Assembly: GCA_937876245.1 (NCBI GenBank)
Contig: CALEGP010000034.1
Span: 1 to 64,000 of the forward strand
Direction: 5' to 3'
DNA from: an uncultured Actinomycetes bacterium
GTDB lineage: Bacteria; Actinomycetota; Actinomycetes; Nanopelagicales; Nanopelagicaceae
DNA length: 64,000 bases
The translations under genes were made by a program, and so were the position numbers. The notes under the pieces are model-generated. The model was not told the DNA's origin. It searched no databases and saw nothing but the letters and a program-made list of their open reading frames with translations. Shown here piece by piece: positions 1-64,000 of the stretch. Position 1 is the stretch's first letter, and every line of letters begins with the position of its first letter.

Positions 1-55
1 CTTTTTGGCTGGAGCCTTTTTGGCTGGAGCCTTTTTGGCTGGAGCCTTTTTGGCT
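1..55. repeat. 15-bp tandem repeat encoding KKAPA units
   Basis: The 15-base unit ctttttggctggagc is repeated without change about 3.7 times from the left edge. The period is five codons, and on the minus strand it encodes KKAPA. It is therefore a coding repeat in a basic, disordered tail. It may continue beyond the window edge and is a likely site of copy-number variation. Confidence 0.85.
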
Positions 56-84
56 ATTTTTTTTACTGCACTCTTCTTTGCCAC
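1..84 (-). CDS. 5' end of a Lys/Ala/Pro-rich protein, possibly TraR/DksA-like (partial)
   Basis: Reading leftwards from a GTG at 84, 28 codons give MAKKSAVKKIAKK followed by repeated APAKK units up to the window edge. A GGTGG-like ribosome binding site lies just upstream. Lysine/alanine/proline tails of this kind occur on actinobacterial HU/H1-like proteins and at the N-terminus of the TraR/DksA-type zinc finger proteins often encoded near ileS and lspA. The second choice fits the position beside ileS, but the diagnostic domain is outside the window, so the family is inference. The gene diverges from ileS. Confidence 0.6.
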   Translation of the reverse strand, partial: MAKKSAVKKIAKKAPAKKAPAKKAPAKK

Positions 85-208
85 TTATCCACCAGTCTTT
101 TGAACATAATTAATTTTGCGAATTTTAAAGGGTAAGAGGCAAAGATTAGGACCTGTCGTGCATAAATACCAACTTTGCCGCGCTAAGATGCTCCAATCTC
201 ATTACCGG

Positions 209-412
209 GCGTCGAAGAGGCCATCACCTCCGAGCCCGCTGGAAGAGCCAAAGGTCATTAAAACGGCGTTCGGGGTAGAACTAGCAATGAGGGTATATAA
301 GAGGTGTTGTATTAATTCATGCAACACAAGGCGGGTGGTACCGCGGTGGAATTCTCACCGTCCCTCCAGATTGACCGTGTTGACATGGGTTTTCACGGCT
401 AAATTTGAGAGG
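209..412 (+). promoter_or_regulatory. T-box leader of ileS (isoleucine, translational type)
   Basis: The 335 bases before ileS hold a T-box riboswitch. The T-box sequence gggtggtaccgcgg is at 333-346, with TGGT as the bulge that reads the tRNA acceptor end. A very short Stem I is seen at 217-230 (GAGG/CCTC) with the Ile codon ATC (223-225) in its terminal loop. A Stem III hairpin GTGTTG/CAACAC is at 304-309/322-327. There is no terminator. Instead CCTC plus AGATT (363-372) can pair with AATTT plus GAGG (402-412), which covers the ribosome binding site of ileS, enclosing a CCGTG/CACGG hairpin (375-379/394-398). This fits the ultrashort-Stem-I, translational T-boxes known for actinobacterial ileS: uncharged tRNA-Ile would free the binding site. 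I see nothing coding in 85-419. Confidence 0.92.
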
Positions 413-419
413 CTCGTGA

Positions 420-3400
420 ATGTCAACGATTAAATCACTCGCACCGCAAATTGATCTACCCGCGGTGGAGCACCAGATTCTCTCGTTCTGGGAAACTCAA
501 GAAATTTTTAAGAAGACAATTAGCGCCAGAGATGGCCAACCATCTTGGACATTTTATGAAGGGCCTCCGACGGCTAACGGTAAGCCAGGAACTCATCATA
601 TTGAGGCCCGCGTGTTTAAAGATCTCTTTCCACGCTATCAGACCATGAAAGGGAATCAAGTAATTCGAAAAGCTGGATGGGACTGCCATGGACTGCCTGT
701 GGAAATAGCTGTCGAAAAACAACTTGGATTCACCGGCAAGGGCGACATTGAAAAATATGGAATTGCAAAATTCAATGATGAATGCCGAATTTCGGTTCAG
801 GAACATGTTGGCGAATTCACAGCCATGACTCGACGTATGGGCTTTTGGGTAGATTTTGATGAAGCTTATTGGACTATGTCTAGTGAATATGTTGAAAGTG
901 TCTGGTGGTCGCTAAAGGAGATCTGGAAGAAGGGCTTGCTGGTACAAGATTTTCGAGTTGCGCCGTACTGTCCGAGATGTGGAACTGGATTATCAGACCA
1001 CGAACTTTCGCAAGGCTATGAAACTATTAAGGATCAATCTGTATACATTCGTTTTCCAGCTACATCAGGTAAATTAGCAGAATTAAATGCGAGTCTTCTT
1101 ATTTGGACCACGACTCCTTGGACTTTGGTATCAAATACTGCTGTCGCGGTCAATCCTAAAATCGAGTACCAAGTCATCGAAATAACCAATGAGAATTTAG
1201 TCGAAAGATTAGTGGTTGCAACAAATCTAGCCGCGCTCCTTGGCGAGGAGCGGAAAGTTATCGCTACCTTCACTGGCGCTGAACTTGAGCACACCACATA
1301 TTCACCACCTTTTAGCCTTGTTGAGATTCCAGATTCTCACTTTATTGTGTTGGCGGATTACGTCACGGTGGAGGATGGAACGGGTTTGGTCCACCAATCT
1401 CCTGCATTTGGAGCTGATGACTTTGCCGTATGCCGCAAATATGGGTTGCCGGTAATCAATCCAATAACTTCAGATGGCCATTTCCAAGCAGAGCTGGATG
1501 TAATCGGAGGGGTATTTTTTAAGGAGGCTGACAAGCCTCTGATAAAAGTTCTGAAGGCTGATGGGCTGCTCTTTAAGCAGCAGCAATATGAGCACTCCTA
1601 TCCGCATTGTTGGCGCTGTCATACGGCGTTGATGTATTACGCGCAGCCTTCATGGTACATCCGTACGACAGAGATTAAAGAAGCGTTGCTACGCGAAAAT
1701 GCTAAAACAGATTGGCATCCAGAAACTATAAAAACTGGCCGTTACGGTGATTGGTTAAATAACAATATCGACTGGGCTATTTCAAGGAATCGCTACTGGG
1801 GTACTCCGCTTCCTATCTGGCGTTGCGAAAATAGCCATGAAATATGCGTGGGCTCTCTAGCGGAGTTAGGCGAACTGACCGGAACTGATATTTCTAATAC
1901 TGATCCACACCGTCCATTTGTAGACGACATCTCTTTCAAGTGTGCCCAGTGCGAGCACACTATGTATCGGACTCCGGAAGTAATCGATTGTTGGTTTGAT
2001 TCTGGCGCAATGCCATTCGCGCAATGGGGCTATCCCCACAAAGAGGGCTCGGTGGAAAAATTTGAAGCTTCTTACCCAGCGGACTTTATTTGCGAGGCGA
2101 TTGACCAAACGCGTGGTTGGTTTTATACGCTTATGACAATTGGTACTTTAGTCTTTGACAAAAGCTCCTACGAAACTGTGCTCTGCCTTGGACATATTCT
2201 CGATAAAGATGGCCGCAAAATGAGTAAACACCTTGGTAACGTCTTGGAGCCGATGCCACTGATGGACCAACATGGAGCCGATGCCGTTAGATGGTACATG
2301 TTGGCAGCCGGATCTCCGTGGAGCGCTCGTAGAGTTGGCCACGATGCGATCTCGGATGTAGTTAGAAAAACTTTACTTACCTATTGGAACACTGTCTCCT
2401 TCTTTACCCTTTATGCCAAGGCCTCAGATTTTGAATTAACTGGTATCCCCTCCGAACTCTCAACAATGGATCGTTGGATTCTCTCTGAATTAAATGACGT
2501 GATAGCAAAAGTTGATATTGCCTATGCGAATTACGATTCGCAGGAAGCCGGCTCACTTATTGGGTCCTTCATCGATGACTTATCAAATTGGTATGTCCGC
2601 AGATCTAGAAGAAAGTTCTGGGATGGTGAAAGTGCAGCTCTAAACACTCTTTATCACTCTCTAAAGCAACTCACTTTGGTGATGGCGCCAATGGTTCCCT
2701 TCATTACTGAACATGTCTGGCAAGAGATGATCCGCAATCTAGAGCCGAGTGAATTTGAATCTGTTCACTTAGCGAACTTCCCTATAAGTGATGCAAAGAC
2801 AATAGATATCAAGCTCTCTAAATCTGTCCGTCTATCTCGCAGGCTCGTGGAACTTGGACGCGCGGCCCGAGCTGAGTCTAAAGTTAAAATACGCCAACCT
2901 CTTGCCAGAGCACTCGTTGCGGCAAAGGGATGGGAAGAAATGAATGATGAAATTCGCTCACATATCTCTGATGAACTTAACGTTCTTAGTTTGGATGAGA
3001 TTTCAGTTGCCGGAGCTGACCTCGTAAATGTCTCAGTAAAGGCTAATTTTAGAACTATCGGAGCTAGCCACGGGGCCAACGTTCAAGCAATCGCAAAGGC
3101 AATAGCCGAGTGCGACCATAACAATTTGGTATCAACGATTCGTGCAAATGGATCGGCGGAGATCAATTTCAGCACCGGCCAGAATGCAAGTATCCAGATT
3201 GAGGATTTAGTAATCACTGAAACTCCAAAAGTTGGTTGGTCCGTTGCTAGCCACAGCGGTGAAAGTGTTGCCCTAGATCTCGCCTTGACGCCTTCCTTAA
3301 TTGAGGCAGGACTCGTTCGCGAAGTCATCCGAGCAATTCAAGAAGAACGCAAGCAATCTGGGTTTCACATCAGTGACCGCATCAAAGTACGTTGGGGTGC

Positions 3401-3545
3401 AAATTCAGATGTCAGCGCTGTTATTACAAAGAACGTCGAATTAATTGGTGAGGAAACTCTGGCGGTTCATTTTGAAAACGTTTCGACTCAAGTAGCTGAA
3501 ACCAATGAACTTGGACTCTGGTTGGAGCTAATTAAAGCAATTTAG
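420..3545 (+). CDS. ileS: Isoleucyl-tRNA synthetase, type 2, with a GTHH signature motif
   Basis: Charges tRNA-Ile with isoleucine in the cytoplasm. The 1041 residues are the length of the type 2 (eukaryote-like) IleRS class. The class I nucleotide-binding signature is at residues 57-60, but reads GTHH where most enzymes have HxGH. KMSKH follows at about 600-604. Between them are the CP1 editing region and zinc-type cysteine pairs (CPRC, CWRC). The anticodon-binding region lies C-terminal. The start ATG at 420 is placed by GAGAGG at 407-412, which the T-box leader can mask. The gene ends 4 bases inside the convergent yggT. Identity is certain; the effect of the altered motif (mupirocin insensitivity) is inferred from published work on other IleRS2 proteins. 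Confidence 0.98.
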   Translation: MSTIKSLAPQIDLPAVEHQILSFWETQEIFKKTISARDGQPSWTFYEGPPTANGKPGTHHIEARVFKDLFPRYQTMKGNQVIRKAGWDCHGLPVEIAVEKQLGFTGKGDIEKYGIAKFNDECRISVQEHVGEFTAMTRRMGFWVDFDEAYWTMSSEYVESVWWSLKEIWKKGLLVQDFRVAPYCPRCGTGLSDHELSQGYETIKDQSVYIRFPATSGKLAELNASLLIWTTTPWTLVSNTAVAVNPKIEYQVIEITNENLVERLVVATNLAALLGEERKVIATFTGAELEHTTYSPPFSLVEIPDSHFIVLADYVTVEDGTGLVHQSPAFGADDFAVCRKYGLPVINPITSDGHFQAELDVIGGVFFKEADKPLIKVLKADGLLFKQQQYEHSYPHCWRCHTALMYYAQPSWYIRTTEIKEALLRENAKTDWHPETIKTGRYGDWLNNNIDWAISRNRYWGTPLPIWRCENSHEICVGSLAELGELTGTDISNTDPHRPFVDDISFKCAQCEHTMYRTPEVIDCWFDSGAMPFAQWGYPHKEGSVEKFEASYPADFICEAIDQTRGWFYTLMTIGTLVFDKSSYETVLCLGHILDKDGRKMSKHLGNVLEPMPLMDQHGADAVRWYMLAAGSPWSARRVGHDAISDVVRKTLLTYWNTVSFFTLYAKASDFELTGIPSELSTMDRWILSELNDVIAKVDIAYANYDSQEAGSLIGSFIDDLSNWYVRRSRRKFWDGESAALNTLYHSLKQLTLVMAPMVPFITEHVWQEMIRNLEPSEFESVHLANFPISDAKTIDIKLSKSVRLSRRLVELGRAARAESKVKIRQPLARALVAAKGWEEMNDEIRSHISDELNVLSLDEISVAGADLVNVSVKANFRTIGASHGANVQAIAKAIAECDHNNLVSTIRANGSAEINFSTGQNASIQIEDLVITETPKVGWSVASHSGESVALDLALTPSLIEAGLVREVIRAIQEERKQSGFHISDRIKVRWGANSDVSAVITKNVELIGEETLAVHFENVSTQVAETNELGLWLELIKAI

Positions 3546-3838
3546 AAACTGCGAGAAATGGTACTTAGCACGCTCGAAAGCAGTTGCGCTCCAAAAAATA
3601 TAACGATGAATGAAAGGTCGAGTGATACCGGCCCCAATCGCAGTGGTGGAACAAAGCGACGAACGAAATTTACCGCTGGATCTGTGATTGCGTAAATAAA
3701 TTCAGCGATTGCAAGTACCACTCCTTGAGGACGCCAACTACTTGCAAATATTCTGATGTAATCGAGAATCAACCGACCAACAAGCGCCAAAATAAATATA
3801 TTTAGCGCAGTATGTAACAAACTAAATAGTAAATTCAA
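3542..3838 (-). CDS. YggT family membrane protein
   Basis: A 98-residue protein with hydrophobic segments at both ends and the YggT pattern: an N-terminal helix running into LILDYIRIF, a central stretch with TDPAVNFVRRFVPP, then a second membrane segment. YggT proteins sit in the cytoplasmic membrane. Their role is unsettled, but they regularly follow sepF in Gram-positive division clusters, as here, 8 bases after sepF. In many Actinobacteria divIVA comes next; here the gene instead runs 4 bases into the convergent ileS. Family assignment is firm; the link to division is by context only. Confidence 0.88.
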   Translation of the reverse strand: MNLLFSLLHTALNIFILALVGRLILDYIRIFASSWRPQGVVLAIAEFIYAITDPAVNFVRRFVPPLRLGPVSLDLSFIVIFFGAQLLSSVLSTISRSF

Positions 3839-3846
3839 ATCAACGC

Positions 3847-4344
3847 TCAGCTCTGATTAAAAAAGCTTGCTTCTGCTGCAGCCGTCTTATCTTCGTTGCT
3901 TACCATTACATTTGGTGGAGTTAATAAGAAAACCTTTGAGGTAACGCGTTCAATACTTCCGTAGTGACCAAAGACTAGACCAGACGCGAAGTCAATCATC
4001 CTCTTACGTTCAGATTCTTCCATGTCACTCAAATTCATAATAACTGGTTGTCCAAGACGATAATGCTCGCCAATTCCACGGACATCGCTATACATACGAG
4101 GATGCAAAGTAATAATTCGATCGACAACACCATTCTCGCTTAGGGCAACTGCAGGAGCAGATGTCACGGTACGTACGGCTTTCGGGCGAAGGTAAGAAGG
4201 AGTTGGTACTTCCTCAACCGAAGTAGCTCGTACTTGACGATTAAAACGTGGTGGGATTTGTGCTACTTCCGAGGTGGCGATGTTACTTTCCTCATCGTCT
4301 ACCAGTCCCAAGAAATTCGCTGCTTTTCTAAATGCATTAGCCAT
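3847..4344 (-). CDS. sepF: Cell division protein SepF
   Basis: SepF anchors FtsZ to the membrane and is the main anchor where FtsA is absent, as in Actinobacteria. The 165 residues show the family layout: an N-terminal amphipathic stretch starting MANAFRKAANFLGL, an acidic and disordered linker, then the SepF domain from about residue 75 with ERKRMIDFASGLVFG and a typical ending around KVFLLTPPNV. Position between yggS and yggT is the usual one, downstream of ftsZ. Its likely partner is the C-terminal DIPDFMK peptide of the FtsZ encoded in the same cluster. Confidence 0.95.
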   Translation of the reverse strand: MANAFRKAANFLGLVDDEESNIATSEVAQIPPRFNRQVRATSVEEVPTPSYLRPKAVRTVTSAPAVALSENGVVDRIITLHPRMYSDVRGIGEHYRLGQPVIMNLSDMEESERKRMIDFASGLVFGHYGSIERVTSKVFLLTPPNVMVSNEDKTAAAEASFFNQS

Positions 4345-4362
4345 GCCCCAAGCCTAAGATAG

Positions 4363-5031
4363 TTACGCACGAACTCCGAGTATTTGGCTGCCTACGCGAA
4401 TATGTGTCGCACCGCTCTTAATTGCCGATTCGAAATCGTGGCTCATACCAGCGGATATCTCACGGATTTCTGGGTGAATTTGGGCCACTTCATCACGAAC
4501 TTTGGCCAGGGCTGAAAACGCTATATCCGGATCGATCTCCAGCGGAGCCACAGACATTAGGCCTCTTATTTTCAAATTCTCAAGAGCCAAAATCTGATCT
4601 ATCAATCCAGGCAAACTTTCAGGGTCTATCCCTCCTCGATTCAGGCCATCACCTAACGACACCTGAAGGAAAATATCCTTCTTCTCTACCAAAGCGCTAA
4701 GTTTTTGCGCATGCGAGAAATCATCAATGGAATGAATGACATCAGCCCAGCTAGCGATTGATTTCAATTTATTGCTCTGGATCTGTCCCTGAAAATGCCA
4801 GATGCAATCGTCGGCCAATTCTGGGGCCTTGGCAGAACCTTCTTGATCGCGATTTTCACCAAAATTTCGTTCGCCTAGATCGTAAAGAATCTGAATATCA
4901 CTCAAGGGGAAAGTCTTAGTGACAGCAATCAAAGTAATTTCCTCTGGATTTCGACCGCAAGAGAGCGCAGCTCGTGTTATTCGCGACTTAAGAGCAGCCA
5001 AGTTCTGCGCTACCTCAATTTGCCGCGTCAT
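4363..5031 (-). CDS. YggS/PLPBP family pyridoxal phosphate homeostasis protein
   Basis: A 222-residue PLP-binding protein with an alanine racemase-like N-terminal fold but no known catalytic activity. The PLP lysine is in the motif LIAVTKTFP (about residue 38). Downstream ERNFGENRDQEG, IWHFQGQIQSNK and LMSVAPL match the family. It acts in vitamin B6 and amino acid homeostasis. The ATG at 5031 forms TGATG with the stop of pgeF and is preferred over the TTG one codon upstream. The pgeF-yggS-sepF order after ftsZ is standard in Actinobacteria. Confidence 0.93.
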   Translation of the reverse strand: MTRQIEVAQNLAALKSRITRAALSCGRNPEEITLIAVTKTFPLSDIQILYDLGERNFGENRDQEGSAKAPELADDCIWHFQGQIQSNKLKSIASWADVIHSIDDFSHAQKLSALVEKKDIFLQVSLGDGLNRGGIDPESLPGLIDQILALENLKIRGLMSVAPLEIDPDIAFSALAKVRDEVAQIHPEIREISAGMSHDFESAIKSGATHIRVGSQILGVRA

Positions 5032-5696
5032 CAAAGGACCACAACTCCAGCCCCTCGGCCTGTCCTGCCCTCTCGTCGATACGAGAAATAATTGCTCTCC
5101 TCAAAGCAACAAACATTAATCTGTTTCACTTGGACTCCCGCACTATCCAATTGCGAACTGCTCTCTCTCGCCAAATCCAGGCAGTGTTGCGAGTCAGAAG
5201 TTGCCATCAATGGAAAGTTTTTCACAACCTCTTGATACATTTTCAGATCAACTTCATAACAATCTCGACATATTGCCGGTCCTATCGTCGCTATAAATTT
5301 GCTCTCACCGAAATTTTTCATCAAAGAAATGGTCTTACCGATGATTCCATTCATGACCCCGCGGCGACCGGCATGAATAGCGGCAACTGAAAATTCTCCA
5401 GAAATTAAAATCGGTAAACAGTCTGCCGTGAGGACAACAAGAGGCAATCCTCTCTCCCTCGTCACCATGGCATCTGCAGTTACGGGGAATTGCGTATTTG
5501 AATCGACTTCAACCACGTTATCTCCGTGTACTTGATTCATATACAAAGGTGTTTTTTGGCTAAGCGCTCGATTAACAATCCCACGATTAGCGTAAACATC
5601 CCCCAAGCTGTCACCAACGTGATCGCCAAGATTTAGAGATAAAAACTCTTGACGTGAAACACCACCCGAACGTCCTGTGAAAAGTATCTGAGCCAT
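5031..5696 (-). CDS. pgeF: PgeF/YfiH family peptidoglycan editing (multicopper-like) protein
   Basis: A 221-residue protein of the DUF152 family. It contains the conserved metal-site elements MNQVHGDNV, LTADCLPIL, AAIHAGRRGV and a late cysteine in the IGPAICRDCYEVD stretch. In E. coli the homologue is reported to correct mis-incorporated serine in peptidoglycan precursors; other members are described as laccase-like. Location directly after ftsZ and before yggS fits a cell wall role. It starts 24 bases after ftsZ ends and its TGA overlaps the yggS start. Confidence 0.9.
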   Translation of the reverse strand: MAQILFTGRSGGVSRQEFLSLNLGDHVGDSLGDVYANRGIVNRALSQKTPLYMNQVHGDNVVEVDSNTQFPVTADAMVTRERGLPLVVLTADCLPILISGEFSVAAIHAGRRGVMNGIIGKTISLMKNFGESKFIATIGPAICRDCYEVDLKMYQEVVKNFPLMATSDSQHCLDLARESSSQLDSAGVQVKQINVCCFEESNYFSYRREGRTGRGAGVVVL

Positions 5697-5720
5697 CAGT
5701 TAAATGTATTGCAATCCCGG

Positions 5721-6869
5721 TTACTTCATGAAGTCAGGGATATCCATATCATCCTCAGTTACCAAATCTTCAAAAGTAATTCGCTTACGTGGTGAGTTCA
5801 TTGCCGAGCCTGTCCCCGTGGGTAAATCCAGCGCCACTGCAAGTGGGTCATTTGTCGCAATCGGATCAGCGTTGCCCGATAACGAAGCTGCATCAATGAC
5901 CGGGACTGACACTCGCTTTGGAAGACCACCATCAAAACCTGCTGCTATAACAGTTATCCGGACCTCATCGCCCAGCGCATCATCGATTACAGTTCCAAAA
6001 ATAATATTCGCATCAGGGTGCGCTGATTGCGCCACCAATTCAGCTGCTTCGCTTAATTCAAATAATCCAATATCAGATCCTCCTGCTATGGAGAGCAGAA
6101 CGCCGTGCGCACCATCTATAGACGCTTCCAACAGTGGACTTGAAATTGCTAACTCTGCCGCTCTAATTGCTCGGTCCTCACCCCTTGCTGAACCGATTCC
6201 CATAAGAGCAGAACCTGCACCAGACATAACGCTTTTAACATCAGCAAAGTCAAGATTAATTAGGCCAGGTGTTGTAATTAAATCTGTAATGCCTTGAACG
6301 CCAGATAGCAATACTTGATCGGCGCTTCTAAAAGCCTCGAGCTGACTAATCGAGCGGTCAGATATTGCAAGAAGTCGATCATTTGGAATTACAATCAAGG
6401 TATCTACCTCTTCGCGAAGTAGTGCAATGCCTTCATCGGCTTGCATTGTGCGACGCTTGCCTTCAAATGAAAATGGTTTTGTTACAACACCTACAGTTAA
6501 AGCACCGCAATCTTTAGCAATCTTTGCGATTATCGGTGCGCCACCGGTGCCAGTGCCACCACCTTCGCCTGCAGTAACAAAAACCATATCTGCACCGCGA
6601 AGCATCTCTTCAATTTCTTCTACATGATCCAATGCCGCTTGCTTTCCAATTTCAGGAGCTGCGCCTGCGCCAAGTCCACGAGTTAATTTTCTCCCAATAT
6701 CCAATTTCACATGAGCATCGCTCATAATTAATTGTTGCGAATCTGTATTGATAGCAATGAACTCGACACCTTTGAGTCCCGCTTCAATCATGCGATTGAT
6801 TGCGTTAACACCGCCGCCACCCACTCCAACAACTTTGATGACTGCTAAATAATTCTGCGGTGTAGCCAC
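5721..6869 (-). CDS. ftsZ: Cell division GTPase FtsZ
   Basis: The tubulin-like GTPase that forms the Z ring. The 382 residues include the glycine-rich start [15 protein letters not shown], the tubulin signature [12 protein letters not shown], the T7 loop region [11 protein letters not shown], a disordered linker and the C-terminal peptide DIPDFMK used by SepF and other partners. The start codon is GTG at 6869, placed by AGGAAGAGG about 6 bases upstream. It is separated from ftsQ by 156 bases, the largest gap in this half of the cluster, which suggests its own promoter. No ftsA is present. Confidence 0.98.
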
Positions 6870-6933
6870 AATCTGCCTCTTCCTTAACCCTAAATCTCTA
6901 CTTGAGATTCACGTGTTGCACTAATGAATGGTA

Positions 6934-6962
6934 AAACTATGCGTCTTCGCACCAGCAATCAA
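6934..6962 (-). promoter_or_regulatory. Candidate ftsZ promoter
   Basis: On the minus strand, TTGATT (6957-6962) and TAGTTT (6934-6939) are separated by 17 bases and lie about 65 bases before the ftsZ GTG. The -10 match is weak, so this is a suggestion only. The AT-rich gap and the need to express ftsZ above the rest of the cluster make some promoter here likely. Confidence 0.3.
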
Positions 6963-7025
6963 TCACCGACACGATTTAAAAAGTTTAAATTTGTAAATGG
7001 CTAAATCTCCGAAACGAAATAAAAA

Positions 7026-7739
7026 TTATTTAACGATAGGTGAATGTGCCAAGGACAAATTGACCTCGGAAATTCTTCGATTTTCTCGGAGCGCCAGAAG
7101 GCTGCGTAAAACACCACTTTTAACCCGAATATCACTTGAACTATTTCCACTACCCCAATTAATCCTGAGACCAGACTTTTTCAGATTCGTTGTCATAAAG
7201 ATCTCACTTGCATCGGATACTTCCAGGCCCAGGAGAGTTTTGAGAAGATCAGGAGGTAAATTTGAAACAAAAGTTGCCACCAATTCTCTGTCGGCAAGTG
7301 ACTGATTCTGAAGAGTGATCGATGCAAGATCTTTAAAGTTAATCGGGCTAGTAAATTCAGTCCCGTCGCCCCCCAGATATCTAGGGGGCCCAACCCTGGG
7401 ACTATTTTCCCGAAATACTGCAACTGCAATTCTTGGTTTGATATCAACTTTAACTTCTCCAGTTATCCAATCCCTATTTACAGTTACCTCTTTTACCCAC
7501 TCGAGACGAGCAATCGTGTTCTCTTCAGTTCTAGGATTAATTCTAGCTAGCGGGGTACCGATTACTAAGCGAGATTGAGATTCCACTAATTGGTCGTTGA
7601 TCAAGGAAATATGGTCCGTGCCATTATAGGAAATAGCTTTGATAGCCAATAAATTCGACCAACCGAGTCCATAGGTTAGTGATCCAAAGATTGAAAAAAC
7701 AAAGAGCCCTCCGGCAATGCCCTTGTACCTAATTCTCAA
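7026..7739 (-). CDS. ftsQ: Cell division protein FtsQ/DivIB
   Basis: A bitopic membrane protein of the FtsQ-FtsL-FtsB complex. The 237 residues show a short basic cytoplasmic N-terminus, a single membrane segment at about 9-31, then a POTRA-like domain (ISYNGTDHISL, then GTPLARINPRTEENTIARLEW) and the FtsQ domain with WITGEVKVDIKPR and AVFRENSP. Its start overlaps the end of murC by 11 bases, so the two are probably coupled in translation. Sequence conservation is modest, as usual for FtsQ, but position between murC and ftsZ supports it. Confidence 0.93.
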   Translation of the reverse strand: MRIRYKGIAGGLFVFSIFGSLTYGLGWSNLLAIKAISYNGTDHISLINDQLVESQSRLVIGTPLARINPRTEENTIARLEWVKEVTVNRDWITGEVKVDIKPRIAVAVFRENSPRVGPPRYLGGDGTEFTSPINFKDLASITLQNQSLADRELVATFVSNLPPDLLKTLLGLEVSDASEIFMTTNLKKSGLRINWGSGNSSSDIRVKSGVLRSLLALRENRRISEVNLSLAHSPIVK

Positions 7740-9117
7740 TTTTTTCTTCCAGCATTTGTAAAATAAGAGGCACCAAAAGATTTACATCCCCTGCGCCTAA
7801 AGTCATGATGACATCACCAGTTTTGGCCATTGAAGCAGCGGAATTAATCGCATCAATCATGGAGGGTTCGAACTCGACATCAGCGCTCCCCATTGCACTT
7901 GCAATTAAAACCGAGGATATGCCTGCAATTGGTGCCTCGTTGGCCGCATAAACTTCAAGTAAATAGACTTGATCTGCGATACTCAACGCGTCTGCAAATT
8001 CCGAAACGAACATTGCAGTTCGCGAATAACGATGAGGCTGAAAGATGACGATAACCTTTCCCTGGCCAGCAAATCTCTTTGCAGTTTCTAGAGTCACTTT
8101 CACCTCAGTCGGATGGTGTCCGTAATCATCGATAACCGTTATCCCATTTACGCTGCCTCTATTTTCAAATCGGCGTTTTGCGCCGCTAAAAGTAGCGAGG
8201 CCTGCCAGCAGTGCGCTTGGGGCAATCCCAAGTTTGAGCCCAGCAGCCAGCGCTGCTGTAGCGTTTTCAATGTTATGGGCGCCCGGAATGCCGAGGGAAA
8301 GTTCACCAACAACTTTGCCTGAATCAGTCACTCTCGCATGCGATGATTTTGGCTGCAAGGACATGTGAGAAATAACGATATCTCCTGACTCGCCGTAGGT
8401 AATAATTTCAATATCACTCCTATCAATCGTACTTAAAAGCTGAACTACTCCTGGGCTATCGACTCCGGCGATTAAGAATCCGCCAGGTTGAATCGAGGCA
8501 ACAAATTGGGCAAAAATGCGATTTACCGAAGCCATATCAGGGAAATTATCTACGTGATCCAGCTCTATATTTGTGATTATGGCGCCAAATGGTTTGTATA
8601 CCAAGAATGAACCATCCGATTCGTCAGCCTCGGCGATAAACATTTCTCCCGAACCAAGGTGCGCATTGGTCCCACCCCGATTAATCATTCCTCCAATGGC
8701 AAAAGACGGGTCAAGTCCGCCTTGCTGCAGAGCCACGGTAAGCATCGAGGTCGTTGTAGTTTTTCCATGCGTGCCTGCGATTGCAACTGATTTAGATTCA
8801 GACATTAGCAAGGACAATGCCTCTGCTCTCGTGAGAATTAGTAGTCCCCTACTCTTCGCACCAACATATTCCGGATTATCTTCACTAATTGCACTTGAAA
8901 CAACCAATATCTCCGAGAGTCCCAAATTTTCAGAGTCGTGTCCGACAAAAACCTTCGCTCCCAGGATTTCTAAACCGTTAAGCACAGCAGAATCTTTGGC
9001 ATCTGAACCCGAAACACTAATACCTCGAGCCAACATAATTCTGGCGATTCCGCTCATTCCAGCGCCGCCCATACCGATAAAGTGAACGCGCTTTGAACTT
9101 AATTCCGAGAGATTCAT
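7729..9117 (-). CDS. murC: UDP-N-acetylmuramate-L-alanine ligase
   Basis: Adds L-alanine to UDP-MurNAc, the first amino acid step of the peptidoglycan stem. The 462 residues have the N-terminal Rossmann motif GMGGAGMSGIARIML, the ATP-binding loop GTHGKTTTTSM (about 116-126), central NIELDHVDNFPDM and the C-terminal region with DDYGHHPTEV and FQPHRYSRT. It overlaps murG by 4 bases (ATGA type). The usual fused or adjacent murB is not seen in the window. Confidence 0.98.
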   Translation of the reverse strand: MNLSELSSKRVHFIGMGGAGMSGIARIMLARGISVSGSDAKDSAVLNGLEILGAKVFVGHDSENLGLSEILVVSSAISEDNPEYVGAKSRGLLILTRAEALSLLMSESKSVAIAGTHGKTTTTSMLTVALQQGGLDPSFAIGGMINRGGTNAHLGSGEMFIAEADESDGSFLVYKPFGAIITNIELDHVDNFPDMASVNRIFAQFVASIQPGGFLIAGVDSPGVVQLLSTIDRSDIEIITYGESGDIVISHMSLQPKSSHARVTDSGKVVGELSLGIPGAHNIENATAALAAGLKLGIAPSALLAGLATFSGAKRRFENRGSVNGITVIDDYGHHPTEVKVTLETAKRFAGQGKVIVIFQPHRYSRTAMFVSEFADALSIADQVYLLEVYAANEAPIAGISSVLIASAMGSADVEFEPSMIDAINSAASMAKTGDVIMTLGAGDVNLLVPLILQMLEEKIEN

Positions 9118-10211
9118 TTGACCCGCCCAACCAACTTTTCTAAAACTGCTTTGCCGATTATTTCAGCTGCGGGGGTTCTTAACTCTGGAGTGCAGTTGGT
9201 ATTCCAGATCTGAGCATCGGCCATTAAGCGATCAATATTTGCCAGCAGCCAATCTCCCGTGAAATCAACGCTTCCACAAATTTCCGCCGAACCTTTGGCA
9301 ATCAGCTCTGAAGCATTTGCGACCTGTTCACCATTGCCTATTGGCAACGGAACGACAAGCGCATAGCAATTTGCGGCATCAAGTTCAGCACAAGTTACAG
9401 CGCCACCTCGGGAAATAACTAAGTCGCTGGCAACATACATGCTCGCCATATTTGATATGTAAGAGAGTGGTACATATCCGGGGGCTCTTTTAGCCAAGTT
9501 ATTTCTTTGACCGATACCGTGGATAATATTGAACCCGCGCTCAAGCATTTGAGGCAGCGCCGACTCGATCGCTCTATTTATAGATTGGGCACCGAGTGAG
9601 CCACCAAAAACAAATATGGTTTTTCTGGTTCTATCCAGACCGAGCTCGCGATATGTGGCATTCCAGAGAACAGAACGATCAGACTTTGACATTTTCGATA
9701 TAGCAAAAATGTCTTCACGTATTGGCATCCCAACCATTCGTGAATTTGTCCAAAGATCTCCGGTGCGCTTAGTTCCCTCGAAAGCGACGAGCCTTTCGGT
9801 AGCAAAACGTGCCCCTAGCTTATTTGCCCAGCCAGGCAGAACATTTGCTTCATGAACGATCAATGGAACGCCGCATATTTTCGCCGCAATATAGCAAGGA
9901 GCACTCACGTAGCCACCGAAACCAAGCACTAAATCTGCGCTTTTGACTATCTGTGCCGCTTGAAAGATGGCGACTAAGAATCGAAGCGGCCAAATAAAAG
10001 TAGATGCATTTACTTTTCTAGGCATCGGACATTTCAAAATCGTATGTAACTTGAGTCCGGCGCTTGGAACTAAATCTTTCTCAACGCCGCTTTTCGTGCC
10101 CACGAACTCACAAGAAATATTTCCGCCGTTTGCCAAGAGCCAGTGCCCTACCGCCAGTGCCGGTTCAACGTGCCCAGCAGTTCCTCCGCCTACCAACAAG
10201 ACGCGGTGCAT
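9114..10211 (-). CDS. murG: UDP-GlcNAc:lipid I N-acetylglucosaminyltransferase
   Basis: Converts lipid I to lipid II on the inner face of the membrane. The 365 residues start with the glycine-rich donor loop VGGGTAGHVEPALAV and contain GFGGYVSAPCYIAAK, VHEANVLPGWANK, the second-domain motif FGGSLGAQSIN and the nucleotide-sugar site SRGGAVTCAELDA followed by PLPIGNGEQVANA. It lies between ftsW and murC, overlapping both by 1-4 bases, so it is made with the flippase/polymerase partner. Confidence 0.97.
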   Translation of the reverse strand: MHRVLLVGGGTAGHVEPALAVGHWLLANGGNISCEFVGTKSGVEKDLVPSAGLKLHTILKCPMPRKVNASTFIWPLRFLVAIFQAAQIVKSADLVLGFGGYVSAPCYIAAKICGVPLIVHEANVLPGWANKLGARFATERLVAFEGTKRTGDLWTNSRMVGMPIREDIFAISKMSKSDRSVLWNATYRELGLDRTRKTIFVFGGSLGAQSINRAIESALPQMLERGFNIIHGIGQRNNLAKRAPGYVPLSYISNMASMYVASDLVISRGGAVTCAELDAANCYALVVPLPIGNGEQVANASELIAKGSAEICGSVDFTGDWLLANIDRLMADAQIWNTNCTPELRTPAAEIIGKAVLEKLVGRVK

Positions 10212-11395
10212 TAGGCAGTCACCTTTCTTGCCTTGCGTGTAGCTCTATATTCCGGGTTTCTCATTGCTACATTCAAGACGAAAGAGAGGCCCAAGCAATT
10301 TGCGATCAAAGATGAACCGCCGTAAGAGATAAATGGCAAAGTCACTCCGATTACAGGAACTATCCCAACATCGGTCATTAAGTTCACTAGAACTTGAAGA
10401 ATCATCCAACAACCCACTCCGGTTACAGCATATTTTTCAAAAATATCTTTGGTCGCTATTGCGACTCTAAATATCGCGAAAATCAGTATGGCAAAGAGGA
10501 GAACAACCATAACCGTTCCAAGCAGCCCCATCTCCTCGCCTATCACCGAAAAAATAAAATCAGTATGAGCTTCAGCCAAATTTGCCCACTTTTGTTTGCT
10601 TGCGCCAATTCCCACTCCGAACAACCCGCCACTAGCCAAACTCATAAGACTGTGGGCTGGTTGCCAGCCTGCCAATTTGTAAACCTCTGGCGCGAAAGGA
10701 TCGATTACCGCCTTGAATCTTCTAAATCTGGCGGGCTCAGTCAGCGCCAGCGCTAGGCCAGCAAATACAAACACCGAAGAAATACCAAAAAGAGCTCGCA
10801 AATTGATTCCAGAGATAAATAACATACCAAAAACAATGCCGGCAACTATGACTGCAGTACCTAAATCACGGCCTAAAAGTATTAGGGTTAGAAAACTTAT
10901 TGTTCCAATGGTGACTATTCCAAGCGCGCTAGATTTCAGACCTTTCTCCTTGCGCAACAGATGCTTTCGCAAATTTAGAGCGCAGTAAAGAATCAGAGCT
11001 AGCTTCGCAAATTCACTAGGTTGTAGCGTAAATGGGCCGATGGGAATCCAATTTCTGTTTCCATTTATACTTTCGCCGAAAAAAATCGGCAGACTAAGAA
11101 CAACTACTCCAAACGGTAATGCGATTCGTGCCAAGCTCTCCCAGTGGGAAATCTTCATACGCATTGTTACGGCCGATATCCCAATTCCAAGTGCCAGAAA
11201 TAAAGCCTGTTTTAGAAAAATTGAATAAGTGTTGCCGCTCTCAGAAAGCGCCATCACCGAAGATGCCGAGAGGACCATCACTAGTCCTAATCCAGCTAGC
11301 GCTCCGGCGCTGCCGATAATCAATAAATACGAAGCAGTCGGTCTTGAAAGAAAATTCGCGTAAATTTGGCTCTTCTCGCGCACTATCTTCTTCAT
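10211..11395 (-). CDS. ftsW: Septal peptidoglycan polymerase FtsW (SEDS family)
   Basis: A multi-pass membrane glycosyltransferase that polymerises lipid II at the septum with its class B PBP partner FtsI, encoded in the same cluster. The 394 residues carry about ten hydrophobic segments and the SEDS motifs NGNRNWIPIGPFTLQPSEFA, LGRDLGTAV, HTDFIFSVIGEEMG and LPFISYGGSS. The stop overlaps the murG start by one base and its ATG overlaps the end of murD by 4 bases. Confidence 0.97.
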   Translation of the reverse strand: MKKIVREKSQIYANFLSRPTASYLLIIGSAGALAGLGLVMVLSASSVMALSESGNTYSIFLKQALFLALGIGISAVTMRMKISHWESLARIALPFGVVVLSLPIFFGESINGNRNWIPIGPFTLQPSEFAKLALILYCALNLRKHLLRKEKGLKSSALGIVTIGTISFLTLILLGRDLGTAVIVAGIVFGMLFISGINLRALFGISSVFVFAGLALALTEPARFRRFKAVIDPFAPEVYKLAGWQPAHSLMSLASGGLFGVGIGASKQKWANLAEAHTDFIFSVIGEEMGLLGTVMVVLLFAILIFAIFRVAIATKDIFEKYAVTGVGCWMILQVLVNLMTDVGIVPVIGVTLPFISYGGSSLIANCLGLSFVLNVAMRNPEYRATRKARKVTA

Positions 11396-12765
11396 TTAGC
11401 GACCAAACGCAAGACTGAATCCGTAAATAAGTTACCACGTTCGACATAAGAGGAAAACTGATCCATCGAAGCGCATGCGGGTGCAAGTAAAACGGTGTCG
11501 CCGGTGGTAGCAACAGAAAGGGCTTTGGAGACAACCAAATCCATAAGTTCGGCCGCACTCTTAGCGCCACCAACTCTGTAGATAGGAATTTCTGGAGCAA
11601 TCTTTGCAAGGGCTTGCATGATTACATCTCCATCCTTGCCGATGATAATCGCAGCTTTAATGCGCCCACTTGTTCTCGCGATCAAAGCATCCATTTTTGC
11701 GCCCTTCGCTAAGCCACCGGCAATCCAAATATTCGAAAGGTGCGAGAGCAGAGCTGCACTAGCGGCATGTGGGTTGGTTGCTTTCGAATCGTTAACCCAA
11801 TCTATTCCATCGGCAGAATAAATATTTTCTAGCCTATGTTTATCCAACTTAAAATTCACTATTCCAAGCTTTACTACTGGATGTGGAATTCCAATCGATA
11901 ACGCCAATGCAGCGGCAGCCATAGCGTTAGAAATGTTATGTGGAACTGTAGGCAGAACCTCAGATAATTCAGTGATTACCTCGGCCGCTTCGGGGGAATT
12001 AACAAATGCCCGATCGATAATCAGCTCCTCGACTAAACCAATCTCTCCAGCTTGTGGCGTTTGGAGTCCAAAAAAAACTTTTCGCCCCTCCCAACCAGCG
12101 CTTCTCAGAATAATTTCCGGGTCACTCAAATTAAGAACAGCGAGCTTGGCTTTCGTTAATAATTTCATTTTTGCAGATGCATAATCAGAGAAGGAACCAT
12201 GCCAATCAATATGATCTTCAGCAATATTTAGAATGGCGACACCACAATATTCTGGAAGCTCACTCCACTCAATTTGGAAAGAGGAGAGTTCTAAAACTAG
12301 ATATTCAAAATTGTTTTCACTAGTAACAGCTTCTATGACCGGAATCCCAATGTTTCCGCAGGCGATTCCAGAGACTCCCGCTGATGAAAAGATAGATTCC
12401 AACATCTGTACTGTAGTTGTTTTTCCGTTCGTCCCAGTGACCGCAAGCCATTTCTGTTCGGGGTTGAGCTCCTGTTTGATTAACCAAGCAAAATCCAACT
12501 CGCTTATCAACTTTATCCCCATGGACTTAAGATTTTCGACTATAAAGTGATCCTTGCGCCAACCTGGTGAAATTATTGCTAGATCAAAAATTCTTCCCTC
12601 AGGGATAGCCCTCAATATTTGAATTTCATCAGTCGCAGATGAGTTCTCATCAAAGAGCGAATATTTGACTCCTAAACTCTCTAGGTATTTAGCAATTGCC
12701 TTCCCAGTTTCTCCCGCGCCTACAACCAAGGTTCTTTTAGCGCTCAGATCAGAGATATAGGACAT
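11392..12765 (-). CDS. murD: UDP-N-acetylmuramoylalanine-D-glutamate ligase
   Basis: Adds D-glutamate to the peptidoglycan precursor. The protein has the N-terminal nucleotide fold (KRTLVVGAGETGKAIA), the ATP loop AVTGTNGKTTTVQM, NIAEDHIDWHGS, and the C-terminal motifs NDSKATNPHAA and LLAPACASMDQF. I choose the ATG at 12765, which forms TAATG with the end of mraY and gives 457 residues. An upstream in-frame start at 12837 would add 24 residues that overlap mraY and do not look like MurD. Confidence 0.97.
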   Translation of the reverse strand: MSYISDLSAKRTLVVGAGETGKAIAKYLESLGVKYSLFDENSSATDEIQILRAIPEGRIFDLAIISPGWRKDHFIVENLKSMGIKLISELDFAWLIKQELNPEQKWLAVTGTNGKTTTVQMLESIFSSAGVSGIACGNIGIPVIEAVTSENNFEYLVLELSSFQIEWSELPEYCGVAILNIAEDHIDWHGSFSDYASAKMKLLTKAKLAVLNLSDPEIILRSAGWEGRKVFFGLQTPQAGEIGLVEELIIDRAFVNSPEAAEVITELSEVLPTVPHNISNAMAAAALALSIGIPHPVVKLGIVNFKLDKHRLENIYSADGIDWVNDSKATNPHAASAALLSHLSNIWIAGGLAKGAKMDALIARTSGRIKAAIIIGKDGDVIMQALAKIAPEIPIYRVGGAKSAAELMDLVVSKALSVATTGDTVLLAPACASMDQFSSYVERGNLFTDSVLRLVAK

Positions 12766-13826
12766 TATTGCGATACAACCCATTGCCCATAGAACAACCC
12801 TAAGCCGGCAGCCACGCTCATCCCTGCCAAAATCCAAAATCTAATTACTATCGTGACTTCTCCCCAGCCCAATAATTCAAAGTGATGCTGAAGCGGTGCC
12901 ATCTTAAAGACTCGCCTACCACCAGATAGCTTGAAGTATCCCGTTTGAATTATTACCGAGAGAGTAATTAGAACAAAAAGTCCGCCCAGTGCGGCAAGAA
13001 GTGCTTCAACTCTTAAAACAATTGCGATTCCCGAGATGGCACCGCCAAGTGCAAGTGAACCGACATCTCCCATGAAAATTTTTGCGGGTGAAGCATTCCA
13101 CCAAAGAAATCCAGCACATGCTCCGGCTAGCGCCGCAGAAAAAACTGCCATATCTAAAGGGTCACGAACGTTATAACACTGTGCAACATCCACAATCGCG
13201 CAGCTCTGGCCAAATTTCCAAACCCCGATCACGACAAATGATAGGAAAGTCATAATGGCCGCCCCTGAAGCCAGCCCATCTAAACCATCAGTAAGGTTCA
13301 CTCCATTTGAACTGCCCAGAACTAGAAAAATAATCCAGAGAATTACAACTGCCATCCCAAGTTTAATTGAAGTGTCTCGTACTCCAGAGAAATAATACGA
13401 AATCGGCGTTAGCTGTGAGCCATCCTTGAAGTGCAGTCCAGTGTAAGCAAATCCAGTTGCGACTACTGCCTGGCCAAAGAGTTTCTGTTTTGCCGTTAGA
13501 CCAAGGGACTGCCTCTTAAATACTTTTAGAAAATCGTCCAGTAATCCGACTAGGCCAAGACCAAAAATCAATCCCATAACTAAAATCGCTGAGGCGGTGA
13601 TTCCAACTCCAGTTATCAAATGGCTAGCAAAATAGGCAGCAGTACTGGAAATAATTAGAACAATACCTCCCATTGTGGGAGTTCCGCGTTTTACGTGGTG
13701 AGTTTTTGGACCATCATCTCGAATCATCTGACCAATACCCCGGCGCGAAAGTATGCGAATAAATGCCGGAGTTAGGATTAAGCTCATAAGCAGGGAAAGT
13801 GCACCTGCGAAAACTATGCCCTTCAC
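12765..13826 (-). CDS. mraY: Phospho-N-acetylmuramoyl-pentapeptide transferase
   Basis: Transfers the MurNAc-pentapeptide phosphate to undecaprenyl phosphate, making lipid I in the membrane. The 353-residue protein has about ten membrane segments and the family motifs DDGPKTHHVKRGTPTMGG, GLLDDFLKV, SNGVNLTDGLDGLA (catalytic Asp) and FMGDVGSLALGG, with PLQHHFELLGW near the end. It lies between murF and murD in the usual order with one-to-four-base overlaps. Confidence 0.98.
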   Translation of the reverse strand: MKGIVFAGALSLLMSLILTPAFIRILSRRGIGQMIRDDGPKTHHVKRGTPTMGGIVLIISSTAAYFASHLITGVGITASAILVMGLIFGLGLVGLLDDFLKVFKRQSLGLTAKQKLFGQAVVATGFAYTGLHFKDGSQLTPISYYFSGVRDTSIKLGMAVVILWIIFLVLGSSNGVNLTDGLDGLASGAAIMTFLSFVVIGVWKFGQSCAIVDVAQCYNVRDPLDMAVFSAALAGACAGFLWWNASPAKIFMGDVGSLALGGAISGIAIVLRVEALLAALGGLFVLITLSVIIQTGYFKLSGGRRVFKMAPLQHHFELLGWGEVTIVIRFWILAGMSVAAGLGLFYGQWVVSQ

Positions 13827-15211
13827 TGAACGCTATTCCTAAGCTTCTCAAAAATCATATCGGCAAGTAAATTAAACTCTTCCAAACGAGATGCTTTAAT
13901 CAGAACGACATCACCTGGTAGAAAATGCTCGACCATCGAAAGCGCCTCGTCCCTCTCTGCAAAATAATGCAATGCGCTCTCACCTCCGTTGTCGGCCCAT
14001 TCTAAATCTTCAAGATATTCCTTGGCACCTATGAAGACCAAGTGATCTATCCCTACCTCAGTGCCGAGTCTGCCAATGGCTGAGTGCTCCTTCGCGGATG
14101 ACTCGCCGAGTTCGTGCATCTTGCCGAGAAAAGCCCAACTTACGCCGCCGGTCTCTTGTGATATCAGCGCTAGCGTGCGCAGCGCGGCCGCCATACTCTC
14201 GGGATTGGCATTGTATGAATCATTTATCAGCAATATCTCGCCGATTTCGAGGATTTCCATCCGCCACTTACTTACTACCTCTGCCGTGGAAAGCGCGGCG
14301 GAGATCGACTCAATGGGAATACTAAGGACGGTTGCAACAGCTGCTGCGGCAAGAGCATTGGAGATTTGGTGTAAGCCAAGGAGTTGCAGACCGACAGCGG
14401 CGCGGCCATTTGGGGTAACTAAATCAAAATGTGCTCTCCCTTCACGAACTTCGATATCAGCCGCACGGACTTCACTGGCTGATTTTTCGCCAAAAAGAAT
14501 TCTACGAACACCACTTGGAGTTTGCATTACTGGCGTGAACTCGTCGTAGGTACCTAAAATGGCCACTCCGCCTTCATCTAATGCAGAAATCAACTCCGAT
14601 TTAGCTTGGGCAATCATCTCGCGACTTCCGAATTCGCCAACATGGGCTTTCCCAACGCCAAGGACTACCCCTAATTGGGGCTTAGCAATTTTCGCCAGGT
14701 GCGAAATATCTCCGATGTGACGGGCGCCCATTTCCACTACACAATATTTGGTTTTTTGAGTGCACTGCAAAACTAAGAGTGGAACGCCTAGTTCGTTGTT
14801 GAGTGACTCCTTGGGAGCAACTGTCTCACCAGAGACACTTAAAATGTGGCGCAGTAAATCTTTCGTAGTGGTTTTGCCTTGAGATCCAGTTACAGCAATT
14901 ACTGTAAGGGAATCCAATTTTGTTCTAACGTGTATAGCAAGTTTCGTTAATGCAGCTAAAACGTCTTTCACTTTGATTGCCGGCATAGTGGTCTCTTTAC
15001 TAACCAATGCGAATTGCGCTCCCCTAGAAATCGCATCACTTATATAATCGTGTCCGTCAACTGTATCTCCGACAAATGCCGCAAAAAAAGTATCTTCCCT
15101 AGCCAATTTGGAATCTATAACCGCATGAGCGGACGTGACTTTGGTGCCGTCAATATTTATAACTTCACCCTCTACTATTTGAGCGATTTCATTCAATGTC
15201 ATTTTGATCAT
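13823..15211 (-). CDS. murF: UDP-MurNAc-tripeptide-D-alanyl-D-alanine ligase
   Basis: Adds D-Ala-D-Ala to complete the pentapeptide precursor. The 462 residues include an N-terminal domain binding the UDP-sugar, the ATP loop VTGSQGKTTTKDLL, the EMGARHIGDI motif, GVGKAHVGEFGS and NDSYNANPESM. The ATG at 15211 overlaps the TGA of murE (ATGA), and a second in-frame ATG lies three codons downstream. The gene overlaps mraY by 4 bases. Confidence 0.97.
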   Translation of the reverse strand: MIKMTLNEIAQIVEGEVINIDGTKVTSAHAVIDSKLAREDTFFAAFVGDTVDGHDYISDAISRGAQFALVSKETTMPAIKVKDVLAALTKLAIHVRTKLDSLTVIAVTGSQGKTTTKDLLRHILSVSGETVAPKESLNNELGVPLLVLQCTQKTKYCVVEMGARHIGDISHLAKIAKPQLGVVLGVGKAHVGEFGSREMIAQAKSELISALDEGGVAILGTYDEFTPVMQTPSGVRRILFGEKSASEVRAADIEVREGRAHFDLVTPNGRAAVGLQLLGLHQISNALAAAAVATVLSIPIESISAALSTAEVVSKWRMEILEIGEILLINDSYNANPESMAAALRTLALISQETGGVSWAFLGKMHELGESSAKEHSAIGRLGTEVGIDHLVFIGAKEYLEDLEWADNGGESALHYFAERDEALSMVEHFLPGDVVLIKASRLEEFNLLADMIFEKLRNSVQ

Positions 15212-16689
15212 GAGAGCTCCTCGATTGCACGAGCCAATTCAATTCGATCATCAAAAGGATCTTTCTTCCCTAATATTTCCTGCCCCGTTTCGTGACCTTT
15301 TCCTAATATAACTACGCAATCTCCAGGCAAAGCCGTTGCTACTGCAAGAGCAATGGCCTCACGACGATCAAGAATGATTGACTCGTTCTCTCCTAGAGAT
15401 AGACCATCTGTCATCTCAGATAAAATATCTTCGGCCCTCTCGCCTCGTGGGTTATCACTGGTGAATATTGCAAAATCAGATCCTGCGATTAGTTCTCGCC
15501 CCATTGCCGAACGTTTGGACCTATCTCTGTCGCCGCCGCACCCAAGAACTGCGATGATGCGCCCTTTCGAACTTTTGCGAAGGGTCGCTAATGTGCGAAG
15601 GACCGCATCTGGCGTATGGGCGTAGTCAACTAAGGCCAGAAACTTCTGCCCAATATTCACGCTTTCTAATCGGCCTTTCGCGCCACACAGTTGAGCCAAA
15701 CTGTTACCAATCACTAGAGGATCAATCTCAAATTCGAAAGCCATGGCAACGGCCATCAAAACATTGTCTAAGTTGTGATCGCCAATCAAATTTATTTGAC
15801 CTTCGATTAGCACACCGCCCGTGCCTCTTATCGCGACAAGATAACCCCAATCAGTTGACTCAATTCGCTCAAAATGCCATTGCGCTGAACGGTTTTCTTT
15901 CGCCAAAGAAATCACTGGGATGTCTGAGTTATTAAATAGCCTTAGGCCATAACTGTTATCGATATTCACAAAACCAAGCTCCGAGAACTGTGGTGAAAAC
16001 AACTTCGATTTCGCTTCGAAATAGGTTTCCATATCCCCATGAAAATCCAGATGATCTTGTGTCAAATTTGCGAAGCCAACAAGAGCGAATTTAGTGCCTG
16101 CCACCCTTCGTGCTTCTAGCGCATGGCTACTTACTTCCATGGCGACATGTGAGATATGGCGCTCGTGCATGATGGCAAAGAGGCTTTGCAATTCACTTGC
16201 TTCAGGAGTTGTAAAATTTGTAGCAATCTTTTCAGTGCCAATTTCAATTCCGATAGTTCCGATGAGTCCGGTAGATTTTCCCGCAAAATTCAAGATCTGG
16301 GCCAAGATAGTTGTCGTAGTTGTCTTGCCATTTGTTCCAGTAATTCCGGATATTCGTACTGACCTTGAAGGAGAGTCATAGAACCAAGAACAAATATCAC
16401 CAAGATTTCTGCGTGGCTCAGGGACAAGCATCACGGGAAGTTTTCCCGCAATGATTTCTCGACCCTGCTCATCAGTCAAGACTGCCACCGCGCCATTGTT
16501 TACAACTTGATCAATATGTGTTGCGCCATGTGTCTTTGATCCCGGCAGCGCAACAAACAGATCGCCGCTTTCCACCGCCCTCGAATCTGAAGTAATCCCC
16601 GTAATCGCAAGGTCAAGTGAAGTTTCCACGCCAATAAAATTAGCGAGCTCTGCGGCTGACTTTATGAAATCAGATATTGGTCGAATCAT
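15208..16689 (-). CDS. murE: UDP-MurNAc-tripeptide synthetase, meso-diaminopimelate type
   Basis: Adds the third stem residue to UDP-MurNAc-Ala-Glu. The 493 residues contain TSDSRAVESGDLFVALPG, the ATP loop GITGTNGKTTTTTIL, NLTQDHLDFHGDMETYF and, near the C-terminus, FTSDNPRGERAEDI. The DNPR motif marks enzymes specific for meso-diaminopimelate, so the wall is predicted to be DAP-type. GKGHETGQEI closes the C-terminal domain. Both ends overlap neighbours by 4 bases. Confidence 0.97.
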   Translation of the reverse strand: MIRPISDFIKSAAELANFIGVETSLDLAITGITSDSRAVESGDLFVALPGSKTHGATHIDQVVNNGAVAVLTDEQGREIIAGKLPVMLVPEPRRNLGDICSWFYDSPSRSVRISGITGTNGKTTTTTILAQILNFAGKSTGLIGTIGIEIGTEKIATNFTTPEASELQSLFAIMHERHISHVAMEVSSHALEARRVAGTKFALVGFANLTQDHLDFHGDMETYFEAKSKLFSPQFSELGFVNIDNSYGLRLFNNSDIPVISLAKENRSAQWHFERIESTDWGYLVAIRGTGGVLIEGQINLIGDHNLDNVLMAVAMAFEFEIDPLVIGNSLAQLCGAKGRLESVNIGQKFLALVDYAHTPDAVLRTLATLRKSSKGRIIAVLGCGGDRDRSKRSAMGRELIAGSDFAIFTSDNPRGERAEDILSEMTDGLSLGENESIILDRREAIALAVATALPGDCVVILGKGHETGQEILGKKDPFDDRIELARAIEELS

Positions 16690-18479
16690 TTGGTGACTTC
16701 ACTCTTTTTAAGATCGGCCTCTTTAAGAGCATATGCTTTTAACTTTGTAGTCGATGGAGGTATGTGCGCGGACTGCAAGGCAAATTTCATGACCTTTGCA
16801 AAGACTGGACCACCCAAAGCTCCACCCCAGTGGATTCCTTTTGGATCTTGGATTGTTACGCTGACAACAAAGGCAGGCTTGTCGGCTGGAGCAAATCCGA
16901 TAAAGGAAGCTGTGTAACCGCTATAGCACGAGCAATCTGCGTTAAATCTCATAGCAGTTCCTGTCTTGCCAGCGACTCGATAGCCTGGAATTGCCGCGGT
17001 TGGCGCGGTTCCGTTAACCGAAACAACGCTCTCTAACATTTTACGAATCTCTTTAGCATTCTCCGATGAAATTACTCGCTTAGTTTTTTGGTCTTTAGTC
17101 GGTAGAAAATTTCCGCTTGCATCGGTTGTTCCTGCAACCACAGTGGGCGTGATTCGAATTCCGTCGTTCGCAATAGTTGCAAAAACACTAGTTGCCTGCA
17201 TCGCAGTAACTGAATATCCCTGTCCGAACGAGAAGGTAGGCAGCGAAGTTCCAGACCAGCTTGTCACTGGGCTCAGTAATCCAGAAGACTCTCCTGGTAA
17301 ATGCGAACCAGTATTTTCACCGATCCCAAAATCCCTTAAATATTTATAAAGGGTCGTACTCCCAAGTTGCTGGCCGATCTTGATTGTGCCGATATTGCTT
17401 GAAGTTGCCAGAACTCCGGTAGCGGTCAGACGCTGCGTCTTATGGAATTCATGATCAGAAAATTTCGACCCTGCAACCCTCATGGAATAGGGAACCGTGT
17501 AAACCGAGTTAGGAGTTGTTTTTTTCTCTTCAAGAGCTGCCGCCATTGTTATTACTTTCCCTGTGGAACCTGGTTCGTAAACATCTTGAACTGCGGGATT
17601 TCGAATAGTATCTAACTTTCCAGTAATGGGTTTCGAAGGATCAAAGGTTGGTGCACTCGCCTGAGCAATTATTGCCCCGGTCTTAGGATCCATGACGACT
17701 ACAGTTGCGGATTTAGCGCTCGAGCTTTTTACTACTCTGCTGATTGCATCTTGGGCCACCCATTGAATATCGCGATCTACAGTTAGCCGAATTGAAGTAC
17801 CTGCTTTTGCCTCAGTTCTGATTTTCGCTGACCCAGGAATTATAGTTCCAGCGCCATTCTCATAGACATATTGCCCATTAACGCCAGACAGTTCTGAATT
17901 CAAACTGCTCTCTATTCCTGAGGCCCCCACGCCTTCATCATTAATGAAGCCGATTAGCGACGATGCCAACATTCCCGTCGGATATTCTCGAACGTAACCA
18001 CGTTCGGAATAGAAGCCGATAATTCTTTTGGCGAGTCCATTCCTCTGTTGCAGTACATCTTTGTTGTAATTCATCAACCCATTTTGCAGTGCAATCCACA
18101 TGGCTGGTTTAGCGCTCTTGACGATAATTTTATACTTTAAATTTCCGGTATAGAGAGCAACAAGTTCTGGCTCTTCTATATTTAGAATTGGACTTGTAAT
18201 CTTGGCCGTCAATTTGGGATTATCTATCTGAGTCTGATCTACAACAATGTTTACTGCGGCGACGCTTCTGGCCAATTCAACTCCATTGACATCAGTGATT
18301 ACTCCCCTTGGGGCGATTAACGTTGAAGTCTTTAATAACTCATTTATTGCGCGTTCACTGATTGCCCCCGCTCGTACTACCTGCACCGAAAAGAGCTGGG
18401 CAACTATCAGCCCGAAAAGTGTGAAAGTGGCAATTAGCAGTGTGCGAATTCTTCTATGAACAAGCGAATTATGGCTCAA
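16686..18479 (-). CDS. ftsI: Class B penicillin-binding protein FtsI (PBP3)
   Basis: The septal transpeptidase that works with FtsW. The 597 residues show one N-terminal membrane segment (about 11-35), the PBP dimerisation/pedestal region, and a transpeptidase domain with the three active-site motifs: STGK within EPGSTGKVIT, SSN within TSSNIGTIKIG, and KTGT within VAGKTGTAMRF. No PASTA domain is visible at the C-terminus. It lies between ftsL and murE with 4-base overlaps. Confidence 0.97.
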   Translation of the reverse strand: MSHNSLVHRRIRTLLIATFTLFGLIVAQLFSVQVVRAGAISERAINELLKTSTLIAPRGVITDVNGVELARSVAAVNIVVDQTQIDNPKLTAKITSPILNIEEPELVALYTGNLKYKIIVKSAKPAMWIALQNGLMNYNKDVLQQRNGLAKRIIGFYSERGYVREYPTGMLASSLIGFINDEGVGASGIESSLNSELSGVNGQYVYENGAGTIIPGSAKIRTEAKAGTSIRLTVDRDIQWVAQDAISRVVKSSSAKSATVVVMDPKTGAIIAQASAPTFDPSKPITGKLDTIRNPAVQDVYEPGSTGKVITMAAALEEKKTTPNSVYTVPYSMRVAGSKFSDHEFHKTQRLTATGVLATSSNIGTIKIGQQLGSTTLYKYLRDFGIGENTGSHLPGESSGLLSPVTSWSGTSLPTFSFGQGYSVTAMQATSVFATIANDGIRITPTVVAGTTDASGNFLPTKDQKTKRVISSENAKEIRKMLESVVSVNGTAPTAAIPGYRVAGKTGTAMRFNADCSCYSGYTASFIGFAPADKPAFVVSVTIQDPKGIHWGGALGGPVFAKVMKFALQSAHIPPSTTKLKAYALKEADLKKSEVTK

Positions 18480-18862
18480 GGCGCTACCACCACATCAAAT
18501 TGTGAATATTCTATATACCCGATTTTCTTCGCGGGGAGCATGCCCAGATCTTTTGCCACTCTTGCTAAATACGCAGGTGAATTCAATTGATCGACCTGAT
18601 TTAAAATGGAATCTTTTTCGTCAAGCGCAATATTTCGCTCCGACTTTAGGCGCTGAAGAGTAAATGCATCCTGGGTCATAAGAATGTTAATTCCGGCAAT
18701 AACGAGGAGATTAAGAGTGACAACACTCGCCAATAAGAAGACGAATTTACGAGTATCTAACTTCTGGGATGTCGCATTGGCCTGAACTTCCGCAGTGCTT
18801 TCAATGACTTGTTTTAGAGCAGGTCTTCTCCTGGCTGTTGGCGGATTTGCGAGTATGGCCAT
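18476..18862 (-). CDS. ftsL: FtsL-like septum protein
   Basis: A 128-residue bitopic protein: a basic cytoplasmic N-terminus, one membrane segment at about 43-63, then a short coiled-coil-like stretch with ERNIALDEKDSILNQVDQL, ending in a region with ARVAKDLGMLPAKKIGYIE. That layout and the position between rsmH and ftsI are those of FtsL, which recruits FtsW/FtsI with FtsQ and FtsB. Sequence identity is low in this family, so the call relies on topology and context. Confidence 0.85.
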   Translation of the reverse strand: MAILANPPTARRRPALKQVIESTAEVQANATSQKLDTRKFVFLLASVVTLNLLVIAGINILMTQDAFTLQRLKSERNIALDEKDSILNQVDQLNSPAYLARVAKDLGMLPAKKIGYIEYSQFDVVVAP

Positions 18863-19815
18863 TAGGCAGCCACTCTCTCTAGCGCTCGAAGGCGCATCGA
18901 TTGCGCCCGAGGGTTGCTTTCAATTTCTTCCTTAGTTGCGCTCTCGCTACCGTTTATAACCAACTTGTAACTTGCGGCGGAATTAGGCAAATCAAATGGC
19001 AGGCCAATCGGTGATTTGGACGCAATTACCTGGGTGAAGGCTTTCTTCACGATTTTGTCTTCCAACGATTGATACGCCATTACGACAAGTCGACCACCAA
19101 TACGAATCGAGCTAATTGCCTGTGGTATCGCACGCGTGAGTACGTCCAACTCCTGATTGACTTCAATCCGCAGTGCTTGAAAAGTTCGCTTGGCTGGATT
19201 ACCACCAGTACGTCTTGCTGGGGCAGGGATGCTCGCTTTCACAATGTCGGCTAAATCTTTAGTTGTTCTAAGCTTCCCAGCCTCCCGGGCTTTCACAATA
19301 TTATCTGCAATTTTCGTTGCAAATTTCTCTTCACCATAATTGCGAATTACTCGAACTAACTCAGCATACGAATAGGTATTTAGAATATCGAGTGCGCTTA
19401 GGCCAGAACTTTGATCCATTCTCATATCTAGCGGCGCTTCTTGAGAGTATGCAAAGCCACGTTCAGCCTGATCTAATTGCATCGATGAGACACCTAAGTC
19501 AAACAAAATTCCATCAACTTTCGTAATCCCGCGTTTTGCCAATACGACACTTAACTCGTCATACACTGCATGTACGATTACAACTCGATCAATTACTTCG
19601 GAGAGATTCGAAGTTGCAATTTCAATCGCTTTTAGATCTCGATCCAAGCCAATAATTTTTAGTTTCGGAAACTTAAGTAATAAAGCCTTTGTATGCCCAC
19701 CAAGACCAAGAGTTGCATCGACAACTACCGGATTAGTGCTCGATTCGATGGCAGGAGATAGCAATGCAATACAACGTTCGAGTGAAACTGGTATATGTAA
19801 CTTTTCTTGCATCAT
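18862..19815 (-). CDS. rsmH: 16S rRNA m4C1402 methyltransferase RsmH (MraW)
   Basis: Methylates N4 of C1402 in 16S rRNA using S-adenosylmethionine. The 317 residues include HIPVSLERC, the SAM loop VVDATLGLGGHTKALL, DGILFDLGVSSMQLDQAERGF, NTYSYAELVRVIRNYGEEKF and the late PFDLP region. The start has two successive ATGs right after GGGGAG, so 19815 or 19812 is used. The stop overlaps ftsL as TAATG. A structured RNA lies between mraZ and this gene. Confidence 0.97.
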   Translation of the reverse strand: MMQEKLHIPVSLERCIALLSPAIESSTNPVVVDATLGLGGHTKALLLKFPKLKIIGLDRDLKAIEIATSNLSEVIDRVVIVHAVYDELSVVLAKRGITKVDGILFDLGVSSMQLDQAERGFAYSQEAPLDMRMDQSSGLSALDILNTYSYAELVRVIRNYGEEKFATKIADNIVKAREAGKLRTTKDLADIVKASIPAPARRTGGNPAKRTFQALRIEVNQELDVLTRAIPQAISSIRIGGRLVVMAYQSLEDKIVKKAFTQVIASKSPIGLPFDLPNSAASYKLVINGSESATKEEIESNPRAQSMRLRALERVAA

Positions 19816-19861
19816 CTCCCCGTCTCATAAATCGCACGCCGTAGTCCTAAAGCTCTATTCT

Positions 19862-19962
19862 TATTTCTCATTTCTGGTCATCGCCGGCCGACGGATCTGG
19901 GGGCAACGGCGCCGGGGAAGTGGCGTCGTTCTGAGGTCGACGATGGCCACAAATGAGAAATA
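19862..19962 (-). ncRNA. Structured leader matching the mraW RNA motif
   Basis: The 168-base gap between mraZ and rsmH folds strongly on the transcribed (minus) strand. A perfect 12-bp stem pairs 19951-19962 with 19862-19873 (aaatgagaaata/tatttctcattt). After one mismatch it continues through TGGCCATCG against CGATGACCA, with one more mismatch. Inside is a second hairpin, ACGACGCC with GGCGCCGT. The mraW RNA motif is a described actinobacterial structure located upstream of mraW within this operon, so position and strand match. The function is unknown, presumably control of rsmH and downstream genes. No covariance model was run. Confidence 0.68.
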
Positions 19963-19983
19963 CTGATCTCTTTTTTTGAGCTC

Positions 19984-20415
19984 TTAAAAGAGTCCGGGCA
20001 ACACCTCCGAGGAAACATCGGAGAATGTTTTCTCTCGATCAGCCAAATAGCTTTCCCATGCGGCGCTATCCCAGATTTCTAGACGGGTGTTTGCGCCAAT
20101 AACTACACACTCTTTTTCCAGGCCGGCATAAGTGCGAAGTCCGCTAGGAATTGTTACGCGACCTTGCTTATCTGGAACTTCATCGTGTGCGCCGGCAAAC
20201 ATCACGCGCATGTAGTCGCGTGCTGCTTTTTCGGTCACGGGCGCCTGGCGCAGACGATCAGTTATCGAAGAGAATTCACTGCTTGGGAAAACATATAAAC
20301 AACGTTCTTGGCCTTTGGTAATTACCAAGCCGTTTGCCAATTCATCGCGAAATCGGGCTGGCAAGATAATGCGCCCTTTTTCATCTAGCTTGGGTTCATG
20401 GGTGCCGAGAAACAT
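19984..20415 (-). CDS. mraZ: Transcriptional regulator MraZ
   Basis: A 143-residue AbrB-like DNA-binding protein that forms rings and represses its own operon. It has two SpoVT/AbrB-type halves, with [19 protein letters not shown] near the N-terminus and [15 protein letters not shown] near residue 85. The start ATG at 20415 has a strong GGGGAGGTGGGG upstream. It is the first gene of the cell wall cluster, and five TGG repeats with exact 10-base spacing lie 56-100 bases upstream as a likely operator. Confidence 0.97.
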
Positions 20416-20444
20416 CTGGCCCCACCTCCCCTAAACTTCACGCT

Positions 20445-20462
20445 CAAATCCCCCCGGATTTG
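20445..20462 (-). promoter_or_regulatory. Perfect hairpin in the mraZ leader
   Basis: CAAATCC, four bases, GGATTTG form a perfect 7-bp inverted repeat between the MraZ operator and the mraZ ribosome binding site. There is no T-run, so it is not a terminator. It could be an RNA hairpin in the leader or a protein site. No known element is recognised. Confidence 0.5.
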
Positions 20463-20470
20463 ATGGCAAT

Positions 20471-20515
20471 CACCACTTTACTCCATTTCTACCCACTTTG
20501 CACCATTATTACCCA
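20471..20515 (-). promoter_or_regulatory. MraZ operator: five TGG direct repeats at 10-bp spacing
   Basis: On the minus strand TGG occurs at 20513-20515, 20503-20505, 20493-20495, 20483-20485 and 20473-20475, each exactly 10 bases from the next (TGGGT, TGGTG, TGGGT, TGGAG, TGGTG). MraZ of E. coli is known to bind TGGGN direct repeats separated by 5-base spacers upstream of mraZ, which is the same 10-base period. The array is on the correct strand 56-100 bases before the mraZ start. Confidence 0.85.
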
Positions 20516-20573
20516 ATTATTTCCCCTTTGCGCCCCAAAAGGCTTCGCCTCTCACCACCACTGGTTTTGGGCA

Positions 20574-20600
20574 TAAAAAAACCACCCCGAAGGGTGGTGC
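20574..20600 (-). terminator. Intrinsic terminator downstream of the DUF3040 gene
   Basis: ACCACCC, CGAA, GGGTGGT (20581-20598) form a 7-bp GC-rich stem with a tetraloop, followed on the minus strand by six T residues (20575-20580). It lies 16 bases past the end of the DUF3040 gene and separates it from the mraZ operon. Confidence 0.88.
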
Positions 20601-20615
20601 TTAAAGAGTCAACGA

Positions 20616-20969
20616 TTAATTCTCGAAATTACGCCGCTCCCAGCGGTCTTCTAACCGTGATGACCATTTTGGGCGTGAGCCACCTGGGCCTTTGAGATCA
20701 GACTTACCTAAACTTAAATTTGAGACTAGAACAACTAGACCAACCAAGGAGATAACAAAACCAATCATTCCAATGGCAATTATTTGTGCAATGAGACCTG
20801 CAAGAAGCACGGTCATTCCACCCAAAATCGCAAAAAATCCGATTAGCGCTCTGCCTACCTTTGGCGACCGCACTCTCCCATTTAGCGTTGATACCAGGCG
20901 TGGATCTTCAGCTACAAGGGCAGCTTCCATCTCGGCAAGTAAACGCTTCTCATGATCTGATAGTGGCAC
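20616..20969 (-). CDS. DUF3040 family membrane protein
   Basis: A 117-residue protein starting MPLSDHEKRLLAEMEAAL, the hallmark of DUF3040, followed by DPRLVSTL, two adjoining hydrophobic segments at about 40-88 and a basic, disordered C-terminus. The family is found in Actinobacteria, often near the mraZ cluster, and its function is unknown. The start is GTG at 20969 with a TATTGT hexamer 7 bases upstream and no ribosome binding site, so the transcript may be leaderless. It has its own terminator. Confidence 0.88.
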   Translation of the reverse strand: MPLSDHEKRLLAEMEAALVAEDPRLVSTLNGRVRSPKVGRALIGFFAILGGMTVLLAGLIAQIIAIGMIGFVISLVGLVVLVSNLSLGKSDLKGPGGSRPKWSSRLEDRWERRNFEN

Positions 20970-21048
20970 GAAGCCAACAATACGCCAGGTCGCCTACCAA
21001 AGAAAGTCGAATCGAAAAATACCAGGGTTTTCCCACTCTTTTTTACGC

Positions 21049-22212
21049 TTATTCCTCTATCAAGCGGGCTGGTCGCACGCTTCCCTGGCCAAATCTCGCT
21101 GAAGCCCTGTCAATTGCCGCTGTTGCCTGGCGCCAGCCCTTCTCTCTCTCCCCCAAAATCAATTGCTCACTGCCATCTACGCCATCCTCAAAACCATCAA
21201 GGCTTATCCCAACAAGGCGAAGTCTGGCTCGATCTAATTTTAGGGAGAGAAAAAGCGCCTTCACTACATCGAAAACTTCATGTGCCGCGCTAATTGGAAG
21301 TGGCAAAGTTTTAGAACGCGAAATCGTTTTGAAATCAGCAAAGCGAACTTTTATGGAAATTGTTCGAGCGCTTAAATCACGTTCACGCAATCTATGAGTT
21401 GCTTTCTCAGTAAGGCGCAAGAATTCTCGCAAAATTATTTCTTGGTCTTCAATATCGGTTTCAAAAGTTTGTGCAGCGCTAATGGACTTATCAACTTCAT
21501 TTGGAATTACCTCACGGTAATCTCGACCCCAAGCTAGTTCATATAATGAAGCACCAGAAGCCTCACCGAGTATGCGGATTAAAGTTTGACGTGGAGTATT
21601 GGCAATATCAAAAATAGTTCGAAGTCCAAGCTTTTGCAATTCTTCATTTGTCTTTGGACCCACTCCCCAAATTGCACTTACTGGAAGTGGATGCAAAAAT
21701 TCGATAACACGATCAGGCGCGATTTCCAATATCCCATTGGGCTTGCAACGTCCAGATGCAAGCTTGGCTATGAATTTAGTTGTGGCAATTCCAACTGAAC
21801 AGGTGATGCCTTCGCTTGCCTCTATCTTTTTACGAATGTGTATTGCAATTTCCCTGCCGCTGCCTAGCAAACGCCTTGCCCCAGTTACATCTAAGAATGC
21901 TTCATCTAACGAAAGTGGCTCGACCAGCGGGGTCACTGATCTGAAGATTTCCATTATGTGGCTAGAGACTTCGGAATAGCGTGCCATATTTGGTGGAACA
22001 AATATTGCATGTGGTGCTAGGCGCTTAGCTCTTCCAATTGGCATCGCAGCATGAATTCCAAATTTACGTGCCTCATAATTTGCGGCAGACACTACGCTTC
22101 TAATCCCATTCCCGACTACTACCGCTTTGCCTTTCAGCGCTGGGTTATCGCGCTCCTCAACAGATGCGAAAAATGCATCCATATCAACATGAAGAATCGT
22201 TAATTCACTCAT
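21049..22212 (-). CDS. dinB: Y-family DNA polymerase IV (DinB)
   Basis: A translesion polymerase of 387 residues. Catalytic carboxylates are in LHVDMDAFFASVE (start) and SLDEAFLDV (about 100-108), so it appears active. The helix-hairpin-helix thumb has IWGVGPKTNEEL, and the little-finger domain follows. EQLILGE near the C-terminus resembles a weak beta-clamp motif. It overlaps dnaE by 4 bases (ATGA) and is the last gene of an operon preceded by an SOS box, so it is expected to be damage-inducible. Confidence 0.95.
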   Translation of the reverse strand: MSELTILHVDMDAFFASVEERDNPALKGKAVVVGNGIRSVVSAANYEARKFGIHAAMPIGRAKRLAPHAIFVPPNMARYSEVSSHIMEIFRSVTPLVEPLSLDEAFLDVTGARRLLGSGREIAIHIRKKIEASEGITCSVGIATTKFIAKLASGRCKPNGILEIAPDRVIEFLHPLPVSAIWGVGPKTNEELQKLGLRTIFDIANTPRQTLIRILGEASGASLYELAWGRDYREVIPNEVDKSISAAQTFETDIEDQEIILREFLRLTEKATHRLRERDLSARTISIKVRFADFKTISRSKTLPLPISAAHEVFDVVKALFLSLKLDRARLRLVGISLDGFEDGVDGSEQLILGEREKGWRQATAAIDRASARFGQGSVRPARLIEE

Positions 22213-25200
22213 GCCTCGTTAGCTCCATAAACTGTGAGATTACGCCACTTCTCATAGGAAATAGCTAACTCCCACGCACCAACTCCAAGAAGTGAAATCC
22301 CGCGCGGTCCAGTCCTGCGAATTTCACCTCGGACTAGGAATAGCCACGAATTACGAAGAGTGGCTGCGAAATCGGCCTGCTTGTCTTCAAAAAAAGTAAT
22401 GTCATTACAGCCAAAGCCATCATCAATTGTTAAAAACATTACCCGCTTTCCGGATCTAACTGGTGGAGTTTGCAACGCCACTTTCACCCCCGCGACTAGA
22501 ACCGAAGTACCAGATCGATATTTGATTAAATCTGATGAACGAACTGCTCCAATCTTGTTTAAGAAATCTCCATAAAATTCCATCATGTGGTTGGAGATAT
22601 CCATGCCTAAGATATCAATCTCATTTTTTACCTGTTCACTCGCCGTCATGTTCGGCAGACCACTAGCTTCTAATTTAGGTGGCTGCAGCTCGAAAGTCAT
22701 CTGACTCTGATTGATTGAACTTTTTGACCCTGCCAAACGATAAAGATCTCGAAGATGTAAAAGTAAATCGCGTCTGTTTATTTTGGAAGTTGCCAGTTTA
22801 TGCAGGTCATCAAAAGCGCCTACCATCAAGAGTGACTCGGTCGTCGGACAGCTTGCTCCTGATCTGTAGACAAAATCTGCTAAATCCAGATATGGCCTTC
22901 CAGAAATAATTGTGCCAATTTCTTTTGAATCGATGCCGTCAATCTCGGAAAGTGCTGTTCGAATTGCAAATCCCCTGGCGTCCGGTAGTTGCAGTGATTT
23001 ACCCGAACTTGCGACATCCGGTGCTGTGTATGGAACTCTTCCGATCTCTGTTGTCTTTTCAACTCGAAATGTTGCATCAGATAAATTGATATCAATTGGT
23101 GCAATCTTTATTCCCCACTGTCTTGCTTCATCAAGAATCACGCGTTTTGGATACATGCCCGGTTCGTGGGTTAATACGCCAGCAAGAAATGCCGCAGTGT
23201 GATGAGTTTTAAGCCAAGACGATTGGTAAGTTGGAAGTGCAAAAGCGGCGGCATGAGCTTTGCAAAAACCAAATGAAGCGAAGGCTCGCAAAATTTTCCA
23301 AACTTCTGTGACAATAACATCGGTATAGCCACAAGCTAGTGCGGCTGGATAAAACCAATCATAAATACTTTGCTGTCCAGCAATATCTCCTAGTAGGCGG
23401 CGTTTTTCATCAGCTTCGGCGAGAGTCACGCCAGTCATGGTCGAAATAATTCGAATTACTTGCTCGTGGAATACCACAACGCCCTCGGTCTCATTAAGAA
23501 TATATTCTAAATTTTCATGAATTTTTGGTCGAGGTCGAAGTCCATGCCTAGTTGCAAGAAATGGCGTGATCATGTCGCTCTTCACCGGACCTGGGCGAAA
23601 GAGTGAGATATCAATAATTAAATCGGCAAAAGTGTCCGGTGCAAATTTTCCCACCAGCTCGCGCTGTCCTGGACTTTCAATTTGAAATATACCTAAGGTC
23701 CGAGTTGATTTAATCAAATCGAATGTCTTCTTGTCATCAAGTGCGATGGCATCAATATCTAGAGGCGCACCTTCAAGGCGTTCAATCTCAGAGAGGGTGT
23801 AGGAAATAGCTGATTGCATCCGCACCCCAAGAACATCTAGCTTCAGTAATCCAATTGCTTCAACATCATCCTTATCAAATTGCAACATCGAATAGCCACT
23901 TGCGTTGATTTGCTGGGGCGCATAATCGCGCAATCCTTGGTCAGCAAGAACAATTGCACATGGGTGCATCGACAAGTGTCTGGGTAGCGAATCTAGCCGT
24001 CCGGCAAGTTCGATTGCTATTTTTAAAATAGGGGTATTTAAATTAAGGCTCCTTAGCTCGGGAAGGTTAGCTAACGCTTTCGAAATATTGCTAGAGCGAA
24101 TATGTGGCATTGATTTGGCAATTAAATCGATCTCCATCGGTGATATTCCAAGTGCGGCGCCAACATCACGAATCGCATGGCGCGATCTATAGGTTTCAAC
24201 CATAGATACCGTCGCGCAACTCTGCCCATACTTTTCAAAGATTGCGTCATAAATTTCTAGCCTCCTTGCAGATTCCACATCAATATCGATATCTGGTAGC
24301 TCGCCACGAAGTGGTGAGCAGAAGCGCTCCATTAATAATCCATGGGTTATTGGCTCGACACCAGAAATCCCAAGCACGTGACAAATTAGCGAGCCCGCCC
24401 CACTTCCCCGTGCCGCAACTCGAATTCCCTTCGCTCTAGATAAGTCGGTGATATCTGCGACTGTTAAAAAATAAGATTCATACCCAAGAGTGCGAATTGC
24501 ACTTAGCTCTTCTTCTAGCCTGCTCGCTGCAATAACTGATTTAGCGCCAACATATTTACGTGATAAACCGGCTTCGCATCTTGAACGTAGTTGTGCCGCA
24601 AGCTCGCTCTGGCTCTTAGCTCCAAGTGATTGCGCATCTGGCAGATGAATCCCACCGATACCAACATCTTTACGGGGCGAGAGAATCGTTCGCTGGGCCC
24701 AATCGGCAGTTATGTTTAATAATGATTTTCCATCTCGTTCACCAGCAAGTCGAGAAATTTCATCTGATAGATATGACATCTCAGAGCTAGCTTTAAAGTA
24801 AGCCTCGCTATTTTGGCGATTGACGCTTTTAGAACTTAGTGGGACTAATTTTCGCGCCGCATCTAGAACATCAGCAACTGGACCATCGCTACGGTCCAAC
24901 ATCCGCACGGCATTTGTTAAAACTGCGGGCAATTGATGGTCGCGAGCAAAGCCCAGCATGCGTGCGGCATGTGAAGTTGAGAACGGTCCATCACCACGAG
25001 TTAAATGTGAAACACACTCCAGAGCTTGGTCGGCAAAGAGATCACGAGTTGCGTTAAATATCGATAGCGCCTCAAGATTTTTGCGAGAAGCAATCGCAGC
25101 TGCTAGTTGGGATTCGGGGCCGTGCAAGATAAGTATGTTCTTGGAATAGTTGCTAAAACGTTCGAGTAGGCCATATGTAAGCAAGCCATCACTACTGTTT

Positions 25201-25493
25201 GAATTGATTTCAGTTACCAAATGATATAGCGAGGCCAGCTGTCCACCTTGGGCAAGAAGTGTTATGCGATATTTCTTCTGCACAAAACTTAAGTTGATTC
25301 CAAGAATTGGGGCAATGCCATTTACCTCACAGCTCTTAGCGAAGCGAATTGCGCCAGCCATATTATCGATATCAGTAAGTGCGAGCGCCGGCATCTCGAA
25401 CTTAGCTGCTCGTTCTACTAGTTGCCTAGCGTGCGCGGTTCCATATTTAAATGAATAGCCACTAGCTACTCGAAGATGGGTGAAAGTTTTCAT
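22209..25493 (-). CDS. Error-prone-type DNA polymerase III alpha subunit (DnaE2-like)
   Basis: A 1094-residue C-family polymerase. The polymerase acidic residues are in GELPDIDIDVES and LLKLDVLGV. The N-terminal PHP domain is degenerate: the metal-binding HxHxH pattern reads HLRVAS and TDHG reads TDID, so PHP exonuclease or metal function is probably lost. Helix-hairpin-helix and OB-fold regions follow. It resembles the second, accessory DnaE of Streptomyces, which also pairs with dinB. Together with dinB and the DUF6504 gene behind one SOS box it is best read as a mutagenic repair polymerase, not the replicase. Confidence 0.9.
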   Translation of the reverse strand: MKTFTHLRVASGYSFKYGTAHARQLVERAAKFEMPALALTDIDNMAGAIRFAKSCEVNGIAPILGINLSFVQKKYRITLLAQGGQLASLYHLVTEINSNSSDGLLTYGLLERFSNYSKNILILHGPESQLAAAIASRKNLEALSIFNATRDLFADQALECVSHLTRGDGPFSTSHAARMLGFARDHQLPAVLTNAVRMLDRSDGPVADVLDAARKLVPLSSKSVNRQNSEAYFKASSEMSYLSDEISRLAGERDGKSLLNITADWAQRTILSPRKDVGIGGIHLPDAQSLGAKSQSELAAQLRSRCEAGLSRKYVGAKSVIAASRLEEELSAIRTLGYESYFLTVADITDLSRAKGIRVAARGSGAGSLICHVLGISGVEPITHGLLMERFCSPLRGELPDIDIDVESARRLEIYDAIFEKYGQSCATVSMVETYRSRHAIRDVGAALGISPMEIDLIAKSMPHIRSSNISKALANLPELRSLNLNTPILKIAIELAGRLDSLPRHLSMHPCAIVLADQGLRDYAPQQINASGYSMLQFDKDDVEAIGLLKLDVLGVRMQSAISYTLSEIERLEGAPLDIDAIALDDKKTFDLIKSTRTLGIFQIESPGQRELVGKFAPDTFADLIIDISLFRPGPVKSDMITPFLATRHGLRPRPKIHENLEYILNETEGVVVFHEQVIRIISTMTGVTLAEADEKRRLLGDIAGQQSIYDWFYPAALACGYTDVIVTEVWKILRAFASFGFCKAHAAAFALPTYQSSWLKTHHTAAFLAGVLTHEPGMYPKRVILDEARQWGIKIAPIDINLSDATFRVEKTTEIGRVPYTAPDVASSGKSLQLPDARGFAIRTALSEIDGIDSKEIGTIISGRPYLDLADFVYRSGASCPTTESLLMVGAFDDLHKLATSKINRRDLLLHLRDLYRLAGSKSSINQSQMTFELQPPKLEASGLPNMTASEQVKNEIDILGMDISNHMMEFYGDFLNKIGAVRSSDLIKYRSGTSVLVAGVKVALQTPPVRSGKRVMFLTIDDGFGCNDITFFEDKQADFAATLRNSWLFLVRGEIRRTGPRGISLLGVGAWELAISYEKWRNLTVYGANEA

Positions 25494-25511
25494 TCTATTT
25501 AAGTCAGTTAA

Positions 25512-25844
25512 CTAAAGCGGTCTAGATGTTGGCCGAATCTGCCAACTCTTAGTTATTTCATCTAATTCAATTTCAAAAGTTCCTAGTGCGCCTTCTGGAG
25601 CTGCTTCCACTCGCCAAATCGCCCGAGCGCCATCATTGAAATGGTCGAGAATGTTCTCCTCTGCAAGATGGTTCTTTCCATCACTTATGCGATTCCACCA
25701 ACCACCAGATTCTTGCCATCTTGAAACGATCGCATGGATATGGAACTTGCGACCCTTGTAGATGAACTCAATTGGTTCGCCTTCAGGCGCCAGTACATGC
25801 GCTCCCGTGGACCCTGAACTGAGTGATATCGATTCTTCGAACAT
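25512..25844 (-). CDS. DUF6504 family protein, first gene of the SOS operon
   Basis: A protein of about 110 residues with EPIEFIYKGRKFHIHAI and a WWNR motif typical of DUF6504, a small actinobacterial family often encoded beside dnaE2 and dinB. Its function is unknown. The frame stays open to 25898, but I choose the ATG at 25844. It aligns with the usual N-terminus and lies 8 bases after a -10 hexamer, which implies a leaderless message. The SOS box spans this start codon. By context it may be a third subunit or accessory factor of the mutagenesis complex. Confidence 0.75.
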   Translation of the reverse strand: MFEESISLSSGSTGAHVLAPEGEPIEFIYKGRKFHIHAIVSRWQESGGWWNRISDGKNHLAEENILDHFNDGARAIWRVEAAPEGALGTFEIELDEITKSWQIRPTSRPL

Positions 25845-25853
25845 ATGTTCGAA
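25836..25853. promoter_or_regulatory. SOS (LexA) box over the start of the mutagenesis operon
   Basis: The 18-base sequence TTCGAACATATGTTCGAA is a perfect palindrome and contains the mycobacterial/actinobacterial LexA consensus TCGAAC-N4-GTTCGA. It lies directly downstream of the -10 hexamer and covers the probable transcription start and ATG of the DUF6504 gene, which is a strongly repressing position. Confidence 0.93.
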
Positions 25854-25881
25854 AGATAACTCCTGGCGCTGACAGGTGCAA
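25853..25881 (-). promoter_or_regulatory. Promoter of the DUF6504-dnaE-dinB operon
   Basis: On the minus strand TTGCAC (25876-25881) and TATCTT (25853-25858) are separated by 17 bases. The expected transcription start falls at or next to the ATG at 25844. The last -10 base is the first base of the SOS palindrome. Confidence 0.7.
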
Positions 25882-25910
25882 GTAGCAATCCTCGACACGC
25901 CCTACTTTGA

Positions 25911-25939
25911 TTGAAAGTTCAACTAAAATGCCATATCTT
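25911..25939 (+). promoter_or_regulatory. Promoter of the DoxX gene
   Basis: TTGAAA (25911-25916) and TATCTT (25934-25939) with a 17-base spacer precede the DoxX start by about 40 bases. This leaves a short leader with AGGGA as ribosome binding site. The promoter faces away from the SOS promoter about 30 bases to its left. Confidence 0.65.
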
Positions 25940-25977
25940 TTGCCTACACAATACCCAAACTACAAAAAAGGGAATCA

Positions 25978-26406
25978 ATGAACGCAACAGTCCTAATCGG
26001 CCGAATCCTATTTGGCGGCTTCTTCCTAATGTCAGGTATCACCCACTTCGCAAAGCTTGAGGCAATGACAGGTTATGCAAAATACAAAAAGCTTCCCGCA
26101 GCAAAGCTAGGTGTTCTTCTCTCAGGCCTAGTGCTCGTAATCAGCGGTCTCTACATCATTCTTGGCTACTACGCAGATCTAGGCGCTCTCCTTCTTGCCA
26201 TCTTTCTAGTTCTTACTGCAGTTATCTTTCACAATTTCTGGGCTGAAACAGATGCAACAGCTAAGCAAACAGAGATGACGGCTTTCATGAAGGACATCGC
26301 TCTTGCTGGTGGCGCACTTATTGTTTTCGCAATAGTTGCAAAGCAAGGTGGCGAAATTGATTTTGGCTGGGTTATTTCAAAAGCTCACATAGCTCTCTGG
26401 AAGTAA
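25978..26406 (+). CDS. DoxX family membrane protein
   Basis: A 142-residue protein with four predicted membrane segments and the DoxX opening LIGRILFGGFFLMSGITHFAK. Members include quinol oxidase-associated and redox-related membrane proteins, but the biochemical role of this type is unknown. It is a single-gene unit with its own promoter, a clear ribosome binding site and a terminator. Its codons look more uniform (many C-ending) than those of neighbouring genes, which may mean high expression. Confidence 0.88.
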   Translation: MNATVLIGRILFGGFFLMSGITHFAKLEAMTGYAKYKKLPAAKLGVLLSGLVLVISGLYIILGYYADLGALLLAIFLVLTAVIFHNFWAETDATAKQTEMTAFMKDIALAGGALIVFAIVAKQGGEIDFGWVISKAHIALWK

Positions 26407-26423
26407 TCATAAATAAATAAATT

Positions 26424-26460
26424 AACTGCCCTCGATATATCTGTCGGGGGCAGTTTTCAT
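26424..26460 (+). terminator. Terminator of the DoxX gene
   Basis: AACTGCCCTCGA (26424-26435) pairs with TCGGGGGCAGTT (26444-26455), a 12-bp stem with one T-G pair and an 8-base loop, followed by TTCATT. The T-run is short but the stem is strong. Confidence 0.75.
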
Positions 26461-26477
26461 TCTCCTTTAATGGCAAT

Positions 26478-27236
26478 ATGCGCCATATGGATATTGCTCT
26501 CTCACTAACTGCTGGGGCGTTTATTGGGGCTGTGCTCGGATTTATCGGTGCGGGTGGTGCGATGCTTACAGTCCCTATTTTAATTTACTTATTTGATTTT
26601 TCACCTGTCCATGCAACTACTGCAGCGCTGCTTGTTGTTTTTCTGGCAGCGGCATTCGGGCTGGTGCCAAAAATTAAAACTGGGGATGTTCAAATAAAGA
26701 TCGCCCTATCAATTTGGGCACTTGGCCTAGTGACCAATCTCGGTGGGGCAATTCTGGCAAAACATTTATCGGACACCTTCATTATTACTGGATTCTCGCT
26801 GATATTAATTGCTGCGGGGCTTTCAATGCTGCGCTCTCCGATTAAGGAAGAAGAAGAGAAAAGAATCCCCCTAGCTAAATTGATATTGCTATCACTGGTA
26901 ATCGGATCAATGACTGGGATATTTGGAATTGGTGGTGGATTTTTAGCTATACCTGTTCTCGTAATTTTCTTTCACACTGCCCCGGCAAAAGCAGCCGGCA
27001 CTTCGCTCTTGATAATAGCTATCAATTGTCTTACCTCATTTATCGGCCACCAGAGCTTATGGCATGAGGTTGATTGGAAGATTCCACTTATTATTTCAGC
27101 ATCAGCCGTGACAGTTTCGATTCTTAGTTCGCAACACAGTTCAAAAATTCCCTCTGTAATCCTTCGTAAAGGTTTTGCGGTTCTACTTTTTGCTATTGCC
27201 GCTTTTTCGATAATCGAAACTTGGTTTATCGTCTAA
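26478..27236 (+). CDS. TauE/SafE family anion exporter-like permease
   Basis: A 252-residue integral membrane protein with two repeats of the TauE/SafE type: GAFIGAVLGFIGAGGAML near the N-terminus and GSMTGIFGIGGGFLAIPVL about halfway. Relatives move sulfite, sulfoacetate or other organic anions; the substrate here cannot be read from sequence. The start at 26478 follows TTTAAT by exactly six bases with no ribosome binding site, so the message is probably leaderless. The 3' end overlaps the convergent copC-like gene by 11 bases. Confidence 0.88.
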   Translation: MRHMDIALSLTAGAFIGAVLGFIGAGGAMLTVPILIYLFDFSPVHATTAALLVVFLAAAFGLVPKIKTGDVQIKIALSIWALGLVTNLGGAILAKHLSDTFIITGFSLILIAAGLSMLRSPIKEEEEKRIPLAKLILLSLVIGSMTGIFGIGGGFLAIPVLVIFFHTAPAKAAGTSLLIIAINCLTSFIGHQSLWHEVDWKIPLIISASAVTVSILSSQHSSKIPSVILRKGFAVLLFAIAAFSIIETWFIV

Positions 27237-27600
27237 CCATAAATGTTAAATAGGAAGAGACTGGATGTCCGTCTTGGGAAACCACTCGCCAAGATACTTT
27301 TATTGGCCCTGCTGCCTTTCGATGCTTAATTTTTACACTTAATCGAGCACCTCCAATAAATGGCTCACCATCGCTTAATTCTCTTCCTTTCCTATTTGTT
27401 ACGGAGAGAAAATTGATTTTCTTATCCCCCAAGGTGATTAAATTTCCGTCGAATTCAATCCAGAGAAGTTTTGGCAACTTAGCAATCACTGAACGAGCTT
27501 TTGGATTGGAATCCGCTAATGATGAATGAGATTGTGCGGATGGAACAATCCCGAGGCTTAAGGAGACGGCGGCCCAAATTACAATGGCTCTTCTTTTCAT
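27226..27600 (-). CDS. CopC-domain copper-binding protein (secreted)
   Basis: A 124-residue protein with a signal peptide (cleavage expected after SAQS) and a single CopC fold. The copper ligands expected of the family are visible as the N-terminal His of the mature protein (HSSLADSNP) and the histidine in VSQDGHPVSS. No CopD part or C-terminal membrane anchor is present. It sits 43 bases after the Sco1-like gene on the same strand, which suggests a periplasmic copper delivery pair. Confidence 0.88.
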   Translation of the reverse strand: MKRRAIVIWAAVSLSLGIVPSAQSHSSLADSNPKARSVIAKLPKLLWIEFDGNLITLGDKKINFLSVTNRKGRELSDGEPFIGGARLSVKIKHRKAAGPIKVSWRVVSQDGHPVSSYLTFMVRR

Positions 27601-27643
27601 TTGCTACCTTTCGGTAAAAATTGACTAGACAAATTTTGGATAA

Positions 27644-28486
27644 TTAGTGGATGTGCAATCCAGTTATGTCCGTCAATGCGGAGTAAATAGCATCAACTTC
27701 CCAAGTCGAACCCTCTGGATTTTCCAAATTAGCTAGACCGCCAGGGCTCAAATATGACTTCAATTTTTCAGGAAGTGGTGTGGAGCCGACTTTGGGGGTG
27801 CCAAGATCTAGCCATCTCCAATTAGAATCTTCATCCAAAATAATCACTACATCGGCATGCGCCATGTCGTAAGAAACCGGCATTCCAGTTTGCCAATCAA
27901 CTGGATTGGCTTTCTTATCGGCTTCAGAGAACTCTTCCAAAACGGCTGGTGCGCCAAAATAATCCCATAATTTTGCGAGGTCTGGTTCAGAACCACCAGC
28001 TAAAGTCCAGTTTTTTGTGGCAAATATACTCTGATATGCCAATAATCTTGAAGGCACATCTCGCTTTCCATCAACAGTAATCTCAAGAACTTCAATCTTT
28101 CCGGAAGCTTCTCTTTCGATAACTCTATCTCCGACATCGCGCATATTGGCCGTAGTCATCGGACAGATTTCTTGGCAAGAAGTTAGGAAGTTTGTAATTA
28201 CTACTGTCTGCCCTTTAAGAGATTCCAGAGTGAAAGTCTTTCCATTTTGGTCAACCAAAGGCAAATTCAATACCTCAGCAGGAAGTGGCTCATTCAAATA
28301 AGTCCCGCCCCCTGGTGCAGGTTCTCCGTGCCCTGGTGCAGGTGCAGGTAGTGAATCATGCATGTGCGATGAGTCGCCAGTTGCTGATTCGCTCGAACTT
28401 CCACACGAAGCGAGCGTTAACGCGCTAGTAATTAAGCCGACGACCACGGCCAACTTCGCCTTTGAACTTAACCTAAAAGTAGACAC
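27644..28486 (-). CDS. Sco1/SenC/PrrC-type copper chaperone lipoprotein
   Basis: A 280-residue lipoprotein with lipobox LASC (about 25-28), a His/Met/Pro-rich linker that could bind copper, and a thioredoxin-like Sco domain containing the CQEIC metal motif at about residue 104 and the distal His in DMAHADVVI. Sco proteins help insert the CuA centre of cytochrome c oxidase. The start is GTG at 28486; TAGGGT lies exactly six bases before it, so it is likely leaderless. Transcription probably continues into the copC-like gene. Confidence 0.9.
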   Translation of the reverse strand: MSTFRLSSKAKLAVVVGLITSALTLASCGSSSESATGDSSHMHDSLPAPAPGHGEPAPGGGTYLNEPLPAEVLNLPLVDQNGKTFTLESLKGQTVVITNFLTSCQEICPMTTANMRDVGDRVIEREASGKIEVLEITVDGKRDVPSRLLAYQSIFATKNWTLAGGSEPDLAKLWDYFGAPAVLEEFSEADKKANPVDWQTGMPVSYDMAHADVVIILDEDSNWRWLDLGTPKVGSTPLPEKLKSYLSPGGLANLENPEGSTWEVDAIYSALTDITGLHIH

Positions 28487-28534
28487 GCTCGAACCCTAAC
28501 GAAGTGAGTCTGCTTTTGCAACTACTATCTGCAA

Positions 28535-28924
28535 ATGCCTTCAGTTTTATTTGTTTGTGTTCATAATGCCGGCCGATCACAGATGGCCGCTGGTTTCATG
28601 ACCGCACTATCTGGTGGCAAAGTTGAGGTGCTCTCTGCTGGTTCTGCACCCAGAGATTCAATCAACCCAACAGCGGTTGAAGCGATGGCTGAGGTTGGAA
28701 TTGATATTGCAAATAATTCACCAAAAGTATTGACCACTGAAGCGGTTCAGCAATCCGATGTAGTCATCACAATGGGCTGTGGTGATACCTGCCCATTTTT
28801 CCCCGGCAAGCGATATGAAGATTGGGTGCTAGATGATCCCGCAGGTCAAGGAATCGAAAGTGTTCGCGTAATTCGCGATGAAATCAAGAGTCGAGTGGAG
28901 AAGCTACTTAAAGAAATAATCTAA
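28535..28924 (+). CDS. arsC: Low-molecular-weight phosphatase-like arsenate reductase
   Basis: A 129-residue protein with the P-loop CVHNAGRSQ at residues 8-16, and TMGCGDTCPFFPGKRYEDW carrying the further cysteines plus the DDPAGQ acid loop of the arsenate reductase branch. It would reduce arsenate using thioredoxin or mycothiol; which one is not decided by sequence. No arsenite exporter or ArsR is adjacent. Start ATG at 28535 follows TACTAT by exactly six bases, so it is probably leaderless and divergent from the Sco1 gene. Confidence 0.85.
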   Translation: MPSVLFVCVHNAGRSQMAAGFMTALSGGKVEVLSAGSAPRDSINPTAVEAMAEVGIDIANNSPKVLTTEAVQQSDVVITMGCGDTCPFFPGKRYEDWVLDDPAGQGIESVRVIRDEIKSRVEKLLKEII

Positions 28925-28938
28925 TCTAAGGTAAGGCT

Positions 28939-29424
28939 ATGGAAAACATCCGGCAAAATGCTTCAGTTCAGCGGGTATTGGTGAAACTTCGGGAGCATGA
29001 CATAACTGGTGAAGTAAGAGTTCTCTCAGAGAGTGCACGTACTGCTCAAGAAGCAGCTGATGCGCTCGGAATCTTGGTTGGACAAGTTGCATCCTCGATT
29101 GTTTTCAAACTTGATGATGACTCCCCGCTATTAGTGATCACAAGTGGTCGGCACCGCGTTGACACAGCTTTAGTAGCCAAGAATTTAGGTCAAGAAAAAT
29201 TGCACCGCGTTGATGCTGATTACGTGAAAAATAGATCAGGTTTCTCAATTGGTGGCGTGAGTCCACTGGCGTGGATTCAACCCGTAACAGCCATCATCGA
29301 TGAGGCGCTAAATGATTACGAAGTCGTCTGGGCCGCAGCTGGCCACCCACACGCGGTTTATCAGACGACTTTTGCCGAGTTATTGGAATGCACGAGCGCA
29401 AAGCCAATGGTGGTTGGTGAATGA
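28939..29424 (+). CDS. YbaK/ProX-type aminoacyl-tRNA deacylase
   Basis: A 161-residue protein of the YbaK/EbsC family, free-standing relatives of the ProRS editing domain. Motifs SARTAQEAADALG, VGQVASSIVFK and the GGVSPL loop are visible. These proteins hydrolyse mischarged tRNAs such as Cys-tRNA-Pro or Ala-tRNA-Pro. It begins 14 bases after arsC and overlaps the next hydrolase gene by 4 bases, so it is probably co-transcribed with the carotenoid genes downstream without an evident functional link. Confidence 0.87.
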   Translation: MENIRQNASVQRVLVKLREHDITGEVRVLSESARTAQEAADALGILVGQVASSIVFKLDDDSPLLVITSGRHRVDTALVAKNLGQEKLHRVDADYVKNRSGFSIGGVSPLAWIQPVTAIIDEALNDYEVVWAAAGHPHAVYQTTFAELLECTSAKPMVVGE

Positions 29425-30212
29425 ATAAGCCAAAGCTTGCCTACCAATCCCCTAGTTCGAGTGAGGCTATTGTTTTAATTCATGGCCTTGGCTCTGCTGC
29501 AACTGCATGGAAACCAATTGTTCCAAAGTTAGAATGTAAATTTAAAGTAATAACTCTTGATCTCCCTGGTCATGGAAACGCTGACCGAGTTGATCACAAA
29601 TCACTCGAGCCAGAAGTGTTAGCAAAATTAGTTTTTGATTTAATGGATGAGAACGGTGTCGAAAAATTTAATTTAGTTGGCAATTCTCTTGGCGGCTGGG
29701 TCGCACTTGAAATGGCGGCGATGAAACCAGACCGAGTGAAATCACTTGTTGGTCTTGCGCCTGCTGGGCTTTGGCACAATCCAGCAACAACTCGAGCTAG
29801 ATATGCGCTCTCTAAAGTAGCAGCCGATAGTTTTAAAAATATTGCGCCACAACTCCTGAAATCTGGGCTTATGCGCAAAATAGGTTTTGGACCATTTACT
29901 CCAAATTGGGCAAATTTGGATCTCGAGATTTGCGTAGATGCTGTTCAAGCGCTTGGAAATTGCCATGGGTACTACCACACGTGGGATGCGATGTTGCATC
30001 ATAGATTTGATAAAACAATTCCGACAAGCGTCCCGACCACAATAATCTTTGGTGATTCTGATTGGACGCTACCGATTGAAAATTCACAGGAGCGTTCGTT
30101 GGCCCCGGCGCACTGCAAATGGATTGTGCTTCCAGTTTGTGGACATGCTCCGATGTGGGATCGACCAGATGAAGTTGTATCTGAAATATTTGCAGCAGCT
30201 GGTATCTCTTAA
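29421..30212 (+). CDS. Alpha/beta hydrolase
   Basis: A 263-residue alpha/beta-hydrolase fold enzyme. The oxyanion region is HGLGSAATAW, the nucleophile is in GNSLGGWVA, the acid is probably in FGDSDW and the histidine in VCGHAPMWDRP. The substrate is unknown. The stop overlaps the start of the CrtA-like gene as TAATG, so the two are translationally coupled. A role in carotenoid ester or precursor handling is possible but is only inferred from position. Confidence 0.85.
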   Translation: MNKPKLAYQSPSSSEAIVLIHGLGSAATAWKPIVPKLECKFKVITLDLPGHGNADRVDHKSLEPEVLAKLVFDLMDENGVEKFNLVGNSLGGWVALEMAAMKPDRVKSLVGLAPAGLWHNPATTRARYALSKVAADSFKNIAPQLLKSGLMRKIGFGPFTPNWANLDLEICVDAVQALGNCHGYYHTWDAMLHHRFDKTIPTSVPTTIIFGDSDWTLPIENSQERSLAPAHCKWIVLPVCGHAPMWDRPDEVVSEIFAAAGIS

Positions 30213-30880
30213 TGATCGTTCTGGTTTATTTCTGGAAGATAAACCTTCGTTCTCTTCCAATTGCAATTCTGCATATGGCCTTTGATAGGTTTTTTCTTAA
30301 GCGCAACAAAAAAATAACTTTCTTTAAATCACTTGGCACTGGCAGAGGCGAAACTTTCACGCCAAGCGATGCAGATTTCACTCGCTGGGGCCTAATAGTT
30401 GTATTGCCAAATTCTGAGATCGAGCTCTTTGATTCTTCACCTTTAATTTCGCTCTGGCGACGTCTGGCTGTATCCGAATATCGTGGAATACTGCAGCCAA
30501 TCTCAACGCATGGCGCCTGGGCCAAGCGTTCACCATTTAACGAAAACTTAATCAGTGGTTGGGATGGCCCGGTGGCGGCAATTACCAGAGCTCGCATTAA
30601 GTGGTGGATGAATCCTAAATTTTGGAGCGCAGTTCCACCCGTAACTACAAGTCTTAAATCTGCTACAGGTTTGAACAGCGCGATAGGAATAGGCGAAGCT
30701 CCGATTGGCCTACAGGGAACTTTTTCTAGATGGGACTCAATGTCAGCACTGAGAGCATTTGCCTATGGCCAAGGCCCACACTCGAAAGCAATTACGATGA
30801 CTGAAGAGCTAGATTGGTACGTAGAGGAGCTATTTGCCCGCTTTGCAATTATTAGCGAGCATGGCGAGATAAAGCGATAA
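30212..30880 (+). CDS. crtA: CrtA-like spheroidene monooxygenase family protein
   Basis: A 222-residue protein with the features of the CrtA family: SLGTGRGETFTP (about 42-53), ITRARIK, IGIGEAPIGLQGTFSRW and the C-terminal block AFAYGQGPHSKAI with WYVEELFARF. CrtA enzymes add oxygen at C-2 of acyclic carotenoids such as spheroidene, giving keto groups. Here it is followed by hydratase, glycosyltransferase and desaturase genes, so an acyclic carotenoid is the likely substrate. The actual product is unknown. Confidence 0.82.
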   Translation: MIVLVYFWKINLRSLPIAILHMAFDRFFLKRNKKITFFKSLGTGRGETFTPSDADFTRWGLIVVLPNSEIELFDSSPLISLWRRLAVSEYRGILQPISTHGAWAKRSPFNENLISGWDGPVAAITRARIKWWMNPKFWSAVPPVTTSLKSATGLNSAIGIGEAPIGLQGTFSRWDSMSALRAFAYGQGPHSKAITMTEELDWYVEELFARFAIISEHGEIKR

Positions 30881-30898
30881 GTAAGGCAGAATCAGGCC

Positions 30899-31714
30899 AT
30901 GTCGATCCGCCAATATCGCCCGAGACGCAATCGGCGTGATGGAATTACGACAAAGCAAAATATCGCCCTCCTTGCTCTATTTATTTTCGCCATTGGCTGC
31001 CAGATCAGCTACCCATTAATTTCCGGTGATCTACTTCGGTATGTAACAATTTTAACGGTTATTTCGGGTGCGATAGTTATGTTGTTTCATTCTCTTCTAT
31101 CTTATGGCTTCAGATATTTCGTAACTTTCCTTCTCGTAACATTTTCCTACTCGCTACTCATAGAGATAATTGGAAATAAATCTGGTTGGCCATTTGGTTC
31201 CTACGCTTACGATGACTCGCTGGGGTTTCAAATTGCCGGTGTGCCTGCGGTTGTCCCCCTTGCTTGGATAATGATGTCTCATCCGGTTTTAATTGCCGCG
31301 CGTAAAACAATTCCAACTTGGGCATTTCTCTATGGCGGGATTGGACTTACAGCTTGGGATTTATTTTTAGATCCTCAAATGGTTGCTGCCGGAAGATGGA
31401 GCTGGAATTCCGTTGAGCCTCACGTTCCCCTGGAACCAACTATCCCCCTTTCAAACACTGCCGGTTGGCTTTTGACCGGTATTGGCCTAATGGCCCTACT
31501 CAATTTCGTTCTACCAAAGGAGCGCCGAAAAGCTGGAGTCAACTCAACGATTCCTAATATATTCCTGGGTTGGACGCTATTTTCCGGAATCATTGGCAAT
31601 GTATTCTTTTTCGACCAGCCCGGAGTTGCCATAATTGGCGGTGCTGTTTTCCTGCTCTGGTTGGCGCCGTATCTCTTGGTTCTCTCATTTGGTAAGCCGG
31701 ATTTATTCAAGTAA
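30899..31714 (+). CDS. cruF: CruF-like carotenoid 1,2-hydratase (membrane)
   Basis: A 271-residue membrane protein with about seven hydrophobic segments and the signature motifs of the CruF/bisanhydrobacterioruberin hydratase family: NKSGWPFGSYAYDD, VPAVVPLAWIMMSHP and WDLFLDPQMVAAGRWSW. CruF adds water to the psi end of lycopene-like carotenoids (1'-hydroxylation). It is 18 bases after the CrtA-like gene, and its stop directly abuts the glycosyltransferase start. Confidence 0.9.
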   Translation: MSIRQYRPRRNRRDGITTKQNIALLALFIFAIGCQISYPLISGDLLRYVTILTVISGAIVMLFHSLLSYGFRYFVTFLLVTFSYSLLIEIIGNKSGWPFGSYAYDDSLGFQIAGVPAVVPLAWIMMSHPVLIAARKTIPTWAFLYGGIGLTAWDLFLDPQMVAAGRWSWNSVEPHVPLEPTIPLSNTAGWLLTGIGLMALLNFVLPKERRKAGVNSTIPNIFLGWTLFSGIIGNVFFFDQPGVAIIGGAVFLLWLAPYLLVLSFGKPDLFK

Positions 31715-32761
31715 ATGATTGTATTTTGGCTAAGCGCAATCGCACTCATAATCACGACCTGGAATGTCATTTCGATGAGGGTTGTTGGACTAAAAGGTGC
31801 CAAATTTGTATCTGATTCGGTCGACATCCTTATTCCGATGCGAAACGAGCAGACCAATGCTGAAGGGTCTCTTAAATCACTTCTTAACTCCGAGTTGCTT
31901 GAAAATTCAGAGATCTATGCGTTGGACGATTGCTCTATAGACGAAACAGCCAACTTAATTAAGACTTTTAATGTTAATTTTATTTCGGGGTCAGATATTC
32001 CAAAAGGCTGGCTTGGTAAAACTTGGGCATGTCACTGCCTAGCAAAGGCTGGATCTGGAGAATATCTTGCCTTCATTGATGCGGACGTACGTCTTCATCC
32101 ATATGCAATTTCTTCGGCTATTTCGACAATGCAAGGCCTTAGTTGGGATTATATTTCACCCTATCCAAAACAGTTGGCCGGAACTTTTCTCGAAAAATTA
32201 ATACAACCACTATTGCAATGGTCATGGATTGCCAGTGTCCCACTTCGCTTGGCTGAGAAATTTCCCAATCGTGCGATGACTATTGCCAATGGCCAATTTT
32301 TTATTGTGAAGCGAAGCGCATATGAAGCTATTGGCGGACACCAATCAATTTCCGGAGAAATATTGGAGGACTTAGAACTTGCCAGACTTCTTACTTCGAA
32401 GGGCTTTAAAGGTGGTCTCGCCGAAGCAAGTTCCGTTGCCAGCTGTCGGATGTATGAAAGCAGTCAAGAATTAATCGATGGCTATACGAAGTCTTTATGG
32501 CGAGCTTTCGGAGGAAGTATGGGAACAATCGTTGCTATTTTCCTACTTCTTGCTACTGGTATTGCCCCATACCTAAGTATCGGAGCCCCTTCGTTATTCA
32601 TATTCCTATCCAGATCACTTTCAGCGTTAAAAACTAAGTCAAATCCGGCATTTGCTTTTTTACATCCAATCTCGATTCTTGTCTTACTCTATTTAATTGG
32701 TTTATCGGCCATTAGAAAACAACATGGAACTTTGCAATGGCGTGGACGGTTGATTCCCTAG
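31715..32761 (+). CDS. cruG: Family 2 glycosyltransferase, CruG-like
   Basis: A 348-residue membrane-attached GT2 enzyme with an N-terminal anchor, the nucleotide-binding start DILIPMRNEQ, ALDDCSID, the DxD in AFIDADVRL and GWLGKTWACHCLA, which is typical of carotenoid glycosyltransferases of the CruG/CrtQ group, plus C-terminal membrane helices. Coming directly after CruF, it is predicted to glycosylate the hydroxyl that CruF creates, as CruG does for myxol. Sugar identity is unknown. Confidence 0.82.
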   Translation: MIVFWLSAIALIITTWNVISMRVVGLKGAKFVSDSVDILIPMRNEQTNAEGSLKSLLNSELLENSEIYALDDCSIDETANLIKTFNVNFISGSDIPKGWLGKTWACHCLAKAGSGEYLAFIDADVRLHPYAISSAISTMQGLSWDYISPYPKQLAGTFLEKLIQPLLQWSWIASVPLRLAEKFPNRAMTIANGQFFIVKRSAYEAIGGHQSISGEILEDLELARLLTSKGFKGGLAEASSVASCRMYESSQELIDGYTKSLWRAFGGSMGTIVAIFLLLATGIAPYLSIGAPSLFIFLSRSLSALKTKSNPAFAFLHPISILVLLYLIGLSAIRKQHGTLQWRGRLIP

Positions 32762-34261
32762 ATGAGCAAGGTCATTGTTATCGGGGCAGGCATGGCTGGC
32801 ATGGCCACTGCTGCCAGACTTGCAAAAGCTGGGCACAGGGTCACAATTTTCGAGCGAAGCAATTTGACCGGAGGAAAATGTCGAACCGAGTTGATTGGAG
32901 ATTATGCCTTCGACACCGGACCCTCACTTCTAACTTTGCCAGCTGTATATCGTGATCTATTCCTAAAAACTGGAAAACGTATTGAACATATTCTAAAAAT
33001 AAATCCTGTAGATCCCGCATTTGTATATAACTTTGCTGATAAGACAAAGATAGCATTTCCAAATCTTTCACCAGGTGAAGTTAGCCGCTCTATCGAATCA
33101 ACTTTAGGTCCTGATGCAGCTAATGAATGGCATAACTTAATGCAACGTGCCGAACATATGTGGGACGTTTCCCGCGGGCCATTTGTTGAATCCGAACTTA
33201 AATCAATCGCTTCGCTAGCTAGACGTAAGAATCTGATATCCGATCTGCGTACAATCTCCCCCTTTATGTCACTTCGTTCACTTACTTCTAAGTACACAAA
33301 AAATCCCTATTTGAGTGCGATTGTTGATCGTTACGCAACTTATTCAGGATCAGATCCTAGAAAAGTTCCAGCAGTTCTGCTTACGATCGCATTTGTAGAA
33401 TCTGCTTTCGGCGCATGGCATATAGAGGGCGGAATTGGTCAACTTGCTATTGCACTTGACGAGAGATGTCGCAAACTAGGAGTTGAAATTTTACTAAATA
33501 GCGAAGTTTCTAAAATAACTTTTGAGGCAAATTCGGCAACTGGGGTTGTGGTTGGAGGTGAGACTTACGCCGCTGATTTTATTGTAGCTAATGCTGATGC
33601 CGAAATTGTTTACAAGAAATTGCTTCCACCAAAATTACGAGTTGTTAAGGCTGAGCGAAAAAAGATGGCGAAAGCTACAAAGTCGCTGGCTGGCTTTACC
33701 CTTCTTCTCGGTTTAGACAATAGTAGAGTCTCCAATCCGCCACCGAAATTGCCACACCATTCAATCTATTTTCCGCGCGATTACGATGCCGAATTTGATG
33801 ATATTTTTATTAGAAAAATTCCGGTCCAGGATCCGACAATTTATATCTGCTCTCCAGATGATTCCAAAATGGCCAAGGCAAATAAGGAAGCGTGGTCTGT
33901 CCTAATAAATGCCCCGAGGCATGAAGCGGTAGGCGGTTGGGACTGGCGTAAAGAGCCTGAAAAATACGCAAAGCAAATAATTAGCAAACTCGATGCCCTA
34001 GGACTTAGAGTTTCAGAACGGTTAGATGTCATGGAGTTTAGAACACCTTATGATCTAGAAAATTCAGTAGCTGCGCCAGGTGGATCGATTTATGGGACTT
34101 CGAGCAATGGTGCCAAATCGGCTTTTCTGCGAGCCAAAAATTCCTCGCCTTTAAAGAATCTATATTGCGTTGGTGGCTCGGCACATCCTGGTGGTGGACT
34201 TCCGCTCGTTGCCATTAGCGCAGAAATTGTTTCCGATGCAATTGCTCGTGCTAATCTTTAA
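32762..34261 (+). CDS. crtD: CrtI-family carotenoid desaturase, probably CrtD-type
   Basis: A 499-residue flavoprotein with an N-terminal FAD loop VIVIGAGMAGMATAARLAKAG, the phytoene desaturase pattern DTGPSLLTLP and a C-terminal GGSAHPGGGLPLVA. It belongs to the CrtI/CrtD/CrtN family. Because a second copy adjacent to crtB (36834) is the better crtI candidate and this one follows hydratase and glycosyltransferase genes, 3,4-desaturation of a hydroxylated end (CrtD) is the best guess. It ends 11 bases inside the convergent phosphatidyltransferase gene. Confidence 0.8.
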   Translation: MSKVIVIGAGMAGMATAARLAKAGHRVTIFERSNLTGGKCRTELIGDYAFDTGPSLLTLPAVYRDLFLKTGKRIEHILKINPVDPAFVYNFADKTKIAFPNLSPGEVSRSIESTLGPDAANEWHNLMQRAEHMWDVSRGPFVESELKSIASLARRKNLISDLRTISPFMSLRSLTSKYTKNPYLSAIVDRYATYSGSDPRKVPAVLLTIAFVESAFGAWHIEGGIGQLAIALDERCRKLGVEILLNSEVSKITFEANSATGVVVGGETYAADFIVANADAEIVYKKLLPPKLRVVKAERKKMAKATKSLAGFTLLLGLDNSRVSNPPPKLPHHSIYFPRDYDAEFDDIFIRKIPVQDPTIYICSPDDSKMAKANKEAWSVLINAPRHEAVGGWDWRKEPEKYAKQIISKLDALGLRVSERLDVMEFRTPYDLENSVAAPGGSIYGTSSNGAKSAFLRAKNSSPLKNLYCVGGSAHPGGGLPLVAISAEIVSDAIARANL

Positions 34262-34871
34262 AACGCCGGTAAGAATTAAAAGTCAGCTGAAATAGGGCTA
34301 TTGACTGAAACAGCGCCCAGATTACGGTAATTATCGTAATCCAATTAAGTTGCAGGATATTTGCAATAATGGCGATAAAGATAAAGCTGGCGCGTATTGG
34401 ACGCTCTCCAATCGTTATGATTCCAAGTTCACCGTGGCCCAGTCCTGCCGACCTAGCACGGAGATATTCTTGAGTAAATGCAAAGATGGATGCGATAAGT
34501 ATGAATTGAACTGGCGCACCCAGCCTATATAGGGCAAGTGCCCAAAAGACTTCTGAGATTCGGTCCGCAAATGAATCGAGGAAAGCGCCAAATTTTGATG
34601 TACGTTGCAGAACAACAGCTAGTGAACCGTCTATCCCATCAAAGAATAGGGAGAGAGTTAAAAAAAGCGCAGCAGACCAATGGTAGGGAAATATCGAAAG
34701 CGCGATGGCGCAAAGTAGACCAGCGCTCGTTAACATAGCTGGGGTGATGTGAATTCTCGCCATAGGTTTAACTAGTGCGAAGGAAATCCTCAACCAAATT
34801 TTAACTATCCCTGTTATTTCTGCGCCGCCGTGAAGTTTTGACCAGGTTGCAAAGAATTCAGATTTAAGCAC
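34251..34871 (-). CDS. CDP-alcohol phosphatidyltransferase family protein
   Basis: An integral membrane enzyme, about 206 residues from the GTG at 34871, which overlaps the metF stop and has GGAAG upstream. The catalytic motif reads DGIDGSLAVVLQRTSKFG then AFLDSFAD. All the metal-binding Asp and Gly of the D-x2-D-G-x2-A-R motif are kept, but the Arg after Ala is Val, as in a recognised actinobacterial subgroup. It should transfer a phosphatidyl or related group from a CDP-lipid to an unknown alcohol. Coupling to metF is translational, not functional as far as can be seen. Confidence 0.83.
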   Translation of the reverse strand: MLKSEFFATWSKLHGGAEITGIVKIWLRISFALVKPMARIHITPAMLTSAGLLCAIALSIFPYHWSAALFLTLSLFFDGIDGSLAVVLQRTSKFGAFLDSFADRISEVFWALALYRLGAPVQFILIASIFAFTQEYLRARSAGLGHGELGIITIGERPIRASFIFIAIIANILQLNWITIITVIWALFQSIALFQLTFNSYRRFKD

Positions 34872-35721
34872 GTTCTTCCAAACTAAGATTTCTGTATATT
34901 TCCAAGGTCGCATCGGCGCTATTCATTGTATAAAAATGCAGTCCAGGAACCTTCAATGAGATCAACTCAGTGCAAAGCTGAGTTGCCAGCTCCACGCCCG
35001 CCGCACGTACCGCTTCTGAATCTTGAGCAATGCTCTGAAATCTTTCATTAATCTCTCTGGGTATTGGAGTTCCGCTCAACTCGGCCATCCGATGCAGTTG
35101 TTTCACATTTGTAATCGGCAATATTCCTGCGATCACAGGCAGTCTCGAGCCCCGAACTTCCAATCTGGAAACGAGGTCTTGCCACTTGCTGCTATCAAAA
35201 AAGAATTGCGTCGTCGCGAAACTAGCTCCGAGTTGCTCTTTTCGAAGCAAGACCTCGACATCTTTTTCAAAATCGCCATTACTGGCTGGATGGCCGTCGG
35301 GAAATGCGGCGACTCCAACGCTAAAGACGCCAACTTTCATTGCTAGTTCAACAAGTTGATCAGAATGATCAAAACCCCCAGGCGTTGACATCCAAGTTGC
35401 AGTCGGACCTTCAGTTGGATCGCCCCTAAGTGCCAAAATACTTTTAATTCCTGCTTCTTTATATTGCTTTAGAATTTCCATTAATTCTTCTTCAGTAGAG
35501 CCAACACACGTTAGATGGGCAACAGTATTTATCCCCGTTCGCTCCGTTATTTCTTTGGTGATTCTAATTGTGCGATCTCTTGTACTGCCACCAGCCCCAT
35601 AAGTGACAGAGATAAAATCAGGCTTAATTGCCTTAACTGCCGTGGTTGCTTCCCAAAGTCGCGCCTCTCCAGCCTCGTCTTTTGGTGGGAAAAACTCCAC
35701 TGAAACCGAGATGCTTCCCAT
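34864..35721 (-). CDS. metF: Methylenetetrahydrofolate reductase
   Basis: Reduces 5,10-methylene-THF to 5-methyl-THF for methionine synthesis. The 285-residue TIM-barrel flavoprotein has the catalytic Glu in VSVEFFPPKDE, VTYGAGGSTRDRT, HLTCVGST, LALRGDP and FFFDSS. It diverges from crtE with only 24 bases between start codons. A -10-like TAGCCT lies 8 bases before the ATG, so the message would be nearly leaderless. Confidence 0.96.
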   Translation of the reverse strand: MGSISVSVEFFPPKDEAGEARLWEATTAVKAIKPDFISVTYGAGGSTRDRTIRITKEITERTGINTVAHLTCVGSTEEELMEILKQYKEAGIKSILALRGDPTEGPTATWMSTPGGFDHSDQLVELAMKVGVFSVGVAAFPDGHPASNGDFEKDVEVLLRKEQLGASFATTQFFFDSSKWQDLVSRLEVRGSRLPVIAGILPITNVKQLHRMAELSGTPIPREINERFQSIAQDSEAVRAAGVELATQLCTELISLKVPGLHFYTMNSADATLEIYRNLSLEERA

Positions 35722-35745
35722 AGCGAGTCAGGCTACCCTTACGAA
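35722..35745. promoter_or_regulatory. 24-bp divergent promoter between metF and crtE
   Basis: Both start codons are 24 bases apart, so both promoters must lie here or inside the opposite gene. On the plus strand TACCCT (35734-35739) is exactly six bases before the crtE GTG. On the minus strand TAGCCT (35730-35735) is eight bases before the metF ATG. The two -10 boxes overlap, so the promoters probably compete. Confidence 0.55.
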
Positions 35746-36819
35746 GTGATTTTTTCAGTTAACTCAGAGTTAAATGAGATTCGAGATGGAATCAACGGTG
35801 AACTTCTCAAATTCATTGCCCGAGAGAATCAGTATCTAAGAGAAATCGGATCAGAGTTAGTTCCAGTGGCTGTTGCAATGGAACGCTTTCTTCTTGATAC
35901 CGGAAAACGTCTGCGCCCCCTCTTTGCCTATGTTGGTTTTCTTGGTTCTGGGGCGGCTCCAAAAATTGAAATCTTGCATTCTTGTGCTGCCCTGGAACTA
36001 ATACACGTCTGCGCTTTAATACATGACGATGTTATGGATGGTTCTGATACCCGCCGAGGCGCACCCTCAATACATAAAGCATTCGAAGCAATGCATATGA
36101 AAGAGAAGATGTCTGGTTCAGCGCAACAATTTGGAATTTCTGCCGCAATACTTTTGGGTGATTTGGCCCTTGTCTGGTCAGCAAAGATGTTGCACCAAGC
36201 CGGGCTTGGTGAAAGTGAATTGGTCCGGTCTCTGCCGATGTATGACGAAATGAGAGTTGAGCTTATGGCTGGGCAATACTTAGATATTTTTGAACAGGCC
36301 TTGGGAAGTCAGTCCGTCGAGCGTTCTTTGAAAGTTGCCAGATATAAATCTGGGAAATACACAATCGAGCGACCGCTGCATTTCGGAGCTGCGCTAGGTG
36401 GCGGCAAGCCCAAGTTATTTGAAACTTATTCAGAGTATGGATTGCCCCTTGGTGAGGCTTTTCAACTTCGCGATGACATTCTTGGAATTTTTGGTGACCC
36501 GAGTGAAACCGGAAAGCCCGCTGGCGATGACCTTCGAGAAGGAAAAAGAACTGTTCTCCTGGCAAAGACTATGGAACTTGCAGATGAGAAGTCCAAGCTT
36601 GTAATTGAATCGACGCTAGGTAATCCAAAAATGAACTCCGAAGAACTTTCTAAAGTTCAAGAAATCATCACTAACACAGGTGCTTTAGCCCAAGTTGAGG
36701 AGCTAATCGATTCACTAACTTTCAGTGCGCAATCTGCGCTCGACCGTGGTGAGATTAAGCCACTCTCCAAGCAAGCTCTAGCGAAGTTGATCACAATCGT
36801 TACCCGGAGAACTCTTTAA
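35746..36819 (+). CDS. crtE: Geranylgeranyl diphosphate synthase-type polyprenyl synthase
   Basis: A 357-residue trans-prenyltransferase with LRPLFAY, the first aspartate-rich motif HDDVMDGSD and the second QLRDDILGIFGDP. It makes the C20 precursor for phytoene. The gene is followed by crtI and crtB, which supports GGPP as product. The start is GTG at 35746 and appears leaderless (TACCCT six bases upstream). It opens the second carotenoid transcription unit. Confidence 0.92.
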   Translation: MIFSVNSELNEIRDGINGELLKFIARENQYLREIGSELVPVAVAMERFLLDTGKRLRPLFAYVGFLGSGAAPKIEILHSCAALELIHVCALIHDDVMDGSDTRRGAPSIHKAFEAMHMKEKMSGSAQQFGISAAILLGDLALVWSAKMLHQAGLGESELVRSLPMYDEMRVELMAGQYLDIFEQALGSQSVERSLKVARYKSGKYTIERPLHFGAALGGGKPKLFETYSEYGLPLGEAFQLRDDILGIFGDPSETGKPAGDDLREGKRTVLLAKTMELADEKSKLVIESTLGNPKMNSEELSKVQEIITNTGALAQVEELIDSLTFSAQSALDRGEIKPLSKQALAKLITIVTRRTL

Positions 36820-36833
36820 GAATTGGAAGTCTG

Positions 36834-38318
36834 ATGCCAGCTCGTGTTAAAGGTCCGACTGATCATGTAGTCATCGTCGGAGCAGGACTAGGTGGTCTGA
36901 GCGCAGCACTTCGCTTGGCTGGAGCTGGTCGAAAAGTTACAGTCATAGAACGTGAAAGTGTGCCCGGTGGGCGAAATGGTTTATTAAATAAAGATGGTTA
37001 TTCGTTTGATACGGGCCCAACTGTTTTGACAATGCCAGATTTAATTCAAGATGCCTTTTCTTGCGTTGGTGAAGAGCTCAAAGACTGGCTTGAACTTCTT
37101 CCACTAAAACCCCTGTACCGGGCTTTCTTTCATGACGGCTCAACGCTCGATGTACATGCAGAGACTGGGCGAATGCAAGAAGAGATCCGTAATGTAATTG
37201 GTGCCCAAGAGGCGGCAGGTTATGGCCGCTATGTAGATTTTGTAACCAAGCTTTATAAGTTGGAAATGAATGATTTTATTGACCGCAACATAGATTCTCC
37301 GCTCAATCTTTTGACACCAAACCTGGCACGACTAGTAGCGCTAGGCGGCTTTCGCCGGCTTGCACCAAAAGTTAATCAATTTCTAAAGGATCCACGTACT
37401 CAAAAAGTTTATTCATTTCAAGCGATGTATGCCGGCGTCAGTCCTCAGCAAGCGCTAGCCCTTTATGCCGTTATTGCATACATGGATTCAGTAAATGGCG
37501 TCTTCTTTCCTAAGGGTGGAATGCACGCTCTGCCTCGTGCACTTGCGGGCGCAGCAGCGAAACATGGCGTCGATTTTAGGTACAACCAAACGGTTACAAC
37601 CGTCGAACATTCCGGGGGTAGGGCACGGGCCGTAATTACCAAAGATGGTGACCGGATAGCCTGTGATGCCCTAATTTTAAATCCCGATTTACCAGTAGCT
37701 TGGCGAGAATTACTTGGTGAAACACCAAGGTCTATTAAACGGCTTAATTATTCGCCATCTTGCGTTACTTTACTTATCGGTTCTAGTAAAAGTTATGATC
37801 GCTTAGCCCATCACAATATTCACTTTGGTGAATCTTGGAATGGAGTCTTTGACGAACTGATCAACAAGAAAAGGTTTATGTCTGACCCAAGTTTGCTTGT
37901 CACCGTACCTACCAAAGATGACAGAAATTTAGCCCCCAACGGAAAACACTCATATTACGTACTCTTCCCGACGCCAAATTTATCTGCCGATATTGACTGG
38001 AAAGCCCAAGGCGCTAAATATCGTGACCAGATGATAAGTACTATGGAAAAGCGCGGATATGACGACTTCAGTAGTTCAATTGAAGTGGAACAGATGACAA
38101 CACCGCTCGATTGGCAAGCCCAAGGCATGGAGCAAGGGGCGCCATTTGCCAGCGCACATACCTTCTTTCAAACCGGCCCATTCCGACCCCGCAATATGGC
38201 AAAAGGCTTCGAGAATGTTGTATTTACCGGTTCAGGGACTCAACCCGGAGTTGGTGTACCGATGGTTCTAATTTCTGGCCGCCTTGCTGCTGAACGAATC
38301 GTTGGTACCGTTAAATAA
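36834..38318 (+). CDS. crtI: Phytoene desaturase
   Basis: A 494-residue FAD enzyme with HVVIVGAGLGGLSAALRLAGAG at the N-terminus, SFDTGPTVLTMPDLI, FPKGGMHALPRAL and a C-terminal GSGTQPGVGVPMVLISG. It should carry out the successive desaturations of phytoene to lycopene. It starts 14 bases after crtE behind GGAAG and is directly followed by crtB. It is a different subfamily from the desaturase at 32762, and this one is the standard CrtI by context. Confidence 0.93.
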   Translation: MPARVKGPTDHVVIVGAGLGGLSAALRLAGAGRKVTVIERESVPGGRNGLLNKDGYSFDTGPTVLTMPDLIQDAFSCVGEELKDWLELLPLKPLYRAFFHDGSTLDVHAETGRMQEEIRNVIGAQEAAGYGRYVDFVTKLYKLEMNDFIDRNIDSPLNLLTPNLARLVALGGFRRLAPKVNQFLKDPRTQKVYSFQAMYAGVSPQQALALYAVIAYMDSVNGVFFPKGGMHALPRALAGAAAKHGVDFRYNQTVTTVEHSGGRARAVITKDGDRIACDALILNPDLPVAWRELLGETPRSIKRLNYSPSCVTLLIGSSKSYDRLAHHNIHFGESWNGVFDELINKKRFMSDPSLLVTVPTKDDRNLAPNGKHSYYVLFPTPNLSADIDWKAQGAKYRDQMISTMEKRGYDDFSSSIEVEQMTTPLDWQAQGMEQGAPFASAHTFFQTGPFRPRNMAKGFENVVFTGSGTQPGVGVPMVLISGRLAAERIVGTVK

Positions 38319-39218
38319 ATGGATGAGTTAACTGCCGCGGGAATAACCGACCCACTTCTTCGTGCCTCTTACGAAGAGTGCAAGAGGCTCAATTCCAGAC
38401 ATGGAAAAACTTATTATTTGGCGACACTTCTACTCCCTCCAGGAAAACGACCATTTGTCCATGCGCTATATGGATTTGCTCGATATGCCGACGAAATTGT
38501 TGATGACCTAGCCTCAGAACTCACTCCTGAGGAGAAGGCCATAGAGCTAACTACATGGGGCAATAAGAGAATATTGGATATCAAGAATGGCGCGAGCTCT
38601 GATCATATTGGTCGAGCCCTAGTAGATACTGTCACTCGGTTTAATATTCCTATTAAGTATTTTGAGGCATTTCTGCGTTCGATGGCCATGGATTTATACA
38701 TTAACGAATATCAAAGTTTTGATGACCTAATGGAATATGTCTATGGTTCGGCTTCGGTAATCGGTTTGCAGATGCTTCCAATTCTTGAGGCCTACTCTCC
38801 TGAAAGCCAAGTGGCAGCCGAAAAACTAGGAACCGCATTTCAGTTAGCAAATTTTATCCGCGATGTTGGCGAGGACTTAGATCGTGGGCGAATCTACCTA
38901 CCCATAGATGAGTTGCAAGCACATGGTGTTACCAGAGAAACCCTCGAAGCCCGAGTCGTTACGCCAGAAATTAGGTCACTCCTTAAAGCGCAGATTGCCA
39001 GAGTTAGGCAATTACAGAGTGAGGCTGAGCCGGGAATTAAATTATTGGCCCCAAATTCCCAAGCTTGTATTGAGGTTGCCAATGAACTGTACTGCGGGAT
39101 CGTCGATGAGGTAGAAAAAATCGATTTTGAAATATTTGAACGCCGGGCTAAAACTTCAAATTGGCGGCGAATCAAGGTTGCCTTTCCGGCGCTGTTGCGG
39201 GCGAAAAAAACTCGCTAG
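38319..39218 (+). CDS. crtB: Phytoene synthase
   Basis: Joins two GGPP to make phytoene. The 299-residue squalene/phytoene synthase has YGFARYADEIVDDLA (first Asp-rich motif), YVYGSASVIGLQMLPIL, and AFQLANFIRDVGEDLDRGRI (second motif with DxGED). It starts right after the crtI stop. No lycopene cyclase gene follows; the next gene is a thiamine transporter behind its own riboswitch. Confidence 0.95.
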   Translation: MDELTAAGITDPLLRASYEECKRLNSRHGKTYYLATLLLPPGKRPFVHALYGFARYADEIVDDLASELTPEEKAIELTTWGNKRILDIKNGASSDHIGRALVDTVTRFNIPIKYFEAFLRSMAMDLYINEYQSFDDLMEYVYGSASVIGLQMLPILEAYSPESQVAAEKLGTAFQLANFIRDVGEDLDRGRIYLPIDELQAHGVTRETLEARVVTPEIRSLLKAQIARVRQLQSEAEPGIKLLAPNSQACIEVANELYCGIVDEVEKIDFEIFERRAKTSNWRRIKVAFPALLRAKKTR

Positions 39219-39236
39219 CTTGCTATTCTTTGTCGC

Positions 39237-39321
39237 GACGGGAGCCGATTAATTGGCTGAGAGGATCTGAAATTCAGATCGACCGTAGAACCAATTCGGT
39301 AATGCGAATTGGAAAGGGGTC
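39237..39321 (+). promoter_or_regulatory. TPP riboswitch controlling pnuT
   Basis: The THI-box pattern is present: GGGAGCC, GGCTGAGAGG (39255-39264), a perfect 7-bp hairpin GATCTGA/TCAGATC (39264-39280), GACCGTAGAACC, and a perfect 8-bp stem CCAATTCG/CGAATTGG (39291-39312) whose loop GTAATG matches the pyrophosphate-sensing GATAATG element, then AAAGGGG. GAC (39237-39239) and GTC (39319-39321) can close P1. The 3' end includes the ribosome binding site of pnuT, so TPP should block translation. The gap 39219-39326 contains little else. Confidence 0.93.
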
Positions 39322-39326
39322 TAAAG

Positions 39327-39923
39327 ATGAATATAAATCTAATGGTTACAGTCTTTACAGCTTGGGGCTATGAATTATCGCTCTTAGAGCTGCTCGCATT
39401 TGTCACCGCGGTAATCGGCGTCTGGCTTGGCGTCTATGGGCCAAGGACAACCTGGCCTTGGTGGAGCATTAGCTCCCTGCTCTATGCAGTTCTTTTTTTT
39501 CAGTGGAAATATTATGCGAGTGGATTTTTGCAATTTATTTTCATTGCGGGCGCAATCGCCGGCTGGTTTGGCTGGGGCCCAAAGGGAGCAACGCCGCAAA
39601 AATTGACTGGGAAAGAGATAAGGATTTGGGGCTTGGCTTACCTTCTCTCCTGGTTCGCTCTTTATCCCATTCTCAAAAAAATTGGAGCTACTGCGACTTT
39701 TACTGAGGCCTTTGGTTTTGTCGGCAGCTGCATCGCGCAACTTCTCATGGTGTTACAGAAATATGAAAATTGGATCGTCTGGTTTGTCGTAGATTCGGTT
39801 TATACCTACCAATATTTCGCCGGCCAACAATACTTAACTGGGATTCTCTATTTCATTTTTGTCTTAATCGCTGTTGGTGGCTGGAAGCGGTGGTTACGTG
39901 AAACAGCAGCTCAAGTCAATTAA
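39327..39923 (+). CDS. pnuT: PnuT-type thiamine transporter (PnuC family)
   Basis: A membrane protein of 198 residues with about seven hydrophobic segments and PnuC-family aromatic motifs such as WPWWSISSLLYAVLFFQWKYYA, shown here only in part, plus WFVVDSVYTYQYF. PnuC proteins move vitamins by facilitated diffusion: PnuC nicotinamide riboside, PnuT thiamine. The TPP riboswitch directly upstream points to thiamine. The start is the ATG at 39327 behind AAAGGGG; an in-frame start six codons upstream lies inside the riboswitch and is rejected. It overlaps the next gene, a kinase-like protein. Confidence 0.88.
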   Translation: MNINLMVTVFTAWGYELSLLELLAFVTAVIGVWLGVYGPRTTWPWWSISSLLYAVLFFQWKYYASGFLQFIFIAGAIAGWFGWGPKGATPQKLTGKEIRIWGLAYLLSWFALYPILKKIGATATFTEAFGFVGSCIAQLLMVLQKYENWIVWFVVDSVYTYQYFAGQQYLTGILYFIFVLIAVGGWKRWLRETAAQVN

Positions 39924-40455
39924 GGACCTCCTTTCCTCGCTTGAGCCGAAGTGTGGAGAGAGCGCTGTCATAACCATTGATGGCCCAGCCGGCTCTGGAA
40001 AAACAACCCTGGCTCGCATCTTAAGTTCAGAGCTGGCATCGTCCTATACGGTTCATATGGATGATCTGTATAACGGCTGGGAGTCGACCTTGACTCCCAA
40101 ACTCTCTTCTAAACTTCGCGAAATAATGCGAGAGGTCAGAGATAATTCTCAGGTAATTTTTGCTGTTTTTGACTGGATTGAGAATTCTCAGAAAACCGAG
40201 GTTCGTCAGCCAGCGCCGAGATATTTAATTGTAGAGGGTGTTGGTTCTGGTCAAAGCGCTATTCGTGATTTTGTCTCACTTGCTCTTTGGATCGAAGTTC
40301 CGGTTGAAGAGGGCTTAGCCCGGGTGATTAAACGCGATGGTCCTTCAGTCACGCAATACATGCCAGCATTTCTTGCGGCTCAAAACTCACATTTTGAGAA
40401 AGAAGAGACCAGGAAATGGGCGGATAAACGCTTAAGTGGCCTGGGTACTGTCTAA
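39898..40455 (+). CDS. P-loop nucleoside kinase-like protein coupled to pnuT
   Basis: A protein of about 185 residues with a Walker A motif DGPAGSGKTTLA, a uridine kinase-like HMDDLYNGWE loop, VEGVGSG and a LID-like Arg segment (ARVIKRDGPS). It looks like a small-molecule kinase, but the substrate is not evident. I take the GTG at 39898 as start, 26 bases inside pnuT; an earlier in-frame start exists at 39874. The overlap means the two are co-translated under the same TPP riboswitch. A role in phosphorylating and trapping the transported thiamine or its precursor is my inference. Confidence 0.7.
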   Translation: MKQQLKSIKDLLSSLEPKCGESAVITIDGPAGSGKTTLARILSSELASSYTVHMDDLYNGWESTLTPKLSSKLREIMREVRDNSQVIFAVFDWIENSQKTEVRQPAPRYLIVEGVGSGQSAIRDFVSLALWIEVPVEEGLARVIKRDGPSVTQYMPAFLAAQNSHFEKEETRKWADKRLSGLGTV

Positions 40456-40464
40456 GATTTAGGT

Positions 40465-42387
40465 GTGTCCGACTTAACCGGCGAAATAATCGATAATCGC
40501 TATCACCTGCTCAGAATTGTGGCGACCGGCGGGATGGCGACGATTTACTACGCCCTAGATCGACGCTTAGATCGCCATGTTGCGGTAAAAATAATGCACC
40601 CTCATTTGGCAAGTGACGATGATTTTGTAAATAGATTTATCCGAGAGGCAAAAGCAGCCGCAACCCTTTCGCACCCAAATATTGTTGCGATTCAAGACCA
40701 AGGATGGAATGAAGGCGGCGTTCCTGCAGTATTTATAGTCATGGAGTACATAGAGGGTTTTACTTTGCGCCAAGTAATCCACGGACAGGGAGCGCTCGGG
40801 GTTAGCGAAAGTTTGCGCTACTTCACTCCAGTTATCGCTGCCATGGCAGCCGCTCACAAACATGGAATCCTGCACCGCGATGTTAAACCTGAAAATATTT
40901 TAATTTCAAAAGATGGAAGAGTGAAAATAGCTGACTTTGGCTTGGCTAAAGGAGCTGAGCTAGGAAGCACTCTTACCGTTGAATCCAGTGTCATTCTAGG
41001 AAGTGTCTCCTATCTTTCCCCCGAGCAGGTAGCCCGCGGAGTTTCAGATTCCCGAAGTGACGTCTACGCCCTAGGCATCGTTCTTTTTGAGATGCTAACA
41101 GGGAAAAAACCCTTTGACGGCGAGAGCCCCATTCAGATCGCTTACATGCATGTTAACCAAAATATTCCGGCACCATCGACGTTGAATCCAGAAATTCCGC
41201 CCGAGCTTGATGAAATCGTATTAAAAGCCACTGCGAATAATCCTGACAAAAGATTTATTGATGCCGGGGCAATGGAAGAACAAGTTCTAGCTCTTCTCTC
41301 ACGCCTAGATCCAAAACTTCGGCAAATGAGTCTGGAGCTCGATATTCCGCTGCCTAAGGCTAATTCTGCAAAGAAGAAGCGCAGCAAATTAGAAATGTTA
41401 AAGAATGTTACTACTCAGCTAGATCTAAAGAGGGGCAATGTCATGCGCGAGAACTCAAAATCCAAAGAGAAAAATACCGCTTCCAAGGCTCGAAAGAAAA
41501 AGTCCTCGAAGCGGGTCCAGCGCAATCGCACAATTGCCTTCATCGTCGTACTCCTGGTAGTCGCAGCTAGTTGGTACAAAATTTCGGGACCAGGTACCAA
41601 AATTTCAATTCCTTCTCTCGCTGGAATGACGCAGTTGCAAGCAACAGAGGCTGTTGGAGCCCTGGGATTAAGCGCAGATGTTACCGAATCGGTCTTTAGC
41701 GAAGATGTGCCAAAGAACAAAGTAATTACTTCCGATCCTGCCGGAGGTGGGCGAGTTGCAATAAATGGAACTGTTCACCTAATAATTTCCAAGGGGAAAG
41801 AACGGATCAAAGTTCCAGTTCTTGCCGGTCTTACTCTAGACGAAGCAACTGCAGCTCTCGAAGAGGCAAGTCTTAAACTCGGTCGGGTTACTGAGAAATT
41901 TAACGCACGTCGAGATGAAGGCTTAGTTATTACCGGAGCACCAATAAGTGGATCCAACGTCCGTAAAGACAGCACAGTTGATCTGATTGTGAGCAAAGGC
42001 ATAGAACAAATTTCCCTTACAAACTTTCAAGGCAGAACTAGTGATGAAGCAATGAATGAGCTGACCTTGGTTGGATTAGTTGTAAGCAGTACATATGAAT
42101 ACAGTGACACTGTTCCAATTGGAACTGTAATTACGCAGACCCCCAGTGATGTAGCTACCATAGGGATTGGGGATGAAGTTACTCTGGTCGTCTCAAAGGG
42201 GCCATCCAAAATTTTTGTTCCAAATGTGTATTCGCTTACAAAAATGGAAGCTGCAAAAATTCTGGAGGACCTTGGATTTAGCGTCGCCTTTCTTTATATT
42301 GGAAGCCAAAAAACAGTTACTGACGTTTCGCCGAAAGTTGGCAGTTCTGTGACCCCCGGATCAACTGTCACAATAACTTTGGGGTAG
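40465..42387 (+). CDS. PASTA-domain serine/threonine protein kinase (PknB-like)
   Basis: A 640-residue membrane receptor kinase. The kinase domain (about 10-275) has the glycine loop GGMATIYYA, AVKIM, HRDVKPENIL, DFGLAKG and SYLSPEQ. A basic linker leads to a membrane segment at about 354-372, then four extracellular PASTA repeats start near 381 and run to the end. PASTA domains bind muropeptides or lipid II, so the kinase should sense wall synthesis. It starts with GTG at 40465. It is far from the division cluster and has no partner phosphatase nearby. Confidence 0.95.
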   Translation: MSDLTGEIIDNRYHLLRIVATGGMATIYYALDRRLDRHVAVKIMHPHLASDDDFVNRFIREAKAAATLSHPNIVAIQDQGWNEGGVPAVFIVMEYIEGFTLRQVIHGQGALGVSESLRYFTPVIAAMAAAHKHGILHRDVKPENILISKDGRVKIADFGLAKGAELGSTLTVESSVILGSVSYLSPEQVARGVSDSRSDVYALGIVLFEMLTGKKPFDGESPIQIAYMHVNQNIPAPSTLNPEIPPELDEIVLKATANNPDKRFIDAGAMEEQVLALLSRLDPKLRQMSLELDIPLPKANSAKKKRSKLEMLKNVTTQLDLKRGNVMRENSKSKEKNTASKARKKKSSKRVQRNRTIAFIVVLLVVAASWYKISGPGTKISIPSLAGMTQLQATEAVGALGLSADVTESVFSEDVPKNKVITSDPAGGGRVAINGTVHLIISKGKERIKVPVLAGLTLDEATAALEEASLKLGRVTEKFNARRDEGLVITGAPISGSNVRKDSTVDLIVSKGIEQISLTNFQGRTSDEAMNELTLVGLVVSSTYEYSDTVPIGTVITQTPSDVATIGIGDEVTLVVSKGPSKIFVPNVYSLTKMEAAKILEDLGFSVAFLYIGSQKTVTDVSPKVGSSVTPGSTVTITLG

Positions 42388-42418
42388 GTTTTCGCTCTAT
42401 ATGAGTTAGGGTTTGCCC

Positions 42419-43282
42419 ATGACTAGACTCCCAAGAGTTGGTGCGCACACTCCGACTTCAGGTGGCATGGCAAAGCGCTCGATTGCCTATGCGCAGGAAA
42501 TTGGCGCCCAGGTGATTCAAGTTTTTGCATCGAATCCCCGAGGATGGGCGATGCCAGAACCAAACTTTGAAACCGATAAATTATTTCGCGACAAAACCTT
42601 AGAGCTAGACATTGAGACTTATGTTCATGCTCCATTTCTGATTAACCTAGGTTCTCCAACGCCTGCTACTTATCAGAATTCGCTCGCTTCAACAGCATAT
42701 TCATTAAGAAGAGGTCGGGAAATCGGCGCAAAGGGCGTAGTAATTCATACTGGATCAGCTGTGGATGTTAATCACTTGGAGAACGCTTGGAAGCAGATTG
42801 CAATCGGAATGGCACCAATATTGAGCAGGCTGACCGATGAAGATCCTTGGTTACTCCTTGAACCAACGGCAGGACAAGGGCAATCATTGGTCAAGAAGCT
42901 GAATGACTTAACTAAATACTTCGACGCAATGCAATGGCATCCAAAAGTTGGCGTCTGTTTGGATACCTGCCATGTATTTGCCGCAGGTCATGACATTGCA
43001 AAAAAGGGGGGAATGACTGAGACCCTGGACTTACTTGTGGAGCTTGTAGGCATCGAGAGAATTCAATTGATTCATGCCAATGATTCAAAAGATATATGTG
43101 GAGCGCTTAAGGATCGACACGAAAATTTGGGCAAGGGTGAAATAGGTCTGAGAGCTTTCGAAGAGCTTTTGGCTCATCCTGTCGTAAAACTCGCGCCACT
43201 AATTTTGGAAACTCCGGGAATGGAAACAGAGCATAAAAAGGAAGTAGCGTTACTAACAAAGATGATTGCTAAAATCAATTGA
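42419..43282 (+). CDS. nfo: Endonuclease IV (AP endonuclease)
   Basis: Repairs abasic sites. The 288-residue-class TIM barrel has GAHTPTSGG, YVHAPFLINL, VVIHTGSAV, LLEPTAGQG, VGVCLDTCHVFAAGHD, IHANDSKD and ILETPG, the usual zinc ligands. I choose the ATG at 42419 rather than the TTG two codons earlier, because TAGGGT (42407-42412) lies exactly six bases before that ATG, the spacing seen at other probable leaderless genes here. It overlaps the next gene by 4 bases. Confidence 0.95.
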   Translation: MTRLPRVGAHTPTSGGMAKRSIAYAQEIGAQVIQVFASNPRGWAMPEPNFETDKLFRDKTLELDIETYVHAPFLINLGSPTPATYQNSLASTAYSLRRGREIGAKGVVIHTGSAVDVNHLENAWKQIAIGMAPILSRLTDEDPWLLLEPTAGQGQSLVKKLNDLTKYFDAMQWHPKVGVCLDTCHVFAAGHDIAKKGGMTETLDLLVELVGIERIQLIHANDSKDICGALKDRHENLGKGEIGLRAFEELLAHPVVKLAPLILETPGMETEHKKEVALLTKMIAKIN

Positions 43283-44160
43283 AAGAGAAGAAGCTTTTCA
43301 TAAGCTTAATATTAACTTCCGTTGCTGCTATTTGGGCCGGTGCATTTATCTCAATGAAGGGAGCTCTGGAGCGGCTCGATGTAAATTCGTTCCTGTCTTT
43401 GCGCTTTACCATGGCGACTCTTTTTCTGATTTTATTGAGACCGTCAGTGCTGAAAAAATTCAATATCGCCTTCGTTAAAAAAGGCGCACTACTGGGATTT
43501 TTTCTTGGCAGTGGATATATCTTTCAATCTTTCGGTCTAACTCTCACCACCGTATCAAATACTGGATTTATCACTGGTCTCTATGTAGTCATGACGCCAA
43601 TGATTGCAGCTTTCATTCTGAAAAAGAACATAACACGGATCGAATGGTCAGGTGTTGCTCTGGCCACCTTTGGCTTAGCACTTCTCTCCTTTCATGGCTT
43701 TAGCTTTGGGCTCGGTGAATTTCTTGTGATGATCAGTGCGCTTTTCTTCGCACTGCACATCGTTGGACTCGGTGAATGGTCAAAAGGTCTCGATACCTAC
43801 GCGCTGACTGTTCTGCAACTTGGTGCCTGCGCCCTATTAACTTTTACTGCAAGCCTAAAAAGTGGATTTAAGTTTCCTCAAGATTCGGGTGTCTGGGCTT
43901 CAATTATTTACACGGCACTCTTCGCTACCGCGCTAGCCTTTATTGTTCAAACTTGGGCACAATCTTTTATCAAAGCTTCAAGCGTTGCAGTAATTCTTGC
44001 AATGGAAGTTGTTTTTGCCGCTATTTTTGGGATTTGGTTGCTCTCTGAACCGCTCAATTTACGTATTTTCCTAGGCGGCATACTGGTCATCGCCTCGATG
44101 TACCTGATCATCTTGCTTGATAATCGAGTAGAAAAACCTGTAGGTTCTATAAATGGCTGA
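43279..44160 (+). CDS. EamA/DMT family transporter
   Basis: A 293-residue protein with ten hydrophobic segments in two EamA repeats (AAIWAGAFISMKGALE; then a second half from about 150). Members export amino acids or other small metabolites; the substrate here is unknown. The start is a TTG that overlaps the nfo stop (TTGA). It overlaps the threonine aldolase gene by 8 bases, so a link to amino acid metabolism is possible but unproven. Confidence 0.88.
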   Translation: MKEKKLFISLILTSVAAIWAGAFISMKGALERLDVNSFLSLRFTMATLFLILLRPSVLKKFNIAFVKKGALLGFFLGSGYIFQSFGLTLTTVSNTGFITGLYVVMTPMIAAFILKKNITRIEWSGVALATFGLALLSFHGFSFGLGEFLVMISALFFALHIVGLGEWSKGLDTYALTVLQLGACALLTFTASLKSGFKFPQDSGVWASIIYTALFATALAFIVQTWAQSFIKASSVAVILAMEVVFAAIFGIWLLSEPLNLRIFLGGILVIASMYLIILLDNRVEKPVGSING

Positions 44161-45196
44161 TTTTAGATCTGACACTGTCACCAAACCCTCGAAGGCAATG
44201 CTCGAGGCAATGTCATCTGCTGAAGTTGGCGACGATGTTTACGGTGATGACCCGACAGTAAATGCGCTCGAAGCAAGAGTTGCGAAAATGTTCGGCAAAG
44301 AGAGTGCGATATTTACCCCAACTGGATCTTTGGCCAATCAACTTGCAATCCGCACACTAGTAAAACCAGGTGAGGAGTTACTAGCTGAAGCAAATTCTCA
44401 TATCGTTAGAGCCGAGCTTGGAGCGGCCGCAACGTTCAGTGGAATAACTACTCGTACCTGGAAATCCGAGAATGGCATCGTTAAATTTAACGAAGTTTTA
44501 GAAATGCTCTCGCCAAATGCTGGCCCCTACCTAGTCTCAACAAAGGCAATCGCAATTGAAAATACTCATAATTTTGGTGGAGGCGGCGTGCAGTCAATTT
44601 ATGAGATTGAAAGACTCCGAGAAGAGAGCGCCCGAGTCGACGTCAAAATGCATCTAGATGGTGCCAGGATTTGGAATGCTCACATCGCAAGTGGAACTAC
44701 TTTCTTAGATTATGGCAAGAACTTTGACACCATAAGCGTTTGTTTTTCGAAGGGGCTTGGCGCGCCAATTGGATCAGCGATGCTCTCGAATAACGAACTA
44801 GTTAGCGAAGCGAGAGTTTGGCGTAAACGGTATGGGGCGGGAATGCGTCAAGTTGGATATCTAGCAGCAGCGGCCAACTACGCATTGGACAATAATATTT
44901 CTCGACTTACCCAAGATCACCAACGAGCGATGGCCATAGCAAATGCCTGCTCAAGTGCCGCTCCTTCTACGATTGAGCCGGAAAATGTTAAGACAAACAT
45001 CGTGGCACTTGATCTTTCAAAGCTTTCTATTTCAGCGCCAGAGTTGAATTTGCAATTGAAGGAGGTAGGAATTTTGACTGGGGCGCTAGGACCAAATTTC
45101 CTCCGAGTTGTTACTCATTTGGATATTACGGATTTGGATATGGAGAAAATTCTTAAAATATTGCCAGATTTGCTAAAGCGCGCGCTCGTGGCGTAA
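44153..45196 (+). CDS. ltaE: Low-specificity L-threonine aldolase
   Basis: A 347-residue fold type I PLP enzyme that splits threonine or allo-threonine to glycine and acetaldehyde. It shows DFRSDTVTKPS, GDDVYGDDPTVNALE, FTPTGSLANQLA, HLDGARIWNA and the PLP lysine in SVCFSKGLGAPIGS. It starts 8 bases inside the transporter gene, so the two form an operon with nfo. The 3' end overlaps the convergent ogt gene by 24 bases. Confidence 0.95.
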   Translation: MADFRSDTVTKPSKAMLEAMSSAEVGDDVYGDDPTVNALEARVAKMFGKESAIFTPTGSLANQLAIRTLVKPGEELLAEANSHIVRAELGAAATFSGITTRTWKSENGIVKFNEVLEMLSPNAGPYLVSTKAIAIENTHNFGGGGVQSIYEIERLREESARVDVKMHLDGARIWNAHIASGTTFLDYGKNFDTISVCFSKGLGAPIGSAMLSNNELVSEARVWRKRYGAGMRQVGYLAAAANYALDNNISRLTQDHQRAMAIANACSSAAPSTIEPENVKTNIVALDLSKLSISAPELNLQLKEVGILTGALGPNFLRVVTHLDITDLDMEKILKILPDLLKRALVA

Positions 45197-45664
45197 TAAC
45201 CATTCCTTTATTTGCAGACCATAGCCGTAATTTCCCAGCGCGCCACCAGTTTTCACTATTCGATGACAGGGAATAATCGGTGCAATTAGATTTCTTCCAC
45301 AAGCACTTCCTGCTGCTCGTACTGCGCCTGGAGATCCAACGCGCTCCGCTAAATCAGCATACGACCAAGTTTTACCAGCTGGGACTTTGCGTAAGGCTTT
45401 CCAGATTTCCTGCGAAAATTCGGTTCCTGGTTGGCGAACTTTTATGCCACCAAATGCCGAGAGATCTCCAGCGAAATAGTCACTGATCAAATCACTAATG
45501 ATCGGAATGCGCTCTATTTTTCTGACTTCCCGCTTTTGGTCTGGTTGTTCCATTCGTGAGAACAAATCTTCGAACCCACGGAATCCTGCGGCAAGCAGGA
45601 TATGTTCATCACTTACAAGAGATAGTTCACCAACTGGGGTCTTCTGAGTTGCCCGATAAAGCAT
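45173..45664 (-). CDS. ogt: Methylated-DNA-protein cysteine methyltransferase
   Basis: A 163-residue O6-alkylguanine repair protein with the reactive Cys in IIPCHRIV, followed by GGALGNYGYGLQIKEWLL and preceded by KVPAGKTWSYADLAE. It restores O6-methylguanine by a one-time transfer to the cysteine. No ada-type regulatory domain is fused. It lies 20 bases after the DAHP synthase gene on the same strand. Confidence 0.95.
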   Translation of the reverse strand: MLYRATQKTPVGELSLVSDEHILLAAGFRGFEDLFSRMEQPDQKREVRKIERIPIISDLISDYFAGDLSAFGGIKVRQPGTEFSQEIWKALRKVPAGKTWSYADLAERVGSPGAVRAAGSACGRNLIAPIIPCHRIVKTGGALGNYGYGLQIKEWLLRHERAL

Positions 45665-45684
45665 CCACTAACCCTAATGTGAAT

Positions 45685-47028
45685 TTAGTGATCGCGTAAC
45701 ATCTCAGCAACTAAAAATGCCAGCTCCAGAGACTGGGTATGGTTCAAGCGTGGATCGCAGGCGCTCTCATAGCGAGTGGCCAAATCATCTTCTGATATTT
45801 GATCACCGCCGCCTACGCACTCTGTAACATCGTCGCCGGTTAGTTCAATATGAATCCCGCCAGGATGAGTTCCCATGGCCTTGTGAACTTCAAAGAATCC
45901 TCTAACTTCATCCATAACGTCATCAAATTTTCGAGTTTTGTAACCGCTCGGTGCTTCATAGGTATTGCCATGCATAGGATCGCAAACCCACAGGACCTTT
46001 GCGCCAGAATCTATTACAGTCTTGACTAGATTAGGCAACTTCTCCCTGATCATTGATGCACCCATACGGGTGATAAAAGTCAAGCGACCTGCTTCGTTAT
46101 TGGGATTTAACTTCGCAATCATTGCCAGAATATCTTCCGATGTGCTCTTGGGCCCTAATTTAATACCAATCGGATTTTGAATCTTGGCAGCAAAGTCCAT
46201 ATGGGCGCCATCAAGCTGTCTAGTTCGTTCGCCAATCCAAACAAAATGCGCCGAAACATCGTAGGGAAGATCGGTTCGAGAATCGATTCGAGTTAATGCC
46301 TTTTCATATTCGAGGATCAAGGCTTCATGCGATGAATAAAAATCAACAGTCTTGAACGCCTCTGGATCAACACCTGCCGACGCCATAAAATCGAGAGAAC
46401 GGCCGATCTCGTTAGCCATTTGCTCATAGCGTGCACCGAAACGTGGATCTTTTGCAAAACCCTTATTCCACTCATGGACGCGACGAATATCTGCAAATCC
46501 GCCTTGTGTGAATGCTCGAACCAAATTGAGAGTTGCGGCAGAAGTGTTATAGACCTGAACTAATCGTTGAGGATTTGGTGTCCGCGATTCAAGCGTAAAT
46601 TCCAAATCATTCACAGCATCACCCCGATAAGCCGGAAGAGTTACGCCACCCCGCGTTTCGTTATCACTGCTTCGTGGCTTGGCAAATTGTCCTGCCATAC
46701 GCCCAACTTTAATGACTGGAAGACTTGCAAAATATTGAAGTACTGCTGCCATTTGAAGAATAGTTTTTATGCGATTACGAATTGAATCTGCGGTTGCTGC
46801 CTCAAAAGTCTCCGCACAATCTCCGCCTTGCAACCAGAAAGCTTTTCCTTCTTGAGCAACGGCAATCCGCTCTTTCAGGCTGTCGCATTCACCTGCAAAA
46901 ACGAGTGGTGGTGCTTTGCGCAGAGTCTCAACAGCGCTTTTGACCTGGGGACCGTCGAGCCCACCTGGCCACTGTGGTTGCTGTGCAGCTACAAGGCCAG
47001 GTGTAAATAGTGAATCGATATCCATCAT
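45685..47028 (-). CDS. DAHP synthase, class II
   Basis: First enzyme of the shikimate pathway. The 447-residue class II (plant/actinobacterial) type has VFAGECDSLKERI, WLQGGDCAETFE, VIKVGRMAGQFAKPRS, LWVCDPMHGNTY and GGIHIELTGDDVTECVGG. There are two successive ATGs; AAGGA lies just upstream and TAAACT seven bases before the first ATG, so the leader is very short. The usual actinobacterial class II enzymes are allosterically controlled through aromatic amino acids. Confidence 0.96.
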   Translation of the reverse strand: MMDIDSLFTPGLVAAQQPQWPGGLDGPQVKSAVETLRKAPPLVFAGECDSLKERIAVAQEGKAFWLQGGDCAETFEAATADSIRNRIKTILQMAAVLQYFASLPVIKVGRMAGQFAKPRSSDNETRGGVTLPAYRGDAVNDLEFTLESRTPNPQRLVQVYNTSAATLNLVRAFTQGGFADIRRVHEWNKGFAKDPRFGARYEQMANEIGRSLDFMASAGVDPEAFKTVDFYSSHEALILEYEKALTRIDSRTDLPYDVSAHFVWIGERTRQLDGAHMDFAAKIQNPIGIKLGPKSTSEDILAMIAKLNPNNEAGRLTFITRMGASMIREKLPNLVKTVIDSGAKVLWVCDPMHGNTYEAPSGYKTRKFDDVMDEVRGFFEVHKAMGTHPGGIHIELTGDDVTECVGGGDQISEDDLATRYESACDPRLNHTQSLELAFLVAEMLRDH

Positions 47029-47083
47029 GTCCTTAAGTTTAGTTGCGAAAGAGTTTCTATGGAGGGTGTTTATTGAGCCTTAA

Positions 47084-48109
47084 TTACCCGAAGAAAACTT
47101 CTGCTTCCGCGTAAAGGTCTGGGGTTACCAGTTTGAGTTGTTCTGTTGCCGAAGCCAGTGGAACACGTTCAATCTTGGTTCCATGAAGTGCGACCATTTT
47201 ACCGAAGTCACCCTCGTGAATTGCAGTAATTGCATGCAGTCCAAAACGAGTTGCTAGAACTCGATCAAAGGCTGTAGGCGAACCACCACGTTGAATGTGG
47301 CCAAGGACAGATGTCCGAGCTTCCTTGCCTGTCCTCTCTTCGATCTGACCAGCGAGCCACTCACCAATTCCCGAGAGTTTTACGTGACCAAAGGAGTCAA
47401 GAGTTTGATCTTTTACAATCATGTCACCATCTTGGGGAATTGCGCCTTCTGCAATGACAATAATAGGCGCATATGAAGACTCGAAGCGAGAATTCACCCA
47501 CTCGCAAACTTTGTCTAGCGAGAACTTTATTTCCGGAATTAAAATACAGGAGGCGCCACCTGCGATGCCAGCATGCAGAGCAATCCAACCTGCGTGCCTA
47601 CCCATTACTTCGACGATCAACGCTCTGTGATGAGATTCGGCCGTTGTGTGGAGTCGATCGATTGCTTCAACGGCAATATTTACTGAAGTATCAAAGCCAA
47701 ATGTGTAATCCGTATTGTTGAGATCATTATCAATTGTCTTTGGAACTCCGACAACTTTAACTCCTAATGAATCGAGTTTTGTAGCAACTCCAAGTGTATC
47801 TTCGCCACCAATTGCTACAAGCGCGTCAATATTCATTGACGCCAGATATTCTTTAATTAGCTCCACGCCATTTTCAATCTTAAATGGATTTGTTCGAGAT
47901 GAGCCAAGGATTGTTCCGCCACGAGGCAGAATTCCCCTAGTTGTTGCTAGATCTAAGGGCATCGTTAATCCTTCAAGCGGACCCTTCCAGCCATCGCGGA
48001 AGCCTACGAATTCATAGCCATACTCTTTGACACCTTTTCGGACCACAGCACGGATAACAGCATTGAGTCCGGGACAATCCCCGCCACCTGTAAGGACACC
48101 TATACGCAT
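47084..48109 (-). CDS. pfkA: 6-phosphofructokinase with PPi-type active-site residues
   Basis: A 341-residue phosphofructokinase. It has GVLTGGGDCPGLNAVIR, the diphosphate loop GGEDTLGVA and PKTIDNDLNNTDYTFGF. The Asp in GGED and Lys in PKTIDND are at the positions (104 and 124 in E. coli numbering) where Asp plus Lys go with pyrophosphate as phosphoryl donor, while ATP enzymes have Gly and Gly. It may therefore use PPi and run reversibly. Some actinobacterial family members with mixed residues use ATP, so the donor is not certain. AGGAG precedes the start. Confidence 0.93.
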   Translation of the reverse strand: MRIGVLTGGGDCPGLNAVIRAVVRKGVKEYGYEFVGFRDGWKGPLEGLTMPLDLATTRGILPRGGTILGSSRTNPFKIENGVELIKEYLASMNIDALVAIGGEDTLGVATKLDSLGVKVVGVPKTIDNDLNNTDYTFGFDTSVNIAVEAIDRLHTTAESHHRALIVEVMGRHAGWIALHAGIAGGASCILIPEIKFSLDKVCEWVNSRFESSYAPIIVIAEGAIPQDGDMIVKDQTLDSFGHVKLSGIGEWLAGQIEERTGKEARTSVLGHIQRGGSPTAFDRVLATRFGLHAITAIHEGDFGKMVALHGTKIERVPLASATEQLKLVTPDLYAEAEVFFG

Positions 48110-48212
48110 TTTTACTCCTGATTTACGATTGAATAAAGCTGACGAAACTATCTGATCTGGTCAACAATGACTAGGAAAGTCTACCCTCCAGCAAGAGGTG
48201 GTTAAATCATCC

Positions 48213-48229
48213 CCTGGACTCTGTCCAGG
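48213..48229. promoter_or_regulatory. Palindrome upstream of xylB
   Basis: CCTGGAC, three bases, GTCCAGG is a perfect 7-bp inverted repeat 27 bases before the xylB start, in the divergent pfkA/xylB gap (48110-48255). No T-run follows on either strand. It could be an operator for a sugar-responsive repressor. No known site is recognised. Confidence 0.4.
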
Positions 48230-48255
48230 AATACTTTTAAGTTTGGAGCACGAAA

Positions 48256-49668
48256 ATGAGCGAAAAGCCAGGGCTGGTTGCAGGAATTGATACCTCAACA
48301 CAATCGGTAAAAGTTGTGATTCGCGACGCAGTGACTGGCCAATTAATTCGTGAAGGCAGAGCAGCACATCCCGATGGCAGTGAAGTAGATCCTGCCGATT
48401 GGTGGCTCGCAACGCAGGAGGCAATAGAAATGGCGGGTGGCCTTACAGATGTTGCTGCGATCGCGGTAGCTGGTCAACAACACGGCATGGTTGCACTGGA
48501 CCAATCAGGAAATGTAATTCGCCCAGCTCTCCTATGGAATGACACTCGGTCAGCCGAGGAAGCCAAAGAGTTGAATATTGAAATGGGCGGTAATTCAGGA
48601 ATGGCAAACGCAGTTGGCTCCGCACTGGTCGCCTCATTTACTGCTAGCAAAGTTCGATGGCTTGCAAAAAATGAAGTAGAGAATGCAAAACGTGTTGCAA
48701 TGATTGCACTCCCCCATGATTGGATTTCGTGGAAAATTTCCGGAAGTGACAATATCGATGATCTATTTACCGACCGTGGTGATGCCAGTGGAACCGGATA
48801 TTTTGATAGCGTAACAAATGAATATCGAAAAGATATATTCGAGAAAGCTATTGGATCGCGGCAGGAAATTAAATTTCCGCGAATTGTAAGTCCGAGGGAA
48901 TTTGGTGCTTTGACTAAAACTGGAATTCCAATTGCTGCAGGAACTGGTGACAATGCCGCAGCAGCCATCGGTGTTGGCGCCGAACCAGGTGATGTAGTGG
49001 TTTCACTGGGAACCAGTGGAACAGCTTTCGCAGTTTCAAAAACACCTACGCATGATCCAAGTGGTGAAGTTGCAGGCTTTGCCGATGGAACTGGATATTT
49101 TCTACCACTAGTCTGTACGCTCAATGCGGCACGTATATTGGATGCCGCGGTTCAAATACTTGGCGTCAGCCATGACGAGCTAGGTGAACTTGCCCTGAGG
49201 GCAGAACCTGGGGCAAACGGTTTAACATTGCTTCCCTATTTTCAAGGAGAGCGAACTCCCAATCGACCAGATGCAACGGGAGTTTTCTCAGGAATGAATC
49301 TAAACAATTCAAACCGTGAAGATTTTGCGCGGGCCATGATTGAGGGAATGCTCTGTGGGATGGTCGATGCTGTTGCCTCCCTGGAAAAATTGGGCGTGGA
49401 AGTCAAACGCATACTTCTAGTTGGAGGCGCTGCCAAAAACTTGGCAGTAGGAAAAATTGCATCTGCGCTCTTTGGCAGAGAAGTTTTAATTCCGCCAACT
49501 GGAGAATATGTTGCTATAGGCGCAGCCAAGCTGGCGGCTTGGGCTCTTACCGGTACTCAGAGACCGCCTATTTGGAACTTGGGCACTGTGACTAGCATAA
49601 ACCAGACTCCGACTCCAGAAGTTTTGCTCAAGTACCGCAAACTTCGCGACCAGACCCAGGGATGGTAG
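48256..49668 (+). CDS. xylB: Xylulokinase-like FGGY family sugar kinase
   Basis: A 470-residue FGGY kinase with AGIDTSTQSVKVVI, IAVAGQQHGMVALD and LLWNDTRS, which are XylB features, then GTGDNAAAAIGVG, SLGTSGTAFA and the late VGGAAKNL. It should phosphorylate D-xylulose to the 5-phosphate. No xylose isomerase or transporter is adjacent. It has a GGAG ribosome binding site and a palindrome in front. It overlaps the next gene by 7 bases. Confidence 0.92.
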   Translation: MSEKPGLVAGIDTSTQSVKVVIRDAVTGQLIREGRAAHPDGSEVDPADWWLATQEAIEMAGGLTDVAAIAVAGQQHGMVALDQSGNVIRPALLWNDTRSAEEAKELNIEMGGNSGMANAVGSALVASFTASKVRWLAKNEVENAKRVAMIALPHDWISWKISGSDNIDDLFTDRGDASGTGYFDSVTNEYRKDIFEKAIGSRQEIKFPRIVSPREFGALTKTGIPIAAGTGDNAAAAIGVGAEPGDVVVSLGTSGTAFAVSKTPTHDPSGEVAGFADGTGYFLPLVCTLNAARILDAAVQILGVSHDELGELALRAEPGANGLTLLPYFQGERTPNRPDATGVFSGMNLNNSNREDFARAMIEGMLCGMVDAVASLEKLGVEVKRILLVGGAAKNLAVGKIASALFGREVLIPPTGEYVAIGAAKLAAWALTGTQRPPIWNLGTVTSINQTPTPEVLLKYRKLRDQTQGW

Positions 49669-50603
49669 AGATGGGCCTTAAGCCAGAATTTATTGAGTAT
49701 CTGAATACGAGAAGTTCGAGTGGGCTCCCAGAAGTTTGGCAAGCCCCTGTTGAGGTTCTGCGCAAGAATTTAGAGAACCGCGCGCTTCAATCTGGTGAAC
49801 CAGAAAAAATTTATGAAGTTACTCACCGATATATACCGGGACCTAGCGCAGATCTTCCTATTCGTATATACCGCCCAGTAAAAGGTCCGGTTTTACCTGC
49901 TCTTGTTTTCTTTCATGGTGGCGGATGGGTATTAAATAATTTGGATAGTTACGAACAGGCGATGCGTTCCTTAGCTAACAAAGGTCAGTTCGTCATAGTC
50001 GCTGTTAATTATCAGAAAGCTCCCGAGCTGGCCTTTCCGACTCCATTAGACGACTGCTACGCGACACTTTTATGGGTGGCAGAAAATGCCGAAAAACTTG
50101 GAATTGATTTGGCCCAGATAGGCGTGGGTGGGGACAGCGCAGGAGGAAACTTAGCTGCTGGCGTTGCTCTTAAGGCCAGAGATACTTCCGACATTAATTT
50201 GGCATTTCAATTGTTGATCTACCCATGTACTGATAACCGAATGAAATATGACTCGGCCTACAACAATGCCGTTGGTTATGGTTTGAGCACTCAGTCAATG
50301 GAGTGGTTCTGGAAACAATATCTGGCAAAGAAGAGCGACCTGAAAAATCCATATGCAGTTCCTGCGCTGGCCAAGGATTTCAGAAATCTTGCACCAGCGA
50401 TTATCACCACAGCTGAGTTCGATCCACTCCTAGATGATGGCTATAACTACGCCAACGAACTACGAAAATCTGGCGTGCAAACGGTATACCGAGAATTTGA
50501 AGGCGTTATTCACGGATATTTTACTCTCGCCGGAATTACACCAGAAGCAAACCACCTGCACGAGCAACTGGCTGACGATATCAACGCCTTACTAGGAAGA
50601 TGA
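49662..50603 (+). CDS. HSL-type (GDSAG) esterase/lipase
   Basis: A 313-residue alpha/beta hydrolase of the hormone-sensitive lipase branch. The oxyanion motif is FFHGGGWVLNN, the nucleophile GDSAGGNLAAG, the acid in EFDPLLDDGYNYA and the histidine in GVIHGYFTL. It hydrolyses short acyl or aryl esters in known members. It lies in an operon with xylB by overlap, so deacetylation of plant-derived acetylated sugars is an idea from context only. Confidence 0.88.
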   Translation: MVEMGLKPEFIEYLNTRSSSGLPEVWQAPVEVLRKNLENRALQSGEPEKIYEVTHRYIPGPSADLPIRIYRPVKGPVLPALVFFHGGGWVLNNLDSYEQAMRSLANKGQFVIVAVNYQKAPELAFPTPLDDCYATLLWVAENAEKLGIDLAQIGVGGDSAGGNLAAGVALKARDTSDINLAFQLLIYPCTDNRMKYDSAYNNAVGYGLSTQSMEWFWKQYLAKKSDLKNPYAVPALAKDFRNLAPAIITTAEFDPLLDDGYNYANELRKSGVQTVYREFEGVIHGYFTLAGITPEANHLHEQLADDINALLGR

Positions 50604-50639
50604 TTTTGCTTTACCTGCCACTTAGTAGAAACTAACCTA

Positions 50640-51512
50640 ATGTCTCGTCGCAACTGGTTCCTCTTTTTTTTCGTCGGCTTTATCTGGGGCATTCCCTATC
50701 TTCTGATCAAGGTAGCAGTTGATGAATTGTCACCACCAATAATTGTCTTCTCTCGAGTTGCGATAGGTTCGGCGATTTTAATTCCACTAGCGATAAAGCG
50801 TGGCTCTTTAAAGCCAGCGATAAGCGCTTGGCGCTATGTAGTTCCCTATGCACTTGGTGAAATGATAATCCCATGGATTTTAATTACTGCAGCTGAGCAA
50901 AAAATGACCTCTGGGCTGGCTGGATTGCTTGTTGCAACAGTTCCGATTTGGGCGACGATTTTGGCATCATTCCATGGCGATAAAACCGTTTGGCATCACA
51001 AAAGATTATTTGGAATTCTAGTTGGATTCATTGGGATAGTTCTGGTTGTTGGTATCGAAAGTTTCTCTGGTCGTCATTCTATTGTCGCAATCTCCATGAT
51101 TTTAATTGCTGCTATTGGTTACGCATGGGCCGTTACGATGATCAACGCAAAGATTCCACATATTGAACCAATTTCCATAAATGCCGTTGCTATGTTTTTT
51201 ACCGCCATTGTTTACCTGCCGCTTGTGGCTCTCACATTCCCAGAGCACCTACCATCCGGAAAAGTAATAACTTCTATACTAGCGCTCGGACTTTTTCCGA
51301 CGGCCCTCGCTTTCATTCTTTTCTTCCAATTAATTAGAGAGATCGGTACGGCGCGAGGATCACTTGTTACCTATTTGAATACCGCTTTTGCCGTCGTCTT
51401 AGGGGTTGTAATACTCAAAGAGCCTTTTACTTTAGGTATCACCATTGGTCTACCGCTGGTTCTGATTGGCTCCTACTTTGCCGGGCGCAAGTCAATTACT
51501 TCCGTTCAATAA
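50640..51512 (+). CDS. EamA/DMT family transporter
   Basis: A 290-residue ten-helix EamA permease with FVGFIWGIPYLLIKVAVDELSP near the N-terminus (only part quoted) and a second repeat from about 150. It is distinct from the permease at 43279. The substrate is unknown. It starts 36 bases after the esterase and overlaps era tail to tail by 17 bases. Confidence 0.88.
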   Translation: MSRRNWFLFFFVGFIWGIPYLLIKVAVDELSPPIIVFSRVAIGSAILIPLAIKRGSLKPAISAWRYVVPYALGEMIIPWILITAAEQKMTSGLAGLLVATVPIWATILASFHGDKTVWHHKRLFGILVGFIGIVLVVGIESFSGRHSIVAISMILIAAIGYAWAVTMINAKIPHIEPISINAVAMFFTAIVYLPLVALTFPEHLPSGKVITSILALGLFPTALAFILFFQLIREIGTARGSLVTYLNTAFAVVLGVVILKEPFTLGITIGLPLVLIGSYFAGRKSITSVQ

Positions 51513-52410
51513 ATCCAAGTTTTGTGAGCGCTTTCGCATCTCGCTGCCATTCCTTGCTAACTTTTACATGGAGTCCTAAATAGACTTTGGCAGCTAAAAA
51601 ATTCTCCACAGAGCCGCGAGCCCGAATTCCAATATCTTTCAATCTGGATCCTTGCGGCCCTATGATGATTGATTTCTGGCTATCGCGCTCTACGTGCAAC
51701 GTCGCATGAATATCATAAAATTCCTTGCCCTCGCGCTTTTCCATTTCATCTATAGTAACTACGACCGAGTGCGGTACTTCCTCGTATAAATTCTCGATTG
51801 CCGCTTCTCGAATTAATTCGGCGATTGTCATTTCAGATGCCTGATCCGAAGTTACATCCTCAGGATAGAGTGAAGGAGAAACTGGAAGTTTTTCCGCCAA
51901 CAATTTCAGCAGTAAATCAGTCTGGTCTTCATTCTTCGCGGAGATCGGAACAATTTCCTCGACCTTAAGTCCTACCCGATCGACGAATTCGCTAACTTCT
52001 ATTAATTTTGCAAGCATCGCTTCTTGCTTGACGCTATCTGTCTTGGTTACTGCTATCAAAATTCGACTTTGTTTCAGTACCTGGCGCGCTATGAATTCAT
52101 CGCCTTGCCCAATCTCTTCATCGGCCGGCAAGCAGATAAGAACGGCATCAACCGAACTCAAGTTCTCTGAAACCATTGCATTAAGTCGAGAGCCGAGGAG
52201 AGTCTTTGGCTTATGTATGCCTGGAGTATCAACAACAATCATTTGAAAATCTGGCTTAGAAATAATCCCTCGAATTGGATTTCGTGTTGTATTCGGATGT
52301 TTGGAGGTAATGACAATTTTTCGCCCGACGAGTGCGTTTACTAGGGTTGATTTTCCTACATTTGGCCTGCCAATAATGGCGACAAAACCCGCCTTATGTT
52401 CAACACTCAT
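51496..52410 (-). CDS. era: Ribosome assembly GTPase Era
   Basis: A 304-residue GTPase that binds 16S rRNA during small-subunit assembly. G1 is GRPNVGKST, G3 DTPGIHK, G4 TKTD, G5 SAKN, and the C-terminal KH domain has SIIIGPQGSRLKDIG. It lies 12 bases after dprA at the end of the lepB-rnhB-yraN-comM-dprA run, an uncommon neighbour for era, which usually sits with ybeY. Confidence 0.97.
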   Translation of the reverse strand: MSVEHKAGFVAIIGRPNVGKSTLVNALVGRKIVITSKHPNTTRNPIRGIISKPDFQMIVVDTPGIHKPKTLLGSRLNAMVSENLSSVDAVLICLPADEEIGQGDEFIARQVLKQSRILIAVTKTDSVKQEAMLAKLIEVSEFVDRVGLKVEEIVPISAKNEDQTDLLLKLLAEKLPVSPSLYPEDVTSDQASEMTIAELIREAAIENLYEEVPHSVVVTIDEMEKREGKEFYDIHATLHVERDSQKSIIIGPQGSRLKDIGIRARGSVENFLAAKVYLGLHVKVSKEWQRDAKALTKLGFIERK

Positions 52411-52422
52411 GCGCTAATACTC

Positions 52423-53301
52423 TCATTGAATAGTTAGCGGCCTCACCAATTCCATCACTTCAGAGATTGACGAAACTAATTCAGCCACTCTTTCGGAGAT
52501 TAGTCGATGACAGCCCTCGCTGGCCGGTGAATTTATTGGACCGGGTACTGCCATAACCGGTCTGAAAATCTCTGCGGCATCTCGCGCTGTTCGCAACGAG
52601 CCGCTTCGAAAAGCCGCTTCCACTACGACAGTTGCTTTCGACAACGATGCTATCAATCGGTTGCGAGTTAGAAATCTATGAGGAACAGCGTGCACATCTG
52701 GCATGACTTCAGAAATTAGTAATCCTGACTCTGAGATCTCTGTGAACAATTTCTCGTGGGAAGCCGGATAGTTTCGATTAAAACCACTAGCTAAAACTGC
52801 AACTGTTATCCCTTCGCCAACCAGACATCCCCTATGAGCGGCCCCATCTATTCCAATTGCGCCACCGCTAATCACAGCCCATTCAAAATCTGCGGCCCCA
52901 ACACCGAAATCTCCTGCGATTCGTGAGCCATACTGCGTTGGATTCCGTGTCCCAACAATCGCAATTGATTCGACCATGCTAGCTAGATATTCGCGCTCTC
53001 CCTTTGCGAGGAGGGCGATAGGTGGCGCAGCCAAATCTTCCAAGGATTTGGGCCAGTCAATATCTTCCGGAGTGAGCAAAAATGCTCCTGCTAATTCAAT
53101 CTCCTCAATAATTTGCGGACCTACTGTCGAAGCCATCCGATCGGCGATTCTGGCGCCGGAGTCTCTCTCAGAGTTGTACCCTCCCGCAATTATTCGATCT
53201 CGGACTTCTATCGCACCAAATTTCGCTATTTCCTCGCTCCAAAAAACTGACCCACCTTCTATTGCTGCAAATAACTGGGCTCTAGCTATCTCGATACTCA
53301 T
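52423..53301 (-). CDS. dprA: DNA processing protein DprA
   Basis: Loads RecA on incoming single-stranded DNA in natural transformation. The Rossmann-like core has VGTRNPTQYGSRIAGDFG and SGGAIGIDGAAHRGCL, and later VLASGFNRNYP and SEVMPDVHAVPHRF. The ATG at 53301 overlaps the comM stop as ATGA, giving 292 residues; an upstream start at 53394 would only add translated comM sequence. dprA with comM suggests DNA uptake or at least recombination of foreign DNA, though no uptake pore genes are in the window. Confidence 0.95.
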   Translation of the reverse strand: MSIEIARAQLFAAIEGGSVFWSEEIAKFGAIEVRDRIIAGGYNSERDSGARIADRMASTVGPQIIEEIELAGAFLLTPEDIDWPKSLEDLAAPPIALLAKGEREYLASMVESIAIVGTRNPTQYGSRIAGDFGVGAADFEWAVISGGAIGIDGAAHRGCLVGEGITVAVLASGFNRNYPASHEKLFTEISESGLLISEVMPDVHAVPHRFLTRNRLIASLSKATVVVEAAFRSGSLRTARDAAEIFRPVMAVPGPINSPASEGCHRLISERVAELVSSISEVMELVRPLTIQ

Positions 53302-54824
53302 GCAAGTAATTCCATTCCCTCTCGCAAGCGCAGCGCCAGCTCCACATCCTCTTTCGTCGGGATCGCGTGGCCTCTTGAATCGGCGATACTCCATGAAATT
53401 CGTAAAACTTTGTGAAATCCACGGGCGCTAAGGCGTTCCTTATCTAGCTCTGTGTGCAAAAAATTCATTCCGGATTTTTCGGCGCGAAAGCGATTACGGA
53501 GTTGGCTTGGCGGAATTTGAGAGTTCACTCGCCATGAACATCCGGCAAACCTGTCATCTGCGATAGCACGAGCCGCGATTACTCGTTCTCTTACTGTTGC
53601 ACTTGATTCGCCGAGCTCTTCACTCGCCATTTCAATTCGACTTGGTGAATCTATAAATACTCGAATATCGATTCGATCCAATAGCGGTCCAGAAAGTCTC
53701 TGTAGATATCTTCTAATTGCAACTTGGGTACAAGTGCAACTGCGTCCTCGACCGCTGAAGCGCCCACATGGGCAAGGGTTTGCAGCGAGTACCAACATAA
53801 ATCTGGCGGGATAAGTTACCGAGCCAACCGCTCGGGAAATTGTTACCTCACCCGATTCGAGTGGCTGGCGAAGTGAATCTAAAACTCCGCGCCCGCATTC
53901 CGGAGCTTCATCGATAAAAAGAACTCCTTCATGAGCAAGAGAAGTTGCACCGGGGCGAATTGCATGAGCGCCTCCACCGATCATGGCCGGAGCCGTTGTC
54001 GTATGGTGGGGCGCTACAAAAGGAGGAAGTTTTGATAGGAGTTCACGTCCCATTAGAGTCCCAGCAATGGAGTGAATCGCAGTAACTTCCAAAATTGATT
54101 CCTCGCTCAATGGCGGCAAAATTGATGGAATTCGCTCGGCCAACATTGTTTTTCCTGTTCCCGGAGGTCCAATGAAAAGTAAATGATGCCCGCCGATCGC
54201 AGCTACTTCCAACGCCCTACGAGCGGCCACTTGGCCTGCTACATCGCATAAATCCAGTAAATAGTCTGAACTAGATGAGGAGAACAACTGAGGAGAATCT
54301 GGAATTTGGCCACTGCGCAGATAAGCAAGTGCGTTAGTTAAATGCCTTATCGCGATGACTTCGACTCCAGAAACACACTTCGCTTCCTGATAATTTTCAT
54401 ATGGCACTAGTGCTCGGATGAAACCGCTCTTCTTGGCAGCAAGTAGAGCGGGCAACACCCCATGGACTTCGCGAAGCTGACCATCCAATGAGAGCTCACC
54501 AAGGTAGATACATTCCCCGGGTTGGTCTTTTGGTACCTGTCCCTGCGCCATAAGTAAAGTAATTGCGATTGGTAAATCAAATGAAGATCCACTTTTAGGA
54601 AGCCATGCTGGAGAAAGTGAAACCGTCACCTTCTTATTCGGCCAGGCCTCTCCCGAATTAACAAGTGCCGCCCGAACTCGCTCTTTGGATTCGCTTAGCG
54701 CTGCATCTGGAAGTCCGAGAAGAATGTAGCTGGGCAATCCATCAGAAATATCAACTTCAACATCTATGAGATTTCCGGTCAGGCCGGTAAGGGAGACTGA
54801 TGAAGTCTGAGCCAGCGCCATCAA
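53298..54824 (-). CDS. comM: YifB/ComM family Mg-chelatase-like AAA ATPase
   Basis: A 508-residue AAA+ protein with an N-terminal Lon-protease-like fold (GLTGNLIDVEVDISDGLPSY), Walker A GPPGTGKTMLAERI, Walker B VLFIDEAPE, and the zinc-like cysteine cluster CPCGRFSGRGRSCTCT. ComM acts as a branch migration helicase in natural transformation. It overlaps yraN by 4 bases and dprA by 4, the classic yraN-comM-dprA unit. Confidence 0.96.
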   Translation of the reverse strand: MMALAQTSSVSLTGLTGNLIDVEVDISDGLPSYILLGLPDAALSESKERVRAALVNSGEAWPNKKVTVSLSPAWLPKSGSSFDLPIAITLLMAQGQVPKDQPGECIYLGELSLDGQLREVHGVLPALLAAKKSGFIRALVPYENYQEAKCVSGVEVIAIRHLTNALAYLRSGQIPDSPQLFSSSSSDYLLDLCDVAGQVAARRALEVAAIGGHHLLFIGPPGTGKTMLAERIPSILPPLSEESILEVTAIHSIAGTLMGRELLSKLPPFVAPHHTTTAPAMIGGGAHAIRPGATSLAHEGVLFIDEAPECGRGVLDSLRQPLESGEVTISRAVGSVTYPARFMLVLAANPCPCGRFSGRGRSCTCTQVAIRRYLQRLSGPLLDRIDIRVFIDSPSRIEMASEELGESSATVRERVIAARAIADDRFAGCSWRVNSQIPPSQLRNRFRAEKSGMNFLHTELDKERLSARGFHKVLRISWSIADSRGHAIPTKEDVELALRLREGMELLA

Positions 54825-55180
54825 AGAACTGCAATGCGGTAATCGATCTCAAATTTCTTCCCTCCGGAAATTAAAACCGCTGCCGCATCAATTCGATACT
54901 CGAATCCCCACCTGTGATTAACAGTAAGCCAGGCAAGTGCCAATCTTTGGAGTCGATAAGCTTTCTCACGCGTAATTGCCTCCAATGGGTGTCCAAAGGC
55001 AATGCTTGTACGAGTTTTAACTTCAATAAAGACCACCACCCCAAATTCGGAAATTGCAACTAGATCAATTTCTCCCTCTCGAATCCGCCAATTCCGGTCA
55101 AGAATTTGGTAATTTTTCTCCACTAAATACTTCGCGACAAAATCTTCGCCAAGAGCTCCTATTAATTGTTTTTTCCCCAT
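54821..55180 (-). CDS. YraN/UPF0102 family nuclease-like protein
   Basis: A 119-residue protein with a PD-(D/E)xK-type core: LGEDFVAKYL, then GEIDLVA, then VVVFIEVKTRTS, and a conserved RLQRLALAWL helix. The role is unknown, but it is regularly found before comM and dprA, so a part in DNA processing is likely. It overlaps comM by 4 bases and lies 66 bases after rnhB. Confidence 0.93.
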   Translation of the reverse strand: MGKKQLIGALGEDFVAKYLVEKNYQILDRNWRIREGEIDLVAISEFGVVVFIEVKTRTSIAFGHPLEAITREKAYRLQRLALAWLTVNHRWGFEYRIDAAAVLISGGKKFEIDYRIAVL

Positions 55181-55246
55181 AGAGCCAGGAGGTTAGGACA
55201 GGTCAGAAGAGAAGTTTCGCCAAGCGCGCTGCGATGTGCGTCTCAG

Positions 55247-55909
55247 CTACTTGTTAATAAGGGCGGCAATATTTGAGAAAGATTTTCGGTGAATATTGCA
55301 TATGCCCAATTCTCCAAGGGCTCTGGTGTGATCTCGGGTTATATAGCCCTTATGTTTCGCAAAACCATAACCAGGATATTCCAGATCCAACCTAGCCATT
55401 TCGCGATCTCGATAAACTTTGGCCAAAATTGATGCAGCGCTAATTGAGACTGCCACCTGATCGCCTTTCCATACAGCCAAATTAGGTGTTGCTAAACCCT
55501 CGATTACATAGCCATCGGTTAACACATATTCGGGCACCTGTGAAAGTGAATTAATGGCGCGGCGCATTCCCTCAAGATTTGATTTATGAAGCCCAAATCC
55601 ATCAATTTCTTCAACTGTTATTTCGATTATCGAATGACTCAAGGATTGCTCGATAATAACTTCGAATAATTCTTCGCGAAGTCCTGCCGAAAGCTCTTTA
55701 GAATCTCTTACTCTTGTTAAATCCTGGGCAAATGGATCTTTGAGAATTACTGCTGCAACAACAAGAGGTCCAGCACATGGACCGCGCCCTGCTTCATCAA
55801 CTCCGGCAATCTTAGTAATTCCAGCTGCTATAAGCGTTGACTCAATATGTTTCAAAATTCTTCGCTTAGCTGGTTTTATTAACTGCAACCTTAGATAGAT
55901 CGCTTCCAA
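55247..55909 (-). CDS. rnhB: Ribonuclease HII
   Basis: Removes ribonucleotides from DNA. The core has GVDEAGRGPCAGPLV (two catalytic acids), RDSKEL, VLTDGYVI and SISAASILAKVYRD. The start is uncertain: only TTG codons are available, at 55909, 55888 and 55852, and the first two overlap lepB. None has a good ribosome binding site, so translation is probably coupled to lepB. The full open frame is given (220 residues); 201-213 residues is also plausible. Confidence 0.93.
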   Translation of the reverse strand: MEAIYLRLQLIKPAKRRILKHIESTLIAAGITKIAGVDEAGRGPCAGPLVVAAVILKDPFAQDLTRVRDSKELSAGLREELFEVIIEQSLSHSIIEITVEEIDGFGLHKSNLEGMRRAINSLSQVPEYVLTDGYVIEGLATPNLAVWKGDQVAVSISAASILAKVYRDREMARLDLEYPGYGFAKHKGYITRDHTRALGELGICNIHRKSFSNIAALINK

Positions 55910-56549
55910 CGCTGAGGAACTTCACATGGCTAAAAGGCCAAACGACGAATGCAGCGCGACCTACAACAGAGGAAAGAGGAACCATCCCCTTATAGATATC
56001 ATCAGTATGGAATCTAGAGTCAGCGCTTGCACCACGATGATCACCCATCACCCAAATAAATCCTTTGGGTACTGTAACTTTGAAGTCACTGGTGCTTGGC
56101 TTGTTTCCAGCAAAAATATATGGCTCGTTAACAGAAGTGCTATTGACGGTTAAGAAGCCTTTGGTATCACAGCACTCGACGGTGTCACCACCTATGCCAA
56201 TAGTCCGCTTAATTAAATATTGTTTGGCTGGATCAGGTAATACACCTACCATCACAAGTCCAGACTTAATTGTTTGGATTAGTTTTGGATCAGTGCTTTC
56301 GGCTGGTGCTCCAAGCCACCCAGCAGGATCTCTAAATACAACCACTTCACCACGTTTTATTTCGCTGAAATAGCTAGCCAATTTATTGACAGCAATACGG
56401 TCACCAACTTGAAGAGTATTTTCCATCGACCCAGATGGGATAAAAAAGAAGTGCACAAAGAAAGTTTTTACGATTACCGAAACAACTAAAGCGGAAATAA
56501 TGATAATCGGCAGTTCGCGAAGTAACGAACCTTTCCTTGGCACGCTCAT
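55866..56549 (-). CDS. lepB: Signal peptidase I
   Basis: Cleaves signal peptides of exported proteins. The 227-residue protein has an N-terminal membrane anchor (about 12-32), the nucleophile in IPSGSMENTL, the general-base Lys in YLIKRTIGIGGD and the box E motif VMGDHRGASADSR. It follows rplS, a common actinobacterial arrangement (rplS-lepB-rnhB). Confidence 0.97.
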   Translation of the reverse strand: MSVPRKGSLLRELPIIIISALVVSVIVKTFFVHFFFIPSGSMENTLQVGDRIAVNKLASYFSEIKRGEVVVFRDPAGWLGAPAESTDPKLIQTIKSGLVMVGVLPDPAKQYLIKRTIGIGGDTVECCDTKGFLTVNSTSVNEPYIFAGNKPSTSDFKVTVPKGFIWVMGDHRGASADSRFHTDDIYKGMVPLSSVVGRAAFVVWPFSHVKFLSVGSDLSKVAVNKTS

Positions 56550-56574
56550 TTATTAAGTCGCACTGAGGAGTTAA

Positions 56575-57057
56575 TTAAGCTTCTGGAGTTGTTTCAACTG
56601 CAGTTTCTTGCACAGAAACAACTTCAACTGCTGGCGTTTCAACAACTTCAACTGCTGGCGCCTGTGCCTTCACTGGCGTGGAAATAACATCTTCAACAAT
56701 ATAAGCCCCGCCGATACCACGACGCTCTTTAATCTTTGCAGCCTTGCCACGAAGTTCGCGCAAGTAATAGAGCTTGGCACGGCGAACATCACCGCGACGA
56801 ACCATTTCATATCTTTCAATAACTGGAGTGTGAACTGGGAAAGTTCTTTCTACTCCGACGCCGTAAGACAGTTTACGGATTGTAAAAGTTTCACGAACTC
56901 CTGCGCCCTGACGACGGATAACGAGTCCCTGGAAAACCTGGATACGACTCTTGCTTCCTTCGATAACGCGAACGTGGATCTTGATTTCATCTCCGGAACG
57001 AAAGGCCGGAACATCGGAGCGAAGTGATGCGGCATCAACCGCGTCTAACACGTTCAT
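56575..57057 (-). CDS. rplS: Ribosomal protein L19 with C-terminal Val/Glu-rich tail
   Basis: A 50S subunit protein. Residues 1-115 are a normal L19 with [32 protein letters not shown] and [20 protein letters not shown]. About 45 more residues follow with repeated PAVEVV units, an acidic tail absent from most L19 proteins. The 161-base gap upstream (57058-57218) should hold its promoter and leader; I could not settle on one there. Confidence 0.97.
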
Positions 57058-57218
57058 GGCATTTCCTTTTCTTTAGTGAATCACTTTTTTGAGTTTGAGC
57101 GAGCCGATTATTTGCCGGCAGGTGACGTATCTTGCCACAGGCACCCCTATCCGACCAAAACCGTAGCCCTGGGTAAAATTAGCGCCGATTGCGCCCTGAA
57201 CGGTGCTGGCCCGGGGAA

Positions 57219-57992
57219 TTAGCCGATTTCCAAGACCAATCGTGCGTGCAAATATGGACCCGCCGCAATTACCATCTCCTTGCCTGGCACTCCGCCATTT
57301 CGACCAGTTACTAGCGCCCCTGCCTCAGTCGCAACTAAACCGCCGGCCGCCAAGTCCCATTCATTTAACCCTTTTTCATAAAATGCATCCAGGCGCCCCA
57401 TTGCAACCAAGCATAAGTCAGCTGCTCCAGCCCCAATGCGGCGAAGGTCTCTAATCTCTAGAAGCAGTTTTGAAACAATTCTTGCCTGCTCTTCCCGGTC
57501 TCCAACGTCATATGAGAAACCAGTTCCGATTAGCGCACGGTTAAGTTCCACCGGATCATTGCAATTAATTTTCTTCCCATTGCAAGTTGCACCTCCATCT
57601 CTCGTGGCGCTCCATATTGAGTTTATTGAGGGGGCATAGACGACACCTACTTGTACGCCATCAGAATCTTTCACTGCAATACTTACATTCCAGCCTGCGA
57701 TCCCATAGAAATAATTAACTGTTCCATCAAGAGGATCTATGACCCAAGTAATACCTGATTGTGATGGAATATTTGAACCCTCTTCCCCAATAATCCCATC
57801 ATCAGGCCTGGACTCAAGAATTTTAGAAACAATAAGTTTCTCACTAGCCTGATCCATCTGGGTAGCAAAATCTATTGCAGAGGATTTAGTCTCTAAATCA
57901 AAGAAATCGGGCCTGGCGCTAAGCAACTCTCCCGCCTCTTTTGCAATAGAAATAGCAAGATCTAGCAGCTCGGCTTTTAATTCAGTAATCAT
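57219..57992 (-). CDS. suhB: Inositol monophosphatase family phosphatase
   Basis: A 257-residue Mg-dependent phosphatase with GEEGSN (metal site), WVIDPLDGTVNYFYGI and, at the C-terminus, EWDLAAGGLVATEAGA. Substrates in the family include inositol phosphates, histidinol phosphate and fructose bisphosphate. I choose ATG at 57992: TTAAAT lies exactly six bases upstream, and the longer frame to 58037 has poor family match. The gene is divergent from sepH. Confidence 0.9.
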   Translation of the reverse strand: MITELKAELLDLAISIAKEAGELLSARPDFFDLETKSSAIDFATQMDQASEKLIVSKILESRPDDGIIGEEGSNIPSQSGITWVIDPLDGTVNYFYGIAGWNVSIAVKDSDGVQVGVVYAPSINSIWSATRDGGATCNGKKINCNDPVELNRALIGTGFSYDVGDREEQARIVSKLLLEIRDLRRIGAGAADLCLVAMGRLDAFYEKGLNEWDLAAGGLVATEAGALVTGRNGGVPGKEMVIAAGPYLHARLVLEIG

Positions 57993-58054
57993 TAGGCAAT
58001 TTAACCACTCGTTGCTACCCACTTTTTCTCGCACCATATGGCAGAGTTACGCCT

Positions 58055-58948
58055 GTGAGTGATGAATCGATGAATAAGCCGGCCATGCTTGAACTAGTCG
58101 GGCGTGCAGCAGATGGCTCCTCGATTGAATTAAGCGATGGCTCTGGAGCCAAATTTTCGTTACCGATAACCGAAGCCTTGAAAACTACATTAACCCAGCC
58201 TCGCCTGACATCGGTTGCTCCAATTGATGAGCGCCCAATATTTGGTGTCAAAGAAATTCAAGCCAGGTTGCGCGGCGGTGAAAGCATTGGATCAATCACG
58301 AGAACTACAGATTGGTCTGCCGAGAAGATCGATAAATTTGCTGGTCCCATTCTGCAAGAGCGTGCTTTTGTAATTCAAAGCGCGTTGAAATCCAATTTAC
58401 GACGCGAAGCCTCCTCGCCAATCTTAGAAGAAGCGACGCTTGTTCAGCTTTCGAGCCATGGAGTCGACATGGAGAAAGTTGAATGGAATACACATAGAAA
58501 TATCGATGGAACTTGGAATATATTGGTTCGATATCCAAATGTAGACGGAACAGCGGAAGCCAATTGGAACTTCGAATTCGGAAATCGAATTTTAACTGCG
58601 CTAGATGATTCGGCTAAATGGATTGCAGGTGAAGCTAGAGAATCAAGATCCAGAGCTATGACTCATGGATTTATAAACTCTGATGACTCTGCGCCCTTCG
58701 CGCCAATGACGCCGGCTCCCCCAGCTCCCAGACTTGTTGCGGTACGTGAAGAAATTACAATTAAAGAAACCCTCGAGATTGATGAAGGCGATGGTGAATA
58801 TTTAATTGAGGAATTAGATATTCAAATTGTTGATGAGTCTGATTCCAAGTCTGATGGAGTTGTGACCCGTCCTAAGTTGCCTTCCTGGGACGACATAATG
58901 TTTGGTGGCGTAAAAGGCGCTGATGATGGCAGAAATCACGAGGATTAA
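58055..58948 (+). CDS. sepH: Septation protein SepH (DUF3071)
   Basis: A 297-residue protein with the N-terminal DUF3071 domain: LELVGRAADGSSIELSD, then GVKEIQARLRGGESI and a helix-turn-helix-like block ending KFAGPILQERAFV. The C-terminal half is acidic and disordered, ending in PSWDDIMFG. In Streptomyces SepH binds FtsZ through the N-terminal helix-turn-helix and promotes its assembly. The start is GTG at 58055. It is far from the division cluster, as in other Actinobacteria. Confidence 0.88.
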   Translation: MSDESMNKPAMLELVGRAADGSSIELSDGSGAKFSLPITEALKTTLTQPRLTSVAPIDERPIFGVKEIQARLRGGESIGSITRTTDWSAEKIDKFAGPILQERAFVIQSALKSNLRREASSPILEEATLVQLSSHGVDMEKVEWNTHRNIDGTWNILVRYPNVDGTAEANWNFEFGNRILTALDDSAKWIAGEARESRSRAMTHGFINSDDSAPFAPMTPAPPAPRLVAVREEITIKETLEIDEGDGEYLIEELDIQIVDESDSKSDGVVTRPKLPSWDDIMFGGVKGADDGRNHED

Positions 58949-58951
58949 TTT

Positions 58952-60055
58952 TTATCTCTGATGTGTAAGTAACGGTACTTCGACCTCCACCTCTTCTAGA
59001 CCGCCGTGATGGCCAACCATCTTGCTCTCTTCTTTTATTCGCTCTGGGTCAATAAGTATCATTTCAGATTTAGCTACGACTACTACATCGCCCATTCGCT
59101 CTTGGCTGTCGATGAGCGTTTCGGCTCCAAATAACTGATGAGCTATTGCTTCCTCCCGGGTATATATGCTCGCCTTTTCACCTAAGAACTCCCGCCAAAT
59201 TGCAGCCGTGTCTCTCATGGCGCCTTCTCTTACGTAAATATGGCGGGCGCGGGGTTCGCCTCCAACCAGAGTTACATTTTCCATTAAACTATTTTCCTGG
59301 CCCAAGATAATTTTTTCCCCAACATTTACCATGCCGTGATCCGCTGTAACCCATAGCCGCGTTCCTTTTGGCAATCGATCTCGCAGGCCAGTTATGAGTT
59401 CCGCTACGAACGCAAGGGCGCTTAACCATTTTTCCGACCCAACGCCCTCTTCGTGTCCGGCATGATCTAAATTATTGATATACACGTAAGAGAAAGATGG
59501 CGAGGTTCCCATTGCCTCGACAGTGTTTTCAATAATTTCGGGAAGTTGATTTGCCCCTAAGTATTGTGCCCCGCGCAGAGCTGCCTGAGTGAAGCCAGAC
59601 CCTTCATATCTTTTAGCGGCAATATGCGAAACCCTTATGCCTTGATCTGCTGCTCGCTGGAAAAGAGTCGGGACTTTCTGCCACACAAGCGGATCAACTC
59701 GTTCGTCCCACTTAAGAGAATTTAGTAATCGCCCTGGCTCACCACTGCGAGGAACTCTGACCGTGTATCCGAGCATGCCGTGAATACCAGGAAGTACGCC
59801 CGTTCCGAGTGAAGATAGGTTCGTTGCCGTAGTGGATGGAAAATGAGATTTTAAGTTTCCGAGCTCCCTGAGTTGCGAAAAAATTGGAAATTGTGCCCCG
59901 AATTGCTCTATTAGCTGGGCCCCCATTCCATCAATCAATAAGAGACATTCGCGAGAATCTGGATTTACCTCGATACCTAGTTCGTTCTTTGCTCCTGCAA
60001 CACCAAGGGATGAAAATATCGAATTCGAGAGCGCCGCCAAATTCCGAGGATTCAT
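58952..60055 (-). CDS. Alkaline phosphatase/nucleotide pyrophosphatase superfamily enzyme
   Basis: A phosphodiesterase-like protein with LLLIDGMGAQLI (first metal Asp), SHFPSTTATNLSSLGTG with the nucleophile Thr, VYINNLDHAGHEEG and WVTADHGMVNVG, the usual metal ligands. No signal peptide is seen, so it acts in the cytoplasm. I take ATG at 60055 (367 residues), whose next residues match actinobacterial relatives; a longer frame to 60133 would overlap psuG. Substrate unknown. Confidence 0.85.
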   Translation of the reverse strand: MNPRNLAALSNSIFSSLGVAGAKNELGIEVNPDSRECLLLIDGMGAQLIEQFGAQFPIFSQLRELGNLKSHFPSTTATNLSSLGTGVLPGIHGMLGYTVRVPRSGEPGRLLNSLKWDERVDPLVWQKVPTLFQRAADQGIRVSHIAAKRYEGSGFTQAALRGAQYLGANQLPEIIENTVEAMGTSPSFSYVYINNLDHAGHEEGVGSEKWLSALAFVAELITGLRDRLPKGTRLWVTADHGMVNVGEKIILGQENSLMENVTLVGGEPRARHIYVREGAMRDTAAIWREFLGEKASIYTREEAIAHQLFGAETLIDSQERMGDVVVVAKSEMILIDPERIKEESKMVGHHGGLEEVEVEVPLLTHQR

Positions 60056-60115
60056 GGCTCTATCTTGCCCTAACTCTTTTAGCCATAGTGCAATGCGCTG
60101 ATGTAATGTGCGCTG

Positions 60116-61000
60116 GTGATCAAGTATTCTCATGAAGTAACAGCCGCGCAGAGTCAGAACCGACCAATCGTCGCGCTCGAGTCAACGATTATTTCACATG
60201 GCCTGCCTCGTCCGACAAATCTAATCGTGGCTAACGAAGTTGAGGAAATTGTTCGAGCATCTGGCGCGATTCCTGCCACAATCGCGATTATCGATGGCCA
60301 GATTCATGTTGGCCTTGAATCCGATCAACTCGAGCGAATCGCAAATGACGATAACTTCGTTAAGGCCTCTACGCGAGACCTTGCGATAATTTGCGCAACT
60401 GGCAAAAGCGCTGCAACAACCGTGGCCGCAACTTCTCATATTGCCCGACTTGCTAACATCGATGTTTTTGCTACTGGCGGCCTAGGTGGCGTCCACAGAG
60501 GAGCCGATTATGATGAATCGGCAGACCTAATCGAGCTGGCTAAGACTTCGATAATAATTGTCTGTGCCGGCGTTAAATCAATTTTGAATGTATCTGGAAC
60601 TTTGGAGAGATTGGAGACATTCGCAATTCCTGTTCTTGGATACCAAACTAATAAATTTCCAGGCTTCTACTTAACTGACTCAGGATTTGAGATAGAGCAT
60701 CGAGTCGATAACGTGCAAGAAATCGCCAAAATCTGGCATCTACGTCACGATTTAACAACCGATGACACTGCAATAATTGTGGCCAATCCGGTTTCTAATC
60801 AGATGGAATTATCTCTCCATAACAAAATATTGAATGAAGGTATGGCTGCCGCTACTAAAGCACGCATCACCGGAAAAAGCGTTACCCCTTTCTTGCTCGA
60901 ACATTTCCATGCGACCAGTGGTGGCGAATCCCTGCGAGTGAATATAGAAATCATAAAAGCGAATGCCAAATTGGCCGCGGAAATAGCCTGCGCGCTTTAA
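60116..61000 (+). CDS. psuG: Pseudouridine-5'-phosphate glycosidase
   Basis: Splits pseudouridine 5'-phosphate to uracil and ribose 5-phosphate. The 294-residue protein has VALESTIISHGLPRP, FATGGLGGVHRGA, VVCAGVKSILN-like text (read here as IVCAGVKSILN), VLGYQTNKFPGFY and NPVSNQMEL. The start is GTG at 60116 with TAATGT exactly six bases upstream, probably leaderless. The kinase that makes its substrate is encoded 4 bases downstream. Confidence 0.95.
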   Translation: MIKYSHEVTAAQSQNRPIVALESTIISHGLPRPTNLIVANEVEEIVRASGAIPATIAIIDGQIHVGLESDQLERIANDDNFVKASTRDLAIICATGKSAATTVAATSHIARLANIDVFATGGLGGVHRGADYDESADLIELAKTSIIIVCAGVKSILNVSGTLERLETFAIPVLGYQTNKFPGFYLTDSGFEIEHRVDNVQEIAKIWHLRHDLTTDDTAIIVANPVSNQMELSLHNKILNEGMAAATKARITGKSVTPFLLEHFHATSGGESLRVNIEIIKANAKLAAEIACAL

Positions 61001-61004
61001 TCAA

Positions 61005-61904
61005 ATGTCGGCCGCTATAAAAATACTCTGCATTGGTGACATCATGCTTGATGTAACAGTTCTATTAAAGAAACCCATAGTTGAAGGGCTGGAGACTCGA
61101 GCTGAGATTTCCACCCAAGGTGGCGGGGCCGCAGCAAATGTTGCCTCGTGGCTTTCTTGCGCTGGAGTAGCTTCATATTTAGTTACTCGAATTGGTGAGG
61201 ATTCTGCAGGAAAGACCCTGATGACGGAATTGGACGCATATGGCGTCGAGCATTCGAAGAGCGTTGTTCCTGGTGCGAATACCGGTGTTGTTGTCGTAAT
61301 TGTTGGCGTCGATGGTGAGCGCACAATGTTTCCAGATTCCGGTGCAAATGGTGGTCTCACGCTTTCCGACGTTCCGGATCTTTCAGATTTTACTGCGGCA
61401 TATATCTCTGCCTACTCGCTTATCAATCCCCAGTCTCGTTCTGGAGTTCTCCAAATAATAAGTTCGATAAGCGCTGCAGGGTTACCAATTATTCTCGATC
61501 CGGCAACCGTAGGTGTAATTATGGAAGTCGGAGCAGCAAACGCCAATGATTGGTTGCAATCTGTAGATACTCTAATTTTAAACGAAGAGGAATCACAGTT
61601 CTTAACTGGCAAGGAAAATCCAATTGAGGCAACCTCGCAACTTCTCAAGAGCGTTAATACTGTGGTTATCAAGCGAGGAGCCAAGGGAGCCTTGGGTCAA
61701 ACTCGCGGCGAAAAATTGGTTCAGGTTGGCGCCCAGAGAACTGCTGTGATTAATACAACTGGTGCTGGCGACGCCTTCGCTGCTGGATTTATAAAGATTT
61801 GGGCAGCCAATGGCCCTTTACTAGAGGCTTTAGAATCTGGAGCCGACCTGGCAGCACAATGTGTTGCATTAATCGGTGCCAGACCGCTTGTCGCTACCGA
61901 CTAA
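61005..61904 (+). CDS. psuK: PfkB family kinase, probably pseudouridine kinase
   Basis: A 299-residue ribokinase-fold enzyme with [16 protein letters not shown] near the N-terminus and the C-terminal signature [13 protein letters not shown] carrying the catalytic Asp. Adjacent placement to psuG indicates phosphorylation of pseudouridine, the first step of pseudouridine breakdown. A general sugar kinase cannot be excluded from sequence alone. Confidence 0.85.
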
Positions 61905-61933
61905 TCACTCACTTCATTGGCAAGATACGCCTC

Positions 61934-63430
61934 ATGGCAAAAACACCCAAAGCCGTTCTCCCGAAACCAGGTGAGAACCCAGGTCGAATAATTGATATTG
62001 ATGTCTCAACAGAGATGTCCGAATCTTTTCTCGAATATGCATATTCAGTAATTTATTCACGTGCGCTACCCGATGCACGGGATGGACTAAAGCCAGTACA
62101 ACGGCGCATCCTCCATCAAATGTCTGAGATGGGACTACGTCCAGATAAAGGTCACGTTAAATGCGCCCGCGCAGTTGGTGAAGTAATGGGTAAGTTGCAC
62201 CCACATGGCGACAGCGCTATTTATGACGCCATGGTGCGTATGGCACAAAGTTTTTCGATGCGTCTTCCACTAATTGATGGTCATGGAAACTTTGGTTCGC
62301 TAGATTCCGGCCCAGCTGCAATGCGATACACCGAGTCTCGTCTTGCTCCAGCAGCGATGGCCATGGTTAATGAATCCGATGAAGACACTGTTGATTTTGG
62401 CGCAAACTATGACGGCCAACTATTGGAGCCACAGGTTCTTCCTGCTGCATTTCCAAATCTTCTAGTTAATGGCGCAACTGGGATTGCCGTCGGTATGGCC
62501 ACGAACATGCCGCCCCATAATTTAGGTGAAGTAATTGCCGCAACTAAGCATTTAATAGAAAATCCAAAGGCGACGCTCAAAGCGCTAATGAAATTCATAC
62601 CTGCTCCTGATTTCCCAACGGGCGGCGAGATTGTTGGCAAAGAGGGAATAGTAGAGGCTTACGAATCTGGGCGAGGTTCATTTAAAGTACGTGCAACTGT
62701 TGCGATCGAAAAGGTAACAGCTAGGAAACAAGGACTCGTAATTACTGAGCTCCCTTACAATATTGGCCCTGAAAAAATTGTCGAGAAAATTGCAGACCTT
62801 GTTAAAGCAAAGAAGATTCAAGGGATTTCTGACATCATCGACTTGTCCGACGGACAGCAAGGAACAAAAGTTGTCGTTGAACTCAAAAACGGATTTGTTC
62901 CCGAGGAAGTACTGGCAAACCTTTTTAAACTGACTCCGATGGAGGATCAATTCTCTGTTAATGCTGTTGCCCTAGTTGGCGGAAAACCGCTAACTCTAGG
63001 ATTAAAGCAATTGCTTCAGGTATTTATTGATCACCGTATCGAAGTGATCAGACGTCGTTCCGAATTCCGCAAAGCAAAAGCTGAGAACCGGCTCAACTTG
63101 GTAGATGGCTTACTGAAAGCCATTATTGATATAGATAAAGTTATTAAACTAATTCGCGCCGCCCAAGATGCGCCGGAGGCCAAGGCGGCACTCATCAAGG
63201 CCTATAAATTATCTGACGAGCAGGCAACCTACATCCTGGATATGCCACTTCGTCGGCTTACAAAGCTAAGCAAACTTGAGCTTGAAACCGAACAGAAGGA
63301 ATTAAGTGTAATCGTAAAAAAACTCAAAGCACTTCTTGCATCTGATGAAGCAATTAAGGCCCAGGTTTCCCTTGAGCTCGATCAGGCAAGTAAGAATTTT
63401 GCAACCCCGCGGCGAACCCGTATTGCTTAA
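61934..63430 (+). CDS. parC: Type IIA topoisomerase A subunit (ParC/GyrA-like) lacking the C-terminal domain
   Basis: A 498-residue protein with the winged-helix core [31 protein letters not shown] and the catalytic tyrosine in AMRYTESRL, the tower domain, and the coiled coil ending [17 protein letters not shown]. It stops at TPRRTRIA, just where other proteins pass into the beta-pinwheel domain. ParC versus GyrA cannot be settled, but a second, shortened copy is most likely ParC. No parE is adjacent. ATG at 61934 starts the typical N-terminus; an earlier frame opens inside psuK. Confidence 0.9.
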
Positions 63431-63502
63431 TTTTTACTTTTCTACCTAACCCCCACGACTTCTCATATTCCAAAGTTTCACTCCTTGGGCTGGGCTCAAA
63501 TA

Positions 63503-63817
63503 ATGGCAAACTTATTTGATCCTCTGACCCCTCGCGGTACCACTTTTCAAAATCGAGTTTGGGTCTCTTCGATGTGTCAGTACTCGGCAGTTGATGGGTT
63601 AATCGGGAAGTGGCACCTGACTTACTTAACTTCATTTGCAACAGGAGCTCCTGGTTTAATTATGGTTTAAGCTTCGGGAGTTGTTCCTAAGGCAAGAATT
63701 TCGATTGGTTGCCCTTCCCCCGAGATCAAGGCAAAAGTAGATGCCTTCAGAGAAATAATTGACTTTTGTGATGACCAAAATGTAAAAATGGGAATTCAGC
63801 TTGCTCATGCTGGTCAA
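63503..63817 (+). pseudogene. Broken Old Yellow Enzyme (NADH:flavin oxidoreductase) gene
   Basis: From ATG at 63503 the frame reads like an OYE N-terminus: LFDPLTPRGTTFQNRV, MCQYSAVDGLIGKWHL, GAPGLIMV. Then TAA at 63668-63670 replaces what is normally Glu (VMVEA), and the same frame continues with the next family segment (SGVVPKARISIGCPSPE, then MGIQLAHAG). After that resemblance stops, about 37 bases before the stress protein gene on the other strand. So there is one nonsense change and loss of roughly two thirds of the gene. Confidence 0.85.
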
Positions 63818-63853
63818 AACGAGGAAGAACTCTTTAATTTCCTAAAGTTTTCG

Positions 63854-64000
63854 TTATTTCCTATTATGAATTATTAATACGGGGCAATACGACTCGACTG
63901 CAATTTTGGAACTTACTGAGCCAAGAACCAGATCGAAAAGGGCGCCATGTCCTCGTGATCCCACGACCAACAACTCTGAACCCTTGCTCGCTTCAATCAG
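63854..64000 (-). CDS. Universal stress protein, C-terminal end (partial)
   Basis: Reading leftwards from the window edge, 48 codons end with TAA at 63854. GSRGHGALFDLVLGSVS matches the ATP-binding signature G-x2-G-x9-G-S of UspA domains, and the end CPVLIIHN is the usual last strand. The N-terminal part lies beyond the right edge. Whether one or two Usp domains are present cannot be seen. Confidence 0.88.
   Translation of the reverse strand: MIEASKGSELLVVGSRGHGALFDLVLGSVSSKIAVESYCPVLIIHNRK

Follow-up and report, generated by a model that had tools for sequence, protein, structure and literature searches.

A conserved gene cassette of one actinobacterial order probably directs the synthesis of a one-ringed carotenoid glycoside

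Results

We found that the carotenoid genes of the window, the whole 64,000-nucleotide stretch of DNA analysed here, belong to a cassette conserved in one order of small-genome actinobacteria, probably freshwater and probably acI/Nanopelagicales. Judged from its gene families, the cassette most likely yields a one-ringed, sugar-bearing carotenoid of known type. We consider it probable that this product is a beta-ringed monoglycoside resembling deoxymyxol and sioxanthin.

All open reading frames of an earlier note on this DNA were recovered, and family matches agreed with the run it had described, in which a CrtA-like gene, a CruF-like gene, a GT2 glycosyltransferase gene and a CrtI-family desaturase gene are followed by crtE-crtI-crtB. 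Six genes, ybaK-abh-crtA-cruF-GT2-crtD, follow one another with overlaps of at most 4 bases or gaps of 0-18 bases. The last five lie on the forward strand: an alpha/beta hydrolase gene (abh, 29421..30212; Abhydrolase_1, 4.1e-24), which shares 4 bases with ybaK and 1 with crtA, the crtA-like gene (30212..30880), cruF (30899..31714), the GT2 gene (31715..32761) and the crtD-like gene (32762..34261). Downstream on the same strand are genes for a crtE-like polyprenyl diphosphate synthase (35746..36819; PF00348, 6.2e-51), the phytoene desaturase CrtI (36834..38318; TIGR02734, 517.9 bits, cut-off 238.1) and the phytoene synthase CrtB (38319..39218; PF00494, 3.3e-68). The 1.5 kb upstream of crtE is occupied by a reverse-strand gene for a CDP-alcohol phosphatidyltransferase (34251..34913; PF01066, 2.1e-13), a conserved neighbour by synteny to which we assign no pathway role, and by an opposite-strand gene that, read from its translation, is a putative metF. 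The term "mosaic", used for this cluster before, does not describe it well: the order conserves the set, and further actinobacterial orders have comparable ones.

Family membership supports 1'-hydration, 3',4'-desaturation and glycosylation as the likely tailoring steps, as had been proposed. CruF, of the carotenoid 1',2'-hydratase family, matched PF04240 (1.4e-33; 117.1 bits, cut-off 25), with equivalog scores of 66.4 of 400 bits for gamma-carotene hydratase and 103.3 of 154.7 bits for bisanhydrobacterioruberin hydratase (TIGR03460). The GT2 protein (PF00535, 5.3e-15) contains the motif GWLGKTWACHCLA and had CruG as its best NCBIfam model (NF045692, 9.7e-29, 100.5 bits, equivalog cut-off 600). 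The desaturase, a putative 1'-hydroxycarotenoid 3',4'-desaturase, exceeded the TIGR02734 cut-off (302.6 against 238.1 bits) and matched CrtD best (NF045637, 323.8 bits, equivalog cut-off 580). None of CrtA, CruF, CruG and CrtD reached its equivalog cut-off, and the reactions named for them are putative.

In the pathway that we infer, CrtE-CrtB-CrtI would supply lycopene, CrtYc-CrtYd, encoded elsewhere in the genome, would close one beta ring, and CruF would hydrate C-1',2' of the open end. CrtD would put in a 3',4' double bond, a CrtA-type haem oxygenase would add a 2'-hydroxyl, and GT2 would attach a sugar of presumptive kind, more likely to the 1'- than to the 2'-oxygen. The 2'-O position is instead favoured by the match to CruG, which is the best model for the GT2 and a 2'-O-transferase. 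According to the available part of PMC11855829, lycopene-producing E. coli carrying Nonlabens crtY, cruF, crtD and crtA-OH made deoxymyxol, whose C-2' hydroxyl is made by a CrtA relative acting with CruF, CrtD and a cyclase.

The assignment of the 222-residue protein to the CrtA family was borne out by its match to the spheroidene monooxygenase model NF045923 (E 4e-44, residues 11-219), where its 150.6 bits are half the equivalog cut-off of 300, a value reached in 0 of 296 genomes of the order. CrtA is present in 255 of these 296 genomes. The protein shares its family with the CrtA (spheroidene monooxygenase) of purple bacteria and further phototrophic alphaproteobacteria, and the gene had been read as typical of purple bacteria. 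It proved widespread in the order, and in our tree the order's CrtA grouped with Geodermatophilaceae CrtA, separate from the alphaproteobacterial ketolase clade, which was represented by four rows annotated as spheroidene monooxygenase; the tree held no biochemically characterised hydroxylase. These four were drawn from a tblastn result of eight alphaproteobacterial proteins, all plasmid-borne, whose identity to the CrtA studied here is 31.4-34.7%. On this tree, with its four such rows, we rejected a purple-bacterial origin of CrtA. One set of CrtA loci comprised the best 80 of 590 confirmed loci, ranked against a Deinococcus protein and hence a non-random sample; Nonlabens CrtA-OH is absent from these 80 and so from the tree. 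Sequence set A2 (n=30) consisted of the window and 29 of the best 80. Twelve positions that separate the four alphaproteobacterial rows were selected for doing so and carry no weight.

H190 was present in 105 of 105 aligned CrtA rows. The AlphaFold model (pLDDT 93.2) resembled aldoxime dehydratase, a haem enzyme, in predicted fold only (Z 14.4, 209 residues, rmsd 3.3, 9% identity). Foldseek rows ranked above the aldoxime dehydratases had low TM-scores and rmsd near 16, and a PDB sequence search with CrtA gave a single match (E 0.59). The conserved H190 and the predicted fold fit a haem-dependent monooxygenase with a predicted haem. Tree and gene neighbours appear to favour a psi-end C-2' hydroxylase of the CrtA-OH type over a CrtA ketolase; a 2-oxo group formed by CrtA is possible and less likely than a 2'-hydroxyl. 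The available part of PMC5822342 describes CrtA as capable of serving as ketolase and as hydroxylase.

The cluster had been described as lacking a cyclase and its end product as acyclic. The window's contig indeed gave no match to PF05834 or PF18916, but another contig of the same genome (G000, contig C33) carries CrtYc (15507-15770) and CrtYd (15818-16090), scoring 56.4 and 58.6 bits against TIGR03462 (cut-off 39.4). A classical CrtY/CrtL was rejected for this genome, where PF05834 gave just two matches below the cut-off, both on contig C16. A CrtYcd cyclase was present in 108 of the 112 better genomes of the order, and among the 60 genomes without blh it was kept in 56 and missing in four. 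CrtYcYd-type pairs can also yield bicyclic or epsilon-ringed carotenoids.

These results bear on the product first suggested for the cluster, an acyclic carotenoid with a 1'-O-sugar, a 3',4' double bond and, from a CrtA ketolase, a 2-oxo group. It would accord with the CrtA family match, with the cyclase-free contig of the window and with the 2-keto groups formed by purple-bacterial CrtA in the available part of PMC10604819. We nevertheless regard it as improbable, given the genomic cyclase, its retention in nearly all genomes without blh and the place of the order's CrtA outside the alphaproteobacterial clade, albeit in a tree with four rows of that clade.

A ring could also be made for another purpose. 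The blh search was positive in 52 of the 112 genomes, yet in no control genome, and rhodopsin was found in 89 of the 112, not in the window genome. A first rhodopsin search of the window genome had no positive control; the 112-genome search did find rhodopsin. Three rhodopsin-negative genomes (G271, G273, G277) were identified by subtraction. CrtA was retained in 17 genomes without rhodopsin, which means that the pigment does not serve solely as a rhodopsin antenna. Sixteen of these 17 keep CrtYcd, and 14 of the 16, the window genome included, also lack blh; with both rhodopsin and blh missing, the ring in those 14 would not be for retinal. Retention of the cyclase solely for retinal in every genome is contradicted by such genomes. 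Where blh is present, the pair lies beside it (within 3 kb) in 49 of 52 genomes; by the matches listed, 36 have it near blh only, 13 near both blh and cruF, two near cruF only and one without a place. Since no pair is listed near cruF in those 36, the cyclase may serve retinal alone there.

This last pattern would suit a product tailored at both ends, an acyclic 1,2-diol (di)glycoside that we take to be oscillol-like, with CrtYcYd making beta-carotene separately. Among the loci listed, 30 are actinobacterial and lie outside the order; crtA stands together with cruF or crtD in 21 of them, and just 2 gave a cyclase match with the CrtYc/CrtYd profiles, although these profiles miss CrtY/CrtL-type cyclases and a cyclase may sit beyond the locus flanks. 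Such tailoring enzymes are able to modify the two psi ends of one molecule, as in the purple-bacterial case covered by the available part of PMC10604819. Against this, at least 50 of the 112 genomes, at least 35 of them without blh, have CrtYcd no more than 12 kb from cruF, and we judge two-ended tailoring unlikely. In the 60 genomes without blh, the remaining pairs among the matches listed (21) lie elsewhere, mostly on other contigs, and their linkage to cruF is often undecidable. A recount of cyclase places over all 112 genomes weakened the linkage to cruF, and the pair of the window genome shows no linkage to cruF or to blh. crtYcYd adjoins crtB in 15 of 19 loci (window included) that show at least about 1 kb past crtB, a share biased by picking the loci partly by cyclase position.

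Loci outside the order that hold the same genes together with a cyclase fit the one-ring reading. In L102, a locus from an Acidimicrobiales MAG, and in the sister locus L132, cruF-crtD-GT2-crtA adjoin a CrtZ-like (PF04116) gene and CrtYcd, and in a Flavobacteriales MAG locus (L131) crtA lies near crtD-cruF-crtY and a CrtZ-like gene. A CrtZ-like gene was rejected for the window genome, which had no PF04116 match (control positive in 2 of 14). Two CrtO-like proteins encoded on its contig C16 (178-208 bits, cut-off 1000) could add a 4-keto group.

CrtA was not detected in seven of the 112 better genomes. Two of these are contig-edge cases: contig C77 of G238 opens with the last 31 crtA residues, and the cruF of G266 begins at base 66 of its contig. 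The other five (G264, G271, G267, G268 and G277) clearly lack CrtA at a visible locus; all belong to genus g12 and all are without rhodopsin. A Fisher test of CrtA against rhodopsin (p 0.00025) includes the two edge cases and close kin, and was set aside. In G264 and G271, crtA is gone from between abh and cruF while cruF-GT2-crtD-crtYcd are kept, so the sugar step seems independent of the 2'-oxygen.

The CruF family, PF04240, is present in 112 of 112 better genomes. PF00494 (phytoene synthase) was not found in G267, G268 and G277 (9 of the 12 genomes searched were positive), nor was CrtI over its cut-off. Their contiguous locus reads abh-cruF-metF-crtE, and crtA, GT2, crtD, crtI and crtB were not found there. 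These three genomes do not form one clade (AU p 0.0012). Unexpectedly, cruF and abh thus persist side by side after apparently two separate losses of carotenoid synthesis. With CruF kept where phytoene synthase was not found, CruF may not act in the proposed pathway, or not only there. The earlier note had suggested that the hydrolase may be part of the cluster. Its coupling stands: of the 19 order loci whose upstream side is visible, window included, 15 have abh adjoining crtA; the two are separable, crtA occurring without abh in 4 of the 19 and abh without crtA in five, and an obligate CrtA-abh pair was rejected.

CruF and abh may form a carotenoid-independent unit that is placed within the cluster and hydrates or otherwise modifies another isoprenoid, with the other genes tailoring the carotenoid or CruF doing both. 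Besides the distribution just described, cruF is full length in G267 and G268 although synonymous sites are near saturation (pS 0.79, pN 0.19), and the control Methanosarcina acetivorans has PF04240 without PF00494. On the other side, the three genomes are drafts, 92-95% complete, from a single genus; foreign carotenoid could be taken up; and the lower CruF scores of G267 and G268 are as compatible with drift as with a new role. We hold only tentatively that CruF with abh modifies another isoprenoid, has been kept while the C40 pathway was lost at least twice independently, and tailors, or formerly tailored, the carotenoid of its neighbours as well. This reading overlaps with the beta-ringed monoglycoside and need not exclude it.

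Discussion

Two described systems come close to the predicted beta-ringed monoglycoside. The flavobacterial route to myxol and deoxymyxol (Nonlabens spongiae, strain P99-3), as given in the available part of PMC11855829, shares CrtB, CrtI, CruF, CrtD, CrtA-OH and a lycopene cyclase with ours; it differs in using CrtY where the present genome has CrtYc/CrtYd, and here the GT2 is extra and PF04116 has no match in the genome. The pigment had been taken as not described from Actinobacteria. For the sugar, the hydroxyl and the 3',4' bond this does not hold: sioxanthin of Salinispora, also actinobacterial, has a 1'-O-glucosyl, 2'-hydroxy, 3',4'-didehydro open end in the available part of PMC8469146. 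Sioxanthin carries an aromatic phi ring, whereas the product predicted here would be beta-ringed.

Our literature search found no structure of the acI xanthophyll, and a search on hydroxyflexixanthin and Hymenobacter returned nothing. Dwulit-Smith et al. reportedly described, in AEM in 2018, a secondary "complex carotenoid" branch in acI genomes, with no structure given; this branch probably corresponds to the window cassette in its genes and in its lineage.

Since cruF and abh are kept in three genomes where phytoene synthase was not found, a role of PF04240 independent of carotenoids can be tested directly. The available part of PMC5301498 ranks acI with the most abundant groups of bacteria in freshwater lakes. 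If the order is acI, the prediction of one ring, a 2'-hydroxyl and a sugar would concern abundant lake bacteria.

A conserved carotenoid cluster

The window spans bases 1-64,000 of contig C34, one of the 39 contigs of a 1.52-Mb genome that is 99.99% complete. ORF calling in the window recovered, at the same positions, the reading frames that an earlier note had described as a mosaic carotenoid cluster. The six genes from ybaK through an alpha/beta hydrolase gene (abh), crtA, cruF and a GT2 glycosyltransferase gene to crtD are spaced by 0-18 bases or overlap by up to 4, and crtE, crtI and crtB come after the crtD-like gene. The 222-aa CrtA-like protein matched the spheroidene monooxygenase model NF045923 over residues 11-219 (E 4e-44) but scored 150.6 bits, under the cut-off of 300; a Pfam search at E 0.01 assigned it to no family. 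Its neighbours matched CruF (PF04240, 1.4e-33), CruG as the best NCBIfam match of the GT2 (9.7e-29), and CrtD as the best-scoring model of the CrtI-family gene. Judged from sequence, these family matches are too strong for chance. Between crtD and crtE, a CDP-alcohol phosphatidyltransferase gene (cdpOH) and a metF-like gene lie inverted (34251-35721). Most loci fetched from the order of this genome, probably acI/Nanopelagicales, share this arrangement, with metF undetected in some, and cdpOH is absent wherever the carotenoid genes are absent.

Distribution and descent of CrtA

A CrtA family match was found in 255 of 296 order genomes (101 of 108 among the better genomes), and a genome scan yielded at least 596 candidate stretches, at least 590 of which encode relatives; the best 80 included 29 from Actinomycetota and 48 from Bacteroidota. 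In a CrtA tree of 105 rows built by a quick method, 19 order sequences formed one group (starred fork, 97), which five Geodermatophilaceae sequences joined next (starred, 99). Four alphaproteobacterial rows formed a distant group (starred, 100), set with Bacteroidota by unstarred forks. CrtA is thus no foreign gene in the order, and this tree, with its four alphaproteobacterial rows, argues against a purple-bacterial origin.

Neighbouring genes were compared using profiles trained on the order; some contigs end early at loci outside it. Among the matches listed, 30 actinobacterial CrtA loci outside the order carried GT2 in 24 cases, cruF or crtD in 21, and GT2 plus cruF or crtD in 20; within the best 80 of 590, cruF or crtD accompanied 1 of 48 Bacteroidota loci. 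In Nonomuraea, Streptosporangium and Actinomadura (loci L072, L074 and L075), cruF, crtD, GT2 and crtA share one strand, with crtB-crtI on the opposite strand. The Geodermatophilaceae loci, nearest kin in the tree (L119, L122, L135, L140 and L143), showed no carotenoid neighbour within the fetched flanks. With similar gene sets in other actinobacteria and CrtA widespread in the order, the set is a cassette shared among actinobacteria rather than a mosaic specific to this genome.

Cyclase genes and retinal synthesis

The earlier note, which predicted an acyclic 2-oxo glycoside, had reported no cyclase. A PF18916 search of the same genome revealed two adjacent genes on contig C33 above cut-off, both also matching TIGR03462 above its cut-off; a CrtYc-CrtYd pair (CrtYcd) is thus present. 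Among 112 order genomes, each at least 90% complete, CrtYcd-type genes occurred in 108, rhodopsin in 89 and the beta-carotene dioxygenase family (blh) in 52; these profile searches found neither rhodopsin nor blh in the window genome. CrtYcd is kept in 56 of the 60 blh-less genomes, lying less than 12 kb from cruF in at least 35 of the 60, and elsewhere or on another contig in 21, the window genome included. In 49 of the 52 blh-bearing genomes a CrtYcd pair lies within 3 kb of blh. At least 13 genomes of this group carry a further pair near cruF, and for the other 36 the matches listed include none there. These positions suggest that the cyclase is often tied to retinal synthesis in genomes with blh and often to this cluster otherwise. 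When the searches are cross-read, rhodopsin is missing from 17 of the genomes that carry CrtA; CrtYcd is kept in 16 of the 17, and 14 of the 16 are also without blh. In these 14, the ring must have a use apart from retinal, and the simplest candidate is the product made by this cluster.

At least four CrtYcd-type matches were found in 22 of the 112 genomes (e.g. G056, G060 and G061), 21 of them with blh. In an acI study, each of the four strains had actinorhodopsin, and only tribes A1 and A4 had a complete pathway for retinal (PMC5301498). G035, a single-contig genome from the family of the window genome, has rhodopsin and lacks blh. On contig C16 of the window genome (fetched as L152), two divergent overlapping ORFs (12493-14088 and 14061-15701) have beta-carotene ketolase CrtO as best NCBIfam match (178 and 208 bits, cut-off 1000); their products may introduce a 4-keto group, or may be oxidoreductases without a link to the pathway.

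The CrtA reaction and the sugar position

According to published work, the CrtA-OH of flavobacteria places a hydroxyl on C-2 of the psi end, and lycopene-producing E. coli carrying crtY, cruF, crtD and crtA-OH forms deoxymyxol (PMC11855829). The purple-bacterial ketolase is considered to derive from a hydroxylase of this kind and to contain 5-coordinated haem (PMC10604819; PMC2889829). In locus L131, from a Flavobacteriales MAG, crtA lies near crtD-cruF-crtY and a CrtZ-like gene; in L102, from an Acidimicrobiales MAG, and in its sister L132, the run cruF-crtD-GT2-crtA adjoins a CrtZ-like gene and CrtYcd. Residue H190 of the window CrtA is identical in 105 of 105 aligned rows. In fold, its predicted structure (pLDDT 93.2) comes closest to the haem enzyme aldoxime dehydratase, with Z 14.4 across 209 residues; the next family reaches Z 9.9 over about 100 residues. 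With the CrtA-OH papers and these neighbourhoods, and with H190 and the predicted fold in keeping, the favoured reading of the window CrtA is a putative haem 2'-hydroxylase; a ketolase is less likely.

In G264 and G271, abh lies directly upstream of cruF and crtA is absent, with cruF, GT2, crtD and CrtYcd all kept; since the two are sister genomes, this absence counts as one event. These loci suggest that glycosylation does not depend on the 2'-oxygen and so would favour the 1'-oxygen as the site of the sugar; the match of GT2 to CruG, a 2'-O-transferase, points to the 2'-oxygen instead. Upstream, abh precedes crtA in 15 of 19 order loci where that side is seen (window included), crtA being kept without abh in the remaining 4; abh is kept without crtA in all five loci where crtA is cleanly absent.

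Retention of cruF after probable loss of carotenoid synthesis

CruF (PF04240) was found in 112 of 112 order genomes. Three of these, G267, G268 and G277, had no phytoene/squalene synthase family (PF00494) match, with 9 of the 12 genomes searched positive, and no CrtI-family match above cut-off, only short N-terminal matches, none above 34.3 bits. The locus in each of the three runs contiguously as abh-cruF-metF-crtE, with abh and cruF adjacent (L147 9378-11016, L148 11659-13319 and L149 12030-13862) and no match to crtA, GT2, crtD, cdpOH, crtI, crtB or crtYcYd; the G277 contig stops about 2.9 kb past crtE. In L148, an ArsM/UbiE-like methyltransferase gene (13316-14164; best NCBIfam match 58 bits, far under cut-offs) overlaps the abh start where the carotenoid genes were lost.

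In a tree of 12 genomes and three genes, G267 and G268 were sisters (100/100) and grouping G277 with them was rejected (AU p 0.0012); a tree without CruF likewise separated G277, with weaker forks. By parsimony this implies at least two losses, with cruF and abh kept each time. Recent loss with slow decay of cruF is unlikely, provided that the loss is older than the G267/G268 split, because cruF is full length in this pair with pN/pS 0.24 at synonymous sites near saturation (pS 0.79). Four pairs of carotenoid-bearing genomes gave cruF pN/pS of 0.08-0.31. On TIGR03460, CruF of the three genomes scored 75.6-103.2 bits and the window CruF 103.3. The control genome of Methanosarcina acetivorans has PF04240 and lacks PF00494.

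Significance

In 2018, Dwulit-Smith et al. reportedly found every acI clade to have a secondary branch of carotenoid synthesis, so the cluster as such has probably been noticed before. In the open-licence literature searched, crtA, cruF and cruG appear together in one paper, a general survey (Klassen 2010), and neither the corrected product prediction nor the CruF retention was found. Overall, the cluster is real, conserved and ordinary in kind, misread by the earlier note on three points, and the retention of CruF is an unexplained, testable side observation.

Follow-up and report, generated by a model that had tools for sequence, protein, structure and literature searches.

How does a bacterium that cannot make vitamin B1 turn imported thiamine into TPP? 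This question is raised by the acI-type actinobacteria, thiamine auxotrophs which in most freshwater lakes are the most abundant bacterial group (Kang et al., 2017; PMC5301498). According to the thiamine passages of that paper, four acI strains carry the transporter PnuT with a THI element, an arrangement known for thiamine transporters since Rodionov 2002 (as cited in PMC5301498), one of the four strains has a second, FMN-controlled PnuC, and nearly all the de novo and salvage enzymes for thiamine are missing. With PnuT and almost no salvage enzyme, the account given in these passages leaves the route from imported thiamine to TPP unexplained.

Here, we analyse a stretch of 64,000 nucleotides (the window; GenBank assembly GCA_937876245.1, contig CALEGP010000034.1) from a member of the Nanopelagicaceae, whose genome of 1.52 Mb (G000) is 99.99% complete. 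It belongs to a lineage of small-genome actinobacteria, probably of freshwater, that cannot make vitamin B1. The window contains an operon made up of a TPP-type riboswitch, a gene for a PnuC-family transporter and a gene for a P-loop kinase (Table 1). Based on genomic context, we consider it fairly probable that this kinase is a new, non-homologous thiamine kinase, and that the three parts would form a thiamine transport-and-trap operon.

Table 1. Features of the putative thiamine operon and its neighbours in the window.
Feature	Position	Strand	Evidence
crtB (phytoene synthase), conserved upstream neighbour, outside the system	38319..39218	+	Synteny
TPP-family (THI-box) riboswitch variant	39228..39331	+	cmscan RF00059, 39.2 bits, E 1.6e-6
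pnuT, PnuC-family permease, predicted thiamine transporter, 198 aa	39327..39923	+	PF04973, 121.5 bits; TPP-type leader
P-loop kinase, predicted thiamine kinase, 185 aa from GTG 39898	39898..40455	+	AAA_18 / uridine-kinase-like; conserved motifs; AlphaFold
26-base overlap of kinase start and pnuT end	39898..39923	+	Suggests translational coupling; overlap common to most linked loci
PASTA-domain Ser/Thr protein kinase (pknL-like), conserved downstream neighbour, outside the system	40465..42387	+	ORF list, synteny; name read from sequence

The operon and its conservation

The first-pass annotation had described a PnuC-family permease with a kinase-like gene starting 26 bases inside it, and both descriptions agree with the present analysis. 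The score of the permease against PF04973 lies far above the cut-off of 27.3 bits and places it in the PnuC/NMN_transporter family. The start position of the kinase is conserved across the genus, with ATG in place of GTG in some relatives, and in most linked loci the kinase probably starts before pnuT ends, the overlap being about 26 bases for most members of the genus.

PnuC-family proteins also transport nicotinamide riboside and riboflavin, and the TPP-type leader sets the permease apart from such paralogues by its thiamine-type control. The genome has a second PnuC (G000:C29:12882-13466, locus L055), to which PnuT is 28% identical over the aligned part, behind an FMN riboswitch that scores 93 bits, and an FMN riboswitch likewise precedes the PnuC paralogue in L045, L046, L048 and L058. 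The paralogue is PnuX-like, that is, a predicted riboflavin transporter of the PnuX type. Since this second copy is under FMN control, the copy under THI control is naturally taken as PnuT. A search of the PDB sequences with PnuT gave only chance matches to repeat proteins.

Is the pair conserved? A strong homologue of the kinase is present in 33 of the 37 genomes of the same family, and pnuT adjoins it in 30 of these 33, including G018, in which the kinase beside pnuT is a fragment at the end of a contig. Contig ends are also where G028 has its kinase and a fragment of pnuT, and in G005 and G029 the kinase is present and pnuT is absent. In addition, the two genes are adjacent in 20 further family genomes, in one genome of another family (G158) and in 8 named loci, in all of which a family-specific covariance model places the riboswitch 5' of pnuT. 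The operon is thus real and conserved: the gene order is repeated in 56 loci, preceded by a riboswitch of this type wherever the contig extends far enough, and this cannot be put down to chance.

It should be noted that 54 of the 56 linked loci belong to one syntenic block, crtB-pnuT-kinase-pknL-nfo, and that in L175 and L082 the TPP element, pnuT and kinase stand in another setting, between an M15 peptidase gene and an SDR gene. Because the linkage is mostly one inherited block, its independent weight is that of two settings and not of 56 loci. Kinases without pnuT are found in both settings (G029, G005 and L077).

The first-pass annotation had looked to pnuT-kinase linkage across genomes as a check on its proposal, and such linkage is indeed found in two genomic settings within this clade. 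The wider family of the kinase, with homologues in 197 of the 297 genomes of the class, behaves differently: neither pnuT nor a TPP element was seen beside the homologues outside the clade in the loci examined.

Several other loci were considered. A pnuC-kinase pair in Kapabacteria (L113) was rejected as an independent example, since its kinase is a HAD-cytidylate kinase and a chance neighbour. Among viral sequences, only two weak, partial relatives were found, and the pattern of the riboswitch core gave no match. A contig titled 'Bifidobacterium breve' (L075, CALPKA020000091.1) carries crtB-TPP-pnuT-kinase-pknL; its kinase groups with those of the family members G027 and G174, and the label of this MAG is probably wrong.

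The gap in the thiamine pathway

Which thiamine enzymes does the family retain? ThiL scores over the cut-off in 33 of the 37 family genomes and in all ten that are at least 95% complete (G000, G001, G009, G027, G029 and G031-G035). ThiN was found in none of the 37 by a PF04263 search, and so in none of the ten; the kinase itself does not match this TPK_catalytic domain of ThiN and Tnr3, nor does anything else in the G000 genome. ThiE and full-length ThiD each occur in two of the ten near-complete genomes, both times G029 and G031, and the other eight all have pnuT and the kinase, although the presence/absence profile of ten genomes alone is too small for statistical significance. The first-pass annotation had proposed to check whether a pyrophosphokinase of the ThiN/Tnr3 type or ThiL was otherwise missing; the former is, and the latter is present, which narrows the prediction to a thiamine kinase that forms thiamine monophosphate (TMP) rather than a pyrophosphokinase.

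Neither ThiN, ThiE nor ThiD was found in G000. Its weak matches to PF02581 (ThiE; 15-18 bits) and PF08543 (ThiD; about 49 bits) cover partial profiles and were rejected; the genuine enzymes of G029 and G031 score 169-201 and 297-307 bits, respectively. Matches to PF04263 elsewhere in the class were also rejected as ThiN, being stretches of about 35 residues inside ORFs of about 400-600 aa, which are presumably SteA-like proteins.

The G000 genome encodes TPP-dependent enzymes, namely transketolase, Dxs, SucA/Kgd and E1-beta (names read from sequence). The eight genomes that have ThiL and lack ThiE need a thiamine kinase, unless TMP or TPP is imported; judged from gene content, TPP synthesis here seems to require a step from thiamine to TMP by a kinase. 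No clear alternative thiamine kinase was found. The only strong APH-type candidate, on contig C2 of G000, was rejected, being similar to methylthioribose kinase and missing from near-complete auxotrophs (G009, G032, G033 and G034, each 97-99% complete).

Three genomes without the pair are informative. In G031, ThiE and ThiD are present and the kinase is absent. In G029, ThiE and ThiD are also present, pnuT is absent, and the kinase is kept at the same locus; this genome is the main counter-example to the thiamine kinase reading. G005 lacks pnuT as well and has a ThiB-ThiP ABC transporter with its own canonical TPP element (L214, G005:C18), with the kinase at the old locus. Its kinase nests within the pnuT-linked clade in the kinase tree (which had three truncated rows and was used only for the topology around G005 and the split between linked and unlinked kinases). 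The transporter was apparently swapped within the same genus with the kinase retained, which suggests that the need for the kinase does not depend on the importer, as would be the case for a thiamine kinase.

In G040, a genome of 1.4 Mb from family f5, ThiL was the only one of these genes detected, and ThiE, ThiD, ThiN, a strong kinase homologue, pnuC and a TPP element were not found; from this gene content, TMP may come by another way somewhere.

Sequence and fold of the kinase

All domain matches of the kinase are to P-loop families (AAA_18 / uridine-kinase-like). Its best curated match is NCBIfam PRK06547 (NF005115, hypothetical protein), at 92.9 bits against an equivalog cut-off of 173, and it scores 34.8 bits against the uridine kinase model (udk, TIGR00235), whose cut-off is 220. 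The conserved motifs are Walker A GPAGSGKT, HMDDLYxGW, FDW, EGVG and RxxxRD. The invariant residues include the lysine K35 and the threonine of Walker A, D55 and W61 (HMDDLYxGW), W93 (FDW), E113 (EGVG) and R142, R146 and D147 of the lid; the catalytic motifs are intact. The AlphaFold model (pLDDT 92) has a uridine-kinase-like P-loop fold, and Foldseek aligns it with 3asz, 1rz3 and 6n54 at E ~1e-9 and TM 0.68-0.71. The closest solved structures are uridine-cytidine kinases, with about 20% identity; nicotinamide riboside kinase is among the relatives at the sequence level.

The pnuT-linked kinases differ from the unlinked ones at positions 139 (G/R), 143 (V/G) and 155 (M/W), suggesting a changed pocket, and also at 119. 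Among the wider PRK06547-type kinases, none was seen next to thiamine genes. Since the wider family showed no linkage to pnuT or a TPP element in the loci examined outside the clade, the ancestral substrate may be another one. A subset of the unlinked homologues (L085, L184, L191, L197, L206, L209 and L210) lies near hisG/hisE and a gene for a PH-like membrane protein (names read from translations), which may point to another role of the wider family.

A riboswitch with a remodelled arm

The first-pass annotation had reported a well-formed THI element starting at 39237. A TPP-family element is certainly present; RF00059 has no other convincing match in the genome, and this one, which starts at 39228, scores 39.2 bits (whole-genome E 2e-6). 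However, it is not well formed: it falls short of the 54.3 bits that Rfam sets for gathering, J4/5 is missing and P1 is weak. The elements of the pnuT-kinase loci span 31-45 bits, and Rfam at the gathering threshold gave no TPP match in the window, the element having been found by an E-value search.

P2, P3, the CUGAGA T-loop (J3/2), P3a and the L5 motif UAAUGC are intact. The pyrimidine-sensor half is preserved throughout, with CUGAGAGG, CGGGAG and GACCG in 56 of 56 pnuT-kinase elements, as are the motifs of P2, the T-loop and L5 (56/56). The helices covary (114 double-change cells versus 28 in shuffles), with compensatory changes in P3, P3a and P4/5, indicating that the variant is under selection.

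The pyrophosphate-sensor arm, in contrast, lacks the J4/5 segment of the canonical form. As the alignments show directly, the canonical arm CCU-GAU-CUGG-loop-CCAG-CGU-AGG is replaced by a continuous helix, e.g. CCAAUUCG-loop-CGAAUUGG, in which P4, J4-5 and P5 have collapsed. The CGNAGG segment 3' of L5, which holds C77-G78 (J5/4), is absent from all 56 pnuT-kinase elements and occurs in each of the 18 other TPP elements of the class, 9 of 10 being scored automatically and the rest read by eye; these 18 include the thiB element of G005 and two elements from each of the relatives G029 and G031. The P1 helix, too, is weak by comparison with canonical elements. The score falls below the Rfam cut-off because the pyrophosphate-sensor arm is remodelled.

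What could this change mean? G60, C77 and G78 rank with the best-conserved positions of TPP riboswitches, and G78 touches the pyrophosphate directly (PMC3764141); in E. coli, switching depends on recognition by P4/J4-5/P5 (PMC4112796). With the C77-G78 segment missing, TPP is perhaps not the ligand. The RNAs may sense thiamine or TMP in its place, or else bind TPP by a different mode, and we would put a changed ligand at somewhat short of an even chance. If the ligand is altered, this would be a rare TPP-class aptamer with changed specificity.

Proposed mechanism and alternative explanations

Taken together, we propose the following scheme for a thiamine-auxotrophic, acI-like actinobacterium. 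PnuT would admit thiamine by facilitated diffusion, and the P-loop kinase, probably coupled to it in translation, would phosphorylate thiamine to TMP and thereby trap it, whereupon the ThiL of the genome would turn TMP into TPP. The THI-box RNA, lying near the ribosome-binding region of pnuT, is predicted to lower expression of the operon when thiamine compounds suffice, and the change in its diphosphate arm suggests that it prefers another ligand or binds its ligand differently. The first-pass annotation had allowed for thiamine or a precursor as the trapped substrate. The thiamine part of that proposal is favoured by the linkage, the absence of ThiN and the want of a clear alternative kinase; the precursor HMP is an unlikely substrate because ThiE is absent.

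Could the kinase have no role in thiamine metabolism at all? It may be a nucleoside/nucleotide-type or other small-molecule kinase that occupied the locus before pnuT came and is merely co-transcribed. Such a history would fit the uridine-cytidine kinases as nearest solved structures (Foldseek E 1e-9), a family widespread without thiamine linkage, the solitary kinases of both chromosomal settings and the kinase kept by G029 next to ThiE and ThiD. However, it leaves the step from thiamine to TMP unfilled, pnuT and the kinase remain paired in two settings, residues 139, 143 and 155 suggest that the pocket has changed in the linked proteins, and the uridine kinase model is far from reached; we regard it as unlikely.

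Two further readings keep a role for the pair and change its chemistry. The absence of ThiN, and the pairing of pnuT in Bacteroidetes with tnr3, a gene of the thiamine pyrophosphorylase/ThiN type (PMC5613172), would suit a one-step thiamine pyrophosphokinase that replaces ThiN. We think this highly improbable, as ThiL is kept in 33 of the 37 family genomes, nearly all of them without a ThiE to feed it, and would serve no purpose alongside direct synthesis of TPP; the predicted fold, moreover, is that of P-loop kinases that transfer a monophosphate. The pair might instead serve the precursor HMP or a different riboside, for example nicotinamide riboside, given the other substrates of PnuC-family proteins and the nicotinamide riboside kinase among the relatives of the kinase. 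But HMP is a dead end without ThiE, the pyrimidine-sensing CUGAGA T-loop in 56 of 56 leaders points to a thiamine-type ligand, and no NAD-related element was found in the window by Rfam at the gathering threshold, so that this reading appears very unlikely.

The thiamine kinase reading can also be extended. If the kinase were a third class of thiamine kinase, non-homologous to the others and of the uridine-kinase-like P-loop type, and the leader, having lost the diphosphate contacts of J4/5, sensed thiamine or TMP instead of TPP, then transporter, kinase and sensor would be one unit tuned to thiamine in its unphosphorylated or monophosphorylated form. This joint proposal is doubtful as a whole. 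A P-loop thiamine kinase, if true, would close the gap in acI, serve as a marker in the annotation of thiamine auxotrophs and extend the range of folds for the reaction.

Comparison with known systems

The occurrence of PnuT with a THI element in acI is already published (PMC5301498): the acI strains have the same arrangement, with a PnuC-family permease behind the element in a thiamine auxotroph. In contrast to the operon described here, the thiamine passages of that paper contain neither an overlapping kinase nor an altered aptamer arm. Neither the assignment of the kinase nor the arm variant was found in the open-licence literature searched, which also yielded nothing on a P-loop or otherwise new thiamine kinase.

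The leader shares with RF00059 the P2 and P3 helices, the CUGAGA T-loop of J3/2, P3a, the UAAU of L5 and covarying helices, and differs in the absence of C77-G78 from J5/4, a score below the gathering threshold and a weak P1. The kinase has its best curated match and its uridine kinase fold in common with PRK06547 and other uridine kinase-like P-loop kinases; however, its score is under the PRK06547 cut-off, and the unlinked homologues differ at positions 119, 139, 143 and 155.

ThiK has an APH/choline-kinase-like fold. In E. coli, deletion of thiK abolishes the repression of a thiM-lacZ reporter by thiamine (PMC4112796). The kinase described here is predicted to catalyse the same reaction as ThiK (YcfN) of E. 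coli, thiamine + ATP -> TMP (EC 2.7.1.89), followed by ThiL, but its predicted fold is the uridine-kinase-like P-loop fold and not the APH fold. The pnuT-tnr3 operon of Bacteroidetes is similar in its layout, a TPP riboswitch followed by pnuT and then a gene for the trapping phosphorylation (PMC5613172). There, the trapping enzyme is Tnr3, of the ThiN type, which makes TPP directly, whereas here an unrelated P-loop kinase would trap thiamine and ThiL would finish the pathway.
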